Below, one piece after another: positions 1-64,000 of a stretch of 64,000 nucleotides of DNA. The notes under the pieces were generated by a model, which was given only the letters and a program-made list of their open reading frames with translations, had not been told where the DNA came from and searched no databases. The position numbers and the translations under genes were made by a program. The first letter of the stretch is position 1, and every line of letters starts with the position of its first letter. The DNA is from Gemmatimonadota bacterium (GTDB taxonomy: Bacteria; Gemmatimonadota; Gemmatimonadetes; Gemmatimonadales; GWC2-71-9), in assembly GCA_029863245.1 (NCBI GenBank), contig JAOTVV010000003.1:175359-239358 (forward strand), in the 5' to 3' direction.

Positions 1-1
1 C

Positions 2-229
2 GATCAGGGCAGGTTCTGCCACGGACCGCTCACCCGCGCCGGCTGCCGGGCCCGTTGCCCGTCCTACGCCGTCCCGTGCGTGGGATGCCGGGGGCCCGTA
101 CCCGATCCGAACCTGGGATCGGCGATGGACGTCTACACATCCAAGGGGTGGTCGCCTGAGGAGGTGGTCCAGCGGCTCCGTACGTTCGGTCCGCTGCCCA
201 CCCCCGTTCCGGCAGGGGAGGCGGCATGA
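2..229 (+). CDS. [NiFe] hydrogenase small subunit, C-terminal part (truncated by window edge)
   Basis: Frame reads DQGRFCHGPLTRAGCRARCPSYAVPCVGCRGPVPDPN...GEAA*, a Cys-rich Fe-S cluster ligand pattern; stop overlaps the ATG of the large subunit (ATGA). Confidence 0.75.
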   Translation, partial: DQGRFCHGPLTRAGCRARCPSYAVPCVGCRGPVPDPNLGSAMDVYTSKGWSPEEVVQRLRTFGPLPTPVPAGEAA

Positions 230-1539
230 CGCGCACCATTCGAGTCGAGCACCTCGCACGGGTCGAGGGGCACGGCGGGATCACGGTCACGCTCGACGGC
301 GAGCGGGTGGAGTCGGTGCACTTCGATGTTATCGAGGGCGCCCGGCTGCTCGAGCGGCTCGTACGCAGTCGGCGGTACGACGAGATCGCGCCGATCGTCT
401 CGCGCATCTGCGCCATCTGCTCCGCGGCCCACTCGCTGACATCGCTGCAGGCCACCGAGGCGGCCCTCGGGATCGAGGTGAGCCCCACGACCAGGCTGCT
501 CCGGGACCTGATGCTGCGGGGGGAGAACATCGAGAGCCACGCGCTGCACATCTTCCTCCTGGCGGCGCCGGACTACCTCGACTATCCGAGCGCCATCGCC
601 ATGGCCGGCCGGCACCGCGACGCGGTCGCACTCGGCCTCCGCCTCAAGAGGCTCGGCAACATGATCCAGGAAGTGCTCGGCGGGCGGGCCATCCACCCGG
701 TGAACGCGGTGGTCGGCGGCTTCGGCCACCCACCGAGCACCGAGGAGCTCGTCGCGCTCGAGGACGCGCTGGAGAGCGGCGTGTCGGATGCGCTCACGGC
801 GACCGAGTTCGTGGCGTCGCTCCCCACGGCGGACTTCTGCGATACCGAGACGACGTTCGCCGCGCTGGAGACGCCCGAGCGCTACGGCTACGCCGACGGG
901 AAGCACATCACCGTCCGGCGCAGCGGCACCGCACAGCGGATCCCGATCGCCGACTACCGCTCGCTGACCAACGAGCGCGTGGTGCCGCACTCGCACGCCA
1001 AGCACAGCCTCTATGATGAGCAACCGTTCATGGTCGGCGCCCTGGCGCGGCTCGCGGTGAACGGAGGGGGGCTCACGGAGGCCGCCCGCAGCGTGATGCG
1101 CACGCTCGAGCTGCAGCTGCCGTCCCGCAACCCGATGGACAACAACAAGGCGCAAACGGTCGAGCTGATCCTCGACATCGAGCTGGCACTTGGGATCGTG
1201 CGGCGCCTGCTGAGCACCGACCTGCACGATACCGCGCCGGCCCCGATCGTTCCGCGCGCGGGCACCGGCACGGCGGTCACGGAGGCACCACGCGGGCTGC
1301 TCGTGCACAGCTATACCTACGACGCCGACGGACGGATCGCGCGGGCGGACGTCATCACGCCCACCGCGATGAATGCGGCCAGCCTCGAGCATCACTTCCA
1401 GGACGCGGTGACGCGTGGCGCCGCCCTGGATGACGCGGCGCTGCGAAAGCGGCTCGAAATGATCGCCCGGGCGTACGACCCGTGCATCTCGTGCTCCGTG
1501 CACCTGATCCGGCGCCGGTTTGAAGGGAGAAGGCCATGA
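226..1539 (+). CDS. [NiFe] hydrogenase large subunit (group 3-like)
   Basis: N-terminal RICAICSAAH (L1 CxxC) and C-terminal DPCISCSVH (L2 CxxC) motifs; 437 aa. Confidence 0.93.
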   Translation: MTRTIRVEHLARVEGHGGITVTLDGERVESVHFDVIEGARLLERLVRSRRYDEIAPIVSRICAICSAAHSLTSLQATEAALGIEVSPTTRLLRDLMLRGENIESHALHIFLLAAPDYLDYPSAIAMAGRHRDAVALGLRLKRLGNMIQEVLGGRAIHPVNAVVGGFGHPPSTEELVALEDALESGVSDALTATEFVASLPTADFCDTETTFAALETPERYGYADGKHITVRRSGTAQRIPIADYRSLTNERVVPHSHAKHSLYDEQPFMVGALARLAVNGGGLTEAARSVMRTLELQLPSRNPMDNNKAQTVELILDIELALGIVRRLLSTDLHDTAPAPIVPRAGTGTAVTEAPRGLLVHSYTYDADGRIARADVITPTAMNAASLEHHFQDAVTRGAALDDAALRKRLEMIARAYDPCISCSVHLIRRRFEGRRP

Positions 1540-1937
1540 CCCCAAGGAAGACGGTTCTCGTGATCGACGACGACGCGGACTTCCAGATGTCGGTCGGATC
1601 GCTGCTGGAGGTCGAGGGCTACGACGTCGTCGCGGCGGCGTCCGGCCGGGAGGGACTGCGCAAGCTGCTGGAGGTGCGTCCCGACGTCGTGCTGCTCGAC
1701 GTCATGATGGAGAGCACCACCGAGGGCTACGGCGTGAGTGAGCGGATCAAGTACGGCGAGGAGTATGCCGCCGTCCGCGACGTCCCGGTCCTGATGGTCT
1801 CCTCGATCCAGGAGTCGCCCGACGAGCGGTTCCCGCGGTCACCAGAGGTCGAGATGATCCGGCCTGACCGCTACCTCACGAAGCCGCTCGACATCCCGCG
1901 CTTCCTGGAGATCCTCGCCAAGGCGGCGCGCCGGTAG
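1536..1937 (+). CDS. Single-domain response regulator (receiver only)
   Basis: VLVIDDDADF, LLDVMM, LTKPLD receiver motifs; start overlaps the hydrogenase stop. Confidence 0.9.
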   Translation: MTPRKTVLVIDDDADFQMSVGSLLEVEGYDVVAAASGREGLRKLLEVRPDVVLLDVMMESTTEGYGVSERIKYGEEYAAVRDVPVLMVSSIQESPDERFPRSPEVEMIRPDRYLTKPLDIPRFLEILAKAARR

Positions 1938-1964
1938 GATCGCGCCGCCCCAGGGAGGTACCTG

Positions 1965-3101
1965 ATGACCGAGCAGGACGTACACGACACCATAGTCGTC
2001 ATCGACGACGACTATGCGATGCGGCTCTCCTGCGAGCAGATCCTCGGCAAAAGCGGGTACGGCGTTCGGAGCTACGAGGACGGCGCCCGCGGACTCGAGG
2101 GCGTCGCGGAGTTGAAGCCGTCGCTCGTCGTCGTCGACCTCAAGATGCCCGGCCTGTCGGGGATCGAGGTCATCCCCCGCATCCACGAGATCGACCCCGG
2201 CATCGTCATCGTCGTCATCACCGGCTATGCCACGATCGGCACGGCCGTCGACGCCATGAAGGCCGGGGCGTACGACTTCCTTCCCAAGCCGTTCTCGCCG
2301 GACGAGCTCAGGCTGATCGTACGCCGCGGGCTCGAGCGCCGCCGCTTGGTGGCGGAGTCGCAACAGGCCGAGATCGAACGCGAGCTGATGAAGCGCCGGT
2401 TCGTCACCTTCGTCTCCCATCAGCTCAAGACCCCCCTCGTCGCCGTGCACCAGTTCCTGGAGGTGCTGCAGCGCCTCGGCGACAACGCCGACGCGAGTGC
2501 GAAGCGGCGCGAGTGGACCGAGCGCTGCCTCGTCCGCACCACGGAGATGAGGACGCTGATCAACAACTGGCTCACCCTGTCGCAGCTCGGGGGGGGCACG
2601 CTGTCGCGGCACCGGGTCGACCTCGATGTGCGGGAGCTGCTCGCGCACGTCGTGGGCGAGCATGCGGAATCCGCGGCGCGGCAGGACATCCGGCTGGAGC
2701 TGACGCCGGGAGTGCCGCTGCCGGTGCATGGGGACCGCACGTGCCTCAGCGTGCTGTTCGAGAACCTCATCGCCAACGCCGTGAAGTACAACCGCCCCGG
2801 CGGTAGCGTGCGCGTCGAGGGGACGGTCGACAGCGGCGAGGTCGTCGTCGCGGTGACCGACACCGGGCTCGGGATCCCGGCCGGCGATCTCCCGTACCTG
2901 TTCGACGAGTTCTACCGCGTGCGGCGCTCGGGCGACGAGACCCTCACCGGCACCGGCCTCGGCCTTCCCATCTCCCGGCGGGTCGCACTCGAGATGGGTG
3001 GGGCGATCGAGGTCGAGAGCACCGAAGGTGCCGGGTCCACGTTCCGCGTGCGCCTGCCGAGCTGTCCGGCGCCCTCCTCCAAAACGGAGCCGATCCGATG
3101 A
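1965..3101 (+). CDS. Hybrid protein: N-terminal receiver plus histidine kinase (HisKA/HATPase)
   Basis: VVIDDDYAM...VVVDLKMPG...PKPFSPDEL receiver; FVSHQLKTPL H-box; TDTGLGIP and GTGLGLPIS ATPase boxes. Confidence 0.92.
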   Translation: MTEQDVHDTIVVIDDDYAMRLSCEQILGKSGYGVRSYEDGARGLEGVAELKPSLVVVDLKMPGLSGIEVIPRIHEIDPGIVIVVITGYATIGTAVDAMKAGAYDFLPKPFSPDELRLIVRRGLERRRLVAESQQAEIERELMKRRFVTFVSHQLKTPLVAVHQFLEVLQRLGDNADASAKRREWTERCLVRTTEMRTLINNWLTLSQLGGGTLSRHRVDLDVRELLAHVVGEHAESAARQDIRLELTPGVPLPVHGDRTCLSVLFENLIANAVKYNRPGGSVRVEGTVDSGEVVVAVTDTGLGIPAGDLPYLFDEFYRVRRSGDETLTGTGLGLPISRRVALEMGGAIEVESTEGAGSTFRVRLPSCPAPSSKTEPIR

Positions 3102-3490
3102 CGCGTGGCTACCGCATCCTGATTGTGGACGACGACGCGGACTACGTCGCCGCCGTCGGCGCCTATCTCGAGGCCAACGGCTTCACCGTCGTCACGGCGG
3201 CCAACGGACAGGAGGGGCTCCGGATGGCCGCGCGGCACCGCCCGGCACTGATCATCATGGACGTGATGATGGGCGATCGGACGGAGGGACTCTTCGCCGT
3301 GAACGAGCTGCGGCGGCTGCCCGGGCTGGAACGAACGCCGATCATCGTGGCGAGTGCTCTGTACACCACGGAGCCCGAGTTCACGGTGCCCCCCGAGGCG
3401 GAGTGGCTCGCTGGCGCCACCTTCCTGGGGAAGCCGGTGGATCTCTCCGTGCTGCTGGAGCGCATCAACACGCTGCTCGACATGGGCTGA
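3098..3490 (+). CDS. Single-domain response regulator (receiver only)
   Basis: ILIVDDDADY, IIMDVMM, LGKPVD; ATGA overlap with the upstream kinase. Confidence 0.9.
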   Translation: MTRGYRILIVDDDADYVAAVGAYLEANGFTVVTAANGQEGLRMAARHRPALIIMDVMMGDRTEGLFAVNELRRLPGLERTPIIVASALYTTEPEFTVPPEAEWLAGATFLGKPVDLSVLLERINTLLDMG

Positions 3491-3501
3491 CCGGGACCGC
3501 G

Positions 3502-5505
3502 ATGCCGCTCGACGAGACGCTGCGCCGCCTGTCGCTCAAGACCCGCCTGATCATCAGCTACCTGGTGATCCTGGCGGTCGGCGGGCTCGTCACCTCGATC
3601 GTCGGGTCCTGGATCGTCAGCACGACGATCATGCGCCAGGCGCAGCGCACGGCCGAGCACGACCTCGCGACCGCCCGCATCATCTTCCAGGACCGCGTCG
3701 CATCGATCGGCCGCACCGTCCAGCTCGCGGTCACCGGGGCGGGCGTCGTCGACTGCGCGGTCCGGGGTGAGTGCGCCTCGGCGGGCAACCACCTCACCGG
3801 CGTCCGCGGCGAGACGTTGCTGGACTTCCTCACGATCGCCGACGCGCGCGGCGTGGTCCGGCTGCGCACGGCGCCGACGCGTGGCGTCGGCGACACGGTG
3901 ACAGTTCTGCCGCTCGTGCGGGAGGCGCTCGCCGGCGACGTCGTGGCCTCCTCCGAGATCCTCACCGCGGACCAGCTGGAACGCGAGGCGCCCGACCTCG
4001 GCGGCCAGGTGCGCATGCGCCTCGTGGAGACGCCACGGGCAGTGCCAGGGCGTGATACCGTCCTCTCGTCGGGCCTCGTGATGATCGCAGCGGGACCCAT
4101 CCGGGACGCCGGCGGTCGCGTTGTCGGAACCCTGTACGGCGGAGTCCTGGTGAACGGGCGCGAGGAGATGGTGGACCGCGTGTGGGAGCTGCTCTATCGC
4201 GGGGAGACCCATCGCGGCAAGCAGATCGGGACGGTCACCGTCTTCCAGGGCGACGTGCGCGTCGCGACCAACGTGCGTACCGCGGACGGGGCCCGAGCCC
4301 TGGGCACCCGCGTGTCCGCCCCGGTCCACGACGCCGTGCTGCTGCGCGGGGAGCGGTGGAGCAACCGGGCCTTCGTGGTGCAGGACTGGTATCTCAGCGT
4401 ATACGAGCCGCTCCGGAACCACCGGAACGAGATAGTCGGCATGCTCTACGTCGGTGTGCTCGAGAGCCGGTTCACGGCGATCCGCAACCGCGTGATCCTC
4501 TCCTTCTTCGGGATCGCGACGACCGGGTTCATCCTGATCATCGCGATCACCTACGTGATGATCCGCAACATCACGCGCCCGATCGGCGAGATGGTGGCCG
4601 CCACCAGGAACATCAGCGCCGGACGCCTGGACCAGGAAATTCAGGCAACCGCCCAGGGCGAGGTGGCGCTCCTCGCCGAGTCGTTCAACACGATGGCGAA
4701 GAGCCTGCGGCACATGAAGGACGATCTCGAGGAGTGGGGCCGGACCCTCGAGGAGAAGGTCAAGGAGCGCACCGACGAACTGGTGCGGATGCAGGCGCGC
4801 GTGGCGCAGTCGGAGCGGCTCGCGTCGCTGGGGATGCTGGCCGCCGGTGTGGCACACGAGATCAACAACCCGCTCGGCGGCATTCTCGCCCTGGCCGCCC
4901 TGACCGTGGAGGACCTGCCCGAGGGTCACGCCAATCGGCCGAACCTCGAGGAGGTCGTGCGGCAGGCGGAGCGGTGCCGCACCATCGTCCGGGGTTTGCT
5001 GGAGTTCTCACGGCAGTCCGAACTACACATGGAGGTGGTGGATCTCAACCGAGTGCTCGACGACACGCTCGCCCTGATCGCCAAGCAGGCGGCGTTCTTC
5101 AACGTTGAGCTGGTGCGCCACCAGGCAGATGGCCTGCCGCCAATTGCGGCGGATCAGTCGCAACTCTCCCAGGTGATCCTCAACCTCGTCGTGAACGCGG
5201 TCCAGGCGATGGAGGAGCGCGGCACCCTCACCATCGCGACGCGCTATGACCCTGCGCACGATGCGGTCGAGATGGCATTCACGGACACCGGCCGCGGGAT
5301 CGCGCCCGAGGATGTCGGCCGCGTGTTCGACCCCTTCTTCACGACCAAGACGAACGGGCAGGGGACTGGCCTGGGACTCTCGATCGCCTACGGCATCGTC
5401 ACACGCCACCACGGCACCATCACCGTGGAGAGCGAGGTGGGCCGCGGTACCACCTTCCGGATCCGGCTGCCGGTGGGCGGAGCGGTGCCGGAGGCAGCGA
5501 CTTGA
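3502..5505 (+). CDS. Membrane sensor histidine kinase (Cache-like sensor, HAMP, HisKA, HATPase)
   Basis: Starts MPLDETLRRLSLKTRLIISYLVILAVGG; two TM segments, HAMP NITRPIGEM, AAGVAHEINNPLGG H-box, GTGLGLSIAYG. The listed longer ORF (2998) includes out-of-frame upstream sequence. Confidence 0.92.
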   Translation: MPLDETLRRLSLKTRLIISYLVILAVGGLVTSIVGSWIVSTTIMRQAQRTAEHDLATARIIFQDRVASIGRTVQLAVTGAGVVDCAVRGECASAGNHLTGVRGETLLDFLTIADARGVVRLRTAPTRGVGDTVTVLPLVREALAGDVVASSEILTADQLEREAPDLGGQVRMRLVETPRAVPGRDTVLSSGLVMIAAGPIRDAGGRVVGTLYGGVLVNGREEMVDRVWELLYRGETHRGKQIGTVTVFQGDVRVATNVRTADGARALGTRVSAPVHDAVLLRGERWSNRAFVVQDWYLSVYEPLRNHRNEIVGMLYVGVLESRFTAIRNRVILSFFGIATTGFILIIAITYVMIRNITRPIGEMVAATRNISAGRLDQEIQATAQGEVALLAESFNTMAKSLRHMKDDLEEWGRTLEEKVKERTDELVRMQARVAQSERLASLGMLAAGVAHEINNPLGGILALAALTVEDLPEGHANRPNLEEVVRQAERCRTIVRGLLEFSRQSELHMEVVDLNRVLDDTLALIAKQAAFFNVELVRHQADGLPPIAADQSQLSQVILNLVVNAVQAMEERGTLTIATRYDPAHDAVEMAFTDTGRGIAPEDVGRVFDPFFTTKTNGQGTGLGLSIAYGIVTRHHGTITVESEVGRGTTFRIRLPVGGAVPEAAT

Positions 5506-5984
5506 TGAGCGGGATCCTGATCCTCGGTGTGGGGAATCCACTGGCGGGTGACGACGGCATCGGAATGCACGTCGCCGAGGCGCTCATGGGAGACGACCGC
5601 CTGCCGCCCGCCACGGAGGTCCGTACCGCGGGGACCGATCTCCTGCGCCATGCCGATGCGATGCGGGGGCGCCGGCTCCTCGTCGTGCTCGACGCCATCC
5701 TCAGCGACGAGCCGCCCGGCACGCTCCAGGTACTCGACGGCGACCTGTCGGATCTCGATGCGTACCAAGGCCACGCGCATCACCTCTCGGTGGTGCAGGC
5801 ACTGGCGCTGCTGCGATCCGTCACGCCCGCTCTCGACGGCGTCGCCGTGATCGTGGCCGGTGTCACTGTCCCTGAGGTCCGGTCGGCGCACGGTCTGTCC
5901 GCCGCGCTGGCCGCCCTGGTGCCCCTGATTGCGGACGACGTGGTCGCGCTCGTGCGCGATCTTGCCGGCCCGGATCGCGCCTGA
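5502..5984 (+). CDS. Hydrogenase maturation protease (HycI/HyaD/HoxW-type)
   Basis: ILGVGNPLAGDDGIGMHVAEAL... canonical M52 peptidase start; ATGA overlap with the kinase. Confidence 0.92.
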   Translation: MMSGILILGVGNPLAGDDGIGMHVAEALMGDDRLPPATEVRTAGTDLLRHADAMRGRRLLVVLDAILSDEPPGTLQVLDGDLSDLDAYQGHAHHLSVVQALALLRSVTPALDGVAVIVAGVTVPEVRSAHGLSAALAALVPLIADDVVALVRDLAGPDRA

Positions 5985-6080
5985 GCGGGAACCGCCACTC
6001 GGGCACCCGCGAAAACACCACCGTCTCGTCGGTGAACTCCGTCGGCCGCGGCGCGCGGTTCCCGCGCCCGGAAGTGTGCG

Positions 6081-6147
6081 GCAACCACCCGACTTGCGTG
6101 GCTCAACCCGAGGTGACATAATGGCTGACAAGCGCGAATCTCGGCAC
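6081..6147 (+). repeat. 66-bp dispersed repeat, copy at the hypB 5' end
   Basis: Ungapped match (about 80% by eye) to 43662-43727. Confidence 0.8.
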
Positions 6148-6828
6148 GCCGAGCTCGGTGAGGTTGCCGGTGAGGTACACCGTGCCCGTCCCGTCCGGAA
6201 CCGTCGCGCGGATGGTGGCCGTGCAGCAGTCCCCCGCCGGCTGGCCGAGCACCGCGTCCCCGCGCTCCACCTCGTGTCCGGCCCCGGTGCGGGGAAGACC
6301 ATGCTACTGGAGCGCACCCTCGAAGCACTGGGAAAGGACTTGCGGCTCGCGGTGGTGACGGGGGACGTCCAGACGCAGAACGATGCCGACCGGCTGAGCC
6401 GATACACGGACCGGCTAGTGCAGGCCGTGGTGACCGGTGGTGCCTGTCACCTCGATGCCCGACAGATCCAGACCTCACTGGATGCCGTCGAGCTCGACCA
6501 GACCGACCTCCTATTCATCGAGAACGTCGGCAATCTGGTGTGTCCGGCGAGCTGGGACTTAGGCGAGACCGCGAAGGTCGTGCTGTGTGCGGTGACTGAA
6601 GGCGAAGACAAGCCAGCGAAATACCCCAAGATGTTTCGCGAGGCTCGGTACGTTGTGCTCACAAAAGTGGATCTTTTGCGGTTCGTGCCGTTCGAGCGCG
6701 ACAAGGCCGTCGCCATGGCGCGAGATGTGAACCCCGACCTCCAGTTCTTCTTCACTTCCGCCACGACCAAAGAGGGCTTGGATAGCTGGTTCGCGTTTCT
6801 TCGCGATCTGGTGGCGAAGGCGACGTGA
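6121..6828 (+). CDS. hypB: Hydrogenase nickel incorporation GTPase HypB with atypical N-terminus
   Basis: LHLVSGPGAGKTMLLERTL P-loop, VTGDVQTQNDADR, DLLFIENVGNLVCPASWDLGE, VLTKVDLL; followed directly by hypF. N-terminal ~40 aa appear non-native (see findings). Confidence 0.87.
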   Translation: MADKRESRHAELGEVAGEVHRARPVRNRRADGGRAAVPRRLAEHRVPALHLVSGPGAGKTMLLERTLEALGKDLRLAVVTGDVQTQNDADRLSRYTDRLVQAVVTGGACHLDARQIQTSLDAVELDQTDLLFIENVGNLVCPASWDLGETAKVVLCAVTEGEDKPAKYPKMFREARYVVLTKVDLLRFVPFERDKAVAMARDVNPDLQFFFTSATTKEGLDSWFAFLRDLVAKAT

Positions 6829-9137
6829 CGGCTGACGGTGCGGCTGGCGGTCGGGAGGCCGTCCATGTGAGCGTCACGGGGGTCGTGCAAGGGGTGGGGT
6901 TCCGCCCCTTCGTGCACCGACTCGCATTGCGCTACCGGCTTGGCGGGTGGGTGCGCAACGAGGCGGGCGAGGTGCGAATCGAGGTAGAGGGTCCGAGCAC
7001 CGACGTGCAGGCTTTTGTGAATGCCCTGCGGACCGAGGCGCCACCACTCACGCAGATCGACGCGCTCGAAATCACCCGGACCTCGGTCAAGCACTGGACC
7101 GAGTTCCGGATCGTCCCCAGTGAGGATCAACCGGACCGGCGGCAGCCAGTGTCGCCCGACGTCGCGCTGTGTGCCGCATGCGAGCGTGAGCTGTTCGATC
7201 CTGCCAATCGCCGGCATCGGTATCCCTTCGTGACGTGCACCGACTGCGGTCCCCGCTTCACCGTGATCGAGGCGATACCGTATGACCGCGCGCGCACCAG
7301 CATGCGCGTGTTCCAGCAGTGTGCCGAGTGCCTCCGCGAGTACGATGAGCCTGCCGACCGGCGGTACCACTCGGAGAGCAACAGCTGTCCCGTCTGTGGT
7401 CCCAAGGTATGGCTCGAGATTCCGGGGACGGAAGGTGCTGTGGAGGAGGGGCAGGCCGCCATCGAAGGCGCCGCTCACGCGCTTGGCACGGGCCGCATCG
7501 TGGCGATTCGTGGGCTAGGTGGATTCCATCTGGCCGTCGATGCCACGGACGAAGCCCCAGTGGTCCGGCTGCGGGAGCGAAAGGGACGTGAGGCCAAGCC
7601 GCTGGCGATCATGGTGCGGACGGTAGACGATGCCCTGCGACTCGGCACGGTCCGCGCGAGTGAGGAACCGTTGCTGACGTCTCGTGAGCGACCCATTGTC
7701 GTCATCAAACGCCGCCGATCGTCGCGACTCGCACCGTCGGTGGCACCCGGGCTCGACAGCGTTGGCGTGATGACCGCCTACACGCCGCTCCATCAAATCC
7801 TCTTGGATCTCGTGCAACGACCGCTCGTCATGACCAGTGGAAATGTGAGTGAAGAGCCGATCGCTACCTCGAATTCCGATGCTCGCGCGCGGCTCGGTGA
7901 CATCGCTGATGCGTTTCTGTTGCACGACCGTGAGATCGTGGCGCGCTACGACGACTCGGTCGTACGGGTGGTCGACGATGTTCCGTTGTTCCTGCGCCGC
8001 GCTCGAGGATACGCACCACTCCCGCTCGAGATCCCCATTGCCGCTCCGGTACCACTCGTGGCGGTGGGCCCGCATCTCAAGAACACGTTTACGGTCGTGC
8101 ATGGAAATACCGCGTACGTCAGTCAGCACATCGGCGACCTGGAGAACCTGGAGACACTCGCGCACTTCCAGGAATCGCTGGCTTTGTTTCGTCGCTTGTT
8201 CCGGATCGAGCCCCGTGTCGCTGTGCGGGACCTCCATCCCGGTTACCTGTCGACGCGTGTGGCGGACGAGCTGGGATTGGGGCAGGTGATGTCTGTGCAA
8301 CATCATCATGCGCACGTGACGGCGGTGATGGCGGAGCACGGTCGAACCGAGCGGGTGGTGGGGGTCGCGTACGACGGGACGGGGTACGGGCAGGATGGTG
8401 CCGTCTGGGGTGCGGAGACGCTCGCTGCCGATCTGTGCACGTACGAGCGGGCCGGCCAACTCCGCTACGCGCCACTTCCCGGCGGCGACCTCGCGGTGCG
8501 ACGCCCGTGGCGGGTGGCGCTGGGCTACCTGTCGCTCGAGCCGAGCGAGCGTGAGGCATTCGCAGCCGCGTTCGATGGCGTCGACGAGGCGGAGCGGGCC
8601 CTCGCTGAGCAACAGATCGCACGGGGGCTCAATGCCCCGCTCGCGTCCTCCATGGGGCGACTGTTTGACGCGGCCGCGGCGGTGCTCGGCACGAGACAAG
8701 TGGCCTACTACGAAGGACAGGCAGCCATGGAGCTCGAGGCGCTGGCCGGGGAACGGAATGCGGACCCGTTCCCGTTTCCTTTGGACGAGGAAGACGGCGC
8801 GGTGGTAATGAATCCGATTCCGCTGCTCGTGGCGTTAGGAGAACGCCGCCGGGCGGGAGACGATGTGCGTGATCTGGCCGCGAGGTTCCATGAGAGCATC
8901 GCGGCGGCTACCATTGAAGTTGCCCGTCGCGTGGCTGACGGGACGGGACTCTCGACGGTCGCGCTGGGTGGGGGGGTGTTCCAGAACGCACGGCTCCTTG
9001 CAGCCGTGCAGCGCGGTCTCGAAGAAAGCATTCTCGAGGTGCTGGTGCCCCGACGGCTCAGCCCGAACGACGGGAGCATCAGCTACGGACAGGCGGCCTC
9101 GGCCGCCGCGCTTCTCGCGCGAGAGGGTTCATCCTGA
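6825..9137 (+). CDS. hypF: Carbamoyltransferase HypF
   Basis: Acylphosphatase domain VSVTGVVQGVGFRPFVHRLA, two zinc fingers (CAACERELFD, CTDCGPRFT), YrdC domain, C-terminal GVAYDGTGYGQDGAVWGAE. Confidence 0.97.
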   Translation: MTADGAAGGREAVHVSVTGVVQGVGFRPFVHRLALRYRLGGWVRNEAGEVRIEVEGPSTDVQAFVNALRTEAPPLTQIDALEITRTSVKHWTEFRIVPSEDQPDRRQPVSPDVALCAACERELFDPANRRHRYPFVTCTDCGPRFTVIEAIPYDRARTSMRVFQQCAECLREYDEPADRRYHSESNSCPVCGPKVWLEIPGTEGAVEEGQAAIEGAAHALGTGRIVAIRGLGGFHLAVDATDEAPVVRLRERKGREAKPLAIMVRTVDDALRLGTVRASEEPLLTSRERPIVVIKRRRSSRLAPSVAPGLDSVGVMTAYTPLHQILLDLVQRPLVMTSGNVSEEPIATSNSDARARLGDIADAFLLHDREIVARYDDSVVRVVDDVPLFLRRARGYAPLPLEIPIAAPVPLVAVGPHLKNTFTVVHGNTAYVSQHIGDLENLETLAHFQESLALFRRLFRIEPRVAVRDLHPGYLSTRVADELGLGQVMSVQHHHAHVTAVMAEHGRTERVVGVAYDGTGYGQDGAVWGAETLAADLCTYERAGQLRYAPLPGGDLAVRRPWRVALGYLSLEPSEREAFAAAFDGVDEAERALAEQQIARGLNAPLASSMGRLFDAAAAVLGTRQVAYYEGQAAMELEALAGERNADPFPFPLDEEDGAVVMNPIPLLVALGERRRAGDDVRDLAARFHESIAAATIEVARRVADGTGLSTVALGGGVFQNARLLAAVQRGLEESILEVLVPRRLSPNDGSISYGQAASAAALLAREGSS

Positions 9138-9150
9138 GGCGGTGTAGCGT

Positions 9151-9447
9151 ATGTGTCTAGGCATTCCGGGACGGATTACGGAGATTCGCGACGACGGCGG
9201 ACTGCGCATGGGCACGATCGACTTCGGCGGGGTCCGACGTGAGGTCTGCTTGGCCTACCTCGACGAAGACATCGCGGTGGGTGACTACGCCATCATCCAC
9301 GTGGGGTTCGCGATTTCGAAGGTCGATGAAGACGAAGCGAAGCGGACGTTTGAAGTGTTGAAGGAATTGAGCCAACTGGACGAGCTCGAGTGGATCGGCG
9401 AGGTCGCCGATAGCAGCCTCGAGCAACACGGCTCGGAGAGTGCGTGA
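9151..9447 (+). CDS. hypC: Hydrogenase assembly chaperone HypC/HupF
   Basis: [10 protein letters not shown]-terminal signature. Confidence 0.95.
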
Positions 9448-10547
9448 AATACCTCAGTGAATACCGCGACGGCGGTATCGCGCAGAAGCTAGCGCGGAAC
9501 ATCCAGGAAGCGGCGTCGCGCCGCTGGGTGCTGATGGAGGTGTGCGGTGGACAGACGCACACCATCGTCAAGCAAGGGATCGATGAGCTGCTGGGCGAGG
9601 CCGTGGAGATGATCCACGGGCCGGGATGCCCCGTGTGCGTCACGCCGCTCGAGCAGATCGACCGCGCTCTGTATTTGGCCGCTCAGCCCAATGTGATCTT
9701 CACGTCCTTTGGTGACATGCTGCGCGTGCCCGGCAGCGAGTGCGATCTGTTCCAGATCCGCGCTCGCGGTGGAGACGTGCGAATCGTGTACTCGCCGCTC
9801 GACGCGCTGGAGCTGGCACGGAAGAACCCCGATAAGGAAATCGTGTTCTTCGCCGTCGGATTCGAGACCACCGCACCGGCCAATGCGATGGCCGTGTGGC
9901 GTGCGCACGAGCTCGGCGTCACGAATTTCAGTGTCTTGGTCTCCCACGTCACGGTGCCACCAGCGATCGTGGCGCTCCTGGAATCGTCCGACAATCGGGT
10001 CGAGGCATTCCTCGCCGCCGGTCACGTCTGCACGGTGATGGGGTGGGAGGAGTACGAGCCGCTCGCGGCGACGTATCGGGTGCCCATTGTGGTGACGGGG
10101 TTCGAGCCCGTCGACATCCTCGAGGGTATCCTGATGGCCGTGCAGCAACTCGAGGCCGGACGCTACGAGGTGGAGAACCAGTATGTGCGCTCCGTGAAAC
10201 GCGAAGGTAATCGACTGGCGCAGGAATTCGTGCGCAAGGTCTTCCGGTTGGTCGACCGTCAGTGGCGGGGGATCGGCATGATCCCCGCGAGCGGGTTGGG
10301 CTTGCAGGAGGAGTTCGTCCAACATGATGCGGAGGCCAAGTTTGGCGCCTCGGTGATCACGGCCACGGAACCCGAGGAGTGCCGTGCGGGCGATGTCCTG
10401 CGCGGTAAGATCAAACCGCACGAGTGTGATGCATTCGGAAAGCTGTGCACACCCGAGCGTCCACTGGGTGCCTCGATGGTGTCGTCCGAGGGGGCCTGTG
10501 GCGCGTACTACAACTACGGTCGCTTCCGCAACGTGGCCGCTTCGTGA
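9444..10547 (+). CDS. hypD: Hydrogenase formation protein HypD
   Basis: [53 protein letters not shown]. Confidence 0.97.
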
Positions 10548-11605
10548 GTTTGACCGACCTCTCCCAGGGGCCGATCTGCCCGGTTCCTCGCAGCAATTAT
10601 CAGCAGGTCCAGCTCGGCCACGGCTCCGGTGGCAAGATGAGCGCGGCGCTGCTGCGTGAGCGGTTTCTCCCACATTTCGAGAACGAAGCGCTGGCGCAGT
10701 TGGGCGACGCCGCGGTGGTTAGTGTGACATCCGACCGACTCGCCATCTCCACCGACACGTTCGTGGTGCAGCCGCTCGAGTTTCCCGGCGGCAACATCGG
10801 CACGTTGGCCGTGCATGGCACCCTCAACGATCTGGCCATGATGGGGGCGCGCCCCCGCTACCTCTCGGCTGGCTTCGTGCTCGAGGAAGGACTGGCGTTC
10901 GACGTCTTGGATCGGATCGTGGCGGCCATGGCGAGGGCGGCACGCGAGGCGGGTGTGCCTGTCGTCACGGGTGACACCAAAGTGGTCGAGCGCGGCAAGG
11001 CGGACGGGGTGTTTATCAACACGACGGGGGTGGGAGAGCTCGATGCGGCGTTCCTACCGGCGCCGAAGAGCGCTCGAGTGGGCGACGTGGTGATCGTGAG
11101 CGGGCCGATCGGCCGGCACGGCATCGCGGTGATGGCGGTTCGGGAAGGGCTCGAGTTCGAAGTCGAACTGGAGAGCGATTCGGCCAACCTCGCACCGCTG
11201 GTCGAACGCCTGAGAGAGACGGTCGGGTCCGCCGTCCACGTACTGCGTGACCCGACGCGTGGCGGACTGGCGAGTGCCCTCAACGAGATTGCGGCGGCCG
11301 CTCGCGTAGGCATCGACCTCGAGGAAACCGCGATACCGATCCCGCCTCCTGTCACCGCCGCCTGTGAGATGCTGGGATTCGATCCGCTGTATGTCGCGAA
11401 CGAGGGGATCTTCGTGGCGCTCGTTGACGCCTCGCTGGCGGAGCAGGCTCTCGCGGCCGTGCGGGGCCACCCCTTGGGCGCCCATGCCACGGCGATCGGA
11501 CGCGTGGTGAGCGAGCATCCCGGGATCGTCGCGCTCAAGACGCGGATCGGTGGCACGCGAGTCGTGGACATGCTGCCCGGAGATCAGCTGCCCAGGATCT
11601 GTTAG
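10544..11605 (+). CDS. hypE: Hydrogenase expression/formation protein HypE
   Basis: [30 protein letters not shown] start overlapping the hypD stop; C-terminus lacks the usual PRIC tail only by wording (ends PRIC). Confidence 0.95.
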
Positions 11606-11815
11606 CTCGATTCTCCATCGCGGCCCTCCCGCCCCACCACTCGCGTCCGCGGCGCGACAATTCCCCCGTCCCGATTGAGTAAGTCGATACACACAACATC
11701 TTAGACGATGCGCGGCAACGAGTGGCCGCTCATTGTTGCGCTGGTGTGCCAATAGTGTGCCAATTCAGCCAACCGTCTCGCGGCGTGGCGCAACGAAACT
11801 TATCTTTGCCCGCAC

Positions 11816-12233
<418 letters not shown>

Positions 12234-12261
12234 GGTTCCTGACACTGCTCGGGCCATCAGA

Positions 12262-12306
12262 CAGTTGCCGTTTGCGTTGCCGTTTCTCCCGGCAAAGTCC
12301 GGCATC
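12262..12306 (+). repeat. 45-bp direct repeat, left copy
   Basis: cagttgccgtttgcgttgccgtttctcccggcaaagtccggcatc, identical to 14938-14982; contains the hairpin TTGCCG-N7-CGGCAA. Confidence 0.93.
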
Positions 12307-12482
12307 GTACGCGCAGTGGTGCTCCTGCGTTTCTTCGCCTCGGCCGCTGGTAGGAGCCCCTTCCCCTGGCCATCCTGAAGGAAGCAGCCCAACTTGCAAA
12401 GCTTGACGCCCCGGCGCATCGCCCCCTACCGGACCACACCGAAGCCAAGAAGAGGGAATGGGCCCTATACCGGTCTACCAGG

Positions 12483-14870
12483 ATGTGCCACATGAGACCG
12501 CTGCTTGAGTCTATCCACCGCCGTCTCGCGGCTGCTATCCGTCACGGTTGTGCCCCCGGCATGACGCCAAGCATGTGTGGCGCTCGGCCCGGTCGAATCG
12601 TGGGGCGAGGCGTGATCACCTGGATGATGGTGGGGGCCTTCGTGGGCTGCGGGACTCCGCAGAAAGATACGCCGACTGAAGTGCGAAAAGCGTCGCCGGA
12701 AATCGAACCCCTGTCGGGCACGGCAAAGACCGCGGCAGAGCTGGCTGCGATCTATCGAGCGGCACTCAGGGAGCCGATGCGATACGGCCACCTGAACAGG
12801 AGGAGGGCGGAAGTGTGGCGTGCGGAAATCGCGCGCACCGAGGGTCCCGAGCAGTTCATGGCCCGCTATCAGTATGCCTCGGAATCGCTCTCCGCCGGCG
12901 ATGAGGGAACCGCTATTCGCGAGATCGAACGCCTGATGAAAGACCTCGGTCCGGAGGGCCGTGTCGTATCGCCGACGACGACACCTCTGTTTGAGCTGCT
13001 GGCCGTCGCCTATCTCCGGCTGGGTGAACGACAGAATCATCTGAACGATCCCGCTGGCGCCTCCATTCTCCCGCTCACGGCGAATGCTGTCCACACCAAG
13101 GAGGAGGGATCCCGTCGGGCAGTCTCGCTATACCGGCAGATTCTCGATCGCTATCCGCGTGACCTCCAAACACGGTGGCTGCTGAACATCGCCTACATGA
13201 CCCTTGGAATGTATCCTCGCGCTGTTCCGGCAGACATCCTCATCGAGGGGCTCGAAGCAAGCCCGGATACCGAGTATCCTCGCTTTCACAACGTCGCCCC
13301 GGCGCTGGGGGTGCATGTCGACGGCATCGCGGGCGGTGTATCTGTGGAGGACTTCAACGAGGACGGATTCCTCGACATCCTGGCAACCGCACGGGGATTG
13401 AACGATCCGCTACGCCTCTTCTTCGCCGACGGCCGGGGTGGGTTCGTCGATCATACGGGAGCGGCAGGTCTGAACGGCCTGGTGGGTGGACTGAACACCC
13501 TGCACGCGGACTACAACAACGACGGATACGAGGACGTGCTGATCGTTCGCGGCGGCTGGCTTGGTGCCTACGGCGCGCACCCGAATTCCCTGCTGAGAAA
13601 CAACGGCGACGGAACGTTCGAAGATGTCGCCGCGGGTGCAGGTCTGGTGTCCAAGCACCCGACGCAGACGGCGGCTTGGGGCGATTTCAACAACGACGGC
13701 TGGCTCGATCTCGTCATCGGCAATGAAGGCGGCGAGAATGGAGGCGGCTCAGGACGCCTCGAGTTGTATCTGAACAATGGGGACGAGACGTTCACCGAGA
13801 TCTCCGCTCGCGTAGGAATCGACGTCTTCGAATTCGTCAAGGCACTGGTGTGGGGCGATATCAACAATGATGGCCTCATCGACTTGTACGTCTCGGTACT
13901 GGACAAACCAAATCTGCTGTATCTCAATCGGGGTGGCGAAGCGCTGGAGGACTGGCGCTTCGAAGAAGTGGGGGCTGCGGCGGGAGTGCAGGACCCTGTC
14001 TTCAGCTTCCCAGTGTTCTTCTGGGATTACGACAATGACGGCTGGGAGGACCTCTTCGTTGCAAGCTTCGACGTTCCCCTCAGCTCCGGGTCAGCAGGGG
14101 AAATCGCAGCCGAGTATCTGGGATTACGCGCAAAGGGGCAGCGAAATCAGGTGTATCGCAACAATGGCGACGGAACGTTCACCGATGTCGCGCCGGATTT
14201 GGGACTTGACCTGAGCCTATGGGCCATGGGCATCAACTTCGGAGATCTGGACAACGACGGGTTTCCAGACATATACGTCGGCACGGGGACGCCTGACCTA
14301 CGCTCCATCATGCCAAACCGGATGTTTCTTAACGAGAACGGAACCCGATTTCGCGACATAACATTCGACGGTGGCTTTGGGCACATTCAGAAGGGTCATG
14401 CCATTGCCTTTGCCGATTTCGACCGCGACGGAGACCAGGATATCTACGCTGTCATGGGGGGTGCTGTGGAGGGAGAGCACTATCCAAATGCATTGTTCGA
14501 GAATCCCGGGTTTGGCAATGGCAACTCGTGGGTAGTCCTGCAGCTGGAAGGCCGCACGGCAAACCGCTCGGCCATAGGGGCGCGGATCAGATTGAGCGTA
14601 ACCGACCTGAATGGTGAGCAGCGAGTCATCTACCAGACGGTTTCTACAGGCGGCAGCTTCGGCGCGTCAAGTCTGCAGCAAGAGATTGGTCTGGGACAGA
14701 CCGAACGGATTGACGAACTGACGATCTCCTGGCCGAACCAGGCTCGGTCGGCTGATACCTATACCGATCTGCCGGTCAACAAGTACTACAGAATCATCGA
14801 GGGTCGACTCCCGGTGCCGTTGGATGTTGCGCCCCTTACGCTGAACGGAGAAGGTGAACGCCGCCCGTAA
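12483..14870 (+). CDS. Secreted FG-GAP/VCBS repeat protein with C-terminal ASPIC/UnbV domain (CRTAC1-like lipoprotein)
   Basis: Repeated DFNNDGWLDL / DYDNDGWEDLFVA / DLDNDGFPDIYVG; C-terminal NRSAIGARIRL...; lipobox VGAFVGC. True start may be internal. Confidence 0.9.
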   Translation: MCHMRPLLESIHRRLAAAIRHGCAPGMTPSMCGARPGRIVGRGVITWMMVGAFVGCGTPQKDTPTEVRKASPEIEPLSGTAKTAAELAAIYRAALREPMRYGHLNRRRAEVWRAEIARTEGPEQFMARYQYASESLSAGDEGTAIREIERLMKDLGPEGRVVSPTTTPLFELLAVAYLRLGERQNHLNDPAGASILPLTANAVHTKEEGSRRAVSLYRQILDRYPRDLQTRWLLNIAYMTLGMYPRAVPADILIEGLEASPDTEYPRFHNVAPALGVHVDGIAGGVSVEDFNEDGFLDILATARGLNDPLRLFFADGRGGFVDHTGAAGLNGLVGGLNTLHADYNNDGYEDVLIVRGGWLGAYGAHPNSLLRNNGDGTFEDVAAGAGLVSKHPTQTAAWGDFNNDGWLDLVIGNEGGENGGGSGRLELYLNNGDETFTEISARVGIDVFEFVKALVWGDINNDGLIDLYVSVLDKPNLLYLNRGGEALEDWRFEEVGAAAGVQDPVFSFPVFFWDYDNDGWEDLFVASFDVPLSSGSAGEIAAEYLGLRAKGQRNQVYRNNGDGTFTDVAPDLGLDLSLWAMGINFGDLDNDGFPDIYVGTGTPDLRSIMPNRMFLNENGTRFRDITFDGGFGHIQKGHAIAFADFDRDGDQDIYAVMGGAVEGEHYPNALFENPGFGNGNSWVVLQLEGRTANRSAIGARIRLSVTDLNGEQRVIYQTVSTGGSFGASSLQQEIGLGQTERIDELTISWPNQARSADTYTDLPVNKYYRIIEGRLPVPLDVAPLTLNGEGERRP

Positions 14871-14937
14871 GACACCGGCTGGACCGGTGTTCATTCAGGT
14901 CGGCGCTCGGTAAGCGCCGACGCCCCGCTTGCCCCGG

Positions 14938-14982
14938 CAGTTGCCGTTTGCGTTGCCGTTTCTCCCGGCAAAGTCCGGCATC
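14938..14982 (+). repeat. 45-bp direct repeat, right copy
   Basis: Identical to 12262-12306. Confidence 0.93.
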
Positions 14983-15064
14983 AGACCCGGCAGAATGTCG
15001 TTGCCAACGCTCGAAAGCCCGCGAAATTCCGACATTATGCCGTTATTCCTATAGTTCCTGACCC

Positions 15065-15350
15065 GCATGGGGTTGAGCGCAAGCGCCGATGCCTTTGCAT
15101 CGACGCTCGCATTCCTGCTCGCCGTCGCTAGCGCTCCGGCATCGCATCAGGGGGTCGCGGGTTGAATGAAGCACCGGCGGCGGCCGGTGCTTCCTTCCGC
15201 TCTGTTCGCGTCGCGCTTAGGGCGCTCGCTCACGTCGCGTGATCGGCGCGTCGGCAGCGGCCGACGCTTGATCCGCTCTCTCCCCGTCGGCCGCTCACGC
15301 GGCCTCAGGGTCGCACCGCGTCAAATCCCGCCGTCCCGACTGGCGGAAGT
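15065..15350 (+). repeat. Hairpin-rich ~285-bp repeat, copy 1
   Basis: Nearly identical over its 3' ~230 bp to 18117-18399; several perfect inverted repeats (e.g. GAAGCACCGG-N6-CCGGTGCTTC). Confidence 0.92.
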
Positions 15351-15374
15351 ACCAGAACTACATGTAGTTACGAA

Positions 15375-15406
15375 ATGAGCGGTCCGTGAGTGGCCGCTCA
15401 TTTTTT
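15375..15406 (+). terminator. Rho-independent-terminator-like hairpin
   Basis: ATGAGCGG-N11-CCGCTCAT followed by TTTTTT. Confidence 0.55.
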
Positions 15407-15484
15407 GTGCTTGTGTGCCAATAGTGTGCCAAATCCTGGTGGCGTTCTCGCCGGTTGGCAACGCGACGCCTATCTTTGCCAACC

Positions 15485-17860
15485 ATGTCCGAGATTCCCT
15501 CCCGGCTCTCGACGGCCCTCGCCGACCGCTACACCATGGAGCGCGAGATTGGCAGCGGTGGGATGGCGACCGTCTATCTCGCCGAGGACCTGCGTCACGA
15601 CCGCCCCGTCGCCCTCAAGGTCCTGAAGCCGGAGCTCGCGGCCGCCCTTGGCCCCGACCGGTTCCTCCGCGAGATCAAGACCACCGCCCAGCTCAGGCAC
15701 CCCCACATTCTCCCGCTGCTCGATTCCGGGGACGCCGACGGTACGCTGTTCTACGTGATGCCGTACGTGGAAGGCGAATCGCTGCGAGACCGGCTGAACC
15801 GCGAGAAGCAGCTGCCGGTCGAGGACGCGCTCCGGATCGCCCGTGAGGTGGCGGACGCCCTGAGCTACGCCCACAGCCACGACGTGCTGCACCGGGACAT
15901 CAAGCCCGAGAACATCCTGCTGGAATCGGGGCACGCGGTGGTGGCGGACTTCGGGATCGCCCGGGCGCTGACGGCGGCGGGCGGGGAGAAGCTCACCGAG
16001 ACCGGCATGGCCGTGGGGACGCCCGCCTACATGAGCCCGGAACAGAGTGCCGGCGAGCCGGCGATCGACGGCCGCTCCGACCTCTACGCGCTTGGCTGCG
16101 TGCTGTACGAGATGCTCGCCGGGGAGCCGCCGTTCACGGGGCCCACCGCCCAGGCCATCATCGCCAAGCGGCTCGCCGAGCCGCCGCCGCGGGTGTCGGT
16201 GGTGCGGGACGCGGTCCCGGCGAGTGTCGACGCGGCGCTCACCAGAGCCCTCGCCCGGGTGCCGGCGGACCGGTTCGGCACGGCGGCGCAGTTCGCCCAG
16301 GCGCTGACAGCGGCGGCCGGCGGCGAGCCCTCCGAGACTCGCAGAACCAGGCCCCTGACGCGCCGCGTCGTTGCGCTGATCGCGGGACTCACCGTGGTCG
16401 CTGCGGGCGTGGGCGTGGTGCTCAAGACCGGTGTTCTCCGGCCGCCCCGCAGTGCGGGCGGCGCGCCGCTGTCGTCCCTGGCGGTCCTGCCCGTCGCCAA
16501 CCTCTCCGGCGATTCGACGCAGGAGTACTTCGCCGACGGCATGACGGACGCCCTCATCACGGAGCTCGGCAAGGTCTCGGCGCTGACGGTGCTCTCGCGC
16601 ACCTCGGTGATTGGGTTCAAGGGGTCGCGCGAACGGCTCCCCGAAATCGCCCGACAGCTGAATGTGGAGGGCATCCTCGAATCATCGGTTTTGCGGGAAG
16701 GCGGCCACGTGCGCATCATCGCGCGGCTCATTGACGCCCGTGACGCCCGTACCGAACGGAGCCTGTGGACCGACACGTACGACCGGGACGTCGCAAGCAT
16801 ACTGGTCCTGTATGCCGAAGTGGCGCGAACCATCGCCGGCGCGATCGGGGCCACCCTGACGCCGGAGGAGACGCGGCACCTGCAGGTGAGCCGCAGGGTG
16901 GATCCGCAAGCGTACGATGAGTACCTGCTCGGGACGTACGAGTCCCAGGCCGCGACGGCCGCCGGCCAGGAGCAGGCGATGGTGCACTACCGGCGGGCGA
17001 TCGCGCTCGACCCGACCTTCGCCGAGCCCCACGCCGGCATCGTCGAGGCCTACTGGGGATTGAGTGGGTTCTGGGGCTCCCCCTCAGCGCAGGAGAGCGC
17101 CCCGTTGGTGCAGGCGGCCGCGGAGCGCGCCGTTGCGCTCGACCCGGGATCGGCACTGGCTCATGCGGCCCTGGCGCACGTGCGGTCGTTCTGGGAATGG
17201 CGCTGGGACGAGGCGGACGGCGAGTATCGCCGAGCGCTGGAGCTCAACTCGGGCCTCATGCTTGTGCACTTCCGGTACAGCGATTTCCTGTTGGCTATCG
17301 GTCGCTACGACGAGGCGGTGAAGCACGCCCTGCGCGCCGTGGAGCTCGATCCTCGCCATGCCCTCCAACGATTCAACCTGGCCGCGGTGTACTTCTACGC
17401 TGGGCGGTTCCAACAGTCCATCGCCGCCGCAGAGAAGGCCGTGGAGTTGGACTCCAGTTCGAGTTGGTCGCACTTGTATCATGGGTGGAACTACTCTGTG
17501 CTCGGCCGCCACCCGGAGGCCATCGAGGCCGTCGACCGGGCGCTGAGGTTGGACCCCGAGAACCAGTGGATCCGGGCCGGCGCTGCAGTGGTGTATGCAC
17601 GCGCCGGACGGACAGCGGTCGCGCGCCGCTTGCTTGACTCGCTCCTCACCCTGGGCAGGAAGGGCACCTGGGTGGATCCGTACAACGTTGGGTTTGCGTA
17701 CGCCTGGCTGGGCGAGACCGATCGGGCGCTGGACTACTTCAACCGAGCCGTCGAACAGCGCAGCCTGCTGGTCGGGTTGCTGAGAGCCTATTGGCTGCCG
17801 GACAGCTTCAAGGCCGACCCACGCTACCACGCCCTCCTGCGGCGCATCAATCTGGAATAG
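15485..17860 (+). CDS. Ser/Thr protein kinase with TM segment and C-terminal TPR repeats
   Basis: YTMEREIGSGGMATVYLAEDL, HRDIKPENILL, DFGIARAL, GTPAYMSPEQ; later TPR-like repeats (ALELNSGLMLVHFRYSDFLLAIGRYDEAVKHALRAVELDP). Confidence 0.95.
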   Translation: MSEIPSRLSTALADRYTMEREIGSGGMATVYLAEDLRHDRPVALKVLKPELAAALGPDRFLREIKTTAQLRHPHILPLLDSGDADGTLFYVMPYVEGESLRDRLNREKQLPVEDALRIAREVADALSYAHSHDVLHRDIKPENILLESGHAVVADFGIARALTAAGGEKLTETGMAVGTPAYMSPEQSAGEPAIDGRSDLYALGCVLYEMLAGEPPFTGPTAQAIIAKRLAEPPPRVSVVRDAVPASVDAALTRALARVPADRFGTAAQFAQALTAAAGGEPSETRRTRPLTRRVVALIAGLTVVAAGVGVVLKTGVLRPPRSAGGAPLSSLAVLPVANLSGDSTQEYFADGMTDALITELGKVSALTVLSRTSVIGFKGSRERLPEIARQLNVEGILESSVLREGGHVRIIARLIDARDARTERSLWTDTYDRDVASILVLYAEVARTIAGAIGATLTPEETRHLQVSRRVDPQAYDEYLLGTYESQAATAAGQEQAMVHYRRAIALDPTFAEPHAGIVEAYWGLSGFWGSPSAQESAPLVQAAAERAVALDPGSALAHAALAHVRSFWEWRWDEADGEYRRALELNSGLMLVHFRYSDFLLAIGRYDEAVKHALRAVELDPRHALQRFNLAAVYFYAGRFQQSIAAAEKAVELDSSSSWSHLYHGWNYSVLGRHPEAIEAVDRALRLDPENQWIRAGAAVVYARAGRTAVARRLLDSLLTLGRKGTWVDPYNVGFAYAWLGETDRALDYFNRAVEQRSLLVGLLRAYWLPDSFKADPRYHALLRRINLE

Positions 17861-18116
17861 AAGCAGGCATGGCCACGACGGCCATACATGACGGCACTAT
17901 GTGAACGATGTAGTCCCTGAAGTCTTTCCGGGTCTCCTTGTTCTTCGATCCAGAGGAGTTGCGGCCGGGCTCGAACTAGCCGGCGAGGTGGGGTGTGTTT
18001 TGGGGTGCGTTTCTTACGGCATAATACGACATGCGTGTCGTGAAAGTACGGCACCGACGCCTCGGATCCCCCGGAAAACCGGCAAGATGTCGTTCTTTCT
18101 ATGAACCCGAGTGAGA

Positions 18117-18399
18117 ATGGGGTTGAGTGCAACCGTCGATGCGCTCGCATCAACGCTCGCACTCGTGCTCGCCGTCGCTGGCGCTCCGGCATCGCATCAG
18201 GGGGTCGCGGGTTGAATGAAGCACCGGCGGCGGCCGGTGCTTCCTTCCGCTCTGTTCGCGTCGCGCTTAGGGCGCTCGCTCACGTCGCGTGATCGGCGCG
18301 TCGGCAGCGGCAGACGCTTGATCCGCTCACTCCCCGTCGGCGGCGACGCCGCCTCAGGGTCGCACCGCGTCAAATCCCGCCGTCCCGACTGGCGGAAGT
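18117..18399 (+). repeat. Hairpin-rich ~285-bp repeat, copy 2
   Basis: Direct repeat of 15065-15350 on the far side of the kinase gene. Confidence 0.92.
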
Positions 18400-18797
18400 T
18401 AAGAAAGCGTAACAAGATAGAGGGCGGGTGGTCCAGGTTCGGATCGCTCGCCCTTTGGTCGCTTGGCGGCAGCAGTGCGGAAACGCAGTGAAGGCACGGT
18501 TCTGCCCGCGGGCGAGAGAGGGAGGCGGGTATGGCTGTGATCTGTGATTCGTCGGGGCGCACGTACCATCCCGAAGCGTTCACTACCGAGTCCACGCTCG
18601 AGGGCAGCGTGGTTGCGGAGGATGAGCCCACCGGCTCGCCAGTTGCACCCCGGGTGGCTACGGGTCACTTTCCCTTCGACCCGACCTCTCTAGGTCGTTT
18701 CGTGGCGGGATTCCCCAAGGGGCCTCCAGCCATCGGGGATGCAGCATTTCTCAAAGGCCCCGGAAACTGACTATCACCCAAGATCGAGATTCTTGCC

Positions 18798-20147
18798 ATG
18801 AGAAAACACCTTTCCCGCCGTGATTTCCTGCACACGAGTGTCGCGGCTGCAGGAGGAGTCGTCGCGGCCGAGTCGGTACTCCTCGGGTCACGACCAGCCG
18901 AGGCGTCCAGGCTCCGCGTTCCGGCGAGTGACCGCGTCCGGTTCGGAATGATTGGCGTCGGCATGCAGGGGTCTGGTCTGCTCGCCACCGCGCTGGCCAT
19001 CGGAACCGAGTGTGTCGCAGCGGCGGATCTGTATGACGGCAGACATACGCTTGCCAAAGAGATCGCCGGAGACGCGAGCCTTCCGACAACCCGCCGCTAT
19101 CAGGACCTGCTCGAACGCAAAGACATCGACTGCGTCATCGTTGCGGTGCCCGACCACCATCACCGTCAAATCGTCGTGGATGCCGTGAGCGCGGGCAAGG
19201 ACGTGTACTGTGAAAAGCCGATGTCGCATACCGTGTCCGACGGTATGGAGATGGTCGCAGCCGTACGAAAGTACGATCGGATCGTACAGGTAGGCTCGCA
19301 GCGCGTCAGTTCCGCTCTGTGTGCGAAGGCCAATGAGTTGTACCGGGACGGCGCCATCGGCGAGGTGTCGATGGTCGAACTATCGCTCGGTCGCAATACG
19401 CCCACGGGAGCGTGGCAGTATCCGCCGCCGCCCGACCTCTCGCCGCAAACACTCGATTGGGATGCCTGGCTGGGCTCCGCTCCCAGGATCCCCTTCAATC
19501 CGCTCCACTTTGCGCGCTGGCGATGCTGGAAGGAATACGGAACAGGAGCCGCGGGTGACCTGATGGTGCATCTCATCTCCGGCATGCTGTACACGCTGGG
19601 ATGGAATGAGCCGCCGCGGTCGGCGCAGTCGCTCGGCGGCATCGTTCGCTGGAAGGACGGCCGCAACATGCCCGACCTCCACGCGGTGCTGTTCGACTAT
19701 CACGGCGTGCCCGTGTTCGTGCGGCTCGGCCTCGGCACGGAAACACCAGAGGTCGCCCGCTTCATGGGACCGAACGGAATACTAGAAGCGACCAGCCAGG
19801 CGCTCGCCCATTCGCCGCAGGTCGGAGAGGACCGATCACCGAGTTACTACGCCTACGGATTTCCAAGCAAGATGCGCGAGGAGTACTTCGAGAAGTGGCA
19901 CGCCGAACACGATCCCGAACCCGGCAGTGAACCCGTCGACGGCGTGACCACGTATCACGGACCGCACTGGGACGACGACACGGCGCATGTCTGGGGCTTC
20001 TTTGAGGCCGTGAAGACACGCGAACGGGTTGCGCAGGACGCCGTCTTCGGTAACCATGCGGCGATCGCCTGTCACATGGCAAACGAGTCATACTTCCGCC
20101 AGGCCCCTGTTCGCTGGGACGAGGCGTCCCGGAGCGTCAAGAGCTAG
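18798..20147 (+). CDS. Gfo/Idh/MocA-family oxidoreductase with Tat signal
   Basis: SRRDFLHTSVAAAGG Tat motif; VRFGMIGVGMQGSG; CEKPMSHTVSDG. Confidence 0.92.
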   Translation: MRKHLSRRDFLHTSVAAAGGVVAAESVLLGSRPAEASRLRVPASDRVRFGMIGVGMQGSGLLATALAIGTECVAAADLYDGRHTLAKEIAGDASLPTTRRYQDLLERKDIDCVIVAVPDHHHRQIVVDAVSAGKDVYCEKPMSHTVSDGMEMVAAVRKYDRIVQVGSQRVSSALCAKANELYRDGAIGEVSMVELSLGRNTPTGAWQYPPPPDLSPQTLDWDAWLGSAPRIPFNPLHFARWRCWKEYGTGAAGDLMVHLISGMLYTLGWNEPPRSAQSLGGIVRWKDGRNMPDLHAVLFDYHGVPVFVRLGLGTETPEVARFMGPNGILEATSQALAHSPQVGEDRSPSYYAYGFPSKMREEYFEKWHAEHDPEPGSEPVDGVTTYHGPHWDDDTAHVWGFFEAVKTRERVAQDAVFGNHAAIACHMANESYFRQAPVRWDEASRSVKS

Positions 20148-20389
20148 AGGGGAAGAACTGACGCCAGATTTGTCATCATCTGGACGACGACAGCCGACCT
20201 GCTCGTCCTGAGTTGGGAGTCACTCCGATCCCGGCGGCGACGGCTTCACCGCCGGAAACGTGGTCACGTTGGTGGAGTTTCTGCGGGCCCGCGGCGTCAA
20301 TCTGGACGGCGTGACTCGGAGCGACACGCATGCCACCGAGCTGGGAAGGAAGACTGTCAGGTGACTACGACTCTTGTCCACGCTGGCAA

Positions 20390-21115
20390 TCAATCCTCAT
20401 GATTTGCAGATACAGTTTGATCGATCAGACAATCGACATTGTCATGTAACCAGAGGAATGACGCCGGCAATGTCGTCGTCACCTTTCCCGACAACAGCCC
20501 GGCGATTGCCTGCTCTTTCCCTTCACCGGCCACCAGCAGAATGATTCTTCTGGACGCCAAGATCTCCTGCATGCCGAGCGTGAGCCCGAAATGGGGCGTA
20601 CGCTCCATTGACCGCACCATGCTGTGTCGACGGGATTCCTCAGACAAGCGCGCCACGTGACAATGGGGTATCAGAAACGGCCCTGGCTCATTGAATCCAA
20701 TGTGGCCATTGATGCCAAGTCCCAAGATGCACACATCGATCGGCCCGCGTTGCGCCAACTCCGTGCCAATTCGCTTGCATTCTTCAGCAGGCTCTGCGGG
20801 GTTCGAGGCGAAGGATATATACCGCTCCGGCGATATTCCCAGTGGATCCAACAACCGGTTTCGCAGGTACCTCTCGGATGATCCAGGATCATTCTCGGGA
20901 ATACCGCACCACTCATCCACCTTGATTATCCTGAGATCGTCGAAGAACGCTCTATCTGCTTCAGCCTTCCTTGCCAGCTCTTCATACAAACCGCTCGGCG
21001 AGCTTCCGCTCGTCGCACACAAGAACAGGTTCTTTCGCGTGTCGATTTCGGAGATGACCAGCGAGGCTGCCTGGACGCTCAAGCTCTCATAATCCTCGCA
21101 GTAGACGATGTTCAT
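20390..21115 (-). CDS. Glucosamine-6-phosphate deaminase/isomerase family (NagB-like)
   Basis: LCATSGSSPSGLYEEL, KVDEWCGI, CILGLGINGHIGFNEPG. Confidence 0.92.
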   Translation of the reverse strand: MNIVYCEDYESLSVQAASLVISEIDTRKNLFLCATSGSSPSGLYEELARKAEADRAFFDDLRIIKVDEWCGIPENDPGSSERYLRNRLLDPLGISPERYISFASNPAEPAEECKRIGTELAQRGPIDVCILGLGINGHIGFNEPGPFLIPHCHVARLSEESRRHSMVRSMERTPHFGLTLGMQEILASRRIILLVAGEGKEQAIAGLLSGKVTTTLPASFLWLHDNVDCLIDQTVSANHED

Positions 21116-21116
21116 G

Positions 21117-21476
21117 CTAGAACCAGGCCCTGTCTCCTGGCGTATACGCTACGCATCCATCATATCGGCCCGGTACGGGATTGTATCGCAACGCCTGCGT
21201 TACGCCGGGTTCCGACGTGAAGTATCCCCAAATGGTGAGCTGTTTCATCATCGCGCCAAAAGTGGATATCGTCGTCGTCCGCTCTGTTGCTCGCTATCCG
21301 ATCAAAGTCACTCAAGAGATCGTGGCGTTGCCGAGACGACAGCTCCAGGACGTTCTGCGAATGCTTGGTCTGCGATGCGCTGCTCACCTCCCTCAGACCC
21401 GCTGTGAATATCTCGGCTTCAGCTTCATCATAGCAATCCATCACGTCGTTGCATAATTCCTCAACTCATTTCGTGA
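21117..21476 (-). pseudogene. Gluconate 2-dehydrogenase subunit 3-like remnant (N-terminus missing, frameshifted)
   Basis: One frame reads VEELCNDVMDCYDEAEAEIFTAGLREVSS...RQRHDLLSDFDRIA; another frame continues MKQLTIWGYFTSEPGVTQALRYNPVPGRYDGCVAYTPGDRAWF*. Confidence 0.75.
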
Positions 21477-21479
21477 CAA

Positions 21480-22559
21480 TTACTTTTTCCAGAGTTTGTA
21501 TGGTTTGTCGGCATCAGTCTCAAAGGGCAACATCACCTTTCGTCCGGTGCCCGCTGATTCATACGCCGCGAAGATGACCTCGAGCACCGCTCTTCCGTCT
21601 TCACCTGTCACCAGTGGTTGCGTGTCATGTTTCACGCAGTGAACGAAATGCTCGAATTCCTGAGGAAAGCCATAATTCCAAATCTCCTCATACATCGTGA
21701 AGCTCCACCCAGCGGTAATCCCCGCTTTCTCGACGGCGTAACCAACTCCTTTTGTGCTGTAGGTCTGGATTGAATTGCCTTGCAGGACATCGGCATAGGC
21801 CACCCCCCCCGAGCCATGGATCTCTGCCCGGTCGTCCATTCCTCCCAGCTTTGTCCAACTCTCCTCGGCGACTGCAATCACGCCATTCGCGAATTCGAGA
21901 ATGATGATTGAATTGTCGTCACCCTTCGTCTTCGTCGTATGGACACTCGTGCTCATCTGGGCATAGACGGATGCGATGGGGGCTCTGCCATTCAGCCAAC
22001 GGAAGAACTCGATGGCGTGGCATCCCATGTCCATGGTCACCCCTCCACCCGATCGCTCCACGTCCCAAAAATGATCTGCATGTGGCCCATCGTGTTTTTC
22101 GGATTGCTTCAGCAGTACGGGCTTGCCCAGGGCGCCTTCATCCAACAGCCCCTTCAATCGTACGTATTTCGGAGTGAAACACAGTTCTTCGGCATACATC
22201 AATTTGACATTCGCCCCCTTGCAGGCGTCGATCATGCGGTCCGCCTCGGCCAGATTCATGCACAATGGCTTCTCGATCACGACATGCTTGCCGGCCTTTG
22301 CTGCCGCGAGTGTGATCTCACAATGGAGGAAGTTTGGTACACCTATGACGACCATATCGATGTCGTCCATGGCCAACATTTGATCGAGGGCAGAGAAGTG
22401 ATTGGGTATGCTGTACTTCTCTGCAAAATCCCTTGCGTGTGCGCCAGTCGGTGACATGACCGCCAGGACCTCTGCGTCTGCGACCGATTGCAGGGCCTCT
22501 GCATGGATCGTGGAGATGAACTGCGACCCAATGAGTCCTACGCCTATTCTGTCATCCAT
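21480..22559 (-). CDS. Gfo/Idh/MocA-family oxidoreductase
   Basis: IGVGLIGSQFISTIHAEAL, VVIEKPLCMNLAEADRMI, GGGVTMDMGCHAIEF. Confidence 0.92.
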   Translation of the reverse strand: MDDRIGVGLIGSQFISTIHAEALQSVADAEVLAVMSPTGAHARDFAEKYSIPNHFSALDQMLAMDDIDMVVIGVPNFLHCEITLAAAKAGKHVVIEKPLCMNLAEADRMIDACKGANVKLMYAEELCFTPKYVRLKGLLDEGALGKPVLLKQSEKHDGPHADHFWDVERSGGGVTMDMGCHAIEFFRWLNGRAPIASVYAQMSTSVHTTKTKGDDNSIIILEFANGVIAVAEESWTKLGGMDDRAEIHGSGGVAYADVLQGNSIQTYSTKGVGYAVEKAGITAGWSFTMYEEIWNYGFPQEFEHFVHCVKHDTQPLVTGEDGRAVLEVIFAAYESAGTGRKVMLPFETDADKPYKLWKK

Positions 22560-22571
22560 ATCAATTCCATG

Positions 22572-23085
22572 TCATGAATGGCCATCCGCAAGCTGATCTG
22601 CGGCGAATGAAGCGGTCCTCGCCGTGAGTGCCATATAGAGAAGCGACGGACTCTGGTTTCCTGTACTGGTCATGCGAGCACCATCTGTTACGAATACGTT
22701 CTTGCAGGCATGCATGTGACTGAATGCACGCAAGAGTGAAGTGTCAGGATCTTCCCCCATTCTCACTCCACCGATCTCATGGATATCGAGGCCAGGTGGC
22801 TGCATCTTCGTAGCCAATTGTCCACTCGATTCCGTTGCCGTACGTTGCCGGTGCCTTGAATTCATAATCGCTCCACCGCTGGCAGGTCCGGCCCCAGGTT
22901 AGCGATCTCCCGCCCACCTGGTATCCTCTGATCCAGTCGAATGGTCGTTCCTGAACCTACGGGTGATCGTCGTCTTCGATGAAGCAGTGGGCGGTATCCT
23001 CGGCGAACCCCGCTGCCTTGGCAATGAGCGGATTCGCATCCAAAAACGCCTTCGTCATCTTCCCCCGTTGTCACGTGTCTCAAAC
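22572..23085 (-). pseudogene. GMC oxidoreductase remnant with large internal deletion and in-frame stop
   Basis: Fragment [40 protein letters not shown] joined to the C-terminal [62 protein letters not shown]. Confidence 0.82.
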
Positions 23086-23154
23086 GTGAAGTGGTCACGG
23101 CCGCGTCTCGTCGAGGAAGGCGTCGTCCAGGCATGCGCGGTGTCACGACGTCCT

Positions 23155-24024
23155 CTATTGGGGAAGCTTTCTCCGCACGTCCTGCAGGAGCTCGTCGAAC
23201 TCCCGATAGGCGGGTCCCACGCGACGAGCCACATCCCCATCCACCGCTACGAGATCGTCCACCCGAGCCTGCATCGCCCGGCATCTGGCGGGGGTGCTCA
23301 CCATAGGAGCCGCACCTGCTCGAGTATCGCCTTCACCTGGCACACCTTCCGCGGGCGCTGCCGGCCGGGCGTGGTGGGTCGCTGCTGTCAGTAGCTCCGA
23401 TGCCCGGTCGAACGCGCCCGCTTTCCATGCGATGTAACCCTGGTAGAAGTGCGCCGGCACACTGGAGTAGTTCGAACCGACGACCGCATCGAAATAGTCG
23501 AGCGCCTTCTCCAGATTTCCCTGAACCAGGGCGATCTCGCCGAGACGGAGGAGTGATCCGGTCTCCTCGCGGTTGATCGCCAGCGCGCGCTGCAACTCGG
23601 CCGTAGCTCTCTCGGGCTGGAGCATCTCCTGCTCGCCGACACAGAAATACAGAGCGCCCAACTGCGAATGCGCACGAGCACTGGTGGGATCGATCTCCAC
23701 CAGCCGCTGCCAGGATTGCTCCGCCGCCGCGAGGTTCCCCAGGTCGAAGTGCATGTTCCCCAGGTAGTAGAGCGCATCTTGATGCTCGGGGTTGAGTCCC
23801 AAGGCACGGGTATACTCTTCCACCGCTTCGCGCGACCGTCCCGCAATGCGGTGTTCGGTGGCTCGGCGGTACGCCTCCCAAAAACGGTGGATCCGGCCAC
23901 GATCCTCGATCGAGATCCCAGTGGAATCGACACTGCCCGTCGTCCCCGACGACCCGCTCTTCAAGACCGTGATCGCCGCGAAGAGCACACCAAACGCAAT
24001 GAGCAAGCCCGCGAGACGCCTCAC
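23155..24024 (-). CDS. TPR-repeat protein with N-terminal membrane anchor
   Basis: EYTRALGLNPEHQDALYYLGNMHFDLGNLAAAEQSWQRLVEIDPTSARAHSQLGALYF; GTG start overlapping the upstream stop. Confidence 0.85.
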   Translation of the reverse strand: MRRLAGLLIAFGVLFAAITVLKSGSSGTTGSVDSTGISIEDRGRIHRFWEAYRRATEHRIAGRSREAVEEYTRALGLNPEHQDALYYLGNMHFDLGNLAAAEQSWQRLVEIDPTSARAHSQLGALYFCVGEQEMLQPERATAELQRALAINREETGSLLRLGEIALVQGNLEKALDYFDAVVGSNYSSVPAHFYQGYIAWKAGAFDRASELLTAATHHARPAAPAEGVPGEGDTRAGAAPMVSTPARCRAMQARVDDLVAVDGDVARRVGPAYREFDELLQDVRRKLPQ

Positions 24025-25853
24025 CGCGGCTTCGCGTCGGCGTCCTGGGCCGCCGCTCCCTCCGAGACTTGCAGGAGCTGATTTGCGGCCGGACGCAGCA
24101 CGATCTGGTGGAGTCCGCTGGGCCATCGGATCTCCAGCGTGTCCGCCGATGTCAGCGTGCCGAGGCCGAAATGCTGAATGAGACTGTTTTGCGACAGGTA
24201 GGGGCTCTGAGTACCCACCTCACGGACCTGGACCGTCCCGCCGGCAACGAGGCGCAGTCTCGCACCAACGGCCGATCGGTTACTCCGCCTTCCAGCGAGC
24301 TTCACCAACAGCCACCCATGGCGATTGCCACCTTCGTTGCGCAACAAGACGCCAGGCCCGCCGTTATTCACCACAAAGACGTCGACGTCCCCGTCGTTGT
24401 CATAGTCTCCGAACGCTGCGCCTCGACCCACGTATGCCTGTTCGAAGTACTCACCACTCACCGAAGACACATCGTAGAACCCGTCGTCTGCCCCGCGATT
24501 CCAGAACACTTTGTCGGTCATCGGTACGAGGAGTCGTGGATCGTCGTCCTCCTGCAGTGTGCTCCCGTTGACGACGAAGAGATCCAGGCGGCCGTCGTTG
24601 TCGTAATCGATGAAGGACGTTCCCCATCCGATGAAGGGCAGTGCAACTTGCCCCAGTCCGTATCGGTCTGCCACGTCTATGAACTGCAGGGGCAGGGAAG
24701 TGTCGGATCCGAGAGCACGCAACTCCGACCGAAGGTTACTGTACAGCGCATTCTCCTGTGCGATCCAGTGCGTGACGAACATGTCCACGTCCTCGTCCCC
24801 ATCCCAGTCGCCGATCGCGATCCCCATGGCGCCGCGGTAGTCGGCGACCCGAGCGGCCAGACTGATGTCCCTGAACGTTCCATCGCGCTGGTTCCAGTAC
24901 AGCGCGTTGTCGGAAACGTCGTTCGCGACATAGAGATCGGGCCAGCCGTCATCGTCGAAGTCGGCCCACACGGCGCCGAGACTTCGCCCCGTTTCGCCCG
25001 ACACACCGGCCTGCGCCGCCATTTCACTGAAGGTCCCGTCCCGGTTGTTGCGATACAGGAGGTTCCGTTCTGGCTCGAACGACGACGGATTGATGCTGGC
25101 GGGCTGCTCGACGTCGTACTGCAGCGAACTTGTTTGGTCAGCCAGATATCGATACTTGACGTATCCCGTCACGTAGAGGTCGAGGAAGCCGTCTCGATCG
25201 TAGTCGCCCCAGCACACCCCTGCCCAGAACCCAGGGCTCCCGCCGAGACCTGCCTCCAAGGTTCTGTCGGCGAACGTGCCGTCCCCGTTGTTGTGATACA
25301 GCACGTTGTCGCCGTAGGCCGACACGACGAGATCGAGCCAGCCGTCGTTGTCGTAGTCTCCCCACGCCACCCCCATTCCCCATCCGCGGAACTGAACGCC
25401 GGCCTCCGCACTGACGTCGCGGAAGGTCCCGTCGCCGGCGTTGCGATACAACGCTGCATGTGCCGGAGACCGCGCCGTATCTTGCGTCTCAGCGGACGTC
25501 AGCGGTCCCACCTCGTTGACGACATAGAGGTCCAACCAGCCGTCGTTATCGAAGTCACCCCAAGCCGCGCCGGATCCCATGTCTTCTGGCAGCTGTGACG
25601 ACCGGTGTCCGGTGAAGTGCTGGAAGGCGATCCCTGCTTCTTGGGTCACGTTCACGAACGTGACGCGCGGGTGATCCCCCGGGACCGACCGGTCGAGGTC
25701 GGCTTTCAACCCTGCAACTCGCTCGCCCGGTCGGTAGGTGGGTTCCGGCCTCGACGACAGCCACACCGCGACGACTGCTGCGGCGACGAAGAGTGCCCCG
25801 AGGGCCGCGGTCAGGAGCAGGAGCCTTCGACGTCGTGGCATCCGTGCCGGCAT
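24021..25853 (-). CDS. FG-GAP/VCBS and ASPIC/UnbV domain protein (CRTAC1-like)
   Basis: DFDNDGWLDLYVVNEVG, DYDNDGWLDLVVS, DYDRDGFLDLYVTGY; NRSAVGARLRLVAGG C-terminal ASPIC/UnbV. Confidence 0.93.
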   Translation of the reverse strand: MPARMPRRRRLLLLTAALGALFVAAAVVAVWLSSRPEPTYRPGERVAGLKADLDRSVPGDHPRVTFVNVTQEAGIAFQHFTGHRSSQLPEDMGSGAAWGDFDNDGWLDLYVVNEVGPLTSAETQDTARSPAHAALYRNAGDGTFRDVSAEAGVQFRGWGMGVAWGDYDNDGWLDLVVSAYGDNVLYHNNGDGTFADRTLEAGLGGSPGFWAGVCWGDYDRDGFLDLYVTGYVKYRYLADQTSSLQYDVEQPASINPSSFEPERNLLYRNNRDGTFSEMAAQAGVSGETGRSLGAVWADFDDDGWPDLYVANDVSDNALYWNQRDGTFRDISLAARVADYRGAMGIAIGDWDGDEDVDMFVTHWIAQENALYSNLRSELRALGSDTSLPLQFIDVADRYGLGQVALPFIGWGTSFIDYDNDGRLDLFVVNGSTLQEDDDPRLLVPMTDKVFWNRGADDGFYDVSSVSGEYFEQAYVGRGAAFGDYDNDGDVDVFVVNNGGPGVLLRNEGGNRHGWLLVKLAGRRSNRSAVGARLRLVAGGTVQVREVGTQSPYLSQNSLIQHFGLGTLTSADTLEIRWPSGLHQIVLRPAANQLLQVSEGAAAQDADAKPR

Positions 25854-25855
25854 CG

Positions 25856-27955
25856 TTATGACGATTTCCGCGGCCTCACGACGATCGTCTTCTCGTCCTC
25901 CGACATCACGGTGACCGGGGCGGTCAGGTTGGCGTCCTCACCGAATAGGAAGTTCAGCAGAAACTGGTCTGCCTTTCTGTAGAGCAACTTCGCCGATACA
26001 TGCAGCGTTGTGGCTTGCTGGCCGGGTGCCTTGAATTCGGCGTCGGTGTCGAGGGGTGGTGGCGCGTCGCCCTCACGGCGCTGCGCAGGAACCGTCGTTG
26101 CGGGACACGAGAAGCCGAATTCCGCTCGGTCGGACGCTCCGGGAAACATGGAGCGGCGGTATCGCACTCCAACCATTTCCCAGAGATTGTGCCGGTCGAT
26201 CAGGTTACCGAACTGATCGACGGGTTCTGCTTTGAAGATGAAGGACCCGGGCTCAATGAAATGCCTCGCGTCTCGGCGCCCCGACTCAAAGACGATGTTG
26301 CCAGCCTGGTCCTTCACGGTGATCTCCACCCACGCTTGAATGATATCCAGCGGTCCTGTGGGGAAGTCGTGGCCGACCTTGTTGTTGGTGACGACGGCCT
26401 GAACCTTCACCTGCTCCCCCGGGGTCACCGAATCCGGGACGACAAGCTCCAGCGGAACGGCGGGGCCTGGGCGCCACTTGTCGGCAATCTCGGGGATTTC
26501 GATCTCACCCCGCAGCCACCGCTCCGTCAGATCCGCGTGCTCCTGCGCCCCTTCGAGTTCCAGAGCCAGCGGCATGAACTGGTTGGCCGCGAGAAATCGA
26601 TGGCTGCGGTGTTTGCTGTCACCCGCCGAACGATTGTAATCGAGCACGTCCCCACTGGAAGGGTCATGGGAATCGGTCAACGGCATGTGGCATTCGCGGC
26701 ACTCGACTGTTTGGCTCGGGTCGCCCGGCTCGTTCCACCTGCTGTTTTTCCAGTTGTCGTACTGGTTCTGGAGCTGCACCCATCCGACCTGGTTGATTTC
26801 CTCGTCGATGAACTGCTTGTGGCACGCTGCGCAGAACTCTGGGCTCTTGAACAGACGATGCTGGAGGCTCTTCACGTGATGGCGAGGATAGGCCCGGAGG
26901 AGAAAGTCTCTGAAGAACTGCGGCGTTTCTCCCTCGTCAAGCTCGAACATGTAACGCGTCGGTTGCGCAATAACGTAGTTCGCGTTCCCCTTGACGTCGG
27001 TTTCCTCGATTGCATGGCAAACGATGCAGGACACGCCTTCCTGATATCCGGCGAGGTTCGTGAGATCTTCAGTAAAGACGTTCTTGGTTCCGGAAAACAG
27101 CGAGATGGGATCATGACAGCCGCCGCAATAGCGGGTTGACTCGGCGCCGTTCTGTTCGGCCATCACTTTCTGTACCGACTGGAATGCCGCGTCCATCGCT
27201 GAGTAGCGGTGGGCACTGACCCGCCACTCTTTCACGATCTGCTCGTGACATCGTGCGGTTCCACAGGACTCCGAACCGCTCATGGATCGTGCATCGAACG
27301 CCATGGCTGTCTCGGTCCGCGCCAGGCTGGGTGCGAACGGCCGGTCCGGGCCATAGAGATAGCTGTAGTCCGCTGGGAACTCGTTCACCATCCTCGGCGG
27401 CTCATACCAGTACGCGACCAGCGCAACAGCCACGAAGAGTGTCGCCGCGATGAGCAGCGAGCCCAGGCCAAAGTGCTTTGTGGCTGCGAGCGCAGAATCG
27501 CCGTCGGCCACACGGGCGGCTCGCAGCTCCCGATTCACGAGGACGAGGATATGGGGAGCGACGGACACGATCAAGGCAAATGTGGCAACGATATGGATCA
27601 AGTCCCACGCGTAGCTGATACGGGTTGACCACAATGCCTGTACGGTCAGCACCAGGCCGGATATGATGGCGACGGCCGTTGCTACCATGGCGAAATAGCC
27701 GGTGAGCTTCACGTGCGACATGCGTAATGGTTGATAGAGGAGCCAGTGGCGAGTCTGATACCAGCCAAATGGCACCAGGAACACGAGCCCGATCGCGGTA
27801 TGGAGCAACACCATGACTTGGTTCGAGACCGAAAACGGGAGCAGGAAAATGGAAAGGCCCGTAAGCGTCTCGAAGAGCAGCAGGCCTGAGACCCACATGA
27901 GGAGCTTATGCTGCCATTCTTCGGATCTCGAACGATTGCGACGAGGCTGTTCCAT
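25856..27955 (-). CDS. Membrane-anchored multiheme cytochrome c (N-terminal cytochrome b-like TM domain, C-terminal heme domain)
   Basis: Several N-terminal TM helices; heme motifs CGGCH, CIVCH, CAACH, CRECH plus an atypical CGTARCH (CX4CH). Confidence 0.9.
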   Translation of the reverse strand: MEQPRRNRSRSEEWQHKLLMWVSGLLLFETLTGLSIFLLPFSVSNQVMVLLHTAIGLVFLVPFGWYQTRHWLLYQPLRMSHVKLTGYFAMVATAVAIISGLVLTVQALWSTRISYAWDLIHIVATFALIVSVAPHILVLVNRELRAARVADGDSALAATKHFGLGSLLIAATLFVAVALVAYWYEPPRMVNEFPADYSYLYGPDRPFAPSLARTETAMAFDARSMSGSESCGTARCHEQIVKEWRVSAHRYSAMDAAFQSVQKVMAEQNGAESTRYCGGCHDPISLFSGTKNVFTEDLTNLAGYQEGVSCIVCHAIEETDVKGNANYVIAQPTRYMFELDEGETPQFFRDFLLRAYPRHHVKSLQHRLFKSPEFCAACHKQFIDEEINQVGWVQLQNQYDNWKNSRWNEPGDPSQTVECRECHMPLTDSHDPSSGDVLDYNRSAGDSKHRSHRFLAANQFMPLALELEGAQEHADLTERWLRGEIEIPEIADKWRPGPAVPLELVVPDSVTPGEQVKVQAVVTNNKVGHDFPTGPLDIIQAWVEITVKDQAGNIVFESGRRDARHFIEPGSFIFKAEPVDQFGNLIDRHNLWEMVGVRYRRSMFPGASDRAEFGFSCPATTVPAQRREGDAPPPLDTDAEFKAPGQQATTLHVSAKLLYRKADQFLLNFLFGEDANLTAPVTVMSEDEKTIVVRPRKSS

Positions 27956-28588
27956 TGGGTCACTCCATGCTTAAGAAAATGGTGCAACCGCGTAGCGTGT
28001 CGGAGCACATGCCGCACCCGACCTGCCCGCGTCAGTTTCAGGGCCTCATCGTAGAAAAACAGGTCGAGGAGTTCGGACGGAGCACGGGTGGAGCGTCGAC
28101 AGGCAGCTGCCCACCCCTCCCGACCGTCTGCGCGGTAAATGGTCCTATTGGCGGGACGCAGCGCGATCGCGCGCGTCGGGCCTCCCGTCACCTCCCACTC
28201 ACCGCAGCTTCCGCCGACGAGGCTAACTAATCTAAGGCAGGGGAACGGAAGGACGGAAGGTGGGGCGTGTGCCTTCAGCCGCTCGGCCACCCGTCCCTGC
28301 GAGGGTAAGAGGTTAAACGGAAGAAATACAGTGAGTTACGGCGAGAGGGTCAAGGCTCCCGGGCTGTGTGGTGGCGCATGGCTCAGTCGCCGGTCGGTCG
28401 ATCCGGAAGACCACGTCGGTACGGTGCTCCACACATCTGCGCGAGCTCCCACGCCTGACGTTGCGGGGCAGTTGCGCCGGTGCAATGGGTTCACTAATCT
28501 GCTACTGCTAGCAAATCTGATTGTGTTCACCGCGAGTAGGACGATTCCCCACTGGGACCTCCTCCCCGTCCTTACCCCGGTGCAGTGC

Positions 28589-29002
28589 CGGAAAGGGTAT
28601 CCCTCCATCCTGTCGAGCTACGCGTTCAACTGTCCGGTGGGGAACTCGATGGGCCCGCCGTCCGATGCCGATGGAAACGCCTACGATGTGACCTGCGCGA
28701 TGGTGGGATTCCGTCGCGCGGTGGTGGGGACCCAGATCCAGAACTGGTGGGACAACGGCGCGAATGTGATCGCGTTCTCGCGCGGCGACCGCGGTTTCGT
28801 TGCGCTCAATCTCGAAGGCACGACTGTGTCGGTGGATGCGGCCACCCCGCTTGCCCCGGGCACCTACTGCGACGCGCTCACGGGGGGCCTCGACGCCGGA
28901 GCCTGCGCGGGCCGGAGCGTGGTGGTCGACTCGGCGGGTCGCGTGCAGCTCGACCTCGCGGCCGGCAGGGCCGTCGCGATTCACGTGGGTACGCGCGTGT
29001 GA
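28589..29002 (+). pseudogene. C-terminal remnant of an alpha-amylase (catalytic barrel missing)
   Basis: RKGYPSILSSYAFNCPVGNSMGPPSDADGNAYDVTCAMVGFRRAVVGTQIQNWWDNGANVIAFSRGDRGFVALN...AVAIHVGTRV*. Confidence 0.8.
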
Positions 29003-29024
29003 TCCGGCCCGCGGTCCACCGCAC

Positions 29025-30938
29025 ATGAGAGAACTGAGAGCCCTCCGGTCCCTCGCCAAGGCGATGGGCGTCCACACCCGCTACACGGACGGTCTCGGCA
29101 GGCGCGTGAGGGTGACGCCCGAAACGCTGCTCCGCGTCTGCACTGCGCTCGGCGTCCCCGTGACGCGTCCCGCGGATGCCGCCGATGCATTGCGAGCCCA
29201 CCGCGCGGCCAAGAAGACCGGTGCCCTTGCGCCCGTCCTCGTCGCGTGGGACGGAGTGCTGCCTCCAGTCGCGATCTCCGGACGGGGTTCCGTCCAAGCA
29301 GAGATGCTGCGCGAAGACGGCACCGTCGCGCAGCTCGAGATCCACCGCAGGAAGCTGCGCCTGCCACACCCGCTTCCATTCGGCTACCACCGACTCACGG
29401 TGCACGCGTCCGGCGGTACCCAGACCTGCACGGTCATCGCCGCACCGGTCCAGGCGTTCCGTCGGCCAGGGGCACATCGGAGCTGGGGGGTGGGCTCGCA
29501 GCTCGCGGCGCTCCGCTCCGCGCGCAGCCGCTCCCTGGGCGACCTCCGGGATCTGGAGTCGGTGTGCCGCTGGGTGGGCGACCACGGCGGTGACCTGGTC
29601 ATGGTCCTCCCGGTGCATCCCACGTTCAACCCGGAGCCTCCGGAGCCCAGCCCGTACTCACCGGTAAGCCGCCTCTTCTGGTCTGAACTAATCCTCGACT
29701 TGGGTGATGCGCACCGGCCGACGGCGCCTCCCACCTCGCTCGACGTGACCCGGGCGGACGCCGAGGTCCGAGCGGCCATGGCGGGGCTCCCTGCGCCGGA
29801 CTCCGCCCAGCTGGATGACGAGCTGGTCCAATACGCGCGGTTCCGGGGTGCGCAGGTCCGGCTGGGCCGGAACTGGCGGGCGTGGCCCACAGCGGCGCAG
29901 GCCGGCACACTGGTGCCCGACCACATCGACGCGGAGGAAGAACGGTTTCACCTCGTCGCACAGACGCTGGTGCGCCGCCAACTCCACGACCTGCGCCAGC
30001 GCTTAGACGGCGATGGGATCCGCCTGGGGCTGGACCTGGCGGTAGGCGTCCACCCCGACGGCTACGATCCGTGGTCGCGACAAACCCTATTTGGCCAAGG
30101 GATGTCGGTGGGCGCCCCGCCAGACGGAGGCTTCCCGAGCGGACAGGATTGGGGCTTTGCCCCCGTGCTCCCCGAGGCGTCGCGTCGCGAGGGACACCGG
30201 TACCTGGCGGCGTCCATCGCCAACCAAACGGCGCTCTCGGGCGTGCTCCGCGTGGACCACATCATGGCCTGGACCCGCCTCTACTGGATCCCCCACGGGT
30301 TCGGGCTGCACGAAGGGACCTACGTCTCGTACCCCGCCGAAGAACTCTTCGCCATCCTCACGCTGGAGTCGAACCGACATCGGTGCGAGGTGGTGGGCGA
30401 GAACTTGGGCACCGTGCCTCCGGAGATCGACAAGGCGCTGCCGCGTCATCGGATCTGGGGGACGTATCTGGCGCAGTTCCAGGCATCAAAGGACCCGGAC
30501 GTGGCGCCACCCACCGCCGCCGACATGGCGCAGGTGGGCACGCACGACACACCCACCTTCGCGGGGTGGCTTGTTGGTGCGGATATCGACGAGCGGGTGC
30601 GGCACCGTCTGCTGGCGGAGGAGGCGGTCCCGAGCGTCCGCGAGGAACGATCGCGCGCCACCCAACGGCTCGCCGACATGCTGGACTGCAGCGTGGACGA
30701 GCCGCAGGTCTTTCTGGCCCAGTTGCTGGAATGGCTGGGACGGTCCGACAGCCCACTGGTGGTTCCCTGGCTCGAGGATCTTGTGCTCGAGGATCGTGGG
30801 GTGAACCTCCCTGGGACGCGGTCGTCGGAGCGCCCGAATTGGCAGCGTCCCATGCGGAAGCTCCTCGACGAGATCTTCGGTGACCCAGAGGTTGCCGCGC
30901 TCGTCCGTCGCCTCAACGACGCTCGAAACCCGGAGTGA
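29025..30938 (+). CDS. malQ: 4-alpha-glucanotransferase (amylomaltase)
   Basis: GH77 signatures: RFRGAQVRLGRNWRAWP, LGLDLAVGVHPDGYDPWS, LRVDHIMAWTRLYWIP, CEVVGENLGTVPPEID, VGTHDTPTFAGW. Confidence 0.95.
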   Translation: MRELRALRSLAKAMGVHTRYTDGLGRRVRVTPETLLRVCTALGVPVTRPADAADALRAHRAAKKTGALAPVLVAWDGVLPPVAISGRGSVQAEMLREDGTVAQLEIHRRKLRLPHPLPFGYHRLTVHASGGTQTCTVIAAPVQAFRRPGAHRSWGVGSQLAALRSARSRSLGDLRDLESVCRWVGDHGGDLVMVLPVHPTFNPEPPEPSPYSPVSRLFWSELILDLGDAHRPTAPPTSLDVTRADAEVRAAMAGLPAPDSAQLDDELVQYARFRGAQVRLGRNWRAWPTAAQAGTLVPDHIDAEEERFHLVAQTLVRRQLHDLRQRLDGDGIRLGLDLAVGVHPDGYDPWSRQTLFGQGMSVGAPPDGGFPSGQDWGFAPVLPEASRREGHRYLAASIANQTALSGVLRVDHIMAWTRLYWIPHGFGLHEGTYVSYPAEELFAILTLESNRHRCEVVGENLGTVPPEIDKALPRHRIWGTYLAQFQASKDPDVAPPTAADMAQVGTHDTPTFAGWLVGADIDERVRHRLLAEEAVPSVREERSRATQRLADMLDCSVDEPQVFLAQLLEWLGRSDSPLVVPWLEDLVLEDRGVNLPGTRSSERPNWQRPMRKLLDEIFGDPEVAALVRRLNDARNPE

Positions 30939-31113
30939 GTATCGTCAGGGCCAGACGCTTCGCAAGCTGCGAGAACGCTATGGGCCGCGGGAGTTCCACA
31001 GGTCCACCCGCCGCAAAGCGGTTCGCGCCCCGCTGTTCTCTGTGCTCGCGTCGCGACTGGCTGGGAGCAGCCACTCCGCCGCCACTGATGTTGATCGAAG
31101 CTAGAGTCCAACA

Positions 31114-32688
31114 ATGAGACCAGGGTCCACTGTGGAATCACGCTCCGCCACTGCTCCCGCCCGACCCAAGCCGCGCCTGTCGTTCTGGGATGTCTGGAAC
31201 ATGAGCTTCGGATTCTTGGGCATTCAGTTCGGCTTCGCCCTGCAGAACGCCAACGTGAGTCGGATCTTCGAGACGCTGGGCGCCAGCGTGGAGAACATCC
31301 CCATTCTGTGGATCGCTGCCCCCGTGACCGGGCTGCTGGTACAGCCCGTCGTGGGCTACTTCAGCGACCGTACGTGGAATCGCCTGGGCCGCCGCCGACC
31401 CTACTTCCTCGGCGGCGCCATCCTCGCCTCGCTGGCCCTGGTCGCCATGCCGAACTCGCCCACCCTGTGGGTGGCGGCCGGCATGCTCTGGATCATGGAC
31501 GCCTCCATCAACATCTCCATGGAGCCGTTTCGCGCGTTCGTGGGAGACAACCTGCCGTCGGAGCAGCGCACCACCGGGTTCGCCATGCAGAGCTTCTTCA
31601 TCGGCACCGGTGCGGTGGTGGCATCCGCGCTCCCGTGGCTGCTCACCGAGCAGTTCGGCGTAAGTAACGAAGCGCCCCGGGGCGTGATCCCTGACTCGGT
31701 GCGCCTCTCCTTCTACCTCGGCGCCGTGGTGTTCTTCGTCGCGGTGCTGTGGACGGTCATCCGGTCGAAGGAGTACTCGCCCGAGGAGATGGCGTCCTTC
31801 GAAGACAACAAGGAGCGGGAGGGCCAGGCGAAGGATCTGCGGACAGCAGAGGAGTATGCGCAGAACGGTGCACGACAACTCCGCCTGGGATGGATCCTTC
31901 TCGCCGTGGGTGCGCTGTTCAGCGTGTGGCTGGCACGCGAGCAGCTCTATCAGGTCATGATTTTGTCGGCCGGGGTCGGGTTCGTCGGTGTGTTGCTCGT
32001 CGTCGGCGGGCTCATGCAGCGCGGCGGCAAGTACGACAACGGCTTCGTCACCATTCTGAACGACTTCCAGGACATGCCCCACACCATGAAGCAGCTGGCC
32101 TGGGTGCAGTTCTTCTCGTGGTTTGCACTCTTTGCCATGTGGATCTACACGACCGCGGCGGTGACCAGCCACATCTACGGTACCCATGACACAACGTCGG
32201 CGCTCTACAACGAAGGGGCCAACTGGGTAGGGGTCGCGTTCGGCGCCTACAACGGCGTTGCCGCCATGGTGGCGTTCGCCATTCCGGTCCTGGCGAAACG
32301 GACCAGCCGGAAGATCGCCCACGCCATCTGCCTGGTGTGTGGTGCGGCGGGGCTTCTCTCCATCTTCGCGATCTCGGAGCCTCGGTACCTGCTGGGCTCC
32401 ATGGTGGGTGTGGGGATTGCCTGGGCGAGCATCCTGTCGATGCCGTATGCAATCCTGACCGGGTCGCTGCCGCCCTCGAAGATGGGCTACTACATGGGTG
32501 TCTTCAACTTCTTCATTGTCATCCCGCAGATCGTCGCAGCGGCGATCCTGGGCTTCTTCGTGGGACGCTTCTTCGGCGGAGAGGCAATCTACGCCCTCCT
32601 CGTTGGCGGCGTGTCGCTCGTGCTCGCCGCGGCCCTGACGCTCTTCGTCGAGGACGCGGACGACGTGGCGGCGGCGGTGTCGGGTTGA
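31114..32688 (+). CDS. MFS sugar transporter (GPH/SLC45-like)
   Basis: FWDVWNMSFGFLGIQFGFALQNANVSRIFETLGA, VGYFSDRTWNRLGRRRPYFLGGA, ~12 hydrophobic segments. Confidence 0.93.
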   Translation: MRPGSTVESRSATAPARPKPRLSFWDVWNMSFGFLGIQFGFALQNANVSRIFETLGASVENIPILWIAAPVTGLLVQPVVGYFSDRTWNRLGRRRPYFLGGAILASLALVAMPNSPTLWVAAGMLWIMDASINISMEPFRAFVGDNLPSEQRTTGFAMQSFFIGTGAVVASALPWLLTEQFGVSNEAPRGVIPDSVRLSFYLGAVVFFVAVLWTVIRSKEYSPEEMASFEDNKEREGQAKDLRTAEEYAQNGARQLRLGWILLAVGALFSVWLAREQLYQVMILSAGVGFVGVLLVVGGLMQRGGKYDNGFVTILNDFQDMPHTMKQLAWVQFFSWFALFAMWIYTTAAVTSHIYGTHDTTSALYNEGANWVGVAFGAYNGVAAMVAFAIPVLAKRTSRKIAHAICLVCGAAGLLSIFAISEPRYLLGSMVGVGIAWASILSMPYAILTGSLPPSKMGYYMGVFNFFIVIPQIVAAAILGFFVGRFFGGEAIYALLVGGVSLVLAAALTLFVEDADDVAAAVSG

Positions 32689-32933
32689 TGCGGACTGCCT
32701 TCCTGCACTCGGCGCAAGCCGAAGTCTTCCGTACGGCTGAGCGTAACGGTGGGCCCCCGTAGCGGGCGTCAGTGAGCAATGCCCCCTCTTGGGATGCGTG
32801 TTCGAGTACGCGAACTGCAGGCCGCGGAGGGGCCCGCGGGAACGCTCTGCCCCCATTGGCCGCCAAGACGACGGCGCCGTGCGGGAGCGGCGCGAGATGC
32901 CAGATGGGTTCACAGCGAAAGGGTGATTCGACT

Positions 32934-34634
32934 ATGACGATCGTACTTCGGGCCGCGGCATTCGTGAGCCTCGGCGCCGTGTTGCTTTCGGCGTGCCGGA
33001 CCGCCACTCCCCGCTCTGACGCGCGAGGCCAAGACGACCGGCGGGCCGTGGCCGCGGATCCAGCGGTGTTCTGGAACAGCGCCACGGTCTACTTCCTCCT
33101 CACCGATCGTTTCTACAACGGCGATCCCAGCAACGACCTCGCCCAGGGCCGCGCGCAGGACGGTGCGGTGCTGCGCAGCTTCCAGGGTGGGGACCTCGCT
33201 GGTGTGCGCCAGAAGCTGGAGGTGGGGTATTTCGACTCCTTGGGGGTCGATGCCATCTGGCTGACCCCCTTCGTGGAGCAGATCCGCGGGAGCGTCGACG
33301 AGGGGACGGGCAAGACCTACGGCTTCCACGGCTACTGGACTCGAGACTGGACTGCTGTGGAGCCGGCACTGGGAACCGTCGACGATTTGCGCGCGCTGGT
33401 GGATGCGGCCCATCGACACGGTATCCGCGTGCTCATGGACGCCGTGATCAACCACACTGGGCCGGTGACGCCCAAGGACCCCAAGTGGCCGGATCAATGG
33501 GTTCGCACGGCTCCGCGGTGCACCTACCGGAACTACGTGACCACGGTGGACTGCACGCTGGTGGACAACCTGCCAGACATCCGCACCGAGCGGGACGATC
33601 CCGTGGAGCTCCCCCGCCAGCTGATCGCGAAGTGGGAGCGCGAGGCGCGCCTGGAGCAGGAGCTGGCCGAGCTCGATGCCTTCTTCGCCCGCACCGGCTA
33701 CCCCCGAGCGCCTCGCTATTACGTCATGAAGTGGCTCACCGACTGGGTGCGCGAGCTCGGGCTCGACGGCTACCGGATGGACACGGCCAAGCACTTCGAG
33801 GAGGCGGCGGCCGCCGAGTTGAAACAGGAGGCCACGCTCGCCTTCGCGGACTGGAAGGCGGCCCATCCGGAGCAGGCACTGGACGACCTCCCCTTCTACA
33901 TGGTGGGCGAGGTGTCCAACTACGGTGTGCATCTCGGCCGGGACTTCGACTTCGGTGACCGGACTGTCGATTTCTTCGATTATGGGTATGACGGTCTGAT
34001 CAACTTCGGGTTCAAGGGCGACGTCGCCAGGTCCATGGACGATACGTTCGCGCGTTACGCCGCGGCGCTCCGTGAGGGCGCGCTCCGGGGAGTCTCGATC
34101 CTCAACTACGTCAGCTCGCACGACGACGCATCGCCGTACGACCCGGACCGGAAGGACCCGTTCGGCGCCGGAACCCGCCTGCTCCTCGCACCGGGCGGGG
34201 CCCAGATCTACTACGGGGACGAGTTGGCCCGGCCGCTCAGGGTTGAGGGTGCCAGGGGCGACGCCAACCTCCGCTCGTTCATGAACTGGGGCGAGCTGGA
34301 GCGCGGGGACTCCACGGCGGCGATCCTGCGGCACTGGCAGAAGCTAGGCCGGTTCCGTCGGGCCCACCCGGCCGTGGGTGCGGGCGCGCATCGCCGGCTC
34401 CAGGCGAGCCCGTACATTTTCAGCCGCACGCTCGAGACCGACGCCCTCGTCGATCGCGTGCTCGTGGCGATGGACCAAGGGGAGGGCACCAAGACCATCC
34501 CCGTCTTCGGCGTGTTTCCCGACGGCACCGACGTGATGGAGGCCTACTCGGGCGTGACGGGCACGGTTACGAACGGCGAAATCGCGTTGACCACGGGCTT
34601 CGGTCTCCTGCTGCTGAGCGAGCGGCGCTGGTGA
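32934..34634 (+). CDS. GH13 alpha-amylase family lipoprotein
   Basis: VLLSACRT lipobox; VYFLLTDRFYNGDPSND; LDGYRMDTAKHF; VGEVSNYG; YVSSHDDA catalytic-region motifs. Confidence 0.93.
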   Translation: MTIVLRAAAFVSLGAVLLSACRTATPRSDARGQDDRRAVAADPAVFWNSATVYFLLTDRFYNGDPSNDLAQGRAQDGAVLRSFQGGDLAGVRQKLEVGYFDSLGVDAIWLTPFVEQIRGSVDEGTGKTYGFHGYWTRDWTAVEPALGTVDDLRALVDAAHRHGIRVLMDAVINHTGPVTPKDPKWPDQWVRTAPRCTYRNYVTTVDCTLVDNLPDIRTERDDPVELPRQLIAKWEREARLEQELAELDAFFARTGYPRAPRYYVMKWLTDWVRELGLDGYRMDTAKHFEEAAAAELKQEATLAFADWKAAHPEQALDDLPFYMVGEVSNYGVHLGRDFDFGDRTVDFFDYGYDGLINFGFKGDVARSMDDTFARYAAALREGALRGVSILNYVSSHDDASPYDPDRKDPFGAGTRLLLAPGGAQIYYGDELARPLRVEGARGDANLRSFMNWGELERGDSTAAILRHWQKLGRFRRAHPAVGAGAHRRLQASPYIFSRTLETDALVDRVLVAMDQGEGTKTIPVFGVFPDGTDVMEAYSGVTGTVTNGEIALTTGFGLLLLSERRW

Positions 34635-34675
34635 CGTTCACACCTCGGTGGAACACTCCACCAAGCTCCCCAATC

Positions 34676-37024
34676 ATGACCACGGTTCGTCGTGTTTCCC
34701 GTCGCGCCGCCCTGCTCCTGGCCGGCCTGTTGGCGGCCCACGGCGCGAGTGCGCAGGAGCAGGAGTCTGAGCCACGCCTCCAGGCCGAGATCCACGGTCC
34801 GACCGCCATCCGATACACCCTCACCGGCGTCGAGCGACCGTTCGAGCGCTCCGCCCATCGCCTCACCGACGGCCAGGGCAGGGAGATCCCAATTGCAGAG
34901 GTACTGCCCAACACCGCCACCGAGTCGCTCGTGATCCCGGCGACGGCGTTGGATCCGATGCGGGTCCACTATCTGGAGATCCCCCGGCTGAGCCTCCGTG
35001 TCCTGGTGCGACGGGATGCGCTGTTCCGCAACCTGTACTCGTCCAAGCGGCTGGGCGCCGAAGTGTTGGACGACGGGACGGCGACCACGTTCCGGATCTT
35101 CTCCCCCCGCTCGCATGCCGTGCGGCTCCACCTGTATCGCGGCAGGAATGACGCACCCGGTGATGCTCTGCACATCATCGAGATGGTGAAAGACGAGGAC
35201 GGGGTATGGGAGGCCACGTCGGCAGGGGATCTTCACGGCACCTGGTACGACTTCACGGTGCACGGTCCAGCCGATCCCGGGAACTGGTTCTACGAGACAC
35301 ACCCGGTTCACGTGTCGGATCCCTACGCGCTGGTCAATGACGATGCCTTGGGCAAGTCACGGGTTTGGCGTGACGGTGCGCCACCGCCCCACGTGGCGGG
35401 CGGGCGGCCGCGCATGGAAGACGTGGTGGCCTACGAGGTGCACGTCCAGGACTTCACCGACCTCCTTCCGGTGGAGGACACGGAGACCGGGACGCTGCCC
35501 GCCATGGTCCGGACTGGTCTCGTGAATGCGCATGGTGAACCCGTCGGCTTCGACTACCTCGTGGATCTCGGAATCAACGCGGTGCACCTCATGCCGGTGC
35601 AGGAGTACCTGCACTACCCGGACGCGGAGTGGCAGGCGGTGTTCGCCAACGATTCCTTTGCCCGGGCCATGGGGATCGATCGGGAGAACTACCAGTGGGG
35701 GTACCGCACCACCCACGCGTTCGCCGTGGAGAGCCGTTTCCGGTCGCGGGACGCAGAGATGGGAGTGCAACGGGAGCAGTTCAGGGCGCTCGTCCGCGCG
35801 TTCCACGAGCGGGGCATTGCCGTCATCATCGACGTAGTGCCGAATCACACCGGCGAGAACATGGACGGCAGGCACCTGCTCCTGAACTTCAACGTGCTGG
35901 ATCTGCCCCACTACTACCGTACCGACGACCGCGTCGCGCATATTGGCCCCTTCGGAAACGAGATCAAGTCGGAGGAGCGACCCATGGTGCAGCGCTGGAT
36001 CGTGGACCAGCTCCGGCACTGGGTGGAGCACCTTGGCGTGGACGGCTTCAGAATCGACCTCGCGGGACAGGTGGACGAGCAGACGCTGCGTCGAGTCAAG
36101 CGGGAGCTTCCACCGGACCTCATCATCTACGGGGAGGCCTGGATCCCACCCAGCGATCCCGACGTCCGCGCCAATCCCGATTGGGCCTGGTACAAGGCCG
36201 ACGCCCCGATCACGTTCTTCCAGGACGACGCCCGCAACGCCTTCCAGGGTAGCCCCTTCGATGTCAACGATCGGGGGTGGGCCGGCGGGGACGGCGCCGC
36301 GCGGGACGCGACCATGCGCGCGCTGTCCAACGACTATGCCGAGGAGCCGCGCACCACCAACGGGATCTCCTACCTCGACATCCACGACAACTGGGCCCTT
36401 GCCGATCGCTACGCCCTGAACGACGATCACAACGGGCTGCTAGGTGTGGATCTCGGCGCCGTGCGCATCGCCGCCGGGCTTCTCCTGACGTCGGCGGGGC
36501 CCGTCGTGATCCACGGGGGCTCCGAGATGCTCCGCTCAAAGGGGCTGGCGCCGCACGAGGAGTTCTCGGTGGACGTGGCGGGCGGCCCCATCCAGTTTCA
36601 GGGCCGAGACGACACCTACAACCTGCGGGCGCCGAACCGGTTCGTGTGGGATAACCTGGCGCCGGGCTCGGATCACGCCAACATGCGCGACTATTGGCGG
36701 GGGCTCCTGGCCCTGCGCATGTCAGAGTACGGCCAGGTGTTCCGCGTAGCCGACGTACCGCAGGGCCACTATCGGTGGATCACGCCTGACGATCCCAGGC
36801 TCCTGGGCTATGTGGTGGGCGAACGGGTGCTGGTGCTCGCCAACAACGGTGCGCAGGATGGCGTGTTCCGGTTCGATCTCCCCCGTGGCCCGTGGAAACA
36901 CGTCGGCGACGGCGAGCGGGTGGACCTGAACGGCGTCGGTGGAGCGTACGCCCGCCTCGACCGAGGGACGCGCGAAGTGCGAGTCCCAGCGGGATCGTTC
37001 CTGGTATGGGTGGCGGAACCGTGA
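34676..37024 (+). CDS. GH13 pullulanase/amylase-like secreted enzyme with N-terminal CBM48-like region
   Basis: TTFRIFSPRSHAVRLHLY (CBM48-like); VDGFRIDLAGQVD; IYGEAWIPP; YLDIHDNWALADR. Confidence 0.92.
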   Translation: MTTVRRVSRRAALLLAGLLAAHGASAQEQESEPRLQAEIHGPTAIRYTLTGVERPFERSAHRLTDGQGREIPIAEVLPNTATESLVIPATALDPMRVHYLEIPRLSLRVLVRRDALFRNLYSSKRLGAEVLDDGTATTFRIFSPRSHAVRLHLYRGRNDAPGDALHIIEMVKDEDGVWEATSAGDLHGTWYDFTVHGPADPGNWFYETHPVHVSDPYALVNDDALGKSRVWRDGAPPPHVAGGRPRMEDVVAYEVHVQDFTDLLPVEDTETGTLPAMVRTGLVNAHGEPVGFDYLVDLGINAVHLMPVQEYLHYPDAEWQAVFANDSFARAMGIDRENYQWGYRTTHAFAVESRFRSRDAEMGVQREQFRALVRAFHERGIAVIIDVVPNHTGENMDGRHLLLNFNVLDLPHYYRTDDRVAHIGPFGNEIKSEERPMVQRWIVDQLRHWVEHLGVDGFRIDLAGQVDEQTLRRVKRELPPDLIIYGEAWIPPSDPDVRANPDWAWYKADAPITFFQDDARNAFQGSPFDVNDRGWAGGDGAARDATMRALSNDYAEEPRTTNGISYLDIHDNWALADRYALNDDHNGLLGVDLGAVRIAAGLLLTSAGPVVIHGGSEMLRSKGLAPHEEFSVDVAGGPIQFQGRDDTYNLRAPNRFVWDNLAPGSDHANMRDYWRGLLALRMSEYGQVFRVADVPQGHYRWITPDDPRLLGYVVGERVLVLANNGAQDGVFRFDLPRGPWKHVGDGERVDLNGVGGAYARLDRGTREVRVPAGSFLVWVAEP

Positions 37025-37095
37025 CCGAGCGCGTAGAAATGAGGTAGTCGTGACCGAATCGATCAGTTTCCCTAACCCCGAACTCCGGAACTGCG

Positions 37096-39141
37096 ATGAC
37101 TGCTGAGAGCTTCCAGATCTCCCTGTTGGACATCCTGATCTTCGTAGCCTTCGTGGTGACGGTCGTCAGCGTCGGCCTGTACCAGAGCAGAAACGAGAAG
37201 GGGAGTGAGGATTACTTCCTGGCCGGGCGCGACCTGAAATGGTGGCTGATCGGTTTCTCGCTCATCGCCTCCAACATCTCGACCGAGCAGTTCGTAGGCA
37301 TGAGCGGGAACGCGGCGAGCCACGTGGGCCTCGCCATCGCCAGTTACGAGTGGATGGCCGCCATCACGCTGGTGGTGGTGGCGTTCGCCTTTCTGCCGTA
37401 CTTCCTGCGCACCGGCATCTACACCATGCCGGAGTTCCTCGAGGTCCGGTACACCAGCACGGCCCGCACCATCATGGCCGTGGCCACCATCCTCATTTAC
37501 CTGCTCCTGCTCGGCTCCGTCACCTATTCGGGGGCGCTGGTGATCAGCACGCTCGCCGGGAAGGCGGGCATGTCCGTGAGTCTGGCGACGGGATCGCTCA
37601 TCATCGGTGTCATCGCGATGGCCTATGTCACCGCCGGCGGACTCAAGGCATGCGCTTGGGCAGACTTGATTCAGGGCAGCGCGCTGATCCTGGGGGGCGG
37701 CGTGATCATCTGGTTCGCCTTCCAGAAGCTCGGACTGGCGACCGAGGCGGCCGCAGTGGTGAGTGTCGAAACCGGGGCGGTCAGCATTCAGACCCTGGCG
37801 CCGGATGCGGGCGTGATCGAGCGGTTCTGGCAGCTCAATCAACCCCGCATGAACATGTTCCTTCCCGCTGCCGATACCGTGCTGCCGTGGACCGCCCTGA
37901 TGTTGGGGCTGTGGATCCCGAACTTCTACTACTGGGGACTCAATCAGTACATCACGCAGCGGACCCTCGGCTCGGCCTCGCTGGCCGAGGGACAGAAGGG
38001 CATCGTGTTCGCGGCGTTCATGAAGCTCCTGATCCCGTTCGTGATCGTGATCCCCGGCATCATCGCGTTCAACCTCTACTCGCACGATATGCGGCTGGAG
38101 GCACGAGGTGACACGGCCGGCAGCATGACTCGGTATCTCAGTGCCAACCCGGCGACCGAGTTCGTGGTGACGGCCGACGCGCCGACGGACGACGAGATCG
38201 CCGCCTGGCCGTCAGACCGGTATCTGCTGGCCATCTATCCGGATGCGGCGGCGATCGGGGCGCTCCGGACTCAAAGCCCGTGGGTTCTACCAGTCACGCG
38301 GCAGCAGTTCGACGAGACCCAGGCTGGCGCGTTCACGGTCTTCGTGACCGAAGACAAGTCTTGGGCTGCCGTGAATCCCGGCTTGGCTGAGGAGATCGCG
38401 GCCTTCAACCTGCGAACCAGGGACGCGGCCAGGGCGGCGGGCAGACTGACCACGTCCGAGAAGATGATAGCCTACAAGTACGACACGGCGCTCGCGCAGG
38501 TGCTGGGCCACGTTCTGCCCCAGCGGATCGGCGTCGTGGGATTCGTGCTGGCGGCCTTGCTCGGCGCGGTGGTCAGCTCGCTCGCCGCCATGCTCAACGC
38601 GGCCTCCACCATCTTCTCGATGGACGTGTTCAAGAAGTACATCGCCCCCGGGGCAGGTCAGGAGGCGGTGGTCCGCGTCGGCCGGTTCGCCGTGGTGGCC
38701 TTCGGGATCGTGGCCGTGTTGTTGGCTCCGCAGTTGGGCAACCCGGCCATCAGCAACAGCATCTTCACGATCATTCAGGAAGGCCAGGGGTTCATCTCAC
38801 CGGGCATTCTGGCCGTGTTCGCCTTCGGTTTGGTGATCCGGCGCGGACCGGCCGCATGCGGCACGGCGGGCCTCCTGACCAACATCGTGGCGTACGGGGT
38901 GTTGAAGCTGGCGGTACCCGACCTGCAGTTCCTGAACCGCATGGCCGTGTGCTTCGCGCTCTGCCTGGCCGTCATGACGGCCATCACGCTCGTGAAGCCC
39001 CTGGCCGAACCGGTGGAGTTCAAGCAGAACACGGCGATCGCGTTGGAGTCGTCGCGCATCGCGAAGCTCGGCGCGGTGATCGTGATCGCGATCGCGCTCC
39101 TGTTCTACTTCCTGTTCAGCTCGGCGGGCCTGGCGGGGTAA
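37096..39141 (+). CDS. Sodium/solute symporter (SSS/SGLT family)
   Basis: GSEDYFLAGRDLKWWLIGFSLIASNISTEQFVGMSGNAA; WIPNFYYWGLNQYITQRTLGS. Confidence 0.95.
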   Translation: MTAESFQISLLDILIFVAFVVTVVSVGLYQSRNEKGSEDYFLAGRDLKWWLIGFSLIASNISTEQFVGMSGNAASHVGLAIASYEWMAAITLVVVAFAFLPYFLRTGIYTMPEFLEVRYTSTARTIMAVATILIYLLLLGSVTYSGALVISTLAGKAGMSVSLATGSLIIGVIAMAYVTAGGLKACAWADLIQGSALILGGGVIIWFAFQKLGLATEAAAVVSVETGAVSIQTLAPDAGVIERFWQLNQPRMNMFLPAADTVLPWTALMLGLWIPNFYYWGLNQYITQRTLGSASLAEGQKGIVFAAFMKLLIPFVIVIPGIIAFNLYSHDMRLEARGDTAGSMTRYLSANPATEFVVTADAPTDDEIAAWPSDRYLLAIYPDAAAIGALRTQSPWVLPVTRQQFDETQAGAFTVFVTEDKSWAAVNPGLAEEIAAFNLRTRDAARAAGRLTTSEKMIAYKYDTALAQVLGHVLPQRIGVVGFVLAALLGAVVSSLAAMLNAASTIFSMDVFKKYIAPGAGQEAVVRVGRFAVVAFGIVAVLLAPQLGNPAISNSIFTIIQEGQGFISPGILAVFAFGLVIRRGPAACGTAGLLTNIVAYGVLKLAVPDLQFLNRMAVCFALCLAVMTAITLVKPLAEPVEFKQNTAIALESSRIAKLGAVIVIAIALLFYFLFSSAGLAG

Positions 39142-39335
39142 GAGGCGGTGCTCCTTAGCAGACAAGAGGCGGCCCCCAAACGGGGCTGCCTCTATTGCAG
39201 ACCCCAGGGGCGATCGCCACAGCCCTATCGAGGCTCGAGTCAGCCCCTCCGGCCAGCAGCAGGCGCCGGAGAGCACGTCTGTGCTTGTGCCCAGGTCGTG
39301 TGGCCAGCCGGCGTCCGTGCTCCCTGCTTCGACCG

Positions 39336-41930
39336 TCACTGCAGCGTGACCATCCAGACGTCCGCCTCAGTCACCCGACGCGAGTAGTACACGGTCCCTC
39401 CATCACGTGTCGGCCGCGGCGGGCCGACAACGTCCTTAGTGACGGAATAGATCTGCCGGACGGTCTTCGATTCACGGTCCACTACGTAGAAGCCGCTTCC
39501 ACCCGACACAAACAGCACTCGCCGGCTGTCCGGCAGCCAGACCGGCCACTGACCGAAGTCGGTGAGGCGCTCGTACGTCTGGGATCGATGGGAGTAGACC
39601 ACGATCCCGTCATCCAGGTACCGGATGTCGCCAACGAGCCATTGGCCGTCGGGGGACCAGGAGTCAGGTCGGAAGCCTGCAAGCGAGCTGTCTGGAACGG
39701 GGAGCGCGACCGGGGTTTGCTCTGCCCAGGGCTGGCTGGGATCCAGAATGTACGTGCCGCTACCGAGTGCTCCCACTGCGATCCGCGATCCGTCCGGAGA
39801 CCAGGCAGCGACCCCCGCGCGCCCGTCGGTGAGTTGGCGGAGATCACTGCCGTCCGGTCGGATCATCCAAAGCTGGAGTCCCCCGCCACGGTTCGAGAAG
39901 AACGCGATCCATTCGCCGTCTGGCGACCACCGCGGCATACGGTCGATGGCGGAGTCGCCCGTCACTCTTCTCAGGCCGGCGCCATTCGCCCGCGCGACGT
40001 AAATGTCGCCCTCGGGCTCGGTCAGCGAGTAGAACACGACGGATTTTCCGTCCGATGACGGATCCGGCGATGACCAGCGCCTGGAACCGGTCGTGACCCA
40101 TACTGGCTCGCCGACGACGGTCGCCGTACGAGGATTCAGTGTCACGCTTTGGATGTTTGACGTCACGAGGACCGAGCTGTACACGATGTGGCGTCCGTCC
40201 CGGGACACACTGATGTGCGCCAAAGACGTGGCGGGTGTGGTGACAGGCTCGGGGGTGCGCAGTGTGGCGCCCGACCGCTCGTCGATCCGGACGCGCCAGA
40301 GATTCATGCTCCCGCCACGGTTGCTGGCGAAGTAGAGGTACTGCCCATCGGGAGACCAGGCGGCGTTCCAGTCGGTGGCCACACCGCGCGTCACCGCGAC
40401 CGCCTCGCCGCCCTCCGCCGAAACGGTCCACACGTCAGCTTGTGCGGGGTCGGGGTCGCCCAGCCGCTTGGTGTACGCAATGCGGTGGCCGTTGGGAGAC
40501 CAGCTGGGCAAGGCCATGTCCTCGCTGCTGAGCTGCCGCACCTCCCCCGTCTGCACCTGCACGACCCAAAGGCCCTTCGCGCCCTCGGAGTTCTGGGGAT
40601 TCAGCTCGATCCGCTCGCTCGCGAAGGCCAGGTACGTGCCGTCCGGCGACCACGTCGGGTTGAAGCCGGTTCGCGTCACACGCCGCACGGCCTCTCCGGT
40701 CCGGCCCATCACGAAGATCCCGCCACCATCCCGCTCCGACCGGAACGCGATGCGCTCGCCGTCGGGCGAGAAGACCGGCTGGTCGTCGTCTGCGGGGGAG
40801 TCAGCGGTGAGATTGATCGTGGTCTCGCCTTCTACCCTCTTGAGATAGATGTCCCGATTGCCGGCCGTCTCTCCGGCGTAGACGATCCAGTCGCCGTCCG
40901 GCGACACGCTGGGGAACAGCTCGACTCCGGGATCTGCCGTCAGACGTGTGAACGACGCTACCGCCACTCCGGGCGACGACCCACCGCCAGCCACCGCCAA
41001 CAAGATGTAGGACGCGGCAGCGACGACTACGATCACCGACGCGGCGGCCACGAGCCTCGGCCGCACACCCTTCTCCCCGGTCGGCGCCGGGACCGTCCCA
41101 TCCCCACCCAACAGTGCGGCGGCGAAGTCGCGCGCGGTCGCGTAGCGGTCAGCCGGCACTTTGGCGAGGGCGCGCATGATCGCCGCTTCCAGTTCAGGCG
41201 GGACGGTGTCGCGCACAACGCGGAGCCCGGGAACGGGTTCGAGTGTCTTGCGCGCGATGATCGCCTGCGCCGACGGTCCTGAGAACGGCGGGGCACCGGC
41301 CAGCATCTCGTACAGCACGCACGCCAGGCTGTAGATGTCGGTGCGTGCGTCCACCGGTCCCTCCGCCAACGCCTGTTCCGGGCTCATGTAGGCCGGAGTC
41401 CCGATGGCGAGACCTGACTGCGTGAGCTTTTCCCCGCCCGCCTCGCTCACGGCGTGAGCGATCCCGAAATCGGCGACGACGGCATGTCCCGCCTCGAAGA
41501 GGATATTCTCCGGCTTGATGTCGCGGTGTACGACTCCCATGCTGTGTGCGTATGCCAGTGCGTCGGCAACTTCGCGGATGATGCTGATGGCATCCTCGAT
41601 CGAGAGATGGCGCTCGCGATCGATGCGATCTCGCAGCGAGTCGCCTTCGACGAACGGCAGCACATAGTACATGAAGTCCCCGGCACTGCCGGAGTCGATG
41701 AGCGTCAGGATGTTGGGATGACTGAGCTTTGCCGAGATGCGGATCTCACGGAGGAACCGGTCGACGCCCAACGACTGCGTCAGCTCGGGTCGCAGAACCT
41801 TGAGCGCGACTTTGCGGTCGTGCTTGAGGTCTTCGGCGAGAAACACGAGGCCCATGCCGCCCCGGCCCAATTCGCGCTCGATGCGGTACCGGCCTGCGAG
41901 CGCCGCCTGGAGCCGCTCAACGAGGCTCAT
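39336..41930 (-). CDS. Ser/Thr protein kinase with C-terminal TolB-like beta-propeller
   Basis: YRIERELGRGGMGLVFLAEDL, VHRDIKPENILFE, GTPAYMSPEQAL; repeated SPDGEWIAF / WSPDGTYLAF propeller motifs. Confidence 0.95.
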   Translation of the reverse strand: MSLVERLQAALAGRYRIERELGRGGMGLVFLAEDLKHDRKVALKVLRPELTQSLGVDRFLREIRISAKLSHPNILTLIDSGSAGDFMYYVLPFVEGDSLRDRIDRERHLSIEDAISIIREVADALAYAHSMGVVHRDIKPENILFEAGHAVVADFGIAHAVSEAGGEKLTQSGLAIGTPAYMSPEQALAEGPVDARTDIYSLACVLYEMLAGAPPFSGPSAQAIIARKTLEPVPGLRVVRDTVPPELEAAIMRALAKVPADRYATARDFAAALLGGDGTVPAPTGEKGVRPRLVAAASVIVVVAAASYILLAVAGGGSSPGVAVASFTRLTADPGVELFPSVSPDGDWIVYAGETAGNRDIYLKRVEGETTINLTADSPADDDQPVFSPDGERIAFRSERDGGGIFVMGRTGEAVRRVTRTGFNPTWSPDGTYLAFASERIELNPQNSEGAKGLWVVQVQTGEVRQLSSEDMALPSWSPNGHRIAYTKRLGDPDPAQADVWTVSAEGGEAVAVTRGVATDWNAAWSPDGQYLYFASNRGGSMNLWRVRIDERSGATLRTPEPVTTPATSLAHISVSRDGRHIVYSSVLVTSNIQSVTLNPRTATVVGEPVWVTTGSRRWSSPDPSSDGKSVVFYSLTEPEGDIYVARANGAGLRRVTGDSAIDRMPRWSPDGEWIAFFSNRGGGLQLWMIRPDGSDLRQLTDGRAGVAAWSPDGSRIAVGALGSGTYILDPSQPWAEQTPVALPVPDSSLAGFRPDSWSPDGQWLVGDIRYLDDGIVVYSHRSQTYERLTDFGQWPVWLPDSRRVLFVSGGSGFYVVDRESKTVRQIYSVTKDVVGPPRPTRDGGTVYYSRRVTEADVWMVTLQ

Positions 41931-41934
41931 TCCG

Positions 41935-42327
41935 TCAGGAGTCCTTCACCATGGACCAGTGCGCATGGACCCGGCGCCATTTTCCGTTTCTCCGGTGGTA
42001 CACCGAGGTGGCTTTCCAGGGGGGAAGCGGGTCGCCGTTGGGCATCCTCGGCTCGTAACGCAGTGTCAGGACCGCCACATCACCCAACAGCTGGACCTTG
42101 GGATCCACAAGATCGTACTCGTGCGGTGGGATATTCCCCTGCAGTGAAGCCATGTACGTGCGCATCGCGGTATGCCCGTCGAGCAGTCGGTGGGCACCGA
42201 TGTCGTCGAAGTACGTAGCGTCTTCCGCATCGTTCTCGGCGAACCCAATCGGGTTTCCCTTGGCCCATTCGTCAAGGGAGCGGCGCTCCTGGTCGAGAAC
42301 GGCCTGTTCCGCGTTGTCGTTCGTCAC
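41935..42327 (-). CDS. SnoaL/NTF2-like protein
   Basis: EQAVLDQERRSLDEWAKGNPIGFAENDAEDATYFDDIG...VYHRRNGKWRRVHAHWSMVKDS; start (GTG 42327) is tentative. Confidence 0.75.
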   Translation of the reverse strand: MTNDNAEQAVLDQERRSLDEWAKGNPIGFAENDAEDATYFDDIGAHRLLDGHTAMRTYMASLQGNIPPHEYDLVDPKVQLLGDVAVLTLRYEPRMPNGDPLPPWKATSVYHRRNGKWRRVHAHWSMVKDS

Positions 42328-42536
42328 AGTCGCCTCGGTGCTGATGGGTTCTCGCGGCTGGCGTGAAATGGTCCTCGTCGAACGGACCGACCGCGGGCTT
42401 GGTCTATCGTGGCAACTCCCTTCAGATGTCGCAAGTGCGTGCCGCCTTGTGCTCAGGAGCACGGATGGAAGATGCAGCCTCCGTGGACCTGCCGCGAGCG
42501 GTCCTTCGGCCGGGCCGTGCACCCTTCCGTGCGAGG

Positions 42537-43553
42537 CTACGAGGGCGCCGTACTTCCGGCAATCCTGAACTTGGGAATGTCGGTGTCGACGGTGACGACG
42601 CGGCTCCCGGCTACAGAGAGCGCCGCGCGCACCCGTCCCGAGGCGATGAACGGTGCTGCATACCGAGGCGCTCCGCTTCCGGCCTCGCTCCCGTCACTCG
42701 TCACGCGGACCTCGTACGGCTCGACATCGCCACCCACGGATACGGCATCGCTCAACACGCGAACGCGCTCATCGTCCCGGACCACACACAGCGCGTAGAC
42801 CGCACCACGCGGCCGTCTAGTCTCGGTCTGCACCACAATGCTGGCGATGCCCGCCTCAGACGAGAACGGGTTGGCACCCACCAACGTCACGTGGCCGGTG
42901 GCACCGAAGACGCCCTGCTCCACGAGACGCACGACCGCTTCATCCACGCCCCAGTCCACTCCGGTGCTCGCCATGCGGGGGTCGAACAGGTTCTGGCCGT
43001 CGTGCATGTACAGGACCGGATAGCGTGCCGACGGATCCTCGTCATAGCCCGGTGGCAGCCAGATCCCGACGTGGCGGGTCGGGCCGAGGTGGGCGGACGC
43101 GACGTCCGTCCAGTACACCAGTCGGCCGAGGACACCCGAGCCCTTCCAATCGGCGATGTATGCTCTCGGGTCCTTCTTGAAGGCGGCGATGTCGTGCGGC
43201 GCTTCGACGTCGCCGTCGATGAGTAGTTGGTGGTTCGGCGGCACCGTGCCCGAAGGCCCGAGCGCTTCACGGTCCCAGGAGCCGAGCGTGAACTTGTACT
43301 CGATCGTCGTGCCCATCGGCGCGCTGACGTGCGCCATGCGCTCCCGCCCCTCGCCCGTCATCGCGAGTCCGTCGGGGCGCCACGGTCCGAGCTCGGGGAG
43401 GTTGCCGGCGAGGTACACCGTTCCCGTCCCCTCCGGGACCGTCGCGTGGATGGTGGCCGTGTAGCAGTCCGCCGCCGGCTCGCGGGCAGGCGGCTCCCCC
43501 CAGGTAGCGGATGCGGTGACGAGGCCTGCGGCGAGAACGAGGGCAGCGTGCAT
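42537..43553 (-). CDS. Chimeric secreted protein: CBM20-like domain + truncated esterase domain + GH2/Fn3-associated-like C-terminus
   Basis: TATIHATVPEGTGTVYLAGNLPELGPWRPDG (CBM20), VGIWLPPGYDEDPSARYPVLYMHDGQNLFD (esterase), then an abrupt switch to GHVTLVGANPFSSEAGIASIVVQTE...YEVRVTSDGSEAGSGAPRYAAPF. Confidence 0.72.
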   Translation of the reverse strand: MHAALVLAAGLVTASATWGEPPAREPAADCYTATIHATVPEGTGTVYLAGNLPELGPWRPDGLAMTGEGRERMAHVSAPMGTTIEYKFTLGSWDREALGPSGTVPPNHQLLIDGDVEAPHDIAAFKKDPRAYIADWKGSGVLGRLVYWTDVASAHLGPTRHVGIWLPPGYDEDPSARYPVLYMHDGQNLFDPRMASTGVDWGVDEAVVRLVEQGVFGATGHVTLVGANPFSSEAGIASIVVQTETRRPRGAVYALCVVRDDERVRVLSDAVSVGGDVEPYEVRVTSDGSEAGSGAPRYAAPFIASGRVRAALSVAGSRVVTVDTDIPKFRIAGSTAPS

Positions 43554-43622
43554 CGACGGAGATCTCCTGAAGCTGAGGGAGGTAACAGCGTAAGCTAGCG
43601 CGTCACACCTCAGCGACCGCGC

Positions 43623-43666
43623 AACCGCCCGACCGACTAACCGTTGAACCGCCTAACCGTCAAACC
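43623..43666 (+). repeat. Degenerate octamer array (AACCGNCT-like)
   Basis: aaccgccc gaccgact aaccgttg aaccgcct aaccgtca aacc; same unit as the array at 55291-55386. Confidence 0.6.
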
Positions 43667-43727
43667 ACTCGACTTGCGTGGCTCAGTCCACCGTCCCATA
43701 ATGGCTGGTAAGAGCGAACCTCGGCAC
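43662..43727 (+). repeat. 66-bp dispersed repeat, copy upstream of peptide A
   Basis: gacttgcgtggctca-N11-cataatggctg..aag.gcgaa.ctcggcac; ungapped match to 6082-6147. Confidence 0.8.
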
Positions 43728-43741
43728 CTGGGAGGCCCGTT

Positions 43742-43912
43742 ATGGATCGTGACGACAACGCACCGGACCGAGTGCGGAACGAGCAGCGGGATCGGAAACC
43801 GTGGGTCCCACCCGAACTGCGAGACCTGCCCAAACTCACGGATCTCACGTTACAAACCGGTAGTCCTATCGGCGGCACCGGCAACCCAGGCACAGGCAGC
43901 ACCGTCTTCTGA
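43742..43912 (+). CDS. Short RiPP-precursor-like peptide A (56 aa), below the supplied ORF length cutoff
   Basis: MDRDDNAPDRVRNEQRDRKPWVPPELRDLPKLTDLTLQTGSPIGGTGNPGTGSTVF*; shares the C-terminal half with the peptide at 54365-54538. Confidence 0.82.
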   Translation: MDRDDNAPDRVRNEQRDRKPWVPPELRDLPKLTDLTLQTGSPIGGTGNPGTGSTVF

Positions 43913-44031
43913 GTCCAGCCGACCAGGAGGCTCACGGCAGTCGTGCCGGCGGGGCCTTGGGTCGGGGGACCCGTTGCGGACCAATCGGGGCGCGAAAGCG
44001 CGACGTCGATTGCCACACGGAGGGACGAAAG

Positions 44032-45858
44032 ATGCGCGGCACACCACGGACCACAGTTTACCCCATCATTTTCCTCATGTTGCTCGTCGCGGCTGCGGCG
44101 TGCGTGGACGGCATACCCGTGACCTCTCCGGAGGAAGTGACAAAAGAGGAAGTCACTGAACCTGCAGGCAACCCGAGTGTCGTCGCGTCGGTGACCTGCA
44201 CCGCGAACGTGACGGCGGGCGAGCTCTCGTGCGGGAAGGTCCCGGTGGTGGACATTGAGACGGGGGTGCAGCGCATCATTGTCGGCGGCCAGGGTATGTT
44301 TGTCGAGCTTTTTTCGCCTCAGCCCTTCGTGTCTTACAACCCCACTACCCAGATCTTCCAGGCTGACGTCTACCTTGAGAACTACATCACCCAGGGGCTG
44401 GGCAGCGCTGACGGGCTCACGACGACGGGGATCCGAGTCTTCACGCACAGCGGACCCACCGTGACGAGTACAACTCCACCTGGGGGAACTGCGACTGTCA
44501 CGGTGGCCAACGCCGACGGCACAGGGACCTTCACCGGCGCGAACCAACCATTCCACCTCTACGACCAGTACCTACCCGCGGCTGACCCACCTTCTATTTT
44601 TTACCCTACCGACACCCTGACCTGGCAGTGGAACGTCCCCACTAACGTCAACACGTTCGTGTTCGAGGTCTTCGTCGACGCCGATGTCGTGAACCCGAAC
44701 GGTTACGTGCTGATGTCTCCCGGGTCGCTCTTGATGTCGGTCGGGGGAGGAACCCAAACGGTGACCGGCACGCCTGCCGATGTTGTGGGGCGGGGCGTTA
44801 TAACCACTGTTACCTACTCGAGCTCCGACCCGACGATCGCAAACGTCAATTCGAGCACCGGCGAGGTCACGGCGGTGAACGCGGGGATCGTCGACATCAT
44901 CGGCACGACCGGCGGGCCGGAAGCGGATGGCAGGACGAGAGTCACCATCGACCCGCCCACCGCAGGCTTCGATATCGATCTACACTTCATCACGCCTGTC
45001 TCTGCGACCCAAGCGGCGGCGTTCACCGCCGCCGCGGCACGGTGGGGAGGGCTGATCACGGGTGACCTCGCTACTGAGCAGGTTGACATTCCCATCATCT
45101 TGTGCGGGGGGCTGGTCGACGAGCATGTGGACGATCTCGCGATCAACGTGCTGCTCGACAGTATTGACGGTCCTGGCGACTTCCTCGCCTTTGCGGGCCC
45201 CTGCTGGTTCCGACCCACTGGCGCTGGCGGGCTGCCCGCGTTTGGGTTCATGGTGTTCGACACCGCTGACGTGGCCGGCTTGGAGGCGGACGGCCGGCTT
45301 GACGACCTGGTGGCGCACGAGATGGGACATGTGCTGGGTATCGGCACCTTGTGGGACAACGGACTGCTGAACGACGAGACTGGCCCCCTGACGTCGGACG
45401 AGTGCTTCCCCGGTGGGGAAGATCCGCCGCCCCCGCTCATGACTGACCCGTTCTTTTCTGGCCCACAGGCGACTACCGCCTTCAACAACAATGGTGGCGG
45501 TGCCTACACTGGAAACAGGGTGCCGGTCGAGAACGACTTTGGCCCCGGGTCACGGTGCGTACACTGGCGTGAGTCGGTCACGCCCACCGAACTGATGACC
45601 CCCATCATTGAGGCGCCCGCGATCGCGATGCCGCTGAGTGAGATGACGGTGAAATCGCTGGCTGACTTGGGCTACATGGTGGCGACCTCGGGCTGGGACA
45701 CGTGCCTGTACCCGACGTGCGCTCCGCCGGCCGGAGTGGTTGCGCTCGATGCCGCGGTCGGCAGGCTGGAACTGGTCAATGATGTGTGGCTTGGGCCGAT
45801 CTACTCGCGGGACGAACAGGGGCAAATCATCGTGGTTGTGCCGGACAGGCGGCGCTAA
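44032..45858 (+). CDS. Secreted lipoprotein with Ig-like region and M8/leishmanolysin-like zinc metalloprotease domain
   Basis: Lipobox LLLVAAAAC; Ig-like DVVGRGVITTVTYSSSDPTIANVNSSTGEVTAVNAG; LVAHEMGHVLGIGTLWDN; VHWRESVTPTELMTPII. Confidence 0.87.
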   Translation: MRGTPRTTVYPIIFLMLLVAAAACVDGIPVTSPEEVTKEEVTEPAGNPSVVASVTCTANVTAGELSCGKVPVVDIETGVQRIIVGGQGMFVELFSPQPFVSYNPTTQIFQADVYLENYITQGLGSADGLTTTGIRVFTHSGPTVTSTTPPGGTATVTVANADGTGTFTGANQPFHLYDQYLPAADPPSIFYPTDTLTWQWNVPTNVNTFVFEVFVDADVVNPNGYVLMSPGSLLMSVGGGTQTVTGTPADVVGRGVITTVTYSSSDPTIANVNSSTGEVTAVNAGIVDIIGTTGGPEADGRTRVTIDPPTAGFDIDLHFITPVSATQAAAFTAAAARWGGLITGDLATEQVDIPIILCGGLVDEHVDDLAINVLLDSIDGPGDFLAFAGPCWFRPTGAGGLPAFGFMVFDTADVAGLEADGRLDDLVAHEMGHVLGIGTLWDNGLLNDETGPLTSDECFPGGEDPPPPLMTDPFFSGPQATTAFNNNGGGAYTGNRVPVENDFGPGSRCVHWRESVTPTELMTPIIEAPAIAMPLSEMTVKSLADLGYMVATSGWDTCLYPTCAPPAGVVALDAAVGRLELVNDVWLGPIYSRDEQGQIIVVVPDRRR

Positions 45859-45886
45859 TCGGGGACCTACGTCGCTACGGCTCGAG

Positions 45887-46405
45887 ATGTCTCTGAACGG
45901 GCTCCGGTCACTCGCCTTGATGAGTGCAGTCGGCCTGGCTGGAGCCTGTTCTGCGTCCAACGCCCAACGCGAGACTCCTTTCTCTCCTGAGCAGGTCGCG
46001 GGCTGCTACCGACTGGAGCTCTGGCCCGACGAATCGGGGGGGCAGGTGGAGCGGCGACGCGCCGCCTGGGGCAGCGCTCCCATTCTCAAGCTCGACTCGA
46101 TCAAGCTCACGGCCTGGCCCAGCCTCGTGCAGCAGTATGGCACCGTGTTCGTGGCCTTCAGCATCACGGAGTCGGGCCAGGTCAGGGATCATCCGTTCAA
46201 CTACTGGAGATTCATGGACGGGGATTCGCTGTACGTGGGCCACCCGGGAGCGCTGGCCGGCGTGAGCATGAAAGTGCGCATTGAAGGCCAGGATCTATCG
46301 GGCAGCATCACCTCCTTTACGGACGTGCGCATGGAGGGCAGACCCTCCACGGCGACGACCCCACTACGCGCGCGCCGCGTGGAGTGCCCGCCCAGCGGGC
46401 GCTGA
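45887..46405 (+). CDS. Hypothetical lipoprotein
   Basis: MSLNGLRSLALMSAVGLAGACSASNAQ signal/lipobox; 172 aa. Confidence 0.7.
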   Translation: MSLNGLRSLALMSAVGLAGACSASNAQRETPFSPEQVAGCYRLELWPDESGGQVERRRAAWGSAPILKLDSIKLTAWPSLVQQYGTVFVAFSITESGQVRDHPFNYWRFMDGDSLYVGHPGALAGVSMKVRIEGQDLSGSITSFTDVRMEGRPSTATTPLRARRVECPPSGR

Positions 46406-46442
46406 GCTGGCTCGCTCCCCACCCCACATCGCCAAGCCGACT

Positions 46443-46678
46443 GCAGCGGCTGCCCTCGTGGCCTACGAGGTAGGACTCGCGCTCAACACAATCCGAAGCA
46501 AAAGGATCGTAATGTGTTGTCGTTGCAGCACTTGCGCGACGTTGTCCCGCGCCGTATTGTGCCCCCTGAAAAGGTCACAGCTCACGTCGGTGCCCCTCCG
46601 GCCCCGCCGCCTGACCGACGCCGCAGTCTGACGCCCGCCTGACGACGTGACCGCCGAGCCTTCGGCGGAGAGCCCTCT
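46443..46678 (+). repeat. 237-bp dispersed repeat, copy A (inverted relative to copy B)
   Basis: gcagcggctgccctcgtgg...cgacgccgcagtctgacgcccgcctgacgacg..accgccgag.cttcggcggagagcc; ends in hairpin CCGCCG-N6-CGGCGG. Confidence 0.9.
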
Positions 46679-46823
46679 AAGAAGTCGCGTATCGTGGTGC
46701 CCGTTCGACGCGTTCATCCGCTATGACGCGGGTCGGCGCGCAGAGCGGTCACTGTAGACTGAGGAGGCCCGCAAGGTGGCGTTTGGGGTTGCCGTATCGA
46801 GTAGCGGTGCGCTCCGGAGGCTA

Positions 46824-47291
46824 GTGAGCAGGCGACGTCCCGTCATCCGCCGTGTGGCCCATAGCCTTGCCGTTCTAGCGCTCGTGGCCGCGTGCCGCGC
46901 GACAGGTCAGCGCGAGACAACGGTTCAGCCGGCGACCGACGAGGACGATAGGGAACAGCTGGCTGAGCTAGGTGCTGAGGCGCGGGCGCTAATTGGGGAG
47001 CCCAGCTGCACGTCGGTCGCGCAGTGTCGTGCGGTGCCGCTCGGCGCCAAGCCATGCGGCGGCCCCTGGTCTTACGTCGTCTACTCGACTGAGTCGACAG
47101 ACGCCGCGGCGCTCGCAGACGTGGTAGCCCGCTACAACGCCCTCGAGGCCAGGCTCAATCGCCGAGAGGGACGCGTATCGGATTGCCAGTTCGTGTCACG
47201 GCCTCTCCTCGACTGCGTCGATGGACGCTGCATCGGCAGCCTAATGTCTCGCCCTCCCGAGATGCACTCCGGCAAGCGGATCCAGAGGTAG
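46824..47291 (+). CDS. Hypothetical Cys-containing lipoprotein
   Basis: VSRRRPVIRRVAHSLAVLALVAACRATGQ lipobox; GTG with upstream GGAGG. Confidence 0.65.
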   Translation: MSRRRPVIRRVAHSLAVLALVAACRATGQRETTVQPATDEDDREQLAELGAEARALIGEPSCTSVAQCRAVPLGAKPCGGPWSYVVYSTESTDAAALADVVARYNALEARLNRREGRVSDCQFVSRPLLDCVDGRCIGSLMSRPPEMHSGKRIQR

Positions 47292-47390
47292 GGCAATGGT
47301 TGGGGCAGACGATAATCCAAAGAGCACGACTTGAGGTCAATGCGCATAAAGGGGATGGAGCTTGTGACTCTCGTGGCTCAGGAGGGAATC

Positions 47391-47652
47391 ATGTATGCGA
47401 GACAATTGCCACTGCGGCCCTGTAGCCTCGCGGGAGTGCTCACGTTGCTGGTGATCCTGCTACCGACCGATCTCTGGTCGCAACAGGACCCGTATGTCGC
47501 ACGCTTCGTGAGAGAAGGTATCTCCAGCGCGACCTGGCCCGACGTACGGGCTCGAGGTAAGGGTCCACGAGCTGACGGTCATCGAGAAGGACTTCATGGA
47601 CGTCGCACTCGACGTGGTGCTGCCAGCGCGGGCAGTCGTGATCAGCAGGTAG
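47391..47652 (+). pseudogene. Deletion remnant: 5' end of a subtilase-type secreted gene joined to the 3' end of a cohesin-protein gene
   Basis: 5' frame MYARQLPLRPCSLAGVLTLLVILLPTDLWSQQ resembles the 52916 protein start (MFAREPDVRRYGLAGILILLLISLPSDLWSQQ); 3' frame YGLEVRVHELTVIEKDFMDVALDVVLPARAVVISR* resembles the cohesin protein end (YSPSLKARVHELTVIENNFMDVTPSVVVPPHPVVVGR*). Confidence 0.85.
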
Positions 47653-47719
47653 TGCTGGGTGGGAACGCTGGGGACGGTCGGCAATGGACCGCCCCCACCG
47701 CGCAGGTCGGAGGTGACCC

Positions 47720-47851
47720 ATGCGCATGCTCGGTCTTGTTCCAGTACACCGAGGATTGCTCCTGTTCTGCCTCTTCTCTGGTGGGTTGGCCGGGCCTTGG
47801 TCGGTTCCAGTTCTCGCCCAAGGGCTTACGCAAAACAGATCGCGTGGCTGA
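47720..47851 (+). pseudogene. Orphan signal-peptide start of a lost secreted gene
   Basis: GGAGGTG RBS then MRMLGLVPVHRGLLLFCLFSGGLAGPWSVPVLAQGLTQNRSRG*. Confidence 0.45.
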
Positions 47852-48257
47852 CGCCCTAATCCTCCATGATGGGCGAGCGGAGTGTACTTCCCGCCTCCGC
47901 CGTCGTCGTTGTTGGTCAGTACGTGCCCGTCCGGCCTACACGGCGTAGTACGCGGTCAAAGTCGGCTGGGAGACTCATCCGGATACTCCGCGGCGGCCGC
48001 CGCAAACCTCGATCGAGTAGTTGGTACGATGTGCCGGTCTGAGCCAGGCATCTCTCGAACCGCTTGACAATGTTCGCTTCTAACCCGTGATCTTTACTCC
48101 TCGTCACTCGGCTTTGCGATTCGTGCCGGCCTGCAGTCCCAGCACCTTGAAGTGCTGGGCGCCACCGGCTGTCTCAGCGATCAGGACCGGCGCGCTTCGG
48201 TCCGCAAAGCATGACACGCTACCGTCTCACACGTAATCGGCATCGTCCCGCCAGGCC

Positions 48258-48812
48258 TCATCGCCCCACCACGACTGGGTGGGGCGGGACGACCACGCTG
48301 GGCGTGACGTCCATGAAGTTATTCTCAATCACGGTCAGCTCGTGGACTCGCGCTTTCAGGCTCGGGCTGTACCCGGTCTCGATGACCTCCATGTGCACTG
48401 CGAAGAGCACGTCACCCCTCAACCCATCAGCGGCCGCGCCGGCAACCTTGATCAATCCCGGGTCGGCAGCGAGGTTGATGGCGCGGAGCACGCCATCATC
48501 AAGTGTCGCCGCCTCGATCGGCCTAAGTTTCTCGGGATCATAGAGCACATCGACCACGAACCCCGTTGGTGTCAGTTCGAGGTCTATGGTGCGCACCTTA
48601 CCGGTCACCGTGACCCGGGAGCCTGGAGTTGCCGTCTCCCGGTCCAGCGTGAGATAGACGTTCACGCCGGATGTGAGAACCGCCTCCTCTCCGTGTCCCG
48701 CCGCTCCCACGGGCTCGTCCGCGCAGGCGCTGAACCCGGCGGCGAGTGCCAGGCCCACCGTCACCGCGGCAGCCAGCAGCGTCTTCCTTCCTGGCTCTCT
48801 GTAGCTAGACAT
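48258..48812 (-). CDS. Secreted cohesin-domain protein
   Basis: Lipobox-like AAGFSACAD; cohesin-like VNVYLTLDRETATPGSRVTVTGKV...VDVLYDPEKLRPIEAATLDDG...GLIKVAGAAADGLRGDVLFAVHMEV. Confidence 0.78.
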   Translation of the reverse strand: MSSYREPGRKTLLAAAVTVGLALAAGFSACADEPVGAAGHGEEAVLTSGVNVYLTLDRETATPGSRVTVTGKVRTIDLELTPTGFVVDVLYDPEKLRPIEAATLDDGVLRAINLAADPGLIKVAGAAADGLRGDVLFAVHMEVIETGYSPSLKARVHELTVIENNFMDVTPSVVVPPHPVVVGR

Positions 48813-48866
48813 CTGTCCTCCTCTGTTCCACCGGAGACGAGACTCCATCAGAAAGGCCACATCGCT

Positions 48867-51800
48867 TTACGGAACCTGGCATTCCTCAAGCCCGTGCATT
48901 GCGATACGATGGTACGGGGGCAACCCGAGGCTGACCAGCCAACGCAGGATATACACCGCGTCTGTGCCCGTCATTGCGGCATCCCGATCGACATCACACA
49001 TGGCAACATCACAGGTCGGGCAGATAGGCAAGCTGACGAGATCTCTGAGACACTGCACTGCATCAGCAGCGCCGACCGCTCCATCATGTGTGACGTCACC
49101 AAAGGCGTATTCACTCACGCCGACGTTCACATTTGACCACTCCACGAGGGATAGCAGATCCTCCCCCAGCTCCCCACTCAGCTCGGTGACGTCTTTCGCT
49201 ATTGAAACGCAGGCGTCGGGCTGCAGAGCTGGATCGGATTGCAGTTGCAGGGTCAGCAGCGTAACCCTTGGCACGCCCACCGCGTCGGTGCGTGCTCCCG
49301 TACAGGGCAAGGTCCCCTGAGTGCCAGCGTCGGCGTCGTTGCAGAGGAAGGTCCCTCCGAAGTCGCCTTCCTCCACAGCGACGTACGTCATGTCAGCCGG
49401 GCTCCAGGATATCTCCTCTACAAAGGCGGCTACCGGCAGATTGCTGTCATCCTTGCTGTACAGGATCTGCGGCAGCTTGAATGGCTCCCCGTGCATCGCA
49501 CGTGGATCCCCGACGCCGGGATAGTCCGCAGTGCTCATGTCCTCTGGCGCGAACCGCGCGACGTAAAGGGCCTGACCGGCTGGATGCGGCAGAGGCCCGT
49601 CGTTAACGGGGTAGGTATAGAACTCGCCGAACCCGTCCGACGCGCCCGACAAGAACATCAGAGCACCTTCGGTCAAAGCGAGGCCGAATAGGTTATAGAA
49701 TCCAGGCGCAAGTGCCAGCTGGGTCGCGGTCGAGGTGAGATCGGGATCGATACTCCACACCCTGCCGGTGTCGTCGGTGAAGTAGACGATTCCCGACCGA
49801 CCCACTGCCACCGCCTGAACATCATACACACTGGACGCGAGCGTGGTGCTGCTCCCGTCATCCAGAGAAACCTTGGTCAATCCGTAGTTAGAGAGGTTGT
49901 TCGCTACGTACACCGAGTTGTCTTGTGGTCTGTAGGCCACTCCTCCGACGCAGGATGGCAGGCTGGTAGAGATCGGATCTTCCGCGCTTCCATCCAGCGG
50001 GATTCTGTATACCTGCCCTGAGTTCAAACATCTCGACGACCCGAACAAGTCGTTTTGGGGACCCCACGTAAGCCAGAAGACCCCCCCGTCGGGCAGCACC
50101 TTGAAATCGGACACAGTCCCATCCGGCGTGACTCGTCTCACCGTCCAAGCGAAATCGCGGATGCCAACGTACCAATTCCCATCTTCACCGAGCGCGACAC
50201 CACCCGGGGATCCTATTCCTGTGGCGATGGGGGCGCCCACAGTGCCGTCCGGCGATATCGGGATCAAGCTCCCTCCGTTGTCCCGCGTCGCGACCATCAC
50301 GCTTGGGGGTCCATTCCGTGTGTCACCTGTGGCCATACCCCAGGCGTAATCGTGGCCGCTGGAAATGATCGCCATACCTTCGGAGTACACGTAGAACCCC
50401 AGCTCCACTATCTGATTCTGCAGCCAGCCGTCGGCTGCCTGGAATTGGATGCTTCCGAAGTTCCACTCCTCAGGAACGCCGGTCGGATTCAAGGTCACCT
50501 CGACCGAAGTTTCCTGAAGGTCATTGGTCAGTCTCGGCGAATCCAGCTTCCCACGAGCTGCGGCCTTCACCCATGCTAGGAGGGGCTCGGCTAGCCGCTC
50601 GTCCGACAGCTCGTAGTCACCGGTGCCGAGCAGACCCCTGACGAACGCGGAACTAAGGGGACGCGCGACAGCCGGGTCGACGCCGCTGACTTCGGATTGC
50701 TCCACAACTCCGGTCTCTTGTCCAACAACTCCGGTCTCTTCCCTAACCTCAGGGATACTGAAATCCTCGAGCGTAATCAGCTCACCCGTCTGACTCGCCG
50801 TCCCTGAGGTGGGGTCAATAGTGATCCAGCTCTCGGATGGCGACCCAGTCCACGCAACCGTCCCGAGGCCAGTGAGGTCAAAGACTGTGAGTGGGGTGCT
50901 GAGGCTGCTTCCGTTCTGCTCACCTCGAGTCACGAACCCCCACCAGGAGAATCCTAAGATCGCCGCCGCCGGCCGGGCTTTCAGCAGGTAGCCTCCCCCA
51001 AAAGCATCGGCCCAGGCACCCACTTCAACGACGTAGTCGCCCGTCTCCGGTAGATAGACCCTGTACACCAGCGCCTGGAAGCCCAGCCCGGCGTATGGTG
51101 CCATATCGTTCCAGTCCAACAGCGTTTCCCCGTCGGGCTTGTAGACCCGAACCACTGGATCGATCAACGCTGGCGATGCCGAATAGTCGGTCAGCACTGC
51201 CACGTCGATTTCTTGCCCTGCTGTTCCACTTAGCAAGTACCGCACGCGCTCACCAACAGGGAGCATGCCGGCCGTCGTAATGGCCGCATCGAGAGCGATT
51301 CGCGGAGCGACTGCGAGCCGTACACGCATGGTCACGGGCGAGTTGGCTGCGTTCCCACTAATTGTCACAAAACCGGTGTAGAAGCCGGTGCCGAGTCCAG
51401 AGGGATTCGCAACGACATCGAACTGATCAGGTGTGACATCGCTCGCGCTGCCCGACGCTGGATTCAGTGTGATCCACGTGGCGTCGTCCGTCGCCGTCCA
51501 GTCGATCGTCCCCGCGGCGCCGACGTTCCGGATCTCCACCGGCGCTGTGATCGACGCTCCTCCTGGCTCTGCCGCCAGCGTGACTTCCATCGGATCAACG
51601 GAGAGTGCGAAACTGCCTGAGGCAACCGCGGCGACCGCAGCCCCCGCATCTACGACACCATACCCGCTCTCCCAATCGAATCCCGACGCTTCGATGTCCT
51701 GTGCCGTACTCCGCAGTATCTGCCGTACCTGATCCACGGTGAGATCGGGCCGTGCTGCGCGCACCAGGGCCGCCACGCCGGCGACGTGTGGCGACGCCAT

Positions 51801-52916
51801 CGAGGTCCCGTTCTTTGTACCATATCCCCCTCCACCAAGCGTGCTGTACACACCAACTCCGGGGGCCGCGAGTTCGATCTCAGGTCCGGTGTTCGAGAAC
51901 GAGGCCACATTGTCAGACTGGTAGATGGCGGCGACGGCGATCGCATACGGCTGCGCTGCTGGGAACCCGACCTGCCCGCTGAGGAGTTGCCCTTCGTTAC
52001 CAGCGGACGCGACCGGAAACACGCCTGCTGAGTACGCGGCGAACAGCGCATCACCCCGGGCGAAACTGGGGTACAGGCCGCCGAAACTCATGTTAATAAC
52101 GTCCAGGTCGTTCGTAGTCGCCCATTCAATTCCCAAGATGCTGTGGGACCGAAGCACGCTGCAGGTGGTGAGTCCGGCGTTCTCAGGATCGAACACACGA
52201 AGCGCATAGAGGTCCACCTCGGGTGCCACGCCAACCACGCCGATCGTGTTGTCCAGCGCGGCAACGGTTCCAGCGACGTGTGTACCGTGGGTGGAGGAAC
52301 AAATAGCCGAGTTATCGTCCCAATCACTCCGTGTCGTTCCCCCGGTGACGAGGTTTATTCCTCCGATCGGGTTGAGATCGGGATGATCCTCATCGATACC
52401 CGTGTCGAGGATGCCTACCGACACGCCCGATCCCTTGGTAAACGACCATGCGGACGATGCACCGACCCGCGTAATGCCCCACGGCGTCGTTTGCGCCGTG
52501 GGCTCGTCCAGGTGATCTGGCTCGACGTAATCAATGTTGGGATTTGCCAGTAGCTCTTCCAACCGGTCAGGATCGATGATGGCTGCGACAGCCGGGATGA
52601 TCTGGTACTGGATCGTCACCTCCACACCCAGCGGTGCCAGCGACACTGCCAACTGTGCAACTGCATTCGGAGCCAGCGCTGAGGTCCCGTCCGAACGCAT
52701 CCCTTGCCCCGCGTCCACTGGCTTGAAGCCGATGATCACGCGTCCGTTGAGCTCTCGAATCTGGGTCTTGATCGTTGCGATCTCTTGTGGGGTTAGGCCG
52801 GCTTGTCGCCCTGGCCGTTCCTGTTGCGACCACAGATCGCTCGGCAGCGAGATAAGCAGCAGTATGAGAATTCCCGCGAGACCGTAACGCCGCACGTCCG
52901 GCTCCCTCGCAAACAT
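48867..52916 (-). CDS. Large secreted S8 subtilase with C-terminal dockerin
   Basis: Catalytic motifs GILDTGIDEDHPDL, STHGTHVAGTVA, NGTSMASPHVAGVAAL; terminal duplicated GDVTHDGAVGAADAVQCLRDLVSLP ... CDVDRDAAMTGTDAVYILRWLVSLG dockerin type I repeats. Confidence 0.93.
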   Translation of the reverse strand: MFAREPDVRRYGLAGILILLLISLPSDLWSQQERPGRQAGLTPQEIATIKTQIRELNGRVIIGFKPVDAGQGMRSDGTSALAPNAVAQLAVSLAPLGVEVTIQYQIIPAVAAIIDPDRLEELLANPNIDYVEPDHLDEPTAQTTPWGITRVGASSAWSFTKGSGVSVGILDTGIDEDHPDLNPIGGINLVTGGTTRSDWDDNSAICSSTHGTHVAGTVAALDNTIGVVGVAPEVDLYALRVFDPENAGLTTCSVLRSHSILGIEWATTNDLDVINMSFGGLYPSFARGDALFAAYSAGVFPVASAGNEGQLLSGQVGFPAAQPYAIAVAAIYQSDNVASFSNTGPEIELAAPGVGVYSTLGGGGYGTKNGTSMASPHVAGVAALVRAARPDLTVDQVRQILRSTAQDIEASGFDWESGYGVVDAGAAVAAVASGSFALSVDPMEVTLAAEPGGASITAPVEIRNVGAAGTIDWTATDDATWITLNPASGSASDVTPDQFDVVANPSGLGTGFYTGFVTISGNAANSPVTMRVRLAVAPRIALDAAITTAGMLPVGERVRYLLSGTAGQEIDVAVLTDYSASPALIDPVVRVYKPDGETLLDWNDMAPYAGLGFQALVYRVYLPETGDYVVEVGAWADAFGGGYLLKARPAAAILGFSWWGFVTRGEQNGSSLSTPLTVFDLTGLGTVAWTGSPSESWITIDPTSGTASQTGELITLEDFSIPEVREETGVVGQETGVVEQSEVSGVDPAVARPLSSAFVRGLLGTGDYELSDERLAEPLLAWVKAAARGKLDSPRLTNDLQETSVEVTLNPTGVPEEWNFGSIQFQAADGWLQNQIVELGFYVYSEGMAIISSGHDYAWGMATGDTRNGPPSVMVATRDNGGSLIPISPDGTVGAPIATGIGSPGGVALGEDGNWYVGIRDFAWTVRRVTPDGTVSDFKVLPDGGVFWLTWGPQNDLFGSSRCLNSGQVYRIPLDGSAEDPISTSLPSCVGGVAYRPQDNSVYVANNLSNYGLTKVSLDDGSSTTLASSVYDVQAVAVGRSGIVYFTDDTGRVWSIDPDLTSTATQLALAPGFYNLFGLALTEGALMFLSGASDGFGEFYTYPVNDGPLPHPAGQALYVARFAPEDMSTADYPGVGDPRAMHGEPFKLPQILYSKDDSNLPVAAFVEEISWSPADMTYVAVEEGDFGGTFLCNDADAGTQGTLPCTGARTDAVGVPRVTLLTLQLQSDPALQPDACVSIAKDVTELSGELGEDLLSLVEWSNVNVGVSEYAFGDVTHDGAVGAADAVQCLRDLVSLPICPTCDVAMCDVDRDAAMTGTDAVYILRWLVSLGLPPYHRIAMHGLEECQVP

Positions 52917-53021
52917 GTCTTCCTCCTAGGCCTTTAGACCACCGAATTCGTCCGCCGATTGCGCATTCGTTGCCACGGCTTCGTGGACCTCCGCCAAAAG
53001 AAACGCTGGGTCAGCTGCGGC

Positions 53022-54302
53022 TCACGGCGTGACCACGCAGACATTCACAGGCTCGGTTATGATGATCGCGCGCTCCAATAGATTGATAGACTCGAAGGTC
53101 ACTGGGTCTATTGCTGTCAGTTCGGTTAGGGTTGGAGTGAAGTCAGAACATCCTTCGCTCAGGCCCTGGACGCTGAACGTCAGGGCATCGAGCACGTCGC
53201 CCGTTAATCCGGCCGCTGAGATTGCCGAGAACTTGAGCGTACCGGCGGGAGTCTCGTTCGAGAAGAGCAGGTCCCAGATGGTCCCTGCCGCATCATCGAG
53301 ATAGTCGAGGAGCGACCCAGTCCAGGTCACGTCACCAACCATCGAAGTCAGCGGTTCCGAGATCTGCGTGACATCCAGCTGCAGCGCAATATCCGACGTG
53401 CCGCCCACCGATGGACTCACGGGGGCTGCCAGGGTGCGGACGTAGACGACCGGCTTCACCGTCACCGTCACACAACCGTCAGCTTCCGGCCCGGAGCTGC
53501 TCGCGCAGACGGTGCTCGTCCCCTCTGCAACACCGCTGACCTCTCCCGTCCCGGGATCCACGTCGGCAACGCCCGGCACCAAGCTCGACCACGTCACCGT
53601 CCGACCGGTCACCGGCCGACCGATGCGATCGCGGACCACCGCGTCGAGCGTCTCTGTCAGCCCGATTCCCACCACCGGCTGCTCCGGGCTGACGTCCACC
53701 CAGCCGTCGTCATACTGGACGTTCGCCCAGACGTACACGGCGAAGTTGAAGGTCAAGACGCTCGACGGCACGTTCCACCGCCACATCATGGGAGACGAGA
53801 TATCGTCGGTGTCTAGCATCTCGTCATACTGAAAGTACGGCTGTTCGGTCAAGATAAACGTCGCTGTACCAGACGCGTTGGCTACGGTCACGATGCCGTC
53901 CCCACCAGTCACGCTCGGGCCCTCATGGAAGAACACGCGAACGCCCTCGGGATCGAGGGTCGTGCCATCGGTAGTTCCGAGGGCCTGCCCAATCAGGTTC
54001 TGCACCGTGACGTCTGCCTGAAACACGGCGGAGCCGTCGTAGCTCACGTTGTCGGAGGCCAGCCGCACATGGGGATTTCCAACGATGACCGAGAGCGAGA
54101 GCCCTGGCACCGGGTCGCTCTGAAGGCCCTGGCACAAGACTGTGCCGGCCGCCACCTCCGCGCGACACGCAATCACCTGTGGCAGCGGAGCTGTGTCTTC
54201 AGTCGGGGCCGTCGGGATGGTGGGGTCGTCGCACGCCCCTGCGAGGAGGATAGCGACCAAAGGAGTGATCGTTCGAGTCAGGAACTGCAGTGTACGTGGC
54301 AT
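53022..54302 (-). CDS. Secreted lipoprotein with Ig-like (BIg2) domain and C-terminal cohesin-like domain
   Basis: Lipobox AILLAGAC; TWSSLVPGVADVDPGTGEVSGVAEGTSTV; SVGGTSDIALQLDVT...GTLKFSAISAAGLTGDVLDALTFSVQG. Confidence 0.82.
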   Translation of the reverse strand: MPRTLQFLTRTITPLVAILLAGACDDPTIPTAPTEDTAPLPQVIACRAEVAAGTVLCQGLQSDPVPGLSLSVIVGNPHVRLASDNVSYDGSAVFQADVTVQNLIGQALGTTDGTTLDPEGVRVFFHEGPSVTGGDGIVTVANASGTATFILTEQPYFQYDEMLDTDDISSPMMWRWNVPSSVLTFNFAVYVWANVQYDDGWVDVSPEQPVVGIGLTETLDAVVRDRIGRPVTGRTVTWSSLVPGVADVDPGTGEVSGVAEGTSTVCASSSGPEADGCVTVTVKPVVYVRTLAAPVSPSVGGTSDIALQLDVTQISEPLTSMVGDVTWTGSLLDYLDDAAGTIWDLLFSNETPAGTLKFSAISAAGLTGDVLDALTFSVQGLSEGCSDFTPTLTELTAIDPVTFESINLLERAIIITEPVNVCVVTP

Positions 54303-54364
54303 CGTACCCTCCACGACATGACGCGTCGGTGGGTTACCTCTTCGAGCTGCAAACCCGCGAGTGA

Positions 54365-54538
54365 CTAGAACACGGTGCTGCCGCCCGTATCGCCTCCCCC
54401 ACCTATTGGGCTACCGGTCTGCAAGGTGAGGTCGGTCAAACGGGGCAGATCGGTAATCTGCGGTTTGGTCCAGCGCTTCTTCTCAGTTGGCGGTAAGTCA
54501 GCGTTCGGTCCGGGATTGGGTGCGGTGCGACCGTCCAT
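54365..54538 (-). CDS. Short RiPP-precursor-like peptide B (57 aa)
   Basis: MDGRTAPNPGPNADLPPTEKKRWTKPQITDLPRLTDLTLQTGSPIGGGGDTGGSTVF*; paralog of peptide A; upstream GAGGAGG. Confidence 0.85.
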   Translation of the reverse strand: MDGRTAPNPGPNADLPPTEKKRWTKPQITDLPRLTDLTLQTGSPIGGGGDTGGSTVF

Positions 54539-54631
54539 GGTGGCCTCCTCGATCAAGCCATGACCGCTGCGCGCACCGACTCGCGTCACGCTCGCGGACG
54601 CGTCGGTCGAGCGACAGGATCACCAAGTTCC

Positions 54632-54868
54632 AGAGGGGCTCTCCGCCGAAGACTCGGCGGTCTCGTCGTCAGGCGGGCGTCAGACTGCGGCGTCGGTCGG
54701 GCGGCGGGGCCAGAGGGGCAACGACGTGAGCTGTCACCTTCCAGGCGTTGACTATGTAACGCGGGACACCGTCGCGCAAGTACTGCAGCGACAACACATT
54801 ACGAGGGTTTTGGTCCAGATTGTGTTGCGCACGACTTCTAGCTCGTGGCCCACGAGGGCAGCCGCTGC
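54632..54868 (-). repeat. 237-bp dispersed repeat, copy B
   Basis: Reverse-complement match to 46443-46678 without indels through the translated 65-codon frame. Confidence 0.9.
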
Positions 54869-54891
54869 CTGACCCAATTGGGTAGTCTGGA

Positions 54892-55211
54892 ATGACAGCC
54901 CGGTTGCACGAAACCGATGCCTGGTACGACTCCGCGCTCGAGAAGAAGATGGCGGCGGGCGGGCTCTCGGCCGCCGCCGAGCGTGCGCTGGCCGACACCA
55001 CGGGTCTGCCCGGGCGCCATGGTTCCGCCACACGCTGTACGCACCCGGCGTGTACGCGGGCTACGGGGTCAAGACGCTGCCGGGCGTGCGCGAGGGGACC
55101 GAACAGTGCGCGTGGGAGGAGACGGAGCGGGAGATTGCACGGGCGGCCGCCGCCCTAGGTCGTCTGGTCGATGTCGTGGAGCGTGCGGGGTGGGTCCTCG
55201 GAGCGCCGTGA
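54892..55211 (+). pseudogene. C-terminal remnant of an M28/glutamate-carboxypeptidase-like peptidase (frameshifted)
   Basis: RLHETDAWYDSALEKKMAAGGLSAAAERALADTTGLPGR then (frameshift) WFRHTLYAPGVYAGYGVKTLPGVREGTEQCAWEETEREIARAAAAL...WVLGAP*. Confidence 0.65.
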
Positions 55212-55290
55212 GCGCTCCCGGCCCTCTGTCCCACCAGTTAGCCGCACTCGCGGCCGAGATTGCCCGATCCCCCGATCAGACGATCTTTCC

Positions 55291-55386
55291 AACCGCCTAA
55301 CCGCCTAACCGCCTAACCGCCTAACCGTGTAACCGCCTAACCGCCTAACCGTGTAACCGCCTAACCGCCTAACCGCCTAACCGCCC
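55291..55386 (+). repeat. Octanucleotide tandem array (12 x AACCGCCT, two variant AACCGTGT units)
   Basis: Direct reading of twelve consecutive 8-bp units; overlaps the 3' end of the downstream kinase gene. Confidence 0.97.
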
Positions 55387-57012
55387 ATCTCCCCCCGACC
55401 CCATCATCGAGGCGATCGAGCGCCCGGTACGCAGGAGCCAGCGCCGCACCGGAGTCCCCCGCTCGGTACCGGCGGGCTGGGGCTCCACAGGCGCCGCGCT
55501 CGGCCCGGCCGGAAGGCGCAGCGCTCCGCGCATCGGCGGGCCGGTTTCCACTCGGCGTTCGGGTACCGTCCCCGGCAGCATCACGTGGAAGATCGTCCCG
55601 CCACCCGACCGGCTCTCGACATCCACGGTGCCTCCGTGCGCCTCGACGAGTTGGCGCACGATGGCGAGCCCCAGACCCACACCGCCGTCGGACCGCTTGC
55701 GGCCCGCCTGGTAGTACTTGCTGAACACGAATGACACTTCCTCGTCCGGGATGCCCACGCCGGAATCGATCACGGCGAAGTGCAACGCCGATGGGCGGGT
55801 CCGATCGCCCCATACTCGAATGGACACCTTGCCGCCCCGGGGCGTGAACTTGAAGGCGTTGGACAAGAGGTTGCCGACGATCTCGTTGTGCAGGGCTTCT
55901 GGGTCCACCTCCACAAAGGCAGGTGCGCTCGGGTCCACGCTCACCGTGAAGTCGATGCCGTGGTGCCGAGCCTGCGGCTCGAACGCGCTCCGCACCCAGC
56001 CGAAGGTCGGGACGACCGGGACCTGCTCGGTCTGGATTGGATACGCCTGTGCCTCGATCCGTCCCAGGTTGAGCATGCGGTTCACGCGCTCGGTCAAGAG
56101 CCGCACGTGCTCGTGGATCGTGCGGAAGTGGCCGCGCTGCTGCTCGTCGAGCTTGGGGCCGGCCGCTTCCTCGATCAGTTCGGCACACCCGTTGATGATG
56201 TTGAGCGGGGCCTTGATGTCGTGGCTCACGACGTTCAAGACTTCACCCCGGATCCGCTCCAGCTCCGCCAGCTGGTTGGTCATCGAGCGGAACGAGCGGC
56301 TCAGGTCACCCAGCTCGTCTTCGCGCTCATAGGGCAGGTCTGACGGCGCCACGAACACCCCGTGCGCCACCGAGGCCATGCTGGTTCGGAGTCGCCGCAC
56401 CGGACGGGTGAGCGTCAACGTGGTCCACAGCGCGACGGCAGCGCCGAACGCGAGCGCGAGCAGCCCAGCGAGAAGGGCCGTCCGGATCGCGCCGGCACTG
56501 ATCTCTTGCGCTGCGGTCGCCGCGCGCGCGCTGGAACGATTGATCGCATCGCCGATCGGAGCGACGGTCGACCGCGCCTCCACGAGGACGGGCTGCACGG
56601 TGGTGCGCAAGTAGTCAGTGGCATCCTGCGCGCGGCGGGCCTCGACCAGTGCCTCCAACGCGAGCGTCGCTGCCGCCAGCGAGTCCAGCCATACCGTGGG
56701 CGGGGTGTCGACGCTGCCGATGCCTGCCTGCGCGAGTCGATCGGCGCCCGCGAGGGCCTGGTTCAACGCCTTGTGCATTCCGGCGCGGAACGCCGGGTCG
56801 GGGGCAATCACGTAGCTCCGCGCCTGGCGGTCGAACTCGATGAGGCCGGTGCGCAACTCACCCAGGGCGTCCAACGTGGTTGCCTGGTTGGTCTGCAGCG
56901 TGACGGCGATCTCGCGCACCTGCCTGAGACGCCCGATCCCATAGGCGAGGGGCATGCCCAGAAGCAGCGCGATCGCGGCGAAGGCGAGCAGGAGTCGGGC
57001 GCGAATGGTCAC
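55369..57012 (-). CDS. Sensor histidine kinase (membrane, HAMP, HisKA, HATPase)
   Basis: VVSHDIKAPLNIINGCAELI H-box; VIDSGVGIP; GVGLGLAIVRQLVEAHGG. Confidence 0.93.
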   Translation of the reverse strand: MTIRARLLLAFAAIALLLGMPLAYGIGRLRQVREIAVTLQTNQATTLDALGELRTGLIEFDRQARSYVIAPDPAFRAGMHKALNQALAGADRLAQAGIGSVDTPPTVWLDSLAAATLALEALVEARRAQDATDYLRTTVQPVLVEARSTVAPIGDAINRSSARAATAAQEISAGAIRTALLAGLLALAFGAAVALWTTLTLTRPVRRLRTSMASVAHGVFVAPSDLPYEREDELGDLSRSFRSMTNQLAELERIRGEVLNVVSHDIKAPLNIINGCAELIEEAAGPKLDEQQRGHFRTIHEHVRLLTERVNRMLNLGRIEAQAYPIQTEQVPVVPTFGWVRSAFEPQARHHGIDFTVSVDPSAPAFVEVDPEALHNEIVGNLLSNAFKFTPRGGKVSIRVWGDRTRPSALHFAVIDSGVGIPDEEVSFVFSKYYQAGRKRSDGGVGLGLAIVRQLVEAHGGTVDVESRSGGGTIFHVMLPGTVPERRVETGPPMRGALRLPAGPSAAPVEPQPAGTERGTPVRRWLLRTGRSIASMMGSGGDGRLGG

Positions 57013-57025
57013 GCGGAGGTCTCCA

Positions 57026-57535
57026 TCAGGGCTTGAGCGTCTCGCGAATCCGTTTCAGCTCTTCCTGGAGCTGCGCCACGGTCGCCTCGAGATCGCGAAG
57101 CCTCGTCGCCAGAGGCCGTGTCGCAAGCGTCGGGAGTGGAGCGGTCGCGTTCTGCACCACCTTCGAGTCGGGCCGGGCGCCGAGATCGAGCGCGAGCGCG
57201 TACAGAGACTGCGCCAGCACCGCCTCCCACGGCTCACCGGCGCTCGCGCGATGGCCCGCAGCCAGTTCGGCACCGAGTTTGGGGTCGCGAGCCGGGTTGC
57301 GCGGGTCGAGGGCGATGGCCGCCGCGAGCAAGCGAGCCTGACGTTCCAGGCCGCCTCCCGGTTTCGCCGCGACGACCGCACGCAGATGGTCGAGCGCCGT
57401 TGGCAGCTCGTTGCGGTCGAGGGCCTCCAGCGCCACCGCCATATGATCCGTCGGACTGGTGGCCATGCGACCGCCCGCCGCGGCACATGCCACCGCGAGG
57501 ATCGACGTTCCAAGCGTGACTGCACCCCGAATCAT
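57026..57535 (-). CDS. Small TPR-like secreted/lipoprotein
   Basis: ILAVACAAAG lipobox; ALEALDRNELPTALDHLRAVVAAKP; C-terminal coiled coil; between kinase and regulator genes. Confidence 0.65.
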   Translation of the reverse strand: MIRGAVTLGTSILAVACAAAGGRMATSPTDHMAVALEALDRNELPTALDHLRAVVAAKPGGGLERQARLLAAAIALDPRNPARDPKLGAELAAGHRASAGEPWEAVLAQSLYALALDLGARPDSKVVQNATAPLPTLATRPLATRLRDLEATVAQLQEELKRIRETLKP

Positions 57536-58644
57536 GGAGTCACTCCGTGCGAGACGGGTATCTCGTCAAGGAGCAACTCGTCGAGCTGCCCCTCGTGAAA
57601 GAGATCCACAAATGCGGCCACCACGTAGGGATCGAAGTGCGTGCCGCTGCGACGCTCGATCTCTGCCACGGCTTCGGCGAGTGACCAGGCCTCTTTGTAC
57701 GGCCTCACATGGGTCAACGCATCATACACATCCGCCACCGCCACGAGCCGACCCGAGATGGGAATGGCCTCCCTCTGCAACCCTGAGGGATAACCGGACC
57801 CGTCCCACCACTCGTGATGCGTGAGGGCGATCTCCCGTCCCATACCGAGCAGGGCCACCCGGCTGCCGGACAAGATCTCGGCCCCGATCACCGTGTGCGA
57901 ATGCATGGCCTCGGTGTCGGCCCGGTTTAGGGAGCCCTTCTTGAGCAGCACGGCGTCGGGCACGCCGATCTTCCCGACGTCGTGGAGCGGGGCCGCCCGC
58001 CGGATCAACTCCACCTGGTCGGGCGGCAGCCCCAGCCGCTCCGCCAGCAGGGCCGCGGTCCGAGCCACGCGCCGCGTGTGGAGGCCGGTGGCGTCGTCCC
58101 GGAACTCCGCGGCCCGAGCGAGCCGCTCCAGGATTTCGGCGCGCGCCTCCTCCAGTTCGTTGGTGCGCTTGAGCAGCTCGACCGTGCGCTCCGTCACCCG
58201 CTGCTCGAGCAGCTGGTTGTGCTCGCGCAAGGAACAGTGCAGCAAGCGGGTTTCCAGCAGATTGCGAACCCGCAGTCGGACTTCGACCGTCCCGAACGGT
58301 TTGGTCAGGAAATCGTTGGCGCCGTTCGACAACGCGCGTTGTTTGGTGGGCGTGCTCCCGTCCGACGTGAGCACGAGCACCGGCAGGTACTCGTCATCGG
58401 GAACCACCTCTTTGAGCTGCTCCAACACCTGGTGCCCGTCGAGGTACGGCATCTTGATATCGAGCAGGATCACGTCCGGCTGGAACGTGCGGTACAGATC
58501 GACCACCTGGCGCGGGTCGGTGGTGCTCTCGATGCACGTGTAGCCGACCGTGCCGAGGATCTGCTGCAACAGCCGGATGTTCGGCTCCTCGTCGTCGACG
58601 ATGAGGATCCGCGCGTCTTGTGAGGGTCGGTCCGATAGAGCCAC
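57532..58644 (-). CDS. Response regulator with HD-GYP phosphodiesterase domain
   Basis: ILIVDDEEPNIRLLQ, ILLDIKMPYLDG; HDVGKIGVPDAVL, HHEWWDGSGYPSGL. Confidence 0.95.
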   Translation of the reverse strand: MALSDRPSQDARILIVDDEEPNIRLLQQILGTVGYTCIESTTDPRQVVDLYRTFQPDVILLDIKMPYLDGHQVLEQLKEVVPDDEYLPVLVLTSDGSTPTKQRALSNGANDFLTKPFGTVEVRLRVRNLLETRLLHCSLREHNQLLEQRVTERTVELLKRTNELEEARAEILERLARAAEFRDDATGLHTRRVARTAALLAERLGLPPDQVELIRRAAPLHDVGKIGVPDAVLLKKGSLNRADTEAMHSHTVIGAEILSGSRVALLGMGREIALTHHEWWDGSGYPSGLQREAIPISGRLVAVADVYDALTHVRPYKEAWSLAEAVAEIERRSGTHFDPYVVAAFVDLFHEGQLDELLLDEIPVSHGVTP

Positions 58645-58852
58645 GCCAGCCTCCCTCGAACACTACATCGAGAACGATCGTCCCGTAACATCTGGAAATG
58701 AGACGCACGAATCACGCCGCTAACGGTGATATGGGCCATCCGCCGTCACGACGTCGAAATGCCCCGCGCCATCACCCCGGTGGGAGGCGGAGAACCCGTG
58801 GCGGGTATCGGTTTGGGACCTAATCTGGTAACACCCAACGGGATCGGCACTC

Positions 58853-58868
58853 TGTGATCTGGATCACA
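58853..58868 (+). promoter_or_regulatory. CRP/FNR-family-like operator
   Basis: TGTGATCTGGATCACA: 7-bp inverted repeat matching TGTGA-N6-TCACA, 154 bp upstream of the deaminase ATG. Confidence 0.55.
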
Positions 58869-59022
58869 TATCGGGCTTGGGGGAAGAGTGGGGGATCGGC
58901 CCGAATCGCCCGGGCAGGAACGCCGCGGCATCCTGGCCGGGTTTGACAGATGCTCCCGAATCTCCATTGTTGGTTCCGGACATCTCTGGGCCATCCCCAC
59001 ACTCGGACGTGATCGGCTGGCA

Positions 59023-59592
59023 ATGACGCTTCCCGAAATCCGCATCGCCTACCCGCCATGGGTCGACTCGACCGTCGAGTGGGAAGGCGTGTACCCGGAG
59101 GTCGAGGACCGCATGCGGCTCGCGATCGCGCTGTCACGCGAGAACGTGGCGCGCGAGACCGGTGGCCCGTTCGGCGCCGCGGTGTTCGAGCGCGATTCGG
59201 GCCGGTTGGTGGCCGTGGGAATGAATCTGGTGGTACCGCGGTCCAACTCGGTGCTGCACGCGGAAGTCGTGGCCTGCATGATGGCCCAGGCTCGGCTCGG
59301 TCACTTTTCGCTCGGCCTTCCCGAGCTGCCCGCCCACGAGCTGGTGTCGTCGTGCGACCCCTGCGCCATGTGCCTCGGTGCCACGCTGTGGTCCGGCGTG
59401 CGGCGGCTGGTGTGCGGCGCCTCGGGCGACGATGCCAAACGGCTCGGATTCGACGAGGGGCCGGTGTTCCCGGAATCGTACCGCTACCTGGAAGCGCGGA
59501 ACGTCGAAGTCGTCCGCGGCGTGCTGCGCCACGAAGCCGCCGCCGTCCTCGATTTCTACCGCACAAGCGGCGGCCCGATCTACAACGGGTAG
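59023..59592 (+). CDS. Nucleoside/guanine deaminase-like CMP-dCMP deaminase family protein
   Basis: HAEVVACMMAQ and SSCDPCAMCLGATLWSGV zinc-binding motifs. Confidence 0.9.
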   Translation: MTLPEIRIAYPPWVDSTVEWEGVYPEVEDRMRLAIALSRENVARETGGPFGAAVFERDSGRLVAVGMNLVVPRSNSVLHAEVVACMMAQARLGHFSLGLPELPAHELVSSCDPCAMCLGATLWSGVRRLVCGASGDDAKRLGFDEGPVFPESYRYLEARNVEVVRGVLRHEAAAVLDFYRTSGGPIYNG

Positions 59593-59644
59593 GCGCCTCG
59601 CTTGCCCCGAGGACCTGGCCGGTAGCATCCTTCATGCTGCGGCT

Positions 59645-62305
59645 ATGCCGGACGTCTCCTTCACGCTGAACGGCCGACCCACGACGGTCACCTACGAGGA
59701 CGGTATGCACTTCCTCGAGGTGCTTCGGGACGTGTGCGGCGTCACCTCACCCAAAGACGGCTGCGCACCCCAGGGCTATTGCGGTTGCTGTACCGTCCTC
59801 ATGAACGGTCGGCCGGTGCTGGCGTGCCTGCGGAAGCCCGAGCAGATGGACGGCAAGGAGGTCACGACGCTCGAGGGACTGCCCGAGGCGAAGCGGCACG
59901 CGTTATCCGAAGCGTTCGTGCGGGAAGGCGCCATCCAGTGCGGCTACTGCATTCCCGGAATCGTCGCGCGGGCGTCGGCGCTGCTTGAAGGCGATAGAGC
60001 GGACGATGCCGACACCGTCCGGAAGGCGCTGAGCGGCCACCTTTGCCGGTGCACGGGCTACAGCCGCATCGTCGACGCGGTGCAGACGGCAGCCCAGCTG
60101 CTGAACGGTGGTGCGGGAATCGACTCGGCGGCACCGCGCCGCCCGCACTTCTTCGGCGAAGGCTACGGGCTCCACCGGGCATCCGTGTGCCGCAGCGCAA
60201 CCGGTGTGGGAAGCTCGTCGACCCGATACCGTGGGTGCGATCACGCGCTGGGCGACAAGCCCTACGTGGCGGACATGCGCGTGGACGACATGCTCCACGG
60301 TGCGGTCGTTCTGAGCGAGCATCCCCGAGCGAAGATCCTTGGGATCGACGCAGATCCCGCGCTCCGCATGCCGGGCGTGGTGCGCGTGATCACCGCGGAC
60401 GACGTTCCGGAGGATCGGTTCGTGGGACTGATCGTGCCCGACTGGCCGGTGCTCGTGGCAACCGGTGAGACGACGCGTTGTGTGGGAGACGTGCTGGCCG
60501 TGGTCGTTGCCGACACGCAGTACCATGCGCGTCGCGCAGCAAACGCCGTGCGGGTCACGTACGATGTGCTGGACCCCATCACGAGCCCTGAAGCGGCGCT
60601 CGTGCCCGACGCTCCCCCGATCCATCCGTCCGGCAACCTGCTGGAGGTGAGCGGGTTCCGGCGTGGCGACGTGGATGCGGCGCTCGCCACATCGGCCCAC
60701 GTAATCGAGCAAACGTTTTCCACCCAGCGTATCGAGCATGCGTTCCTCGAGCCGGAGGCGTGTCTCGCCGTCCCGACGGGGAACGGCCTGAAGGTGTACT
60801 CGCAGGGGCAGGGCGTACACGATGATCAGCTCCAGATTGCCCGAATCTTGGGGGTCGAGAAGGCACGCATCGAAGTGGAGCTGGTCACCAACGGTGGGGC
60901 GTTCGGCGGAAAAGAGGATCTCTCCGTTCAGGGACACGCGGCTCTTGCCGCACACGTCATCGGCCGGCCCGTTCAGATCGTCCTCACGCGGGAGCAGTCG
61001 ATACGCATGCACCCCAAGCGCCATCCGATCAGCCTGCACTACACCGTAGGGGCCGACGCCGATGGGCATCTCACCGCTGTCCGCGCCGGCATCGTGGGCG
61101 ACACCGGGGCCTACGCGTCGGTCGGGATGAAGGTGCTGGAGCGTGCGGCGGGGCACTCCTGCGGGCCGTATCGGGTGCCCAATGTGGACATCGAGGCCCG
61201 CACGGTCTACACCAACAACCCGCCGAGCGGCGCCATGCGCGGCTTTGGTGCCAACCAGGCCGCCTTCGCCATCGAGGGTGTGATGGACATGCTGGCGGAG
61301 CGCGTGGGGGTCGACGGCTACGACATCCGGGACCGAAACCTCCTTGGTCCCGGTGACCGGTTCGCGACCGGGCAGATCATGACCGAGAGCTGTGGGGTGC
61401 GCCAGACGCTCGAGGCGGTCAGGGGCGTCTACAAGAGCGCCCGGTTTGCCGGCATCGCGTGCGGGATCAAGAACACAGGCATCGGCAACGGACAGGACGA
61501 TTCCGGGCGCGTGGTCCTCCGGGTGCTCGACGGCGGTACGCTCGAGATCCTCACCGGCTACACCGACATGGGACAGGGGCTCTTCACCGTCCTGTGCCAG
61601 ACGGTGAGCGAGGAAACCGGTCTCGATCCGGCGATCATGCGGGTCCGCACGGTGAGCTACGACGACACGGTGTGCGGCATGACCACCGCGTCACGGGCGA
61701 CCGCGCTCGGCACGGCTGCCGGTCGGATCGCCGCCCGGAAGCTCGCGGCCGACCTGGTGGCTGCTCCCATGGCGCGTCTTGCGGGCCGGGAATACCAGGG
61801 CGAGTACGTCTGTGACTTCACCACCAAGCCGGGCGCCGACGTCGACGACCCCAAGACGCATCTCACGTTCGGGTACGCGACGCAGGTGGTGATACTCGAC
61901 GACGAGGGCCGGCTCGACCGGGTGGTCGCCGCGCACGACGTCGGCCGGGCGATCAATCCCCTCCAGTGCGCAGGACAGATCGAGGGATCGGTCCACATGG
62001 GGCTCGGTTATGCGCTCTCCGAGGATCTGCCGTGCACGGATGGAAAGCCGGACTCTCTGCTGCTGCGAGATCTCGGGATCCTCAAGGCCAAGGAAACACC
62101 GGAGATCGACGTCATTCTGGTGGAGGTCCCGGACGAGATCGGCGGCTACGGCGCCAAAGGTGTCGGTGAGATTGGGCTCGTGCCGACGGCCGGTGCGGTG
62201 GCTGCGGCGCTTCATGCGTACGACGGGATCCGTCGGTTCCGGTTGCCTATGACCGACGCGCCGGCGGCAGCCGCGTCCGTCCCCAAGGGGCGACGGCCAA
62301 CGTGA
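59645..62305 (+). CDS. Molybdopterin hydroxylase (xanthine dehydrogenase-like; fused [2Fe-2S] and catalytic domains)
   Basis: CAPQGYCGCCTVLMNG, QCGYCIPGIVARASALL, GHLCRCTGYSRIVDAV; GGAFGGKEDLSVQGHAAL; GYGAKGVGEIGLVPTAGAV. Confidence 0.93.
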   Translation: MPDVSFTLNGRPTTVTYEDGMHFLEVLRDVCGVTSPKDGCAPQGYCGCCTVLMNGRPVLACLRKPEQMDGKEVTTLEGLPEAKRHALSEAFVREGAIQCGYCIPGIVARASALLEGDRADDADTVRKALSGHLCRCTGYSRIVDAVQTAAQLLNGGAGIDSAAPRRPHFFGEGYGLHRASVCRSATGVGSSSTRYRGCDHALGDKPYVADMRVDDMLHGAVVLSEHPRAKILGIDADPALRMPGVVRVITADDVPEDRFVGLIVPDWPVLVATGETTRCVGDVLAVVVADTQYHARRAANAVRVTYDVLDPITSPEAALVPDAPPIHPSGNLLEVSGFRRGDVDAALATSAHVIEQTFSTQRIEHAFLEPEACLAVPTGNGLKVYSQGQGVHDDQLQIARILGVEKARIEVELVTNGGAFGGKEDLSVQGHAALAAHVIGRPVQIVLTREQSIRMHPKRHPISLHYTVGADADGHLTAVRAGIVGDTGAYASVGMKVLERAAGHSCGPYRVPNVDIEARTVYTNNPPSGAMRGFGANQAAFAIEGVMDMLAERVGVDGYDIRDRNLLGPGDRFATGQIMTESCGVRQTLEAVRGVYKSARFAGIACGIKNTGIGNGQDDSGRVVLRVLDGGTLEILTGYTDMGQGLFTVLCQTVSEETGLDPAIMRVRTVSYDDTVCGMTTASRATALGTAAGRIAARKLAADLVAAPMARLAGREYQGEYVCDFTTKPGADVDDPKTHLTFGYATQVVILDDEGRLDRVVAAHDVGRAINPLQCAGQIEGSVHMGLGYALSEDLPCTDGKPDSLLLRDLGILKAKETPEIDVILVEVPDEIGGYGAKGVGEIGLVPTAGAVAAALHAYDGIRRFRLPMTDAPAAAASVPKGRRPT

Positions 62306-62351
62306 GGTGTCGACGCGGTAGGGGACGCCCGGGTCGGGTGGAGGAGGTCTC

Positions 62352-64000
62352 ATAGCCGAGCTCGTCCCGATCCCGTTCCCGGATCTGGTGCGACGCATGC
62401 GGCGCGAGCCCGCAGCGTGCCAGGCCATCTTCGATCTTCCCGTCCGCAAGTGGTTCGTTCCGGATCCCGAACTCGATTTCAGCGCCGTGCACTTCGGCCG
62501 CCGCGCCGCCACCCCGATTGGGCCGGCGGCCGGACCGCATACTCAACTGGCGCAGAACATCGTCCTCGCCTGGCTCGCGGGGAGCCGCATCATCGAGCTC
62601 AAGACCGTGCAGGTAAACGATCGGCTCACGATTCCGCGTCCCTGCATCCACGTCCCGAACGTCGGACTCAACGTGGAGTGGTCGCAGGAACTGCTGGTGG
62701 AACAGTCGGCGCTGGAGTACGCCAAGGCCGCGTATCTCATCGCCATCCTCAAGAGCACGCGGGCATTTGGTGTGCTGGATGCCGCGTCGGAGGCCGATCT
62801 CGATACGATCTTCGACATCAGCGTCGGGTACGACCTCGATGGCATCCGATCGTCGAAGGTGACGCGATTCCTCGACGCGCTCAGACACCCCGAGCCACTG
62901 TACGACGAGCTACGGGGTCAATTGACCGGGGATCTCGCAGCGTATCGCGAGGTGCCGCTGCCGGCCCCCATCTCGGATTGCGTCACTCTCTCGACCTTTC
63001 ACGGCTGCCCAGCCGATCAGATCGAGGCGATCGCCCGATACCTGCTCGAGGGCCGCGGGCTCCACACGATCATCAAGCTCAACCCTACGCTGCTGGGCTT
63101 TCACGAAGTCCGGCACATCCTGCACGAGCAACTCGGGTACACGCAGTTCTCGCTGCGCTACGAGGCGTTCGAGCAGGACCTGCAATACGCCGAATGTCTC
63201 GACATCCTGTGGAGCCTCAGGGAGGTGGCGGAACGGCGCGGCTCCACGATTGGAGCGAAGTTCACCAACACCCTCGTCGTGGCCAACGAATCAGCCGTGT
63301 TTCCGGCGCAGGCGGATCCCTATATGTATCTCTCCGGGCCGCCGCTGCACGTGATCTCGATGAATCTGATGCAGCGGGTGCGGGAGGACGTGGGGTTCGA
63401 GTTCCCGGTGTCGTTTTCGGCGGGCATCGATGCCCGCAATGTGGCGGCCGCGGTCGCCTGCGGGATGGTGCCAGTTACCACGTGTACGGACCTGCTGCGT
63501 CAGGGCGGGTATGGCCGCCTGCCGGCATATCTGCGCGGGCTGAGTAGGGAGATGGAGCGTGTCGGCGTCACGAGCCGGGAGGCGTACGTGCTCTCGGCAT
63601 TTGGCAACGCCGTTCCGGCCGCGCGTGAGGCCATGGAGCAGGTGGATGCGAGCGGCGCTCTGTGGGAACGGGAGGGCAGGCGGGTCGGGCAGATCGCAGC
63701 CGAGCGACCCGACGACATGCCAGGGCTGCTGCGGGAGCTTGCCGCGGCGGAAGGTGTCGATGCCGACGCGCTGGTGCTCTCGGCGACGCGCATCGCCGGC
63801 CGGCTGAACGGTCGAAACATAGTGCCGGTACTGGCCAACGAGCCACGCTACCACGCGGAGTCCAACGCCAAGGCCCCGCGACAGATCGACAGCACCCTCG
63901 CGCTCTACGATTGCATCAACTGCGATCTCTGCATTGCCGCGTGTCCCAACGATGCCATCTTCGCCTACGAGGCAACGCCTCGCGACGTGTCGACCGTGCG
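62352..64000 (+). CDS. YgfK-like putative selenate-reductase/oxidoreductase Fe-S subunit (runs off the window; absent from the ORF track)
   Basis: Open frame ELVPIPFPDLVRRMRREP...PIGPAAGPHTQLAQNIVLAWLAGSRIIELKTVQ...CVTLSTFHGCPADQIEAIARYLLEGRGLHTIIKLNPTLLG...CINCDLCIAACPNDAIF to the window end. Start uncertain (62352-62397). Confidence 0.88.
   Translation, partial: MAELVPIPFPDLVRRMRREPAACQAIFDLPVRKWFVPDPELDFSAVHFGRRAATPIGPAAGPHTQLAQNIVLAWLAGSRIIELKTVQVNDRLTIPRPCIHVPNVGLNVEWSQELLVEQSALEYAKAAYLIAILKSTRAFGVLDAASEADLDTIFDISVGYDLDGIRSSKVTRFLDALRHPEPLYDELRGQLTGDLAAYREVPLPAPISDCVTLSTFHGCPADQIEAIARYLLEGRGLHTIIKLNPTLLGFHEVRHILHEQLGYTQFSLRYEAFEQDLQYAECLDILWSLREVAERRGSTIGAKFTNTLVVANESAVFPAQADPYMYLSGPPLHVISMNLMQRVREDVGFEFPVSFSAGIDARNVAAAVACGMVPVTTCTDLLRQGGYGRLPAYLRGLSREMERVGVTSREAYVLSAFGNAVPAAREAMEQVDASGALWEREGRRVGQIAAERPDDMPGLLRELAAAEGVDADALVLSATRIAGRLNGRNIVPVLANEPRYHAESNAKAPRQIDSTLALYDCINCDLCIAACPNDAIFAYEATPRDVSTV

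Follow-up and report, generated by a model that had tools for sequence, protein, structure and literature searches.

The short peptides A and B of the window, the whole 64,000-nucleotide stretch of Gemmatimonadota DNA analysed here, are likely precursors of a RiPP family that combines a lasso-type leader and lasso-type processing proteins with an rSAM enzyme in the place of the cyclase; A and B themselves would be matured in trans. Judged from its sequences, the precursor family is real and conserved, is not an orphan, and is a RiPP variant. The two precursor ORFs are as follows.

43742..43912, + strand: precursor ORF of peptide A, 56 aa, start ATG, Shine-Dalgarno sequence GGGAGG upstream.
54365..54538, - strand: precursor ORF of peptide B, 57 aa, start ATG at 54538, stop at 54365, Shine-Dalgarno sequence GAGGAGG.

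The 56-codon ORF of peptide A translates as given in the preliminary description, with a Shine-Dalgarno sequence just 5′ of it. Peptide B, described there as an independent ORF, exists but is encoded on the minus strand, with the translation MDGRTAPNPGPNADLPPTEKKRWTKPQITDLPRLTDLTLQTGSPIGGGGDTGGSTVF; the plus strand at these positions reads otherwise. A search of the source genome with the tail of A retrieves, besides A itself, B and an additional copy on contig C14 (E = 4.4e-12), and the C-terminal likeness of A and B is far beyond chance (E = 3.7e-12), with N-terminal parts that diverge as had been reported. In the leader block, A and B differ with a pS of 0.82, at which synonymous sites are near saturation, and a pN of 0.32. 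Because pS is near saturation and pN is limited, A and B do not stem from a recent DNA duplication, and their protein sequence is under constraint; across all leader pairs, pN is smaller than pS in 757 of 780. Lack of such constraint and lack of homologues had been named as grounds for rejecting the family, but protein-level constraint is found between the copies, and about 40 homologues occur across Gemmatimonadota. A third possibility, that the conserved tail is the 3′ end of a larger gene, is ruled out, as A, B, and the C14 copy are stand-alone ORFs with ribosome-binding sites. Searches of Pfam (with A), NCBIfam (with A, B, and the precursors of C14 and genome G017), and PHROGs (with A and B) returned no match to the precursors, and scans for promoters and terminators found about as many as expected by chance. 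Elsewhere in the window, translations read from positions 226-11605 include an ORF resembling the large subunit of NiFe-hydrogenase and HypB-, HypF-, HypD-, and HypE-like maturation genes.

A profile built from five sequences was used to search 395 Gemmatimonadota genomes, and precursors were found in 18 of them at E < 1e-7. The fetched loci, searched again, yielded 42 precursor hits, or 40 after removal of duplicate loci. The leader aligns without a gap across the 42 hits and consists of basic residues, W(-17)xxP(-14)x[VIL](-12), L(-9)P(-8)R, and L(-6)T[DE]L(-3)T(-2)L(-1), followed by [QA]TG. L(-9), L(-3), T(-2), and L(-1) are conserved in all 42 hits, and W(-17) and P(-14) are conserved in 41. 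Lasso leaders carry YxxPxL at positions -17 to -12 and a Thr at -2 (Duan et al., PMC10368454). When the Trp of the Gemmatimonadota precursors is placed at -17, their invariant Thr falls exactly at -2, such that both elements of the lasso leader are present, with Trp in place of Tyr. Bacillota precursors of paeninodin-type lasso peptides use WxxP likewise (PMC13381572). This gap-free leader in the lasso register supports the original suggestion of a RiPP precursor with a lasso/RRE-type leader. The other suggestion, a secreted tag, finds no support: no signal peptide is seen by eye, and the leader is of lasso type with a predicted cleavage site. The register places the following elements in A and B.

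43802..43819, + strand: predicted RRE-binding motif of A, W(-17)VPP(-14)EL(-12), from the alignment and the published lasso register.
43853..43909, + strand: predicted core of A, QTGSPIGGTGNPGTGSTVF, 19 aa, with cleavage after L(-1) predicted from the T(-2) register.
54368..54421, - strand: predicted core of B, QTGSPIGGGGDTGGSTVF, 18 aa, from the alignment, with cleavage likewise predicted.

The family as a whole displays what is expected of RiPP precursors, namely a conserved leader, a variable core, and a modifying enzyme next door, whereas A and B have no adjacent enzyme. In other genera, the recurring gene order is precursor, rSAM, one or more lipoproteins, a PD40 protein, PqqD, B2, and an HprK-like protein. 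An rSAM gene lies at most 500 bp downstream of 16 of the 40 precursors, separated by 17-105 bp in all but one case. With close rSAM enzymes defined at E < 1e-60 and with incomplete assemblies, the precursor and the close rSAM each occur in 18 of the 395 genomes, 15 of which have both, three only the one, and three only the other (Fisher p ~1e-21, phylogeny ignored). The genomes with precursors and no close rSAM at this threshold are G199, G238, and G378, all from incomplete assemblies. Genome G079, counted as having only the rSAM, contains a divergent precursor recognized by eye (L091:9694-9939, beginning RRPWVAPALTRHASLTALTLQYPP). Motif and sequence searches of the retrieved precursor loci gave no protein of the Asn-synthetase family, to which the lasso cyclase belongs.

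The maturation genes of the source organism are found outside the window. The preliminary description saw no cyclase, B-protein, or modifying enzyme in the window, which holds there and fails for the genome, where a search for lasso/RRE enzymes finds them on contigs C14 and C34. On C14, the third precursor copy is followed after ~15 bp by an rSAM gene and then by a lipoprotein. On C34, the order is a second rSAM, an NTP-transferase on the opposite strand, an HprK-like kinase, B2, PqqD, and a PD40-like protein, with the PqqD gene directly adjoining that of the Transglut_core3 protein (B2). All parts of the system are thus encoded in this genome, divided between two loci, together with three precursors. 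The label "orphan family" is wrong on a genome-wide view, because this genome alone encodes two rSAM enzymes, a B1-like RRE, a B2-type protease, an HprK-like kinase, and an NTP-transferase; in addition, precursor homologues stand directly upstream of rSAM genes in many genomes. Past the lipoprotein on C14 lies a truncated PD40 gene (L024:13180-13686), which shares 63% identity with the PD40 gene of C34 over 67 aa and suggests that a single ancestral cluster has been split or partly lost.

The processing proteins resemble those of lasso biosynthesis. The B2 protein of C34 scores 49.7 bits and passes the 33-bit cut-off of the NCBIfam lasso_biosyn_B2 model. The neighboring PqqD scores 61.6 bits, just under the NCBIfam lasso cut-off of 70, and the best PDB match of the PqqD family profile is the lasso B1 protein TbiB1 (2e-20). 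A B1-type RRE and a B2 protease are therefore both present, the PqqD slightly below lasso cut-offs. The rSAM protein is a stand-alone enzyme of 335 residues that contains a CxxxCxxC motif and five further invariant cysteines. Its structural model (pLDDT 86) resembles PqqE, SkfB, SuiB, and a sactipeptide maturase. The CxxxCxxC motif, the C-terminal cluster cysteines, and the PqqE/SuiB-like fold are together those of an rSAM-SPASM peptide maturase. The best NCBIfam model is ScmF, with scores of 76-79 against a cut-off of 400 bits, and matches to the PqqE and mycofactocin maturase profiles are weak.

The same gene set allows for a different main chemistry. The published linear polyphosphorylated peptides (LPP) are encoded with an RRE, HprK, an NTP-transferase, and a SipW-like peptidase, with no lasso cyclase and no mention of an rSAM (PMC13381572), and an LPP-like pathway, in which HprK-like phosphorylation and the NTP-transferase provide the main modification and the rSAM a secondary tailoring step, would account for several features of the Gemmatimonadota loci. 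HprK-like or NTP-transferase genes are present in several clusters, the cores are rich in Ser and Thr, and both the C34 locus and G017 contain the LPP set of RRE, HprK-like kinase, and NTP-transferase without a cyclase, the HprK assignment being weak. This explanation is nevertheless unlikely: the rSAM is the gene most tightly linked to the precursor, the HprK-like assignments have weak scores, and the annotated cluster genes include B2 and, by their annotation, no SipW-like peptidase. Nor does an MsbA-like exporter appear among the genes annotated.

The isolated position of A and B could also mean that they are vestigial or unused satellite copies of a real family and stay unprocessed in this organism. 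No enzyme genes lie near either peptide, and the PD40 remnant on C14 suggests that an ancestral cluster decayed or was split. The sequences themselves make such disuse improbable. The leader and core of A and B are as conserved as in enzyme-linked copies, neither the ORFs nor the ribosome-binding sites are disrupted, pN stays well under pS, and each retains an intact lipoprotein. Since the 500 bp downstream of the precursor contain no rSAM gene in 24 of the 40 cases, including those of A and B, we infer processing in trans rather than read it from gene order.

The predicted cores differ from those of lasso peptides. They are mostly 15-22 aa in length with 36% Gly (40 precursors), begin at the leader boundary L(-1)|[QA], and end mostly in [ST][ST]V[FI]. 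None of the 40 starts with Gly, an acid occupies +8 in one, and Asp or Glu is found at +7 to +9 in 10; A and the C14 peptide have no acid at +7 to +9. The Asp or Glu at positions 7-9 and the usual Gly1 of lasso cores are therefore mostly missing, and by their sequence most cores cannot form a lasso ring. True lasso peptides with a cyclase encoded elsewhere in the genome would explain the lasso-type leader, RRE, B2, HprK-like kinase, and NTP-transferase, and the source genome does contain two full Asn-synthetase-family genes. One of these passes the AsnB cut-off and falls far short of that for the lasso cyclase; the second (L173, C59:2-808, at a contig end) adjoins a NodU-like carbamoyltransferase, with no lasso context within the contig. 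On the core and cyclase tests, combined with the lack of a cyclase in every retrieved locus, a lasso peptide with an unlinked cyclase is rejected as highly improbable. Cys is present in four of the 40 cores and in none of the A, B, and C14 peptides, such that the Cys-containing core expected of a sactipeptide or ranthipeptide, in which an rSAM forms a thioether, is not found. A redox cofactor pathway like those of PQQ and mycofactocin, with no peptide product, would share the logic of rSAM, PqqD, and protease and would fit the weak PqqE and mycofactocin profile matches, but it is very hard to credit given that core length and sequence vary between paralogues, Tyr is rare, and there are several precursors per genome.

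For precursors matured by an rSAM in place of the cyclase, the following sequence of steps can be proposed. The discrete B1-like PqqD/RRE protein would bind W(-17)xxPx[VIL](-12) of the leader and present the core to the rSAM-SPASM-type enzyme, a stand-alone protein that lacks an RRE. The rSAM would then modify the Gly/Ser/Thr-rich core, whose ends, [QA]TG and [ST]TV[FI], are conserved. As in the paeninodin and LPP systems, the HprK-like kinase and the NTP-transferase, where present, may add phosphate or other groups to Ser/Thr. Finally, the B2 protease, which has a transglutaminase fold, would cut after T(-2)-L(-1) to release a peptide of mostly 15-22 residues with no lasso ring. A and B, which have no enzymes of their own, would be satellite precursors, and the C14 and C34 loci would provide for their maturation in trans.

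The neighbors of A and B are lipoproteins.

44032..45858, + strand: lipoprotein downstream of A, 608 aa, with lipobox, lipoN domain, Big_2, and a weak leishmanolysin-like region with HEMGH; Shine-Dalgarno sequence GGAGG.
53022..54302, - strand: lipoprotein downstream of B, 426 aa, with lipobox, lipoN domain, and Big_2.
48867..52916, - strand: subtilase (S8) with BACON domains, encoded directly after the B lipoprotein in the same orientation, of uncertain membership in the unit.

The lipoprotein follows A after 119 bp and B after 62 bp, and a third follows the C14 precursor and rSAM. All three contain a lipobox and share an N-terminal domain of ~170 aa, lipoN, and their C-terminal parts differ. 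The lipoN domain has two invariant cysteines and an all-β model (pLDDT 81). A fold search of the PDB was uninformative, with a best match of E = 8e-4 and a TM score of 0.37, followed by CBM-like β-sandwiches with low scores, and nothing below 1e-3 was found in a viral library. At the search threshold, the source genome encodes three lipoN proteins, each paired with one of its three precursors. The reported tie to adjacent secreted proteins is therefore borne out in all three cases in this genome, where the neighbors are lipoproteins, and does not extend to the many precursors in the large genomes of family f6 that have no lipoN neighbor. Among the Gemmatimonadota genomes, lipoN is present in 16 of the 18 with precursors and in a further 17 with no detected precursor, and the large genomes of f6 contain many satellite precursors with no lipoN nearby; for these reasons the pairing is strong in the lineage of the source organism and is no rule. 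As three precursors each lie upstream of a lipoprotein of a single family, the mature peptide probably acts jointly with the downstream surface lipoprotein. Two further groups of secreted or secreted-looking products were observed. Secreted proteins with SDILLR(L/M)RSGSP near the N terminus are found inside f6 clusters (L062:13765-16063, L066:10093-11241, and L067:6249-7379), and those scanned contain a Peptidase_S74 chaperone and YadA-head repeats. At L077:3577-3804 and 3876-4103, two short secreted-looking, Cys-containing peptides (beginning MKLRLAYLIQAVLAVLVAGGLSFGASRAMA), unrelated to the precursors, are arranged in tandem.

The rSAM profile also finds relatives outside the phylum. Among the matches listed, relatives at 28-35% identity occur in at least Acidobacteriota, anammox planctomycetes, a Byssovorax, and other bacteria, a distribution that is a lower bound. 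Most of the listed distant relatives adjoin PqqD, and several also adjoin B2. Upstream, small ORFs carrying a lasso-like motif, for example RKPFAEPKLTFIEPKLTKHGDATRITHQSNGFFSAFVP in Brocadia, were assigned by eye as candidate precursors. In anammox planctomycetes, Acidobacteriota, and Byssovorax, small ORFs with lasso-like [FY]xxPx[LIV] leaders were noted in the vicinity of rSAM and PqqD genes, and the anammox candidates share a GFF-containing end.

Candidate wider-class precursor ORFs, by eye: L098:8753-8944, L104:4803-4991, L105:8753-8926, L096:809-1063, L102:3915-4088, and L100:9731-9910.

Whether all of these belong to a distinct RiPP class is a question on which we are evenly balanced. 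Such a class would be defined by a lasso leader, a B1 RRE, and a B2 protease that serve an rSAM enzyme, would occur in Gemmatimonadota and, distantly, in Acidobacteriota, anammox planctomycetes, and Myxococcota, and would in its Gemmatimonadota members act as a pair with a dedicated downstream surface lipoprotein, with scattered satellite precursor-lipoprotein pairs matured in trans. If true, the lasso leader-processing module of RRE and B2 would be an exchangeable platform for different core chemistries. The family would offer a defined enzyme set and about 40 natural substrates, with Gly/Ser/Thr-rich and mostly Cys-free cores, for seeking a possibly new rSAM reaction, and it raises the testable question of a RiPP encoded together with surface lipoproteins. 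Gemmatimonadota is a poorly cultured phylum, and little RiPP work on it is described in the literature searched. No description of the combination of rSAM with B1 and B2 as a family was found in that literature, which covers subscription journals thinly.

Comparison with known systems places the family between several of them. Similar to PQQ, mycofactocin, StsB/StsC, SynChlorMet, and GeoRSP, it has a stand-alone rSAM with SPASM-type C-terminal cysteines and a discrete PqqD, but the rSAM scores far below the cut-offs of all of those models. To our knowledge, a B2 protease and the lasso register are not part of those five systems. With paeninodin-type lasso peptides, it shares the leader register W/Y(-17)xxP(-14)x[LVI](-12)...T(-2), the discrete B1-type RRE, the B2 protease, and the HprK-like kinase and NTP-transferase genes. 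The Gemmatimonadota loci differ in having an rSAM and no Asn-synthetase-like cyclase, and the core starts with Gln or Ala rather than Gly, is Gly-rich, and mostly lacks the ring acid. RRE-Finder noted, as off-class hits of its discrete lasso RRE model, about 300 RREs located near rSAM enzymes (PMC7470986). These may include relatives of the Gemmatimonadota family; the passages on them describe no precursor family, leader register, or B2/HprK set and do not name Gemmatimonadota. The nearest published family is LPP (Nat Commun 2026, PMC13381572). Both have an RRE, an HprK-like kinase, an NTP-transferase, a lasso-like leader, one to several precursors, and no cyclase. LPP systems, from Bacillota hosts, have a SipW-like peptidase, an MsbA-like exporter, and a YxxPxVLxHQ motif; the Gemmatimonadota family has a B2 protease, WxxP, and an rSAM enzyme.

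What the first reader, a model, noticed from the sequence alone, without database searches (positions are those of the whole stretch)
54365..54538. Second peptide (B) in the same position at a divergent paralogous locus
Peptide B sits on the opposite strand, about 63 bp upstream of its own secreted lipoprotein; peptide A sits about 119 bp upstream of the homologous lipoprotein at 44032. The two lipoproteins align at their N-terminal region (CTANVTAGELSCGKV / CRAEVAAGTVLCQGL; FQADVYLENYITQGLGSADGLTTTGIRVFTHSGPTVT / FQADVTVQNLIGQALGTTDGTTLDPEGVRVFFHEGPSVT) but carry different C-terminal effector domains. Conserved peptide plus conserved N-terminal domain with swapped C-termini looks like a modular cassette.
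Basis: partly seen in the sequence, partly recalled or inferred. Interest (0 to 1): 0.82.

Follow-up and report, generated by a model that had tools for sequence, protein, structure and literature searches.

The report
Peptide-lipoprotein cassette of a RiPP pathway
The two small peptides are almost certainly precursors of an uncharacterised enzymatically modified peptide in Gemmatimonadota soil and hot-spring bacteria, and each travels with a surface lipoprotein that has a constant front half and a swappable working end; what the finished peptide does is still unknown.

Summary
Confirmed and extended. Peptide B (54368-54538, minus strand, 57 aa) and peptide A (43742-43909, plus strand, 56 aa) are homologous genes under purifying selection, each directly upstream of a putative lipoprotein (LP). 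The two LPs share 39% identity over 313 residues, then diverge completely. A third copy elsewhere in the genome explains them: peptide C, then a radical SAM enzyme, then a third LP. Another contig holds a lasso-type maturation kit: PqqD (B1), B2 leader peptidase, HprK-like kinase, nucleotidyltransferase, second radical SAM. The peptides carry a strict lasso-type leader, W(-17)xxP(-14)x[LVI]xxLPxLTxLT(-2)L(-1), and a conserved small-residue core. In 290 genomes of the order, peptide, radical SAM and LP domain co-occur (Fisher p 6e-16, 4e-11, 1.5e-12), usually in one cluster; the arrangement recurs in other families of the class. No lasso cyclase is in the clusters; one near-complete genome with the full kit has none at all. 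So this is a RiPP system with lasso-style leader handling, a radical SAM in place of the cyclase, and a dedicated polymorphic lipoprotein family (metalloprotease, nuclease, propeller, adhesin-like ends). Product chemistry and function are unknown; my best guess is that the LP front domain holds the mature peptide at the cell surface.

The parts
54365..54538 (-). Peptide B, 57 aa RiPP-type precursor. Predicted leader to ...LTDLTL (residue 39); predicted core QTGSPIGGGGDTGGSTVF (residues 40-57)
   Evidence: ORF; homologs; third-position divergence; leader register W(-17), P(-14), T(-2) with the spacing of PMC10368454
53022..54302 (-). LP-B, 426 aa putative lipoprotein: signal peptide plus Cys (LLAGAC), ~165-aa shared N-domain (about 53703-54185), Big_2, then a unique C-terminal domain (53025-53465) of unknown family
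   Evidence: C-domain without Pfam match and without a confident model (pLDDT 32)
43742..43912 (+). Peptide A, 56 aa RiPP-type precursor, predicted core QTGSPIGGTGNPGTGSTVF
44032..45858 (+). LP-A, 608 aa putative lipoprotein: signal peptide, shared N-domain (44179-44721), Big_2, M8/leishmanolysin-like metalloprotease with HEMGH motif
   Evidence: PF01457 E=5e-4, just under cut-off; an orthologous C-terminus lies inside the RiPP cluster of G035 (L064, over cut-off)
48867..52916 (-). S8 subtilase with BACON domains and a dockerin-like C-terminus, directly downstream of LP-B on the same strand; possible partner of the B cassette (inferred)
   Evidence: dockerin just under cut-off

Best explanation
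Peptides A and B are precursor peptides of a ribosomally made, post-translationally modified peptide (RiPP). The leader is bound by a PqqD-type recognition protein through W-x2-P-x-[LVI]; a radical SAM enzyme modifies the conserved small-residue core; a lasso-type B2 cysteine peptidase cuts after T(-2)-L(-1); an HprK-like kinase and a nucleotidyltransferase may decorate the conserved Ser/Thr near the C-terminus. Maturation enzymes are encoded once or twice per genome, while precursors are scattered, each with its own lipoprotein. SHOWN by sequence: precursor homology, strict leader, presence and linkage of the enzymes, absence of a lasso cyclase from the clusters, and co-conservation with the LP family. 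INFERRED: that these enzymes act on these peptides, and in that order. SPECULATIVE (about 0.35): the LP N-domain, a beta-sandwich, binds or carries the mature peptide at the cell surface, and the swappable C-terminus (protease, nuclease, propeller, adhesin) is the effector thereby assembled, anchored or switched. The overall confidence refers to the RiPP-precursor-plus-dedicated-LP statement, not to the last step.
For: Peptide C lies 14 bp upstream of a radical SAM gene (PF04055 E=2.5e-17) followed by a third LP. G000 contig C34 carries PqqD (PF05402 E=2.4e-20; best NCBIfam models are the lasso PqqD chaperones, under their cut-offs), lasso B2 (NF033537, over cut-off), HprK-like kinase, NTP_transf_5 and a second radical SAM, 59% identical to the first. 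Whole clusters in relatives: G053 pep-rSAM-LP-LP-PD40-PqqD-kinase, with the NTase on the other strand; G035 pep-rSAM-PqqD-LP(metalloprotease)-PD40-B2-kinase, NTase on the other strand, split over two contigs; G017 pep-LP-rSAM-PD40-PqqD-B2-kinase; G145 pep-LP-rSAM-PqqD; G207 pep-LP-rSAM-kinase-PqqD-B2. In 290 genomes of the order: peptide in 12, rSAM in 15, LP in 31; overlaps 11/12, 11/12, 13/15; Fisher p 6e-16, 4e-11, 1.5e-12. The arrangement recurs in family f6 (pep-rSAM-LP-PD40 in G411, pep-rSAM-PD40-LP in G404). In 20 peptides W-17, P-14, L-9, L-6, L-3, T-2 and L-1 are invariant, the spacing of lasso leaders (YxxPxL at -17 to -12; Thr at -2, PMC10368454). A peptide of the same kit (G207) matches the NCBIfam lasso model NF033528 weakly (E=6e-4).
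Against: A and B have no maturase beside them, so processing must be in trans. The LP family is wider than the peptide (31 versus 12 genomes; 12 LPs to 4 peptides in G149), so not every LP needs a neighbouring peptide. B2 was not found in the G053 cluster. The Fisher tests ignore relatedness, profiles were seeded from positive genomes, and limits of the first look may hide peptides. No ABC exporter was seen in the syntenic blocks, so how a product would leave the cell is unexplained. A and B match no curated RiPP precursor model. No expression or product data.
Confidence: 0.72

Rival explanations
1. The product is a secreted antimicrobial or signalling peptide, and the lipoproteins are its immunity or receptor proteins or secreted accessory enzymes.
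For: RiPP clusters often carry lipoprotein immunity genes (general knowledge); LPs are encoded next to the precursors.
Against: The core is nearly constant across genera and families, unusual for weapons; the LPs are large with protease, nuclease, propeller or adhesin ends rather than one small immunity protein; no exporter seen in the blocks.
Confidence: 0.2
2. The pathway makes an intracellular or periplasmic cofactor-like small molecule from the peptide (PQQ or mycofactocin style), used by LP-associated enzymes.
For: PqqD plus radical SAM plus peptidase is the PQQ/mycofactocin logic; the strongly conserved core suggests a fixed product; one kit serves many LPs.
Against: No Tyr in the core, so not the known cofactor chemistry; lasso B2 and HprK-like kinase are not part of those pathways; many LP C-termini are not redox enzymes.
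Confidence: 0.12
3. It is a degenerate or unusual lasso-peptide system whose cyclase is encoded elsewhere and acts in trans.
For: Leader, B1, B2, kinase and NTase are all lasso-type; D at residue 11 of the core of peptide B, or D/E at 7-9 in a few cores.
Against: No cyclase in any cluster; G017 (99% complete, 5 contigs, full kit) has no full-length Asn_synthase protein; most cores have no D/E at 7-9, and A and C have no acidic core residue at all.
Confidence: 0.08
4. Peptide and LP are hitch-hiking neighbours without functional link, spread together by duplication within the genome.
For: A and B lie in one 12-kb region with an inverted 270-bp repeat.
Against: Linkage persists across families of the class with different gene orders and genome-level co-occurrence is strong.
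Confidence: 0.05

Closest known systems
Lasso peptide biosynthesis with discrete B1/B2, kinase and nucleotidyltransferase (paeninodin, pseudomycoidin, Bradymonas bsf; PMC9266682, PMC10368454)
   Same: Leader motif and spacing, discrete PqqD-type B1, B2 peptidase, HprK-like kinase with His, GxxxxGK[ST] and DD residues, PF14907 nucleotidyltransferase
   Different: No lasso cyclase, no conserved macrolactam acceptor, radical SAM in the cluster, precursors scattered beside large lipoproteins
Lasso-type discrete RREs co-occurring with radical SAM enzymes, noted but not characterised in RRE-Finder (about 300; PMC7470986)
   Same: Discrete lasso-like RRE next to a radical SAM; the present clusters are plausibly in or near that set
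   Different: The passages read name no precursor, product or lipoprotein partner for that set, and the word Gemmatimonad does not occur in the paper
SPASM-type radical SAM RiPP maturases (PqqE, SkfB; nearest PDB sequence relatives)
   Same: CxxxCxxC cluster site and Cys-rich C-terminal part (C226, C245, C246, C300, C303 invariant)
   Different: Far below every NCBIfam cut-off (best TIGR04251 at 76 of 400 bits); substrates without Cys or Tyr
Polymorphic secreted proteins with a constant N-terminal part and exchangeable C-terminal effector ends (general class, from own knowledge)
   Same: Constant N-domain, swapped C-termini, several copies per genome
   Different: Here a RiPP precursor gene accompanies the cassette and no link to a known secretion apparatus was found

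Membership tests
RiPP biosynthetic system (general) | Short precursor gene with conserved leader next to a modifying enzyme and an RRE | tested here: met
RiPP biosynthetic system (general) | Modified peptide product detected | not testable with these tools
   needs expression and mass spectrometry
Lasso peptide | Leader YxxPxL at -17 to -12 and Thr at -2 | tested here: met
   W replaces Y; W-17, P-14, T-2 invariant in 20 peptides; W/Y/LxxP is however shared by several RiPP classes (PMC12710340)
Lasso peptide | PqqD-type B1 and transglutaminase-like B2 peptidase | tested here: met
   (B2 not found in the G053 cluster)
Lasso peptide | Asn-synthetase-like cyclase | tested here: not met
   none in any cluster; G017 has no full-length PF00733 protein
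Lasso peptide | Asp/Glu at core position 7-9 | tested here: not met
   4 of 20 cores only; none in A, B or C
Sactipeptide / ranthipeptide | Cys in the core | tested here: not met
   no Cys in the 20 aligned cores
PQQ / mycofactocin | Tyr-containing core | tested here: not met
   no Tyr in the cores
SPASM radical SAM | CxxxCxxC plus complete SPASM Cys motif | tested here: inconclusive
   CxxxCxxC invariant; five C-terminal Cys invariant, pattern not the textbook SPASM motif
Epimerase-type radical SAM RiPP | D-amino acids in product | not testable with these tools
   needs product chemistry
Bacterial lipoprotein (LP-A, LP-B) | Signal peptide with lipobox Cys | tested here: inconclusive
   hydrophobic start and Cys after small residues seen by eye (AAAC, AGAC); no predictor available

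The most novel reading that the evidence does not exclude
A RiPP product acts as a dedicated, genetically encoded ligand or docking tag for a family of surface proteins: the mature peptide is held by the lipoproteins' constant N-domain, so that one biosynthetic kit equips many exchangeable extracellular effectors. That would be a use of RiPPs distinct from antibiotic, signal or redox cofactor.
Probability: 0.25. Interest if true: 0.87.

Novelty: new variant of a known kind. Interest (0 to 1): 0.66.

Why it matters
It defines a RiPP gene kit, apparently not yet characterised, that spans several families of a poorly cultured phylum: lasso-style leader handling with a radical SAM where the cyclase should be, and with its own polymorphic lipoprotein family. 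RRE-Finder counted about 300 lasso-like RREs beside radical SAM enzymes without explaining them; these clusters supply precursors, a leader rule, a predicted cleavage site and a testable partner protein. It makes a simple question testable: can a modified peptide serve as a built-in part of surface proteins?

Tried and rejected
Pfam and NCBIfam on peptides A and B: no family (only a chance-level PqqA hit, E 0.17). Lasso cyclase: searched in eight genomes; full-length PF00733 proteins exist in several of them away from the clusters, none full-length in G017, so lasso membership rejected. PDB sequence search with the LP N-domain: nothing. Foldseek of its model (domain pLDDT about 90): best hits are viral VP37 and CBM2/CBM3 carbohydrate-binding modules with query-normalised TM scores of only 0.2-0.4; kept as a lead (beta-sandwich, binding-type), not as an assignment. 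C-terminal domain of LP-B: AlphaFold without alignment failed (pLDDT 32); a phmmer hit to titin is chance (domain i-E 0.25); a suspected cohesin fold is not supported for LP-B. The G145 peptide's N-terminus is not defined; only its part from W(-17) on was used. Literature search found no paper on Gemmatimonadota RiPPs of this kind; most subscription papers are outside the library, so absence of prior work is not proven.

Full report
Observation. Peptide B is the minus-strand ORF 54538-54365 (57 aa), 62 bp upstream of LP-B (54302-53022); peptide A is 43742-43912 (56 aa), 119 bp upstream of LP-A (44032-45858). The peptides share an unbroken block LTDLTLQTGSPIGG and the end GSTVF. Across these 19 residues A and B differ in 12 codons, with 12 of 13 nucleotide changes at third positions, which shows selection on the protein. 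The lipoproteins are 39% identical over 313 residues, from signal peptide through a ~165-aa domain and a Big_2 domain, and unrelated beyond that. LP-A ends in an M8-like metalloprotease (PF01457 E=5e-4, just under cut-off); LP-B ends in a domain I could not assign.

The third copy gives the key. The window lies in a 3.68-Mb assembly (94% complete); relatives found by name are Gemmatimonadetes MAGs, including HRbin33. The assembly holds exactly three peptides and three LP N-domains. The third pair, on contig C14, is peptide C, then 14 bp downstream a 335-aa radical SAM protein (PF04055 E=2.5e-17), then a third LP. A second radical SAM, 59% identical, lies on contig C34 beside a PqqD-type RRE (E=2.4e-20), a lasso B2 leader peptidase (NF033537, over cut-off), an HprK-like kinase, a PF14907 nucleotidyltransferase and a PD40-propeller protein.

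Relatives have the kit in one piece. G053: peptide, rSAM, LP, LP, PD40, PqqD, kinase, with the nucleotidyltransferase on the opposite strand. G035 (two contigs): peptide, rSAM, PqqD, LP with metalloprotease, PD40, B2, kinase, nucleotidyltransferase on the opposite strand. G017: peptide, LP, rSAM, PD40, PqqD, B2, kinase. G039: peptide, rSAM, LP, PD40, PqqD, LP, over two contigs. In a second family, G145 has peptide, LP, rSAM, PqqD, and G207 has peptide, LP, rSAM, kinase, PqqD, B2; G149 has four peptide loci and twelve LPs. In other families of the class, G411 has peptides, rSAM, LP, PD40; G404 has peptide, rSAM, PD40, LP; and G318 has PqqD, kinase, nucleotidyltransferase, two LPs, PD40 and rSAM.

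Statistics. Among 290 genomes of the order, 12 carry the peptide (E below 1e-4), 15 the rSAM (E below 1e-40), 31 the LP domain (E below 1e-6). Eleven of 12 peptide genomes have the rSAM (p=6e-16), 11 of 12 have the LP (p=4e-11), 13 of 15 rSAM genomes have the LP (p=1.5e-12). These tests ignore phylogeny and the profiles were seeded from positive genomes, so the p values overstate the strength; the physical linkage in differing gene orders is the stronger argument.

Leader and core. Aligned on the tryptophan, 20 peptides are invariant at W-17, P-14, L-9, L-6, L-3, T-2 and L-1. This is the spacing of lasso leaders, YxxPxL at -17 to -12 with Thr at -2 (PMC10368454), and predicts the core QTGSPIGGGGDTGGSTVF for B. 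The core is roughly (Q/V/A)TG..I.G.G..GSTVF: no Cys, no Tyr, usually no acidic residue at 7-9. A precursor of the same kit in G207 matches a lasso leader model weakly, as does a true lasso precursor found beside a cyclase in G213.

Why not a lasso peptide. No cluster holds an Asn-synthetase-like cyclase, and G017, 99% complete in five contigs with the full kit, has no full-length PF00733 protein. Acceptor residues are not conserved. The system therefore works like lasso biosynthesis in leader handling but fails two defining features; I do not file it as a lasso peptide. W/Y/LxxP leaders and PqqD-like RREs are shared among RiPP classes (PMC12710340). RRE-Finder reported about 300 lasso-like RREs beside radical SAM enzymes and left them open (PMC7470986).

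The lipoproteins. The N-domain (16-row alignment, two invariant Cys) matches no Pfam model and no PDB sequence. AlphaFold gives a beta-sandwich, pLDDT about 90 over the domain; Foldseek matches are weak and mostly carbohydrate-binding modules. C-termini seen: metalloprotease, beta-propeller-like repeats, RCC1, lamin-tail domain, lamin-tail plus DNA/RNA endonuclease (PF01223 E=4e-48), and arrays of Big/invasin/cadherin domains.

Mechanism. Supported: A and B are RiPP precursors, most likely matured in trans by enzymes on C14 and C34. Inferred from the roles of homologs: PqqD binds the leader, the radical SAM modifies the core, B2 cuts after TL, the kinase (PadeK/ThcoK/BsfK type, PMC9266682 and PMC10368454) may phosphorylate a core Ser/Thr. 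Speculative: the LP N-domain binds the mature peptide at the surface. For it: dedicated pairing, a near-invariant core, one kit for several LPs, varied effectors. Against: LPs without peptides are common, and no exporter is seen. In the B locus the next gene downstream is a subtilase with a dockerin-like end, possibly part of the same surface assembly.

Noticed in passing
window 46443-46713 and 54598-54868: A ~270-bp inverted repeat (85% complementary) lies just upstream of peptide B and about 0.6 kb beyond LP-A; the full length occurs only at these two places in the genome, with ~30-75-bp pieces in about a dozen others.
   Followed up: partly
window 48258-48812 and 48867-52916, minus strand: A subtilase with dockerin-like C-terminus (Dockerin_1 21.2 of 22.9 bits) is followed by a short secreted protein with a weak cohesin match (E=0.012), suggesting a small cohesin-dockerin pair downstream of LP-B.
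   Followed up: partly
window 47331-47500 versus 52819-52916: The start of the subtilase (signal peptide ...DLWSQQ) is repeated in inverse orientation at ~47.4 kb as a short broken reading frame, a likely remnant of a duplicate.
   Followed up: no
window 55291-55393 and 43607-43677: 8-bp tandem repeats (AACCGCCT) flank the region on both sides.
   Followed up: no
L185 (G298:C10:36000-48500): Five LP genes in tandem with no peptide motif found beside them; several genomes of this family hold at least nine LPs, so the LP family has expanded independently of the precursor.
   Followed up: partly
L038 and L106 (G085, G229), L162 (G207): A divergent precursor type with a related leader but a different core ending in STGFFP or CSTGFCPRK, in the same gene kit.
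   Followed up: no
L107 (G213): A genuine lasso cluster with cyclase and a small precursor, a natural comparison for the cyclase-free kit.
   Followed up: no
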